Source: Acidobacteriota bacterium (GTDB lineage: Bacteria > Acidobacteriota > Terriglobia > Bryobacterales > Bryobacteraceae). From it: DNA of 22,744 bases. Shown here one piece after another: positions 1-22,744 of this stretch. A program made the translations under genes and the position numbers. Under the pieces are notes generated by a model. It was not told the origin of the DNA. It saw nothing but the letters and a program-made list of their open reading frames with translations, and did no database searches. The stretch is from the NCBI GenBank assembly GCA_026394095.1, contig JAPKYY010000157.1, forward strand, positions 1 to 22,744, written 5' to 3'. Position 1 is the stretch's first letter. Every line of letters begins with the position of its first letter.

Positions 1-822
1 CAGCCCGCTCAGCCCGGCAAAAGGGTTGCGCCCGGTCAACACCTCGTACATCACCACACCCAAAGAGTAGATATCCGTCGCAGTCGTAATCGAATCGCCT
101 CTCAACTGCTCCGGGCTGGCATAACGCGGCGTCAGGCGTGCTTCAACCGTTTTGGCATCATCGTCAACGGCCTTGCTGATACCGAAATCGATAAGCTTCA
201 ACGCCCCTTCGCTGCTTACCAATACATTGCTCGGCTTGATATCCCGGTGTGCAATCAGCGCTCGATGCGCTGCCTCAATCACCTCGCAAAGGCCTTCAAG
301 CAGAGTCAGTTTTTCTTCGAAGGCTTTGCCCTGCAAATACTCATTCAAAGGCTTGCCATCCACCAGTTCCATCACCAGATAGGCCTGCCCCTCATCGGTG
401 ATTCCGGTATCCAATAGCCGCGCAATTCCGGGATGTTCCAGACGGCCCAGCAACGCCGCCTCTCTTTGAATTTCTGCCGGGCTTAGCCCCACCCGGTGCC
501 ATACTTTTACCGCCACTCTCTGCTCGGCGCCCCATTCGAGTGTCCGCACTGCTTCGTAAACCGACCCCATACCGCCTTCTCCCAGCTTCCGCTCCAGCCG
601 GCACTTCCCGGCCATTCTTCCCAACATTGGGTCTGTCAGGAACCCCAAATCAAGCCCCGCCCCTTGGTCCAGATAATCCAGCTCGCCAGCTTCGAGCAGC
701 GATAACACCTCCGCTCTAAGCCCGGCATCAGTTGTATTTTCAACAACAAACTTCACCCTCTGCTCCAGAGGTTGTTCAAGCGCCTTTGCCAGCAACCCGG
801 ACAAATTCTCCCAACTACTCAT
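1..822 (-). CDS. PknB-like serine/threonine protein kinase, 3' end cut by the window edge
   Basis: Translating the minus strand from the ATG at 822 gives 274 residues open to base 1, so the C-terminus lies outside. A short helical N-terminus (about 1-70) precedes a complete kinase core: glycine loop GEGGMGSVYEA at 81-91, ATP-binding Lys106 in VAVK, a likely helix-C Glu121, catalytic HRDIKPSN with Asp194, DFG with Asp212, and SPE at 236-238. All residues needed for phosphotransfer are present, so an active enzyme is expected. In this family the visible part is usually followed by a membrane segment and TPR or propeller repeats, which cannot be seen here. It is divergent from the hybrid sensor kinase, separated by 123 bases. 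No strong ribosome binding site precedes the ATG. An in-frame earlier start is not available, because the nearby ATG at 827 runs straight into TGA. Confidence 0.93.
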   Translation of the reverse strand, partial: MSSWENLSGLLAKALEQPLEQRVKFVVENTTDAGLRAEVLSLLEAGELDYLDQGAGLDLGFLTDPMLGRMAGKCRLERKLGEGGMGSVYEAVRTLEWGAEQRVAVKVWHRVGLSPAEIQREAALLGRLEHPGIARLLDTGITDEGQAYLVMELVDGKPLNEYLQGKAFEEKLTLLEGLCEVIEAAHRALIAHRDIKPSNVLVSSEGALKLIDFGISKAVDDDAKTVEARLTPRYASPEQLRGDSITTATDIYSLGVVMYEVLTGRNPFAGLSGL

Positions 823-945
823 ATCATTGGGTTTTACCACTAGTCGTACAAGACCTGCGTCATACCCAATAATTTTGGATCCAGTAGAAGTATCTAAGTC
901 CGGGGCTTCAATGGCAAATTTCTCAGCTATGATTTAGCTGGAACC
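823..945. promoter_or_regulatory. divergent intergenic region between kinase and hybrid sensor genes
   Basis: This 123-base AT-richer gap must hold promoters for both divergent genes. On the plus strand TATGAT at 928-933 resembles a -10 box and lies only 12 bases before the GTG start at 946, so a transcript from it would have a very short leader or none. A weak -35-like CTTCAA lies at 906-911. On the minus strand a TTGAAG-like element with a TCTACT-like partner 17 bases on is possible. These are judgements by eye with weak consensus matches. Confidence 0.35.
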
Positions 946-3294
946 GTGTGGAATCCCATCACTTCCGCTTCGCTCCGGCTGCCATGCTGGACGATTATCC
1001 TGTTCACGTTTCTGCCTGCAACCGCAATAACACTGACCCAGGACCGGGATTACGTAATCTCGAATTGGACTACAATCGACGGTCTCCCCGGAAACTCCGC
1101 CACCTCGATCGGCCAGTCTCCGGATGGCTATCTGTGGATTGGTACCTTCAACGGTCTCGTCCGCTTCGATGGCTCTAGGTTCAGTGTCTACCACCCCAGC
1201 AACACTCCAGCACTGCCTCATGACGGAATCCTCAGAGTTCATCGTGATCAGCAGGGCGGCATGTGGTTTGGTACATTTGGCGGCCTGGCGAAACGTAAGG
1301 ATAACGCCTGGCATCTGGTCGCAGCCAACGACCCCTACCGGACAAACCCCGTTCGCCTCATTTCCTCCAAGACTAATGTCCTTTACGCCTGGTTTGAAGG
1401 CGGATTCCTGGCTCGAATTCAAGGCTCGAAACTCGAACCACTTCCCACTCCTCAACTAAGCGCCCCCCGCAGGGCCCCCTTTCTTTTTTTTGACGAAGCA
1501 GGCAACCTCATGCTCGCCAGTGGGCCTCTCCTCTATCGCTGGACAAAGTCCTCCTGGCTTCCCCTTTCCCTGCCGGCTCAAATTGCCTCTACCTTCGCAA
1601 CAGCAAGTCAGATCACCCAGAATTCTTCTGGAGAACTTCTGATTGCAGGCCCCACAGGCTTCACCAGCATCCTTGGAGACCGCGTCCTCCGCACTGTCAA
1701 GACTCCTTTGCCAAACGTTTTCAGTATCGAAGAAGAACCCGACGGAACCCTCTGGTTTGCCTCTTCCACCGATGGCCTCTACCGGCTCTCCCCAGACAAT
1801 TCCGTCAGACACTTCAATAAAGAGCACGGCTTTCCAAGCAACACTTTCCGGTTTGTCTCCCGCGACACAGATGGCAATATCTGGGCTGGCACCAATGGCG
1901 ATGGCCTGATTCGGCTTCGCAAGCGCAGCGTATTTACTTACGGCTTGGAATCCGGCCTCCCCGATTTCCCGGTTAAGTCTCTGGCTCGCGCACCCGGCAA
2001 TTCCATCTTCGTCGCAACATACGGTCGCGGTGTCTACCGCTTTAAGGACGGCAAGGCCAACCCGGCCTTCCCCGGCAGCCCCAAGCCTGCCTTCGCACAA
2101 GCCCTCCTGACAGACCGCTCAGGCCATCTTTGGATTGGCTCTTATTCCGATGGCCTTTGGCGCTCCACCAATGAGCGTCTCGAGCGAATAGACGACTTTG
2201 GCGAACGCCGATTTACAGTTGAAGCCCTCTTTGAAGACTCCAGAGGCCGCATCTGGGTTGGTTGTAGTTCGGGGGTTGCACTTTATGAATCAGGTCGTTT
2301 CCGGCACTTTCCTCTGGTAGGCGCAAAGTTCCCCGTACCCATCGCCGCCTTCACGGAATCACCTTCCACTGGTGAGATCTGGGCAGGCGGTGATGGAGGC
2401 CTCTACCGCCTCGAAGGTGAGTCTTTTCTCCCTGTTCTCGACAAGTCTGCTAAGGTGCTCCCTTCTCTGCGCTCTCTGATTGTGCACCCCTCCGGTTCCC
2501 TCTTGTTGGGTACCATTGCCGATGGCATTCTGCAGTTCCGGGATGGGCGAGTCCTCTCTGCTTCCTCTCCAGTTTGGCCGGCACCTCAAATAGGAGAGAT
2601 TTTTCCTGCAGGTCCAGACTATTGGCTTGCTACCTCCGCCGGCCTCTGGCGAATCAAACGCGACCTGTTGCTCCGCGATCCCAAACACCATGCCTGGCAT
2701 CCCTTCGGCATCGCCGATGGAATGGCTACCCTCGAATGCTCTGTTGGCCACCAACCCATCGTCATCAAAGACAAGGCTGAAACTCTATGGGTGTCTACCC
2801 TGAAGGGGATTGCTAGCCTCCACCTCCCCAGGCTGCCACTGGAATCTGGCTCAGCTCCAGCCCGAATCGAAAGAATTTCCTTCCGCAACGGAGATCAGCC
2901 CGAAAAAACGATAGACCTCAGTGGCACGAACTCAATCGAACTCCCACCAGAGAGTTGGGACATCCGCATCTCCTACTCTGCTCCCTTGCTGGCCGCGCCA
3001 GAAAAAGTTTCATTTCACTACCTCCTCACAGCCGCCAGCAGTGGAAGCCTCTCCGAAGGCTATGATGCCAACCGCGAGCTTCGCCTCCTGCGTCTGCCTC
3101 CCGGCAATAATCAACTCACCCTCGAAGCCCGAAGCGGCTCGGGCGAATGGACCAGGCCAGCCACTACCCTCTTCCTCAAACGCACGCCATATCTTTGGGA
3201 GAACCGCTACGCACAAGCCGCTGCCTCCCTTTCCCTCCTAGCTGCGCTGATCTTCACGTCCGGGCAGCAGCCAGACGGCACAAGCTCGAACTGA
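946..3294 (+). CDS. sensor half of a hybrid two-component system: propeller repeats, Y_Y_Y-type domain, membrane segment
   Basis: This frame encodes 782 residues from a GTG. No in-frame ATG lies between it and an upstream TAA at 895. A hydrophobic signal-type segment (about 13-30) is followed by many reg_prop-type repeats of the form DGxLWIGTxxGLxRxDG (about 45-630), which build two periplasmic beta-propellers. A Y_Y_Y-like beta-sandwich (about 640-740) follows, then a membrane segment at 755-770 (YAQAAASLSLLAALIF). Normal members of this family continue into a histidine kinase in one polypeptide. Here the frame reads only 12 more residues to TGA at 3292-3294, while the kinase continues in the -1 frame. 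The signal sensed is unknown; in gut Bacteroides such propellers sense carbohydrates. Alone, this half would be a receptor without output. Confidence 0.85.
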   Translation: MWNPITSASLRLPCWTIILFTFLPATAITLTQDRDYVISNWTTIDGLPGNSATSIGQSPDGYLWIGTFNGLVRFDGSRFSVYHPSNTPALPHDGILRVHRDQQGGMWFGTFGGLAKRKDNAWHLVAANDPYRTNPVRLISSKTNVLYAWFEGGFLARIQGSKLEPLPTPQLSAPRRAPFLFFDEAGNLMLASGPLLYRWTKSSWLPLSLPAQIASTFATASQITQNSSGELLIAGPTGFTSILGDRVLRTVKTPLPNVFSIEEEPDGTLWFASSTDGLYRLSPDNSVRHFNKEHGFPSNTFRFVSRDTDGNIWAGTNGDGLIRLRKRSVFTYGLESGLPDFPVKSLARAPGNSIFVATYGRGVYRFKDGKANPAFPGSPKPAFAQALLTDRSGHLWIGSYSDGLWRSTNERLERIDDFGERRFTVEALFEDSRGRIWVGCSSGVALYESGRFRHFPLVGAKFPVPIAAFTESPSTGEIWAGGDGGLYRLEGESFLPVLDKSAKVLPSLRSLIVHPSGSLLLGTIADGILQFRDGRVLSASSPVWPAPQIGEIFPAGPDYWLATSAGLWRIKRDLLLRDPKHHAWHPFGIADGMATLECSVGHQPIVIKDKAETLWVSTLKGIASLHLPRLPLESGSAPARIERISFRNGDQPEKTIDLSGTNSIELPPESWDIRISYSAPLLAAPEKVSFHYLLTAASSGSLSEGYDANRELRLLRLPPGNNQLTLEARSGSGEWTRPATTLFLKRTPYLWENRYAQAAASLSLLAALIFTSGQQPDGTSSN

Positions 3295-4475
3295 TGCGCT
3301 CGCGTCAAGCCGAAGAAGTGATGCTCCTCGCCAAGCAGGAAGCAGAGAATGCCTCCCGCCTGAAGAGCCTCTTCCTTGCCAACATGAGTCACGAATTGCG
3401 AACCCCGATGAACGGTATCCTCGGCATGACCCAGTTGCTCCAGTCAACAGAACTCAATCCTCAACAACAGGAGATGATCGATACGCTGCAAAGCTCTGGC
3501 ACCTCTCTCCTTCGAATCCTCAATGAGATCCTCGATATTTCCAGAATCGAAGCCGGACGCCTGGACCTCAACCCTGTCCCGGTCAAGCTCTCTTCTGTTA
3601 TCGCCGAAACTATACAGCTGGTCCGGCCGCTTACCATTCAGAAGAAGATCCAGCTCTCTGCGCACATCGATCCATCGATTCCCGCAACCCTCTCGGGAGA
3701 TCCTCTGCGCATCCGCCAGATTGTCCTGAATTACCTCGATAACGCAATCAAGTTCACCAAAACAGGTGGTGTTTATCTCACGGCCGAACCCGTACCGGCA
3801 CCTCAGGAGAAGATCGGCATTCGCATTGCCGTCACTGATACCGGCTGCGGAATTCCCGAAGGGAAACTCTCCGAGATCTTCGATGCCTTTGCTCAGGTCG
3901 ATGCTTCTTCCACCCGTATCCACGGAGGCACCGGCCTTGGTCTTACCATCGTCCGGCGTCTGGCCAGATTGATGGGTGGCGAGGCAGGCGTGGAATCAGT
4001 CGTGGGCCGAGGCTCTACTTTTTGGGCAACTCTCTTTCTCGAACCAGTCCTGAATGCCCCTGAGGATATCGAGATTCCACTCACGCCCCTGAAGCTCAAT
4101 AGGCCCAAAATATTGGTAGCCGAAGACAACCGCATCAACCAGCGTGTCCTGGCAGCTTTCCTGCAACGCCTCAATTGCGACGTCACCATCGCAGTGGATG
4201 GCCAGGACGCCATCGAACAAGCCAGCTCCTCTCACTTTGACCTCATCCTCATGGACGTTCAGATGCCCCGCATGGACGGCCTTGCCGCCACCAGGGCAAT
4301 CCGTGCAACGCCAGGCCCACTCGCCAGCATCCCAATCATTGCCATAAGCGCATCCGCCATGCCGGAGGATCTGGAGCGTTGCTCCGCCTCCGGCATGGAT
4401 GGCTTTCTCTCCAAGCCCGTCAAACTCGACGACCTTTCAAGAGAGCTGCATCAGCGCCTCACCCTCCGCGCATAA
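3294..4475 (+). CDS. histidine kinase plus receiver half of the hybrid two-component system
   Basis: Read from ATG 3294, which overlaps the preceding TGA (TGATG), the product has 393 residues. HisKA carries the H box FLANMSHELRTPMNG with phosphoacceptor His33. HATPase_c shows the N box (LNYLDNAIKFT), G1 (DTGCGIPE), the F region (IFDAFAQVD) and G2 (GGTGLGLTIVRRL). A receiver domain (about 270-390) has the acidic EDN pocket, phosphoacceptor Asp321 in LMDVQMPRMDG, and SKPV near the end. All catalytic residues are intact. The same frame is open upstream and encodes VRAAARRHKLEL at about 3257-3292, which looks like the normal cytoplasmic linker after a membrane helix. The ancestral gene was therefore probably fused to the sensor half. 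Separate production by stop-start coupling at TGATG is an alternative. No DNA-binding output domain is present, so partners act in trans. Confidence 0.88.
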   Translation: MRSRQAEEVMLLAKQEAENASRLKSLFLANMSHELRTPMNGILGMTQLLQSTELNPQQQEMIDTLQSSGTSLLRILNEILDISRIEAGRLDLNPVPVKLSSVIAETIQLVRPLTIQKKIQLSAHIDPSIPATLSGDPLRIRQIVLNYLDNAIKFTKTGGVYLTAEPVPAPQEKIGIRIAVTDTGCGIPEGKLSEIFDAFAQVDASSTRIHGGTGLGLTIVRRLARLMGGEAGVESVVGRGSTFWATLFLEPVLNAPEDIEIPLTPLKLNRPKILVAEDNRINQRVLAAFLQRLNCDVTIAVDGQDAIEQASSSHFDLILMDVQMPRMDGLAATRAIRATPGPLASIPIIAISASAMPEDLERCSASGMDGFLSKPVKLDDLSRELHQRLTLRA

Positions 4476-4595
4476 AACACAATTACCGCCAGAACTACCA
4501 GCAATGCAGTACCCCGCTCAGGCACCCCTTTCGCTTCAAAGGCATCAAATCCAGTACCGTCAAAGATTCCATCTCCCAACTTCGGAGGATTCTCA

Positions 4596-4622
4596 ATGCA
4601 ACTCTGCTCAACAGATAAGTAA
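4596..4622 (+). CDS. possible leader peptide of eight residues
   Basis: An ATG at 4596 lies six bases after GGAGGA (4584-4589), the best Shine-Dalgarno in this part of the window. It opens a frame MQLCSTDK ending in TAA at 4620-4622. The stop codon lies inside the left arm of the inverted repeat at 4614-4656, so ribosomes finishing the peptide would cover that arm. This geometry would suit an attenuator or coupling device, but nothing shows that it is translated, and the peptide has no obvious amino-acid bias. Confidence 0.22.
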   Translation: MQLCSTDK

Positions 4623-4656
4623 CCTATTTGTAATCAGTTACGGCATGTTACTTATC
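4614..4656. promoter_or_regulatory. inverted and direct GTTAC repeats, probable operator
   Basis: GATAAGTAAC at 4614-4623 and GTTACTTATC at 4647-4656 form a perfect 10-base inverted repeat with a 23-base spacer. Inside, GTTAC at 4637-4641 repeats directly ten bases before GTTAC at 4647-4651. On the other strand a GTTAC (4619-4623) and a near copy ATTAC (4630-4634) are spaced about eleven bases. One helical turn between direct half-sites is the pattern bound by OmpR/PhoB-type winged helices, and the next gene encodes such a domain, so autoregulation is an attractive inference. A weak RNA stem is the alternative. Confidence 0.45.
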
Positions 4657-4710
4657 AATTTTGCCTTCAAACTGAATGTCGTTGCTGTTATCTTTGTCTC
4701 TAGCTCAAAC

Positions 4711-6843
4711 ATGGGGCAGCCAGCCACTCAGCTTCAGCCCGCGCCCAAGCCGGGTTCCCGGGTTGGAGTTTTCGAGTTTGCTGCCGCTTCCGGCTCCCTA
4801 AAACGCAATGGCCTCCCCGTCCGCCTTCAGGATCAACCCGCCCGCCTGCTTTCCGTCCTGCTTGAGAAGTCCGGCCAACTGGTAACCCGTGACGAACTCC
4901 GCCTCCGCATCTGGCCATCTGACACTTTTGTTCAGTTCGATGCCAGCCTCAATACCGCCATCGGCAAGGTTCGCTATGCCCTTCGCGACGAAGCCGACAA
5001 CCCCGTCTTTATCGAGACCGTCCCGCGTCAGGGCTACCGCTTTATCGCCCCCGTCCAGTTCGATACCCTGCAACCTCCTGCTAAATCGCAAAAAACAAAG
5101 ACCTTGGCCTTGGCAGCACTCGTTCTGCTCGGAGTTGCCCTTTGGCAGTTCTGGCCCCGCTTCCAGACAAGCTCTCCCGCCCCTGCCGTTCGCCTGGCCA
5201 TTGCATTGCCACCCGATACCCACCTGGCAACCTACTTCGGCAAATCGGTCGCCATCACCAGCGACGGACAAACCGCCGCCTTCATCGGTCAAACCGGAGA
5301 AGAAAACTCGCGGATCTGGCTGCGCAACCTCAACCGAAACCAAAGTACCTCCGTGCCAGGCTCCGAAGGGGCCCGCTACGTTGAGTTTTCTCCCGACGGC
5401 AAATCTATACTCTTTGTCCAAGATGACAACCTCAAGCTCGCCCCCTCCCCCGATCTCCCGATTCGTACTCTGGCCCGCATCGGAAAAAATATTCCCCATA
5501 GTGCAGTCTGGAGCAAAGACGGCTTTATTTACTATGTGGCCCCCGACAAGGCCTACCCTGCGTCTCTCTGGCGAGTCTCTCCTGCATCAGCTCAACCCGA
5601 GTTGATGCTCACCAACACGCAGCCTTCCCCAGCGCCAGAATACTTTCTGCCTGTTTGCCAGCTCAAGGACGGCAGGCTTCTCATTTCTGTCTTTCGCTTC
5701 ATGGAAAGAACCATCGAAGTTTTCGATCCAGTGCGCCGCACTCGCACTCCCCTCCACTTTCCTGGCTCCGGCGGTTTTCTCACCCCTTCCAACTGGCTTA
5801 CCTTTCACGAGGGAATTCAAATCAGGGCCATCCGCGCCTCTCTTGATCCCATTCGTAGCTCCGGTTCCTCCTTTGTCATCCTCGATGGCGTAATGCGTGC
5901 CGGCTGGAGTGGTGGCAACTTTGCAGCTTCAGAAACGGGCACGCTCGTCTATGCCCCACAACCCCGCCTGCTTGGGGATCGCCAACTCGTCTGGGTAGAT
6001 ACAACAGGCAAGGAGTCCGCCCTTGTCATTCCTCCCGGGCCATACGAAGTTGGCGAGATCAGCCCCGACGGCAAGCATGTACTTCTGTACAAATACAAAG
6101 CTGAAGACCAGCGCTGGTCACTCAACGCCGTCCCTCTGGATGGCGGCCCCTGGATCGAAATCTATCGCGGTTCAAAACATAACCCTTCCGGTATTTGGAT
6201 CGATGCTGGAAAATCGGTTCTCTTCACTGCCGATGACACCCATCTGGTCCGCCGCCAGGTCTTCCCCCTCGGTCCGGTTCAGGATGGCACCTCAAACGTT
6301 ACCCTGCGTCAGACTCCGATCAGTCTCGACACCCGGCGGAATGAGGTCCTCTTTACTGAAGGCTACCGGCCAGCCACAATCGCCTCAGTGCATAAACTTT
6401 CGCTAGTTGGCGGCAGCCTTCCCGAAAAAATGCTCGATGCCGGACTTTTTCCCACGCTCAGCCCCGATGGCAATTGGCTCGCTATGGTTCAACCAGGCGG
6501 AGTTGCCGTCCTTCGCTACCCACTGCAACCGGGAGACAAAGGAATCTACATTGCCCCCGGCACGGCTCCCTTGTGGAGTCTCGACGGCCGTCGTATTTAC
6601 TTCCGTCAGAACAAAAAATTCTTAACCGCCGAATTTTCCACCCTCGGCAAGCCAGGCTTCACCAATTTGCAAACCTGCTTTGAGAGCGCTTATGCGCCTG
6701 CCGATAACTGGAATCGGGGCTATCAGATGCACCCCGACGGCAAGCGTTTCCTCTTCGTCAAACCCGATTTCCAGACCGAAGAGGCTCGCTCCCTGAATGT
6801 GATCCTCAACTGGTTCTCTGAATTTCCCCAGGCAGATCGTTAA
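4711..6843 (+). CDS. membrane-anchored winged-helix (CadC/OmpR-type) regulator with TolB-like propeller
   Basis: The ATG at 4711 gives 710 residues. The frame is open further upstream, but that stretch has no domain and would bury the control repeats. An OmpR/CadC-type winged helix spans about 12-112, including the recognition segment SLNTAIGKVRYALRD and the wing RQGYRFIAPV. A single membrane helix lies at about 131-149 (TLALAALVLLGVALWQFWP). The rest is periplasmic, with WD40/PD40-like blades of the SPDGKxxLFV type that form a TolB-like propeller. This fits a one-component sensor like CadC, in which a periplasmic domain controls a cytoplasmic DNA-binding head. Such fusions are abundant in Acidobacteriota. 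The ligand is unknown. Its stop overlaps that of the convergent adenosyltransferase gene. No ribosome binding site is evident before 4711; ATG 4645 is an alternative that would add a hydrophobic N-terminus. Confidence 0.88.
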   Translation: MGQPATQLQPAPKPGSRVGVFEFAAASGSLKRNGLPVRLQDQPARLLSVLLEKSGQLVTRDELRLRIWPSDTFVQFDASLNTAIGKVRYALRDEADNPVFIETVPRQGYRFIAPVQFDTLQPPAKSQKTKTLALAALVLLGVALWQFWPRFQTSSPAPAVRLAIALPPDTHLATYFGKSVAITSDGQTAAFIGQTGEENSRIWLRNLNRNQSTSVPGSEGARYVEFSPDGKSILFVQDDNLKLAPSPDLPIRTLARIGKNIPHSAVWSKDGFIYYVAPDKAYPASLWRVSPASAQPELMLTNTQPSPAPEYFLPVCQLKDGRLLISVFRFMERTIEVFDPVRRTRTPLHFPGSGGFLTPSNWLTFHEGIQIRAIRASLDPIRSSGSSFVILDGVMRAGWSGGNFAASETGTLVYAPQPRLLGDRQLVWVDTTGKESALVIPPGPYEVGEISPDGKHVLLYKYKAEDQRWSLNAVPLDGGPWIEIYRGSKHNPSGIWIDAGKSVLFTADDTHLVRRQVFPLGPVQDGTSNVTLRQTPISLDTRRNEVLFTEGYRPATIASVHKLSLVGGSLPEKMLDAGLFPTLSPDGNWLAMVQPGGVAVLRYPLQPGDKGIYIAPGTAPLWSLDGRRIYFRQNKKFLTAEFSTLGKPGFTNLQTCFESAYAPADNWNRGYQMHPDGKRFLFVKPDFQTEEARSLNVILNWFSEFPQADR

Positions 6844-7442
6844 CGCGCACCCTTGTTCGGCTGCCAGAGCGCTTCTGCAACGCCAAGCGCCTGATTCACC
6901 CACCGGCTCCACACAAACATCGCATCGCTCAAACGGTTCAGATACAGCATCGCCTCAAGCGGAATTTCCTCATTGTGGCTCAACGTTACCAGTGATCGCT
7001 CTGCTCTGCGGCAAATGGTTCTGCAGACATGCAATTCCGCGCAAATCCGGGTCCCGCCAGGCAGCACGAAGCTGCGCAGTGGGGACAGGCTGCCGTTATA
7101 CAGATCAATCTCCCGTTCCAGTTGGTCAATGGTCTCTTTGGTAATTCTGGGCTGGTTGGGGTGCAGGTCCTGAGGCATTGTCGCTAGAACACTGCCGAGA
7201 TTGAAGAGCTCATGCTGGATCCGTTCAAAGATCAGCTCCAGCTCTACAAGCTTGTGATCTCCCGCTGAAATGCGAACGAGCCCAACAAATGAGTTGAGCT
7301 CGTCGACAGTACCAAATACTTCAATGCGCTGTGCATCTTTCGATACACGCTGCCCACCAACCAGGCCCGTCTCACCTTGATCTCCGGTTTTTGTATAAAT
7401 CCGGTTTAATGCGAGACGGGGTTCGTGGAAGGCTTCACTCAT
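6840..7442 (-). CDS. cob(I)alamin adenosyltransferase, PduO type
   Basis: A 200-residue protein of normal family length. It transfers the adenosyl group of ATP to cob(I)alamin to make adenosylcobalamin in the cytoplasm. The ATP-binding N-terminus reads IYTKTGDQGETGLVGGQRV at about 14-32, followed by RIEVFGTVDELNS. The conserved helices include CRRAERSLVTL and LNRLSDAMFVWSRW near the C-terminus. The gene lies 15 bases downstream of the OmpA-family gene and is probably the last gene of that transcript. It supplies the cofactor for adenosylcobalamin-dependent mutases, and a B12-binding mutase subunit lies 3.5 kb away on the other strand. The stop codon shares TTAA with the convergent regulator gene. 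Confidence 0.95.
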   Translation of the reverse strand: MSEAFHEPRLALNRIYTKTGDQGETGLVGGQRVSKDAQRIEVFGTVDELNSFVGLVRISAGDHKLVELELIFERIQHELFNLGSVLATMPQDLHPNQPRITKETIDQLEREIDLYNGSLSPLRSFVLPGGTRICAELHVCRTICRRAERSLVTLSHNEEIPLEAMLYLNRLSDAMFVWSRWVNQALGVAEALWQPNKGAR

Positions 7443-7457
7443 AATCTCCAGAGTAGA

Positions 7458-9431
7458 TTACTTCGGGCAGCCTTTGGATTGAATTTCCGACACAGGTGCG
7501 TCTTTAATTCCCGCAATGCCATTCGGCATCGGGCCACTCTTCGGCACCAGCCAGACTTCAACACGACGGTTGCGGGCATTGCCGTCCTTCGCGTTGATCT
7601 TGCCGCTTGCGCGCTCCTTAACCGTTGCTTCGCAAAGCGAGGTCTTGAAGGCTGAGAGCTGTTCAGCGCCAACGAAGGCTACCTTGATGCGGCTGCGGTC
7701 GAGCTTCTTGCAAGGCTCGGTGCCACCGCTCAATACTGCAGCTACCTGCAATACGCGCTCTTCGTCGAGCTGACGCGTCTTCTTGGCCTTGGCGTCGCGC
7801 ACCTTGATGTTCTTCTCGACTGCGTCGAAATGACCAACAAGCAGCACGTCAAAGTCGCCCATCGATGCGGCCCGTTCAAAGGCCTGGTCGAGGATGCGCT
7901 TTCCGCAGTTGTTGACACGGGCATTGCCCTTGCCAAACACTACGTCATCCAGCTGCATCGGCTGCGGGCGGGGAGGTGCAGGAGCTGCAATCGGTGCCGG
8001 TGCCGGGGGTGCCATGATGCTTCCACCACCGCCAGGAGGCGTCTTCTTGCCAATTACCTTGCCACTCTGATCTACAACCGTTACATCGACGTCCACCTTG
8101 CGGGACGGGCCACCGGGCTGCAGAATAATTCCGTCCGTAGACAGGATCACCGAGCCATCAGTGTTACCCGGCTTCAGCAATACCTTCTCGGTAACGGTCA
8201 TGCCGTCAGCAGAAACCTTCGCGTTCGGGCCGGGCTTGGCCGGGGCCAGCTTGCCTTCGCTCGTGTGGTAAATCACGCTAACTTCTTCGCCGGCCGCAGG
8301 GCCGTCATAGCTGATCACCGAGGTGATGCGTGAGGAGCCGTTGTAGTTCAAAGTTGCAGGATCCATCGAGACGCTTACCAGCTCGATCTTCGGCTGCTTT
8401 ACAACCAAAGCCGCAGTGCGTTCCGTTGCCGGCACAGGGAACTTCTTCAGGAAGTTCTTCGTCTTGCGGTCGATCACCTTCGTCGTATCCGCTTCTACTA
8501 CTGCCTTGATTGCGTGCTCGCCGGCCGTTAGACCCTTGATTGCAAGCATCGAATCGCCAACTGCCGGCGCACCGTCAACCGTCCACTTGTACTTCGGCGT
8601 AACGCCAAGGCAGTTGTTGGTTACTGGCAACTGATAGCTTGCGCCTTCGGTAAGCCAGATTGTCTTGGTCGAAGGTTCAATCGAACCCACCCGGAATTCA
8701 CATACCGGACCCTGGTCGATCGCTCCAAGATAGAAAGTCACACCACCAGTGGTCTGTACCGAGTTCATAGGGGCAGTGCGCGTGTAGGCAATCGCACCGG
8801 CCGGAGCCTGACCCTTGATTCCAAAGCTCGGCGAAGCGGTCGAAAAGCCACGAACGTCAAAGCGAAGACCAATGCGATCGGTCAATTTCGCCTTCACACC
8901 CGCGCCATAGTTGAACGCCAGCTTGAATCCGGATTCCAGATTCGTCAACTGGCCCAGCGGAGTATTGACACCGTTGCCAACCTGCCGGCGTGCACCTTCG
9001 GTCACACCGAAGTAATCCATGCCAAAGCCCGTCGTCACAAAAGGACGAATGCGCGATTCACGCGGCTTGAAATGGAATACGGGATTGAAATGGAATTGGC
9101 GCAGGCGGGCGCCAAAGGAGTATTCATTCTGCGTGGCAGGAATGCGATAAACCGCATTCGCATTTCCATGCACCATCCCAGTCTGTTCAAGACTGATGTA
9201 GTTCCAAAAATTTTCTGTGATGCGGAAGCCCCCGACACCACCGTTGGTGATGTCCTGGTGAGGCGTGCTGTTTTGACGGTTTACAAAGTTACCGCCACCA
9301 AAGAGATTGATTTCGTATTTGTCTCCGCCACCAGTACTGGTTTTTTTGGCGGTAGAACTTGTTTGCGCAGAAGCGCTGAGACCGGCGAATAGCGCCAGTG
9401 TCATAGCAAGAGCGGAATATTTTATTTTCAT
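7458..9431 (-). CDS. OmpA-family outer-membrane protein with N-terminal barrel-like region
   Basis: A 657-residue exported protein with a clear signal peptide (residues 1-22, LALFAGLSASAQ). Residues about 35-240 alternate polar and aromatic or hydrophobic residues like an outer-membrane beta-barrel. About 250-460 reads as Ig-like beta-sandwich modules (for example YKWTVDGAPAVGD). A Gly/Pro/Ala-rich linker at about 470-495 precedes a C-terminal OmpA-like peptidoglycan-binding domain ending in NARNRRVEVWL. The usual HTDxxG-type motif is altered to GHFDAVEKN and four cysteines occur in or near this domain, so binding to peptidoglycan could differ from the textbook case. Likely role: anchoring the outer membrane to the wall, with an unknown surface function. 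It starts 29 bases after the end of the upstream propeller gene and is followed closely by the adenosyltransferase gene, with no functional tie evident. Confidence 0.85.
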   Translation of the reverse strand: MKIKYSALAMTLALFAGLSASAQTSSTAKKTSTGGGDKYEINLFGGGNFVNRQNSTPHQDITNGGVGGFRITENFWNYISLEQTGMVHGNANAVYRIPATQNEYSFGARLRQFHFNPVFHFKPRESRIRPFVTTGFGMDYFGVTEGARRQVGNGVNTPLGQLTNLESGFKLAFNYGAGVKAKLTDRIGLRFDVRGFSTASPSFGIKGQAPAGAIAYTRTAPMNSVQTTGGVTFYLGAIDQGPVCEFRVGSIEPSTKTIWLTEGASYQLPVTNNCLGVTPKYKWTVDGAPAVGDSMLAIKGLTAGEHAIKAVVEADTTKVIDRKTKNFLKKFPVPATERTAALVVKQPKIELVSVSMDPATLNYNGSSRITSVISYDGPAAGEEVSVIYHTSEGKLAPAKPGPNAKVSADGMTVTEKVLLKPGNTDGSVILSTDGIILQPGGPSRKVDVDVTVVDQSGKVIGKKTPPGGGGSIMAPPAPAPIAAPAPPRPQPMQLDDVVFGKGNARVNNCGKRILDQAFERAASMGDFDVLLVGHFDAVEKNIKVRDAKAKKTRQLDEERVLQVAAVLSGGTEPCKKLDRSRIKVAFVGAEQLSAFKTSLCEATVKERASGKINAKDGNARNRRVEVWLVPKSGPMPNGIAGIKDAPVSEIQSKGCPK

Positions 9432-9459
9432 ATTGTGAAGAGACCCTAACTATTTCATT

Positions 9460-10900
9460 CTAACGGATTTGGGGTAGTGTTTGCACATAGATGCCCCGAT
9501 TCGGACTAACCGCAAACAGTAAGTCCGGAAACGCCGGAGACAATCTCAACTTCTCAAACGAGAGATGCGCATCTTCCTTTGCGGGGAACCAGTACCAATT
9601 CTCACCAGCATCCGGCGACCAAAATACCCGCTGTTGCCTTAGAGCAAAGCAAAGGCCTTTTCGTTTCGGATGAAAATGTACACTCCGAATCCACTCTGAT
9701 TGGATCGTGCGCCATGTCTTGCCGCCGTCGTTGGATTTTGTTAATCCAAGCCTCGATGCCCTTAGCCATTCATTCTTGTTGAAGGGGTTTACTGCAGTCT
9801 CAAACCAGTCTCCGCCTGGAGCCTCACCAAGCAGCTCGCTTCGAAATGGCACCGGCTGCCAGGCCTCAGCGCTCGACTTGGCAAAGCTTCCTTCATACTG
9901 CGAAATTGCATAGAGGCTCTTCTCGTCAGACTCGGCAGAAAGCAGGCTGCGGCTGACGAAGCCCTCGTTAACAGGTTCAAAACTGTCCCCGGCGTTGGAC
10001 GTTCGCAACAGCCCGTGCCGCTCGGTTGAGACATAGAAGAGCCCTTTTTCCTTTGGGTGAAAGGCAATGCTGGTAGCCACATATTCGTTGAGCTTCTTCC
10101 AGTTGAGCCCACCGTCTTTTGAGCTCCACATGCCAGCGCTGGTTCCTGCAAAGAGCAGTTCAGGGTTGTGGGGCGTCTGTGTCACAACATAGGTGCGGCG
10201 ATTGGTTCCAGGAATTCCCTGCACGCGCCGCCAGGCAGCCCCGTGGTTGAGAGAGCAGTAAATCCCGCTGCAAGCACTGGCAAAGATGCGTCCCTGCCGG
10301 GTGGGGTCAACGGCTATGGAGAAGATGTCAGAGTCATCGAACATGCCGATATGGGCTTTGGTCCAGACTGCGCCGGAATTGCTCGGGGTCAAAAGCGACA
10401 GAGACGATTGCTGTAAGGTCGGCGTTGGTCTTTGGGCTGATACGACGCCAGCTGTCGCCCGCATCGTTCGACATCCACACACCTTCGTTCGTGCCTGCAG
10501 CCAGAACTCGCGGATCCTTCGGCCACGCAGCGATGGCAAACAGAGAGAGCTTCTCGGTACCGGCAACTACCTGCCAGGATTCGCCTTCATCCAGCGATCG
10601 ATAAAGCCCGCCGGGTGCCGCTCCCACAAGCCATTTGCCGGGGATGATCAGGCCACAGTCCAGCCGAGTGTTGGCAAGCTCAGGGAAAGCCGGCAGCATC
10701 TGCCAGGTCTTGGCCGCATCCCGGCTGCGGAAGACTCCAGTCCCTCGCATCGCAAGAGCCATCAGCGTGTCGGGCTTTTGCGTGTCAATACGAACAACCC
10801 TTGCCGCACCACCCCAGGGCCCAATTGGTTGCCAGACAGGATATTCGGCCGCATGTAGAAGCGGAATCAGGCATAAACTAAATACACGAAACCAGCGCAC
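9460..10900 (-). pseudogene. BNR/VPS10-like propeller protein, reading frame broken near 10387
   Basis: The 5' part, from a likely GTG at 10900, has a signal peptide (RWFRVFSLCLIPLLHA) and blades such as GVFRSRDAAKTWQML, GLYRSLDEGESWQVV and GVWMSNDAGDSWRRI. It stops at 10334-10336. The 3' part continues the same repeat pattern in the next frame (GIYCSLNHGAAWRRV, GMWSSKDGGLNWKKL, GLTKSNDGGKTWRTI, VFWSPDAGENWYWF) to TAG at 9460. Removing one base from the GGGG run at 10385-10388 joins the halves as VAFDPSNSGAVW and gives about 479 residues, a complete secreted propeller of the BNR/sortilin/YCF48 type. Asp-box motifs (S-x-D-x-G-x-T/S-W) are well kept on both sides, so the break is recent or a sequencing error. 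The family's role here is unknown; such proteins bind or cleave glycans or act as assembly factors. Confidence 0.75.
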
Positions 10901-10936
10901 TCCTAACAGTGTAAAGTGATCGGGCTGGAAAATGAC

Positions 10937-10947
10937 TATAATGGAGG
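10937..10947 (+). promoter_or_regulatory. -10-like TATAAT and ribosome binding site before the B12-binding subunit gene
   Basis: TATAAT at 10937-10942 is a perfect -10 match, and GGAGG follows directly at 10943-10947, nine bases before the TTG at 10957. If TATAAT is the promoter, transcription would start within or after GGAGG, so the two calls compete. The real promoter may lie in the 56-base divergent gap further upstream. GGAGG supports the TTG start. Confidence 0.35.
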
Positions 10948-10956
10948 CGTCTGGCC

Positions 10957-11355
10957 TTGAACCGCATACGCGTATTAGTGGCGAAGCCGGGACTCGACGG
11001 TCACGACCGCGGGGCCAAGGTGATCGCAAGAGCTCTTCGCGACGCCGGCATGGAAGTTATCTATACCGGATTGCGTCAGACGCCGGAAATGGTCGTCAAT
11101 GCCGCTCTGGACGAAGATGTCCAGGTAATCGGCTTGTCGATTCTGTCCGGCGCGCATATGGCAATCGTGCCCAGGGTGCTCACTCTCTTGCGAGAGCGGG
11201 GAATGTCAGACGTGCTGGTAGTTGTTGGTGGGATCATCCCTGAAGATGACGCCAAACAACTCAAGCTGTTGGGAGTGGCGGCGGTTTTCCAGCCAGGAAC
11301 TTCACTCGAATCGGTAGTGGAATTCATCCGGGCTCGGGCGACCATCCCCGCCTGA
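10957..11355 (+). CDS. methylmalonyl-CoA mutase-type B12-binding subunit
   Basis: A 132-residue stand-alone cobalamin-binding domain starting at TTG, chosen because GGAGG lies nine bases upstream and the family N-terminus ([17 protein letters not shown]) begins at residue 3. The DxHxxG signature is Asp14-Gly-His16-Asp-Arg-Gly19; His16 should be the lower axial cobalt ligand. The SxL and GG motifs follow as SILSGAH and VVVGGIIP. This domain normally forms the C-terminus of the mutase large chain or a separate small subunit that carries adenosylcobalamin for carbon-skeleton rearrangement of methylmalonyl-CoA/succinyl-CoA or related acyl-CoAs. The catalytic TIM-barrel subunit is not in the window, so the exact substrate cannot be read. 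It is the first gene of a probable three-gene operon, 26 bases before the NYN gene. Confidence 0.93.
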
Positions 11356-11381
11356 ATATATTTGAAACCAAGAGGAGCTTG

Positions 11382-13079
11382 ATGCCTCTCCAAGACAAAA
11401 CGAACATTGCGGTGTTTGTCGATTACGACAACATCGAAATTGGAATTAAGACAACCCTGCGACGTGAATTTGACGTCTCGCTTTGTCTAGACTCATTGAA
11501 AGAGCGAGGCGATATTGTTGCGAAATTCGCCTACGCAAACTGGGGCCGCCAAGAAGGTGCGGCACGGCAGATGGCAGAGAATGCTGTACAAATGGTACAG
11601 CGGCTCCCCAGCCCGCGCGGAGACAAGAATGGGGGGGATATCAATCTTGCGCTTGACGCGCTTGAAATGGCCTTCACCCACACTCATGTCAACGCCTTCG
11701 CCATCATTAGTGGCGATAGCGATTTCATCCCCCTGGTCAACAAGCTGAAGGAATACGGCAAGACTGTTTACGTTGTCGGCGGCAAAGCCTTCACCTCAAA
11801 CATCCTGCAGAGCAACTGCCATGAGTTTGTAGCCTACGAAAACCTGCTTATGGATCGTGCGGCACGGCTGGATGGCGGCGAAAACGGACCTACCCTCGAG
11901 CGCCTGAAACAGGAACTCGCCGATTCCATGGCCCGCTCAGAGCAGAGCTCTGGTGGCAACCGTTGGGATCGCAGCCGCGATCGTGACCGTGGCATTCGCG
12001 ACCGCGAACGCGGTGACCGTGGTGATCGTGGCGGCCGGGATCGTGACCGCGATCGCGACCGTGAGCCAGAACGCATCGAAGAAGCACCCGTTATCGTCGA
12101 TCGCATCGACCGTCTGCCAGGCGAACGCCTCTCAGGCGAGCGTCTCTCCGTCGACCGTGTTGCTGCAGCACCTCCTGTCGAGCGCGCTGCGCCAATACCG
12201 GATCCTCGTGGGCCGATCATCGTTCCTCCTCATGTGCCTTCAGGCCGCGAGAGCCGTTGGGAACGCCGTGACCGTCGCCGTGATGAACGCGGTGGTGGCC
12301 GTGGGGATCAACCCCGGGCCGAGCGTCCGCCTCAGTCCAACGAGCCCCGCGTGACTCAGGAGATCACAGCCGCTCTGCCGCTGGTGGAGCGTTCGCTGCA
12401 AACCCTCGAACGCCGTGGTGTACAGGCTCAACTGGGCTTGCTCAAGAGCACGATGATGCAACTTGATCCCACCTTCCATGAACGTGGCTTCGGTGCATCC
12501 AGCTTCAGCGACTTCATCGACAAGCTGAACAAGGCTGAGCTGATCGAAGTGCAGGGCAGCGGTGGCAAGCTTACGATTGAACGCAAGGGTGGGGCAAATG
12601 CCCGGCCGTTGCCGGAACCGGATGAAGCATTGCCGCTCTTGCGCGACGCACTCGAAGCTCATCGCTACGAGATGGAAATGGGTGACGGCGTAGAGCCCGT
12701 CGAACTGGCCCAGTGGATCGCGACAGAACACGCGGGCTTCGATGCCCACAACTATGGTTTCCCCGGATTCCATGAGTTCATGGTCTTTGCCGAACGTCGT
12801 GGCGTCGTCAAGGTAAAGAAGGAAGACGAACGTGGGGTCGTGATTTATCTCGGCCGTGAGTTCTTCCCGCCTCCTGCACCCAAGGTCAAGAAGGAAGAGG
12901 AATTCTACAGCGAATACGATGAAGTGCAGCCTTATGTTGAAGGCCAGCCCAGCATCGTTGAGCCCAATCCTCCTCCAGTCAAACCGAAGAAGGCCGTTCG
13001 GGCTCGCAAGTCTACTTCGACTACAGCCAAGAAGACCTCCTCGGCAGCACCTCGCACCCGCCGAAAGAAGATCGACTAA
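11382..13079 (+). CDS. NYN-domain nuclease with Arg-Asp-rich linker and two LOTUS/OST-HTH domains
   Basis: A 565-residue protein. AGAGGAG (11371-11377) lies four bases before ATG 11382, which is better spaced than the in-frame TTG at 11379. Residues about 7-160 form a NYN (PIN-like, LabA/DUF88) domain with acidic metal-binding residues in FVDYDNIEIG, in INLALDALEMA and in ISGDSDFIPLV, expected to cut RNA with Mg or Mn. Residues 194-228 are almost pure Arg/Asp/Glu/Gly, with a second basic-acidic patch at about 288-316. Two winged-helix LOTUS/OST-HTH-like units follow at about 326-405 (SSFSDFIDKLNKAELIEVQ) and 412-500 (GFHEFMVFAERRGVVKV). The tail (about 525-565) is Lys/Arg/Ser/Thr-rich. NYN plus LOTUS is the layout of animal MARF1 RNases. 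RNA binding and cleavage are inferred; the target is unknown. It is 1 base upstream of the RidA gene. Confidence 0.9.
   Translation: MPLQDKTNIAVFVDYDNIEIGIKTTLRREFDVSLCLDSLKERGDIVAKFAYANWGRQEGAARQMAENAVQMVQRLPSPRGDKNGGDINLALDALEMAFTHTHVNAFAIISGDSDFIPLVNKLKEYGKTVYVVGGKAFTSNILQSNCHEFVAYENLLMDRAARLDGGENGPTLERLKQELADSMARSEQSSGGNRWDRSRDRDRGIRDRERGDRGDRGGRDRDRDRDREPERIEEAPVIVDRIDRLPGERLSGERLSVDRVAAAPPVERAAPIPDPRGPIIVPPHVPSGRESRWERRDRRRDERGGGRGDQPRAERPPQSNEPRVTQEITAALPLVERSLQTLERRGVQAQLGLLKSTMMQLDPTFHERGFGASSFSDFIDKLNKAELIEVQGSGGKLTIERKGGANARPLPEPDEALPLLRDALEAHRYEMEMGDGVEPVELAQWIATEHAGFDAHNYGFPGFHEFMVFAERRGVVKVKKEDERGVVIYLGREFFPPPAPKVKKEEEFYSEYDEVQPYVEGQPSIVEPNPPPVKPKKAVRARKSTSTTAKKTSSAAPRTRRKKID
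11961..12065 (+). repeat. degenerate DNA repeat encoding an Arg-Asp dipeptide tract
   Basis: Short units of the type cgtgaccg, cgcgaccg and gatcgtgacc recur through this stretch. They encode residues 194-228 of the NYN-LOTUS protein, an Arg-Asp/Arg-Glu/Gly tract with ten or so RD steps. Codon variation between units (cgt and cgc, gac and gat) suggests selection on the peptide rather than a fresh DNA expansion. Length variation between strains would be expected. Confidence 0.65.
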
Positions 13080-13080
13080 C

Positions 13081-13461
13081 ATGATCGAACGGCTATTTCC
13101 TCCCGGAGTACCTAGCCCGAAGAACCCCTACTCGCCAGCCGTAAAGGCTGGCGGGTTCATTTTTGGCTCTGGCCAGATTCCTATGAATCCGGACACTACC
13201 GAAATGAGCTACGGGGACATCCAGCACGAAACCCGAGTCACGCTAGGCAACATCCAGCGCATTCTCGAAGGCTCGGGCTCTTCTTTGGCCGACGTCGTCA
13301 AAGTAAATGTTTACCTCGCCGACGAGCGCGATTTTGCCCAGATGAACGAGGTCTACATCGAGTTCTTTGGCAAAGACCGTCCGGCACGCACAACCATCGG
13401 TTGCAAGTTTGCCAACCCCACGATGAAAGTCGAAATCGACTGCATCGCTTATACGGGTTAA
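13081..13461 (+). CDS. ridA: RidA family enamine/imine deaminase
   Basis: A 126-residue protein, the normal size for the YjgF/YER057c/UK114 family. It begins at ATG 13081, one base after the stop of the NYN gene, so the two are probably co-translated. Family marks are the N-terminal PSPKNPYSPAVKAGGFIFGSGQIP, the middle ETRVTLGNIQRILEGSGSSLADVVKVNVYLAD, and the active-site arginine in RPARTTIG, followed by VEIDCIAYTG. The trimeric enzyme hydrolyses reactive 2-aminoacrylate and related enamines or imines released by PLP enzymes. The segment before VEIDCIA (CKFANPTMK) differs from the usual LPKGA-type loop, so substrate preference could vary. Its stop TAA (13459-13461) overlaps the convergent mutS2 stop. 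Confidence 0.95.
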   Translation: MIERLFPPGVPSPKNPYSPAVKAGGFIFGSGQIPMNPDTTEMSYGDIQHETRVTLGNIQRILEGSGSSLADVVKVNVYLADERDFAQMNEVYIEFFGKDRPARTTIGCKFANPTMKVEIDCIAYTG

Positions 13462-15845
13462 GAGCGCAGTTCCACGATTGTGGCCCCGGTGCCACCTTCG
13501 GCTGGAGTTGCAACATACCAACGGGCCACATGGGGATGCTTCGTAAGCATCTGCTGTATGGCCTTTTTTAGTACCCCGTAACCGTGTCCGTGAATGATCC
13601 GGATTCGGGATATCGATCCAAGGCTCGCACGGTCGAGAAAATGATCGACGTTATCGAGAGCTTCGTCCGAACTTTGGCCAATGACGTTGAGTTCTTTGGT
13701 GGGTGTGTCCCACGTGGGGCCGGGCTCAAAGCGCACATTGCTCGGCAGCTTCTTCGCTGCAGCCGCATCGGTTAACACTTCGAGAACCTCTTCACGCGGA
13801 ATCTTCATCTTGAGAAAGCCAGCCTGCACTTCAATCTGGCCATTGTCGTGGATGCGCAGCACCTGTGCCGGCTCCCGCACGTTCTCTACCCGAACCTTCG
13901 ACCCGACAATCAGCTTGGGCCCCGTGGGCGCGGCAGCCTGTCCCTCCGGCCGCACAGCCGACTGCACTTCAGCCTGAAACTCCCGCTTGAATTTCGCAGC
14001 CTTCAACTGCGCCTGATCAGCCGCCTTGCGAGCATCGGCACCCGATTTGATGTCTTCAATCGTCGCCCTGGAATTCCGCTCAAACTCGCTCAACAACTTG
14101 CTCGTCTTGGCCTCAAACTCGCGGATGCGCTGGGCATCACGCTTGTCGAAGCGGTCTTGCAATTCCCGCTCGCGCGCATTCAGTTCAGCGTTCTTGAGAA
14201 TCCAGCTCTTCTCGATCGCAGTAGCCGATTCCAGCTTCTGATTCAGCTCGGCAAGAAAGCGGGCAATATCCTGATCGCGCGTTGTCATCGAAGCGCGGGC
14301 TTGCACAATCACTTCTTCGAGAATGCCAAAGCGCGCAGCCGTATCGAGACCCGCAGACTTGCCAGGCGCGCCCACCCGCAACTCAAAAGTAGGCAACAGC
14401 GTTTCATCGTCAAAACCCATCGAAGCACTCAACACACCTTCGTGGTTTACCCCGTAAATCTTCAGCGCCAGCAAGTGCGTCGAAGCAAGAGTAAAACAGC
14501 CATCGCGATGAAAGCGATCCACAATCGCCACACCCAGCGCTCCACCTTCTTCAGGGTCTGTCGAGCGGCCAATTTCATCAAGAATCACAAGGCTGTCGGG
14601 CGTAGCCTGATCGAGCAACTCCGCCACATGACGCATGTGCGAGCTGAAGCTCGAAAGACTCGTCTCAATCGACTGGCTATCCACAATATCGGCCAGCACC
14701 TGATCGAATATCGGCAGCGTCGCCTCCATCGCCGGCACAGGCAATGCACTCTGAGCCATCAGGCACAAGAGGCCGACGGTCTTCATCGCAACCGTCTTAC
14801 CACCCGTGTTGGGGCCACTGATCAGAAGCGTTCGTTTGATCTCGTCCAGATCGAGATCAAGTGGCACAGCACTCTGCCGCTTGCGCCGCAGCACATCGGT
14901 CAGCAGCGGGTGACGCGCTTGCTTGAGATGCAAATGATTCGAAAAGGTAGGAATCGTGCAGCGAAACTCCGCACCAAACCGCGCCTTGGCAAACACAAAT
15001 TCCAGTGCACCCATGACGTCAACGGCCGTAGCAATCTCCTCATGCTGTTCGCGCATCTTGCCGGTAAGCTCGCGCAGGATGCGGTGGCACTCACGCAGCT
15101 CTTCTTCGATCAGCCGCACCAGTTCGTTATTCAGTTGAATCGTTTCCAGCGGCTCGACAAAGCTGGTTTGGCCAGATCCGCTAGTGCCATGCACCACTCC
15201 CTGTACGCGCCCCTTGAAGTTGGTAGCCACCGGCACAACAAAGCGATCCCCACGCAGGGTGACGTATTCGTCCTGCATCACACCGTCATCGCGGTGGGCC
15301 TTCATGAAGCGTTCGAGGGAGTGCTGAATAGACTCCTTCTGCCGGCCTAGCTCCTGCCTCAGCCGCTTCAATGCAACACTCGCGTCATCCTCAAGGCCAC
15401 CATCAGGCCGAATCTTGCCGTCAAGCGCCCGAAGAAGCTGACGAAAATCGCCAATCTTTTCAGCCTTCTCCCAAAGCAGCGGGAAGCGATAAGGCGACTC
15501 GCTCAGCCCTTGCCGAAACTCCGTAGCCCGCATGAGCCACGCACGCACAGCAAGAATTTCCAGCCCCTCAAGCACCGCGCCTTCAATGCGCACCCGCGCC
15601 ACGGCCTCGCCTACATCCTCAAGATCGGTAAAGCGCAGACGCGGCAAACCTGAGTCTTCACTATCCCCTTCGGTGAGAAACGTAAGCGCTTCGCTCAGTT
15701 CAGCGAGGCTGTCAACCAGCGCCTCGCGGTCTGTAGAGGGTTGCATCGCCTCCAGTTGGCGGTGCCCGGCGGCAGACGAAACATAGCGCGCCAGCAGCGC
15801 GCGCAGGCTTTCGTACTCTAAGAGGTCTTGGCTCCAGTTCGGCAT
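13458..15845 (-). CDS. mutS2: MutS2 family ATPase with C-terminal Smr domain
   Basis: A 795-residue protein of usual MutS2 length. The clamp/lever region covers about 1-300. The ATPase has Walker A GPNTGGKT with Lys350, Walker B VILDEIGRSTDPEEGG and the ASTHL motif. A long charged coiled coil follows (about 510-640), and a KOW-like stretch (GSKVRVENVREPAQVLRI) precedes an Smr domain at about 714-790 with RIIHGHGYGVLKKAI. MutS2 lacks the MutS mismatch-reading domain. It is linked to suppression of recombination and, in Bacillus, to splitting collided ribosomes. The Smr entry motif, normally LDLRG, reads LNVIGQ here. The gene starts inside the end of the NUDIX gene (28-base overlap), so the two are translationally coupled. 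Confidence 0.96.
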   Translation of the reverse strand: MPNWSQDLLEYESLRALLARYVSSAAGHRQLEAMQPSTDREALVDSLAELSEALTFLTEGDSEDSGLPRLRFTDLEDVGEAVARVRIEGAVLEGLEILAVRAWLMRATEFRQGLSESPYRFPLLWEKAEKIGDFRQLLRALDGKIRPDGGLEDDASVALKRLRQELGRQKESIQHSLERFMKAHRDDGVMQDEYVTLRGDRFVVPVATNFKGRVQGVVHGTSGSGQTSFVEPLETIQLNNELVRLIEEELRECHRILRELTGKMREQHEEIATAVDVMGALEFVFAKARFGAEFRCTIPTFSNHLHLKQARHPLLTDVLRRKRQSAVPLDLDLDEIKRTLLISGPNTGGKTVAMKTVGLLCLMAQSALPVPAMEATLPIFDQVLADIVDSQSIETSLSSFSSHMRHVAELLDQATPDSLVILDEIGRSTDPEEGGALGVAIVDRFHRDGCFTLASTHLLALKIYGVNHEGVLSASMGFDDETLLPTFELRVGAPGKSAGLDTAARFGILEEVIVQARASMTTRDQDIARFLAELNQKLESATAIEKSWILKNAELNARERELQDRFDKRDAQRIREFEAKTSKLLSEFERNSRATIEDIKSGADARKAADQAQLKAAKFKREFQAEVQSAVRPEGQAAAPTGPKLIVGSKVRVENVREPAQVLRIHDNGQIEVQAGFLKMKIPREEVLEVLTDAAAAKKLPSNVRFEPGPTWDTPTKELNVIGQSSDEALDNVDHFLDRASLGSISRIRIIHGHGYGVLKKAIQQMLTKHPHVARWYVATPAEGGTGATIVELRS

Positions 15846-16267
15846 CGTTCGATTACTTCGAGTGTGCCCGAGGTAACGGGCACTCCTTTCAATTCTTCGG
15901 GTGTGAACCAGCGCACATCGGCAGAGTCGCTACCGGCTGCGGGTTCGCCACTTGTGATCTCACAGACATAGTCGAGCAGGACGTAGTGATACTCGATTTC
16001 GCCGGCTGTGTCGGGCATGATGCGTTCGAAGATCTCGCCGAAACGGACGATTCTAACTTCGAGGCTGGTTTCTTCCATCACCTCCCGCAGGAGGGCTTCT
16101 TCAAGGGTTTCGCCGCTCTCGACAGCCCCTCCCGGCAGGCTCCAGTAGCCCTTGAGAGGTTCCTTGCCGCGCTGCACCAGCAGGATGCGGTCTCCATCAA
16201 AGATCAGCGCGCCGACACCCAGGATAGGTTTTGCCGGATAGCGCCGGACATCGAGTTTTACAGCTAT
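15818..16267 (-). CDS. NUDIX hydrolase with no canonical start codon before its first strand
   Basis: The Nudix box is complete: GX5EX7REVMEE in GGAVESGETLEEALLREVMEET, read in two overlapping pieces, with only the last Gly replaced by Ser. It binds Mg and hydrolyses a nucleoside diphosphate linked to another group; the substrate is unknown, and it resembles ADP-ribose or mutT-like members. Homology-like sequence (RRYPAKPILGVGALIFDGDRILLVQR) extends to about 16250, but no ATG, GTG or TTG lies in that frame between the upstream TAA and GTG 16177. A start at 16177 gives 119 residues but removes the first strands of the fold. A non-standard ATA start at 16267, overlapping the lactonase stop as ATAG, would give 149 residues; that extent is reported here as an inference. 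It overlaps mutS2 by 28 bases. Confidence 0.75.
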   Translation of the reverse strand: MAVKLDVRRYPAKPILGVGALIFDGDRILLVQRGKEPLKGYWSLPGGAVESGETLEEALLREVMEETSLEVRIVRFGEIFERIMPDTAGEIEYHYVLLDYVCEITSGEPAAGSDSADVRWFTPEELKGVPVTSGTLEVIERCRTGAKTS

Positions 16268-17145
16268 TCGGTGGTAACTCCCTTAACCTTCATCCTCGCA
16301 CGGTACACGCCCGTCTTTGCAGTGATGTAGAGCGTCATGCGGTCTTCGTCGCCGAAAGCCATGTTCGAGGGCTTGTCGCCCATGTGAATCGTCTGCAGCG
16401 CTTTCCCCTGCGGCGACACGATATAGATATGGTTGGCCGCGATATACAGGTTGCCCTTTTCATCCACATTCAGGCCATCTGGAGGCCCATCAATCTGATC
16501 GACAAACACCCGTTCATTGCTCGCCACGCCCTTGCCATCGAGATCATAGGCATACACTTTACGCTCGTCAGAATTGGCAACATAAAGAATCCGGCCATTC
16601 GGCGAAAGCGTCAGCCCATTCGGCCGGCCCTTGGGCTTCGCGATCACCGTAAGCTCGCCTTTCGGGGTTAGGTGATAAACGCCATAGAAGCTCAACTCAC
16701 GCGTGTCGGCCTGGTTCCCAAAAGCAGGATCTGTGAAATAAAGCTGCCCGTCTTTGCGAATCACCAGATCGTTTGGCGCATTCAGCCGCTTGCCTTCAAA
16801 CTTGTCTGCCAGGATGTCGAACTTCTTTTCGTCACCGGGATAAAGACGGATGATGCGCCGGGCTTTGGTTTGAGCAACGACAAGGTGACCCTCTTTGTCG
16901 TAGGCGATGGCGCTCGGGCCAGCCATTTCTTCGCGGTACTTGGCAGTGCCTTTGCCAGGGAGAAAGGCGAAGATCTGATCGTTGGGTACATCACAGAAAA
17001 GCAGGGCTGTGGCGGCCTTAGACCAGAGAGGTGCCTGGGCGAAGCGCAGGCCTCCTGCGGCTTTCTCGATTTGGATGCTGGAGAAGTCCTGTCCGAACCC
17101 AAGTTGAAGAGCGAGACAGGTGATTCCCAAAATGGCGAATCGCAT
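16264..17145 (-). CDS. SMP-30/gluconolactonase-like secreted propeller
   Basis: A 293-residue protein from ATG 17145. This start puts a signal peptide (MRFAILGITCLALQLGFGQ) at the N-terminus; the frame is open further upstream but only antisense to the next gene. Six-bladed SMP-30 features are FCDVPNDQIFAF, LNAPNDLVIRKDGQLYFTDPAFG split across its two Asn/Asp metal sites, GRPNGLTLSPNG and GPPDGLNVDEKG. The family hydrolyses sugar lactones with Ca or Zn. The first metal ligand, normally Glu in EGPxW, is Gln37 here (FAQAPLW), so metal binding or activity may be changed. It is the first gene of a lactonase-NUDIX-mutS2 transcript and divergent from the DUF1684 gene with a 45-base gap. Export points to a periplasmic role. 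Confidence 0.9.
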   Translation of the reverse strand: MRFAILGITCLALQLGFGQDFSSIQIEKAAGGLRFAQAPLWSKAATALLFCDVPNDQIFAFLPGKGTAKYREEMAGPSAIAYDKEGHLVVAQTKARRIIRLYPGDEKKFDILADKFEGKRLNAPNDLVIRKDGQLYFTDPAFGNQADTRELSFYGVYHLTPKGELTVIAKPKGRPNGLTLSPNGRILYVANSDERKVYAYDLDGKGVASNERVFVDQIDGPPDGLNVDEKGNLYIAANHIYIVSPQGKALQTIHMGDKPSNMAFGDEDRMTLYITAKTGVYRARMKVKGVTTE

Positions 17146-17190
17146 GGGGTTGATTCTACATCGTAACGGTGAGAGAGTATAAAAATACCA

Positions 17191-18081
17191 ATGTCGATCA
17201 AATATATGGTGATTGCTTTTATGGCCCTGGCGATGAGTGGAGCGGGGCCCGACCCGGCGCATGAGAAAGCGGTTCAGGAATACCGCACCAAAATGGAGAC
17301 AACGCTGAAGTCCGACACTGGCTGGCTCACGGTTGCGGGTCTGCATTGGCTCAAGCCAGGCGAAACCACCTTTGGCAGTGACCCCAAGAGCGGCTTCGTC
17401 CTGCCCGCCGGTAAAGCTGCGGCTAAAGGTGGAGTTTTCAAATTTGACGGCAAAAAGGTTGTGTTGAAGGTAGAGCCGTCGGCCGGCATTCTGGTAAACG
17501 GCAAGGCCTTTACCGAAGGTCCTCTGGTGGACGACGGAGCCGACAAGAAGGCCGACCTCGTAACCACAGGTGACCTGTCGATTATCATCATCGAGCGCGG
17601 CGGCAAGTTTGGGATTCGGCTCCGCGACAAGACCAGCAAATATCGAAAGGCATTCACCCACCGCAGTTGGTACCCGGTAAAGGCGGATTACAACATCAAG
17701 GGCAAATTCTTACCCTATGCTGTTGCCAAAAAGCTGCGCGTACCAACGGTGATCGAAGGTGTGATCGAGGAGCACGAGAGCCCCGGAGAAATTGAATTTC
17801 AGCTGGCCGGCGCGACACATCGGGCGCAGGTTTTGAAGGCCGGGGAAGGCCAGTTGTGGCTCATCTTCAGGGACCGTTCGAGTGGCAAGGCAACCTATCC
17901 AGCGGGCCGCTTCCTGTACGGAGATCTGGCCAAAGACGGCACTGTAAGCTTCGACTTCAACAAAGCCTACAACCCCCCCTGCGCCTACACGCCCTTCGCC
18001 ACCTGCCCCCTGCCGCCGCGCCAGAATTCACTCAAAGTAGCCGTAGAGGCTGGCGAGCTGACTTATCACCTTGAGCCATAG
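17191..18081 (+). CDS. DUF1684 family secreted protein
   Basis: A 296-residue protein with a hydrophobic leader (residues 1-18). It carries the family hallmark near the C-terminus: the glycine-rich GKATYPAGRFLYGDL, then FDFNKAYNPPCAYTPFATCPLPPRQN with two cysteines, then a short tail. A WLTVAGLHWLKPGETTFGSD segment near the front is also typical. The family is widespread in bacteria and its biochemical role is not established to my knowledge, so no reaction is assigned. Family length is matched, with no sign of damage. No strong ribosome binding site is seen (GAGAG at about 17170 is far away). The AT-rich 45-base gap includes TATAAAAAT-like sequence that may be its -10 region. It stands alone downstream of the divergent lactonase. 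Confidence 0.88.
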   Translation: MSIKYMVIAFMALAMSGAGPDPAHEKAVQEYRTKMETTLKSDTGWLTVAGLHWLKPGETTFGSDPKSGFVLPAGKAAAKGGVFKFDGKKVVLKVEPSAGILVNGKAFTEGPLVDDGADKKADLVTTGDLSIIIIERGGKFGIRLRDKTSKYRKAFTHRSWYPVKADYNIKGKFLPYAVAKKLRVPTVIEGVIEEHESPGEIEFQLAGATHRAQVLKAGEGQLWLIFRDRSSGKATYPAGRFLYGDLAKDGTVSFDFNKAYNPPCAYTPFATCPLPPRQNSLKVAVEAGELTYHLEP

Positions 18082-18472
18082 ATCGAGGCTCATGGTTTCC
18101 TCAGCGTTGGCACGCAAGGCGGAGCTTAGCCTCTAGTTTAGTAGCTTGGTTGGTCTTCGTGGTTTAAGAAGAGCTCGGATGTAGCGGTGCAGCCAAGGCT
18201 GATTCAGTTGCTCTTGTTTTGCGCGCGCGACCGGAAGAGACCTACCCCCTGGTTCGGGCTGCAAATGAAAAGCTCCGGTGTAACGTGGTCAACTCAAAGC
18301 GCAAGTTCGTTCGGCAGTTGATTGAATATCTGTTCCCGGCCCCCAAAAGCAACCAAACACTCATTGGTATTCTGAAGACGCAAGCGCCGCAAAATCTGAG
18401 GCGGAGCACAGGAAACTGGCTACAGGAGAATGGCCGCAAAGCTTAGATTCCTACTGTTAAAGCTGCCCCCGC
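18082..18472. other. 391-base stretch without a recognisable gene
   Basis: Nothing firm is seen. A frame open from 18168 to TAG 18446 (from TTG 18219, 75 residues, basic, for example VNSKRKFVRQLIEYLF) has no family resemblance, no ribosome binding site and codon use unlike its neighbours. A 12-base CAGCCAAGGCTG inverted repeat (18190-18201) and GAGGCT/AGCCTC arms (18086-18091 and 18129-18134) are too weak to call a terminator. The promoter of the downstream repair operon should lie here, and the region may also hold a small RNA or gene remnant. Confidence 0.5.
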
Positions 18473-19102
18473 ATGCACGCCGACCCTTACTACACCGCCC
18501 TCGCCACCGCCTTCGTCCGTGGCCGCCTGGCTAACCCAGGCGCCACTATCGAAGATGGCCTAGTGGCCGGCCTGCGCCTCCACAAATTCAAGAACGACAC
18601 TCTTCTCCCCCGCGTCCAGCGTGTGCTCGGAATCCTCCACGGGCTCTCCCCGGAAAGCCTCCTCGATGTCGGCAGCGGACGCGGCGCCTTCCTCTGGCCA
18701 CTCCTCGACACTTTCCCCAACCTCACCGTCACCTCCATCGACACAAGCGAACAAAGAGTCAACGACATCAACGCCGTCCGCACCGGCGGAATCTCCCGGC
18801 TCACCGCCCTACAGATGGACGCCGAGCGCACCACCCTTCCCGCAAAATCCTTCGACGTCGTAACCCTGCTTGAAGTGCTCGAGCACATGCCCAACCCGGC
18901 AGCAGCTCTAAGCAACGCAGTCTCTCTCGCCCGGCGCTTTGTTATCTTGAGCGTGCCCTCCGTACCCGACGACAATCCGGAACACATACACCTCTTCACG
19001 CCCGATCAAATCACCGCGATGGCCACCGCAGCCGGCAGCCACCGCACCACAATCGAGCATGTGCTGAACCACAGAATCGCCATCCTGCGCGTCGAAGCCT
19101 AA
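18473..19102 (+). CDS. class I SAM-dependent methyltransferase, first gene of an RNA/DNA repair operon
   Basis: A 209-residue Rossmann-fold methyltransferase. A helical N-terminus (about 1-55) precedes motif I LLDVGSGRGAF (about 63-73), the acidic strand SIDTSEQRV, a MDAERTTLP motif, motif IV VVTLLEVLEHMPNP, and VILSVPSVPDDNPEHIHLFTP. The set Glu134-x-x-Glu137-His138 with a later His171/His173 resembles the metal-binding ExxEH...H of Hen1 RNA 2'-O-methyltransferases. However, EVLEH also occurs in UbiG-like and other small-molecule enzymes, so this is not diagnostic. It lies four bases before a ligase gene that is itself fused by stop-start overlap to HD-Pnk, which argues for a nucleic-acid or end-modifying role. 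No ribosome binding site precedes ATG 18473. The substrate is unproven. Confidence 0.85.
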   Translation: MHADPYYTALATAFVRGRLANPGATIEDGLVAGLRLHKFKNDTLLPRVQRVLGILHGLSPESLLDVGSGRGAFLWPLLDTFPNLTVTSIDTSEQRVNDINAVRTGGISRLTALQMDAERTTLPAKSFDVVTLLEVLEHMPNPAAALSNAVSLARRFVILSVPSVPDDNPEHIHLFTPDQITAMATAAGSHRTTIEHVLNHRIAILRVEA

Positions 19103-19106
19103 ACCC

Positions 19107-19799
19107 ATGCGCCCCATCGTCAAATACCCTAGGACCCCACACATCACCGGCTCCCATCTGCAGCCGGGCGATGAAGATCTGCTATCGGTTGCCATGGAAT
19201 CTCTACATGGCCTCCCCCTGGTGGTTGAAGAAAAACTCGACGGCTCAAACTGCGGCATCAGCTTCGACCCTGAGGGCAACCTGCTACTCCAAAGCCGCGG
19301 CCATATCCTCACTGGAGGCCCGCGAGAACGCCAGTTCGATCTCTTCAAACGCTGGGCCAGCCACCACGTCCTCTGGTTGCGTCAAAGCCTCGCTACCCGC
19401 TACATCATGTACGGCGAGTGGCTCTTCGCCCGCCACACCATCCCCTACGATTCACTCCCTCACTACTTCCTCGAATTCGACATCCTCGACCGCGAAGCGG
19501 GAGAATTCCTCTCAACCGAACGACGGCAGCGCCTGCTCGCGGGCGGGCCAGTCCTCTCCGTCCCAGTCCTGACAGCAGGCACAGACCTCAACATTGCAAA
19601 GCATCTCGGCCAATCCACCTGCTCCACCCGCGAAGCCATGGAAGGCCTCTACCTCAAGCACGAAGAAAACGGCCAGGTCCTCGGCCGTTACAAGTACGTC
19701 CAACCGGCCTTCCTCCAAACCGTCGAAGCCTCAGGCGAACACTGGATGGACCGCCCCATCGAAGCAAACACGCTGCGCCCGGGAGTAAATCTCTTTTGA
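19107..19799 (+). CDS. ATP-dependent RNA/polynucleotide ligase, partner of HD-Pnk
   Basis: A 230-residue adenylyltransferase. Motif I is EEKLDGSN, with Lys43 as the residue that takes AMP from ATP. Motif III-like YGEWLFA comes next, then FLEFDILDR, motif IV EGLYLKH (about 178-184) and motif V in GRYKYV (about 193-198). It joins a 5'-phosphate end to a 3'-OH end through an AMP-capped intermediate. It is much shorter than T4 Rnl2 (334 residues) and has no visible C-terminal specificity domain, so it is close to a bare catalytic core. RNA or DNA preference cannot be told from sequence; the KxDG plus Asn pattern and context favour RNA. ATG 19107 follows the methyltransferase stop by four bases, and its TGA overlaps the ATG of the next gene. 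Confidence 0.92.
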   Translation: MRPIVKYPRTPHITGSHLQPGDEDLLSVAMESLHGLPLVVEEKLDGSNCGISFDPEGNLLLQSRGHILTGGPRERQFDLFKRWASHHVLWLRQSLATRYIMYGEWLFARHTIPYDSLPHYFLEFDILDREAGEFLSTERRQRLLAGGPVLSVPVLTAGTDLNIAKHLGQSTCSTREAMEGLYLKHEENGQVLGRYKYVQPAFLQTVEASGEHWMDRPIEANTLRPGVNLF

Positions 19800-20941
19800 T
19801 GAAGCTACTCCCCTGTCCACTTCCATCCGCGCAACACGACTGGCCCGCCCTCACCCGTCAATTCGACTGGATCCGCGCGATGAAAGATTGCCCGCAAGAT
19901 CCCATCCATCATGCCGAGGGCGATGTCTGGATTCACGTCAACCTGGTCTGCGAGGCCCTCCTTCAATTGCCAGAATGGCAAAGCCTCCCAGAGGCCCAAC
20001 GAGAAATCGTCTACGCCGCAGCCCTCCTCCACGACGTCTCAAAGCCTGCCTGCACCAGAGTCGAAGATGGCCGCATCACCGCACGCGGCCATTCCCAACA
20101 AGGTGCCATCCAGGCCCGCCGCATCCTCTGGGAACACGGTGCAGACATACAGGCAAGAGAACAAGTCTGTGCCCTCGTGCGCTACCACCAGATTCCCTTC
20201 TACCTGATCGAAAGGCCCGATGCCCAACGCATGGCCCTGCGAATCAGCCAGCAAACCCGCTGTGGTCACCTGGCGATCTTGGCCAAAGCCGACGCCCTTG
20301 GCCGCATCTGCCAGGATCAGCAAGGTCTCCTGCTCAAGATCGGCCTCTTCGAGGAACTCTGCCGCGAGCAAGCCTGCCTCAACCAGGCCTGGAAATTCCC
20401 CTCACCACTCAGCCGCTTTGAATACTTCCGTCGGGAAGGCCGGGATCCCAGCTACCATGTCCACGAAACCCCGAGCTTTGAAGTCATCCTGATGGCAGGC
20501 TTGCCCGGCTCAGGCAAAGACACCTGGCTTGCCCAACATGCCCCATCCTTGCCGGTGATCTCCCTCGACGACATTCGCGAAGAACTCGGTGCACCTCCAA
20601 CCGGCAATCAGGGTGTAGTCATCCAGGCCGCCAAAGAACGCGCCCGCACTTACCTCCGCACCCGCACCAGCTTCGCCTGGAACGCCACAAACCTGACCAG
20701 AGACATCCGCACTCAGCTAATAGACCTCTTCACCGATTACCACGCACGAGTCAAAATCATCCACATCGAAGCCCCGGCTCACTCCCTATTCCACAGGGTC
20801 GACAAAAGAGAGCGCCAAGTCCCCCACCCAGCCATCAAGCGAATGCTCGAACGCTGGGACATCCCAGATCCAACCGAAGCCCCGGTCGTCGAGTGGTGGC
20901 TCAATAAAGACAGCTTCGAGCTGCAAGCCGGCTTCAGCTAA
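19799..20941 (+). CDS. HD-Pnk: HD-domain 2',3'-phosphoesterase fused to 5'-OH polynucleotide kinase
   Basis: A 380-residue two-domain end-healing enzyme. ATG 19799 overlaps the ligase TGA (TGATG), so translation is coupled. The HD domain (about 25-190) has an early His (HHAEGDVWIHVNLV), the doublet His78-Asp79 in LLHDVSKP, GHSQQGA, VRYHQIP and a late Asp in AKADALGR, a full metal-binding set. The kinase domain (about 225-375) has the P-loop GLPGSGKDTW with Lys240, a catalytic Asp in SLDDIREEL, an AWNATN segment and an Arg-rich lid HRVDKRERQVP. The Runella slithyformis enzyme of this architecture phosphorylates 5'-OH ends and removes 3'-phosphate or 2',3'-cyclic phosphate, and its homologues are often beside a ligase gene. 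This product should prepare broken ends for the ligase encoded upstream. The stop overlaps that of the convergent gene. Confidence 0.93.
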   Translation: MKLLPCPLPSAQHDWPALTRQFDWIRAMKDCPQDPIHHAEGDVWIHVNLVCEALLQLPEWQSLPEAQREIVYAAALLHDVSKPACTRVEDGRITARGHSQQGAIQARRILWEHGADIQAREQVCALVRYHQIPFYLIERPDAQRMALRISQQTRCGHLAILAKADALGRICQDQQGLLLKIGLFEELCREQACLNQAWKFPSPLSRFEYFRREGRDPSYHVHETPSFEVILMAGLPGSGKDTWLAQHAPSLPVISLDDIREELGAPPTGNQGVVIQAAKERARTYLRTRTSFAWNATNLTRDIRTQLIDLFTDYHARVKIIHIEAPAHSLFHRVDKRERQVPHPAIKRMLERWDIPDPTEAPVVEWWLNKDSFELQAGFS

Positions 20942-22326
20942 AGCTTCTTCGCAAAAGCCGAGTAATCCAGCCCGCCAAAGAACGACTCCTTCATACTCGC
21001 CGGCAGCGCATTCAATTCAGGCCGCTCCTCATATGCCGGGGCAAACCGTTGCACATCAATCCGCCCAAACCCGGCCTCTTCGAGGTAAAAGCAAAGCAGC
21101 GCCGGCGGCACCGGCCTGGTATGCGAAGGGTCCACATAAAAGTGCGTCGCAAAAATGGCGAGACACTCCGGATTCGGAGTCTCAAACACAATCACCCCAC
21201 CCGTCTTCAGCGCCACAGAACAAGCCTGCACCAGCCTCCACACTTCAGCCGGCGGCAGATGCTCAATCACCTGCGCACAAAAGATCCCGTCAAACGATCC
21301 CGGCCCCTCTTCAGCCAGATACTCAAACACATTCGCCCGCCGCGCCTCAAGCCCCTGCGCCTGCAACAGCGAAACATTCTCCTCATACAAATCCACCCCA
21401 ACACCAGCCACCCCGCGAGCCTTGAGCAAGCTCAAAAACTCGCCACGCCCGCATCCAATATCCAGCACCCGCTCGCAGCCCTCAAACCGCGAAACATAGC
21501 CTTCAAAGTGCTTCTGGATCTTCGGCGCATCCCCACGAAACTTGTTCGCAAAATGCACCCAGTCGATATCGATCGACGCATCCGAACTACCACCAGCCAC
21601 CACACTGGCCGGCTTCTGACGCACACTCCGGATCTCGGCATAGATGATCCGCTCATACTCCACACGAACCTTCTCCAGTTCATTCCAGAACCGCTGCTGC
21701 ATCGCGAAATTCGATCGCTCCAGCGCCCCCTCAAAATCCCTGTGTTGAGCCACAACCCGCTCCTCAAACCGCTGCTCCAGCACCGCCGTCCGCTGCGCAT
21801 AAGCTGCTTGCAAATCAGCCACAGCCCGCAGAAACTGCACCTCATTCCGGCCCAGCTTCTCTTCCCACTCCCGCCGCCACACCAGCCAGTTCGAACGAAT
21901 ATCCTTAAGCTCAGCCGTCTCCCGGCGAATCTCCTCCATCGGCGGCTCAAACTTCGGTGGAATCGTCTTCAGCGTCCGGTTGATCGAATTCAAACCCTCA
22001 AGCACCGAGTCAAGACTTCGCACCATCGCATAGTTGAAATCCACCTGATCCCGCACAAACCAGCCCAGGCTCCGCGCAATCGTCTGCTTCACGCCCTGGA
22101 TCAATCCATTCAGCAACCCACCCGGCCGCGGATTCACCCGCCCAATCGCCGCCACCTTTGCATTGGCCTGATCCCGTGCCTCCAGCACCGGCGTAAAGTC
22201 CGGCAACTCCAGCCCATGCCAGAGCCCGCTCGGATAACGAGCCATCACCCGCTCGCGAATCTCTCGAATCGCCAGCTCCAGCTCTTCCTCGTGCGTAAGT
22301 TGCCCCGGACTAGTCTTTTCGCTCAT
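20938..22326 (-). CDS. coiled-coil SAM-dependent methyltransferase of surface-polysaccharide type
   Basis: A 462-residue protein from ATG 22326. An upstream in-frame extension exists but is antisense-like to queF and lacks family features. The N-terminal part (about 1-130) contains an amphipathic segment GVKQTIARSLGWFVRDQVDFN, seen in proteins of O-antigen and capsule loci. A long coiled coil follows (about 145-250). The C-terminal methyltransferase has motif I VLDIGCGRGEFLSLL (about 285-299), acidic GVGVDLYEEN, FDGIFCAQVIEHLPP, VIVFETPNPECL and FYVDPSHTRPVPP. The last segment is typical of WbdD-like or O-antigen-associated methyltransferases. The polysaccharide role is inferred, because no glycosyltransferases lie in the window. 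It starts 17 bases inside the end of queF, so translation is coupled. The coding strand is G-rich, unlike the C-rich neighbouring plus-strand operon. Confidence 0.88.
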   Translation of the reverse strand: MSEKTSPGQLTHEEELELAIREIRERVMARYPSGLWHGLELPDFTPVLEARDQANAKVAAIGRVNPRPGGLLNGLIQGVKQTIARSLGWFVRDQVDFNYAMVRSLDSVLEGLNSINRTLKTIPPKFEPPMEEIRRETAELKDIRSNWLVWRREWEEKLGRNEVQFLRAVADLQAAYAQRTAVLEQRFEERVVAQHRDFEGALERSNFAMQQRFWNELEKVRVEYERIIYAEIRSVRQKPASVVAGGSSDASIDIDWVHFANKFRGDAPKIQKHFEGYVSRFEGCERVLDIGCGRGEFLSLLKARGVAGVGVDLYEENVSLLQAQGLEARRANVFEYLAEEGPGSFDGIFCAQVIEHLPPAEVWRLVQACSVALKTGGVIVFETPNPECLAIFATHFYVDPSHTRPVPPALLCFYLEEAGFGRIDVQRFAPAYEERPELNALPASMKESFFGGLDYSAFAKKL

Positions 22327-22702
22327 AACTCGCCGATATCTTCGAATAGATTCCACCCCGTGGCGTAAAGTCTCCCACCACCGTTGCCTTGCGCGGCTTC
22401 GTCGCCCGCACCACATCCTCAAGAATCCGGTTCACGATATTCTCTTGAAAAATCCCCAGATTCCGATAGGCCAGCAAATACATCTTGTAAGCCTTCAGCT
22501 CAAGACAATCCGCATCCGGCGTATAACGCACCGTCAGCGTCCCATGGTCCGGCAACCCGGTCTTCGGGCATACGCTCGTAAACTCAGGGCTCGAAATCTC
22601 AATCTCATAATCACGGCCAGGAAACTGGTTGGGCCAGGTCTCAATCTCAGGTAATTCCGCCTTCACACCGCTAGAGGCGTGATCGTCTGTGTATTGTTTC
22701 AT
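22310..22702 (-). CDS. queF: NADPH-dependent 7-cyano-7-deazaguanine (preQ0) reductase, short form
   Basis: A 130-residue unimodular QueF. It reduces the nitrile of preQ0 to preQ1 in the pathway to queuosine in tRNA. The catalytic pair is Cys45 in SVCPKTGLPDHG and Asp52; Cys forms the thioimide with substrate. The family signature ELKAYKMYLLAYRNLGIFQENIVNRI carries the conserved E-x-K-x-x-K-x-Y and RN-x-G pattern. Length is normal for the short, Bacillus-type form. ATG 22702 overlaps the stop of an upstream partial frame (ATGA), and the end overlaps the methyltransferase gene by 17 bases, so the three probably form one transcript. No other queuosine genes are visible here. Confidence 0.96.
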   Translation of the reverse strand: MKQYTDDHASSGVKAELPEIETWPNQFPGRDYEIEISSPEFTSVCPKTGLPDHGTLTVRYTPDADCLELKAYKMYLLAYRNLGIFQENIVNRILEDVVRATKPRKATVVGDFTPRGGIYSKISASYERKD

Positions 22703-22744
22703 TGTTCTTTCAACTTCCGAATCAGCAGGTCGAGAAACAAACCC
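22699..22744 (-). CDS. C-terminal end of an unidentified upstream gene
   Basis: Read on the minus strand, the last 46 bases carry a frame ending in LFLDLLIRKLKEQ and TGA at 22699-22701. That stop overlaps the queF ATG (22700-22702) in the common ATGA arrangement. The amphipathic basic end looks like real coding sequence, but 14 residues cannot name a family. A queuosine gene or transporter would be a natural guess from context only. Confidence 0.45.
   Translation of the reverse strand, partial: GLFLDLLIRKLKEQ

Follow-up and report, generated by a model that had tools for sequence, protein, structure and literature searches.

The methyltransferase encoded beside an RNA ligase and an HD-Pnk healing enzyme in an Acidobacteriota genome very probably belongs to their repair pathway as a dedicated partner. 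Its gene heads a compact operon in the window (the whole 22,744-nucleotide stretch of DNA analysed), and, in the samples searched, full-length relatives turned up only alongside HD-Pnk and the ligase. The enzyme is not a Hen1, and the trio is not a Pnkp system. A wider model, held tentatively and at slightly less than even confidence, is that of an independently assembled bacterial repair-with-immunity system, shared by Acidobacteriota and Myxococcota, in which a non-Hen1 methyltransferase family would 2'-O-methylate the 3' end before sealing.

Layout and catalytic residues of the operon

The three genes lie on one strand and together encode 819 amino acids (Table 1). Four bases separate the methyltransferase stop codon from the ligase ATG at 19107; the ligase stop codon (TGA, 19797-19799) shares one base with the HD-Pnk ATG at 19799, giving TGATG. 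These coordinates confirm the layout in a preliminary description of this DNA. The gene identities proposed there are likewise upheld by Pfam, in which every match exceeds its cut-off: RNA_ligase, 119.4 bits; HD, 28.9; AAA_33, 83.9; and Methyltransf_23, 55.8. All three proteins keep their catalytic residues, and those singled out beforehand are in place: K43 in the ligase; H78-D79 and K240 in HD-Pnk; and E134, E137, H138, H171 and H173 in the methyltransferase.

Table 1. The three genes of the operon, with positions in the window
Gene	Position	Strand	Product
methyltransferase	18473..19102	+	class I SAM-dependent methyltransferase, 209 aa, of a family tied to repair
ligase	19107..19799	+	ATP-dependent RNA ligase, PF09414, 230 aa
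HD-Pnk	19799..20941	+	380 aa; HD phosphoesterase (N-terminal) and P-loop 5'-OH polynucleotide kinase (C-terminal)

The RNA_ligase match compares with a PF09414 cut-off of 27 bits. Motif I of the ligase is K43-x-D-G, within EEKLDG, and residues E42, K43, D45, G46, R64 and E104 are identical in all 29 aligned ligases (the window included; three of the 31 matched loci were dropped for short coverage). HD-Pnk joins PF01966 (residues 61-135) and PF13671 (229-354) in one protein. Its HD residues in the window are H46, H78-D79, K82, H98 and D165; its kinase residues are G239-K240, D257 and R260. The four kinase residues are shared by all 38 aligned sequences, as are K82 and D165, whereas H46, D79 and H98 are identical in 37 and H78 in 36. 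The kinase half weakly matches two solved kinases: 4gp7 (E 0.002), labelled 'Metallophosphoesterase' but which we take to be the Clostridium thermocellum Pnkp kinase; and 4xrp (Pnkp1; E 0.27).

The HD substitutions in this alignment of 38 fall in three genomes: H46Q and H78E in G051; H78R and D79N in G346; and H98Q in G063. These are the three Acidobacteriota outside the window's order that carry the methyltransferase. Judged from these metal-site residues, their HD domains may be unable to heal 3' ends, in which case another enzyme would perform the healing there, or the ends would already bear a 3'-OH. Despite these changes, the methyltransferase quartet described below is unaltered in all three genomes, and the counted ligase residues are unaltered in G051 and G346, the two represented in the ligase alignment.

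The window's genome lies close to Bryobacterales (Acidobacteriota); its closest relative among named records (L001) shares 65% identity with the window in HD-Pnk, 70% in the methyltransferase and 74% in the ligase. The same gene order recurs in other genera, in other families and in one other phylum, which is more than chance would give. At 13 of 14 linked loci outside the window, the methyltransferase reading frame runs 1 or 4 bases into that of the ligase, with G051 the sole exception; 12 loci were scored by script and G611 from its open reading frame coordinates, and G520 was left out. (A later candidate ligase start is also present beside the overlap in G472 and G473.)

Distribution of the methyltransferase

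Within the window's order, 257 genomes were searched, with thresholds of E 1e-20 for HD-Pnk and E 1e-15 for the methyltransferase. HD-Pnk was found in 18 of them and the methyltransferase in 13, every one of which has both HD-Pnk and a close ligase. One-sided Fisher tests of methyltransferase and HD-Pnk co-occurrence, which ignore kinship, give 3.4e-18 by genome and 1.5e-10 by genus. Ligase matches are more widespread (25 of 257 genomes), but 14 genomes have a ligase with at least 61% identity over the best stretch, and the next stands at 42%. (The G610 and G611 ligases are about 51% identical overall.) The methyltransferase genomes make up 13 of those 14; the exception, G555, has a close ligase with neither methyltransferase nor HD-Pnk. 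Neighbours of the G555 ligase gene are a SocA-like antitoxin gene and another class I methyltransferase, one without the ExxEH motif.

Five genomes of the order have HD-Pnk and no methyltransferase match. Ligases in four of these (G480, G481, G491 and G495) are just 32-34% identical to that of the window. The fifth, G627, has one HD-Pnk piece with internal stops and a second, stop-free copy about 42% identical; the ligase search there gave no match. Two further members of the trio are damaged: the G520 methyltransferase is recognisable along its whole length with a broken frame, and the G472 HD-Pnk frame is broken close to the C-terminus.

None of the trio was found, at the thresholds used, in the remaining seven genomes of the genus to which the window belongs, and DNA similarity to the three of these that were compared ends at window position 18068-18080. 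The trio therefore seems to come and go as one block. In G610, by contrast with the linked loci, the methyltransferase lies on a contig other than that of the ligase, with other genes flanking it on both sides. In G451 the trio is flanked by three RlaP genes (PF10127), whose product is said to function together with RNA ligases (PMC7824862).

Beyond the order, a sample of 396 genomes from across the Acidobacteriota yielded HD-Pnk (at E 1e-30) in five. The methyltransferase profile found four full-length copies, all in genomes with HD-Pnk, along with one 58-residue fragment. Two families other than that of the window contribute adjacent trios (G051 and G346), with 53-54% identity to the window in the methyltransferase, 48-50% in the ligase and 40-41% in HD-Pnk. 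In G063 the three genes occupy separate contigs and each has unrelated neighbours; none is more than about 3 kb from the end of its contig, and their true spacing may differ. The fifth HD-Pnk genome, G368, gave neither a ligase nor a methyltransferase match. The fragment, in G009, is N-terminal and lies about 720 bases from an open reading frame that by eye resembles a transposase; HD-Pnk and ligase searches of that genome gave no match. It therefore looks like the decayed remnant of a methyltransferase.

Among 140 genomes of Myxococcota, the phylum that includes Sorangium, five have HD-Pnk and two the methyltransferase, both in adjacent trios (G736 and G750). A third genome, G733, pairs HD-Pnk with a close ligase, and the genome search found no methyltransferase in it. 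The neighbourhood to which the preliminary description drew attention is thus kept far beyond close kin, in other genera, in two further families and in the Myxococcota.

Altogether, 18 genomes have a whole-length methyltransferase: the 13 of the order together with G051, G063, G346, G736 and G750. All 18 have both HD-Pnk (broken in G472, as above) and the ligase, and the methyltransferase adjoins the ligase in 16. Its presence in the other two, G610 and G063, where it is unlinked, argues against hitch-hiking.

Outside these two phyla, HD-Pnk also matched 20 plasmid records and one phage record, of which 13 loci were inspected. Close ligases lie beside it on six plasmids among these 13 (L018, L020, L022, L024, L026 and L027), and no relative of the methyltransferase was seen near any of the 13; nor was the methyltransferase found in plasmid or phage records at the thresholds used. 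Such pairs on the six plasmids and in G733 indicate that healing and sealing enzymes can pair without the methyltransferase, which is thus an extra component and not a universal part.

The methyltransferase compared with Hen1, UbiG and MftM

Seventeen methyltransferase orthologs share 44 invariant columns. Four of the five candidate metal residues named in the preliminary description form an invariant quartet (E134, E137, H138 and H171; 17 of 17), which also aligns to Hen1; the fifth, H173, is replaced by Q or R in three sequences. Invariant likewise are the N168-P169-E170-H171 run, H200, and an N-terminal block comprising G33, L34, H37, F39, K40, L45 and R47. The motif by itself proves little, because a similar quartet occurs in two of 12 other Methyltransf_23 proteins with a readable frame in the window's genome, which has 22 other matches in all.

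Among the best 25 of 31 NCBIfam matches, the methyltransferase reaches the cut-off of no curated model. MftM, the mycofactocin oligosaccharide methyltransferase (NF041255), matches best, at 60.7 bits against 200. UbiG (TIGR01983), a relative of COQ3, scores 38 bits against 102.95. The Hen1 model TIGR04074 gives 20.2 bits against 340, and only its positions 270-380 of 462 are matched. An annotated Hen1 coding sequence has 1389 bases and 462 residues, compared with 209 residues here. In Hen1, a long part ahead of the methyltransferase domain has a ligase-activating role; the methyltransferase has about 64 residues before motif I and no such N-terminal part.

Profile comparison nonetheless aligns the candidate metal site. 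An hhalign comparison of the methyltransferase family with seven Hen1 homologs from bacteria, five of which carry the Hen1 annotation, gave a match probability of 98.2%; E134, E137 and H138 fall on the Hen1 ExxEH, and the second histidine of HxDHRFEW lines up with H171. Single sequences scored against the methyltransferase profile overlap broadly: 61-82 for the seven Hen1 homologs; 76-88 for four UbiG-like proteins; and 34-86 for 12 generic methyltransferases of the genome. These overlapping scores mean that sequence does not single out Hen1.

Solved structures give a similarly mixed list of 31 matches at E 0.01. Ranked first are 3bus (a methyltransferase; 2.5e-10), 6uv6 (D-glucose O-methyltransferase) and 3mgg. 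Next come 3jwi (5e-8) and 3jwg (8e-8), labelled 'Methyltransferase type 12' but presumably a bacterial Hen1, followed by UbiG (2e-6) and plant HEN1 (7e-5). A piece of 3jwi retrieves proteins annotated as Hen1. The five Hen1 structure matches start at profile positions 39-46, and all others at 49 or later. Two AlphaFold models of the methyltransferase are both poor (pLDDT 54.5 and 48.4); fold matches of the first, a weak model, are class I enzymes of many kinds, and tRNA enzymes (U34 methyltransferases and METTL6) appear among both the profile matches and these fold matches.

Identification of the methyltransferase as a Hen1 was considered and rejected: it fails TIGR04074, is too short, and is no nearer Hen1 than UbiG-like enzymes are. 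The interpretation in the preliminary description is partly supported. The Hen1 likeness it pointed to stands for the quartet, but does not extend to overall sequence, in which UbiG-like and some generic methyltransferases are as near as Hen1.

A model for repair with protection

We predict, at an even chance, that before sealing the methyltransferase places a 2'-O-methyl group on the 3' end. In this model, which draws its steps from the protein families involved, a ribotoxin-like nuclease would leave a 2',3'-cyclic phosphate, which the HD domain of HD-Pnk would strip to yield a 2',3'-diol, and the P-loop kinase would phosphorylate the 5'-OH. Methyltransferase residues E134, E137, H138 and H171 would hold a divalent metal, which in turn would chelate the 2'- and 3'-hydroxyls at the 3' end, allowing SAM to methylate the 2'-OH. 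Finally, the ligase would seal the break, leaving a 2'-O-methylated junction proof against cleavage at the same place. The choice of the 2'-OH is inferred from the pathway, in which the healed 2',3'-diol is the available vicinal pair. The substituted HD sites of G051, G346 and G063 weigh against so simple a scheme, as do the poor structure models.

In plant HEN1, Mg2+ is described as bound by such a quartet and by both ribose hydroxyls (PMC10781085); H171 would be the counterpart of His860. Mg2+ is reported to raise COQ3 activity about four-fold and EDTA to abolish it; the authors of that work draw a parallel with catechol O-methylases, where the metal is bound in a bidentate manner (PMC7615680). 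By analogy, this suggests a common chemistry, in which a metal holds a vicinal hydroxyl pair and one hydroxyl is O-methylated.

The operon as a whole is predicted, again with confidence evenly balanced, to be a repair-with-protection system for RNA that acts like Pnkp-Hen1 but is built from other parts. Both systems include a 5' kinase, a 3' phosphoesterase, a ligase, and a methyltransferase with an ExxEH...H quartet. Unlike Pnkp-Hen1, the window operon has no Pnkp: HD-Pnk is predicted to heal and a stand-alone PF09414 ligase to seal. Its methyltransferase also differs, as the TIGR04074 score and length make plain. Methylation during Pnkp-Hen1 repair is described as conferring resistance to renewed cutting, and one part of Hen1 as activating the ligase (PMC4411300).

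Separate healing, sealing and methylating proteins are also found in Capnocytophaga gingivalis, as Pnkp1, Rnl and Hen1; there hen1 is described as distant from its pnkp1 and rnl partners (PMC4411300), an arrangement resembled by G063 and G610. In most genomes with the window type, however, the genes overlap or are closely spaced, and HD-Pnk and a short non-Hen1 methyltransferase take the places of Pnkp1 and Hen1. Operons in Runella and Deinococcus share the HD and kinase architecture adjoining a putative ATP-dependent ligase, a pairing reportedly noted in the Runella work; no relative of the methyltransferase that marks the window was seen in the 13 inspected plasmid and phage loci. UbiG, COQ3 and MftM O-methyltransferases have a similar class I domain, and COQ3 activity depends on metal (PMC7615680), but the curated UbiG and MftM cut-offs lie above the scores obtained here and the genomic setting is different.

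Other readings deserve weight. The methyltransferase might serve the pathway at another target, such as a terminal phosphate or, close to the break, a base or an internal ribose (of a tRNA anticodon loop, for instance), or might act mainly as a ligase activator. Though rather unlikely, this would account for the same co-occurrence with HD-Pnk and ligase; it fits the tRNA enzymes among the profile and (weak-model) fold matches, and the substituted HD sites of G051, G346 and G063 suit a role independent of HD-made diols. Against it, the invariant ExxEH and H171 appear to be the set used for metal-assisted vicinal-diol O-methylation, and the 3' end would be the obvious diol of the pathway. Repair of breaks in DNA or RNA/DNA hybrids, with a DNA or signalling role for the methyltransferase, is improbable. 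The Runella enzyme is said to act on DNA 3'-phosphates as well. Moreover, a title cited in PMC9146567 ties Deinococcus radiodurans HD-Pnk to ionizing radiation and mitomycin C resistance, so DNA is a possible substrate. Yet the ligase belongs to RNA_ligase (PF09414), RNA-repair RlaP genes surround the G451 trio, and DNA ends allow no 2'-OH chemistry.

A small-molecule enzyme of the UbiG, MftM or sugar O-methyltransferase type, unrelated to repair and present in the operon by chance, is a very improbable identity for the methyltransferase. Its best curated matches are indeed MftM and then UbiG, D-glucose O-methyltransferase ranks among the top structure matches, and UbiG-like proteins score comparably on its profile, but none of the best 25 of 31 NCBIfam matches reaches its cut-off. 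Hitch-hiking, moreover, would not produce the pattern observed: confinement within the order to HD-Pnk genomes (13 of 13), the same trio position in a second phylum, and unlinked copies in two genomes.

Among the papers listed in literature searches, none dealt with an HD-Pnk-linked methyltransferase, although the Runella HD-Pnk paper or a 2016 RNA-repair survey may mention one. So far as we know, the established protective methylases of bacterial RNA repair are all of the Hen1 type. If 2'-O-methylation before sealing is indeed the role of the methyltransferase, a second methylase family would have been recruited to other healing and sealing enzymes, implying that junction protection is selected in its own right. 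Repair with immunity could then be tested directly in a compact three-protein system. Such a methylase family would also suggest that HD-Pnk and ligase operons act on RNA.

Stretches flanking the trio

Similarity between the window DNA and that of sister genomes of the same genus ends at about 18080, 5' of the trio of methyltransferase, RNA ligase and HD-Pnk. No clear gene was seen in the stretch that follows, ahead of the trio (18082-18472), which may mark the edge of inserted or replaced DNA. On the 3' side of the trio lie a second, larger class I methyltransferase, with QVIEH in place of ExxEH, and QueF, of the queuosine pathway.

Features near the trio and related genes
Feature	Location	Coordinates	Setting
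NYN + OST-HTH/LOTUS domains	window	11379-13079	
Second, larger class I methyltransferase and QueF	window	20938-22422 and 22310-22702	3' of trio, opposite strand
RlaP (PF10127) nucleotidyltransferases (three genes)	L084 (G451)	602-2607 and 5136-6107	either side of one trio copy
Close ligase, orphan	L170 (G555)	2999-5427 (region)	between SocA/Panacea antitoxin-like gene and class I methyltransferase

Neighbours in other genomes

The class I methyltransferase beside the orphan ligase is unrelated, lies 12 bases downstream and lacks the ExxEH motif. The end of the third RlaP frame additionally fits an outer-membrane barrel model. In G517, an open reading frame (L089, 11275-12660) that resembles by eye the NYN-LOTUS frame of the window is separated from the trio by about 1.8 kb. 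Sorangium and relatives (L002-L008, about 4600-9100) carry HD-Pnk and a distant RNA ligase arranged divergently, and close to them a frame bearing a GSRVYG...SDEDF nucleotidyltransferase-like motif; Pfam comparison of its L002 copy gave no family match.

The HD metal site

Residue comparison revealed HD metal-site substitutions in the HD-Pnk of three Acidobacteriota genomes outside the order of the window: H46Q and H78E in G051 (L015); H78R and D79N in G346 (L017); and H98Q in G063 (L014). Despite these changes, the kinase residues are unchanged in all three proteins, and the methyltransferase quartet of putative metal ligands (E134, E137, H138 and H171) is intact in the same genomes.
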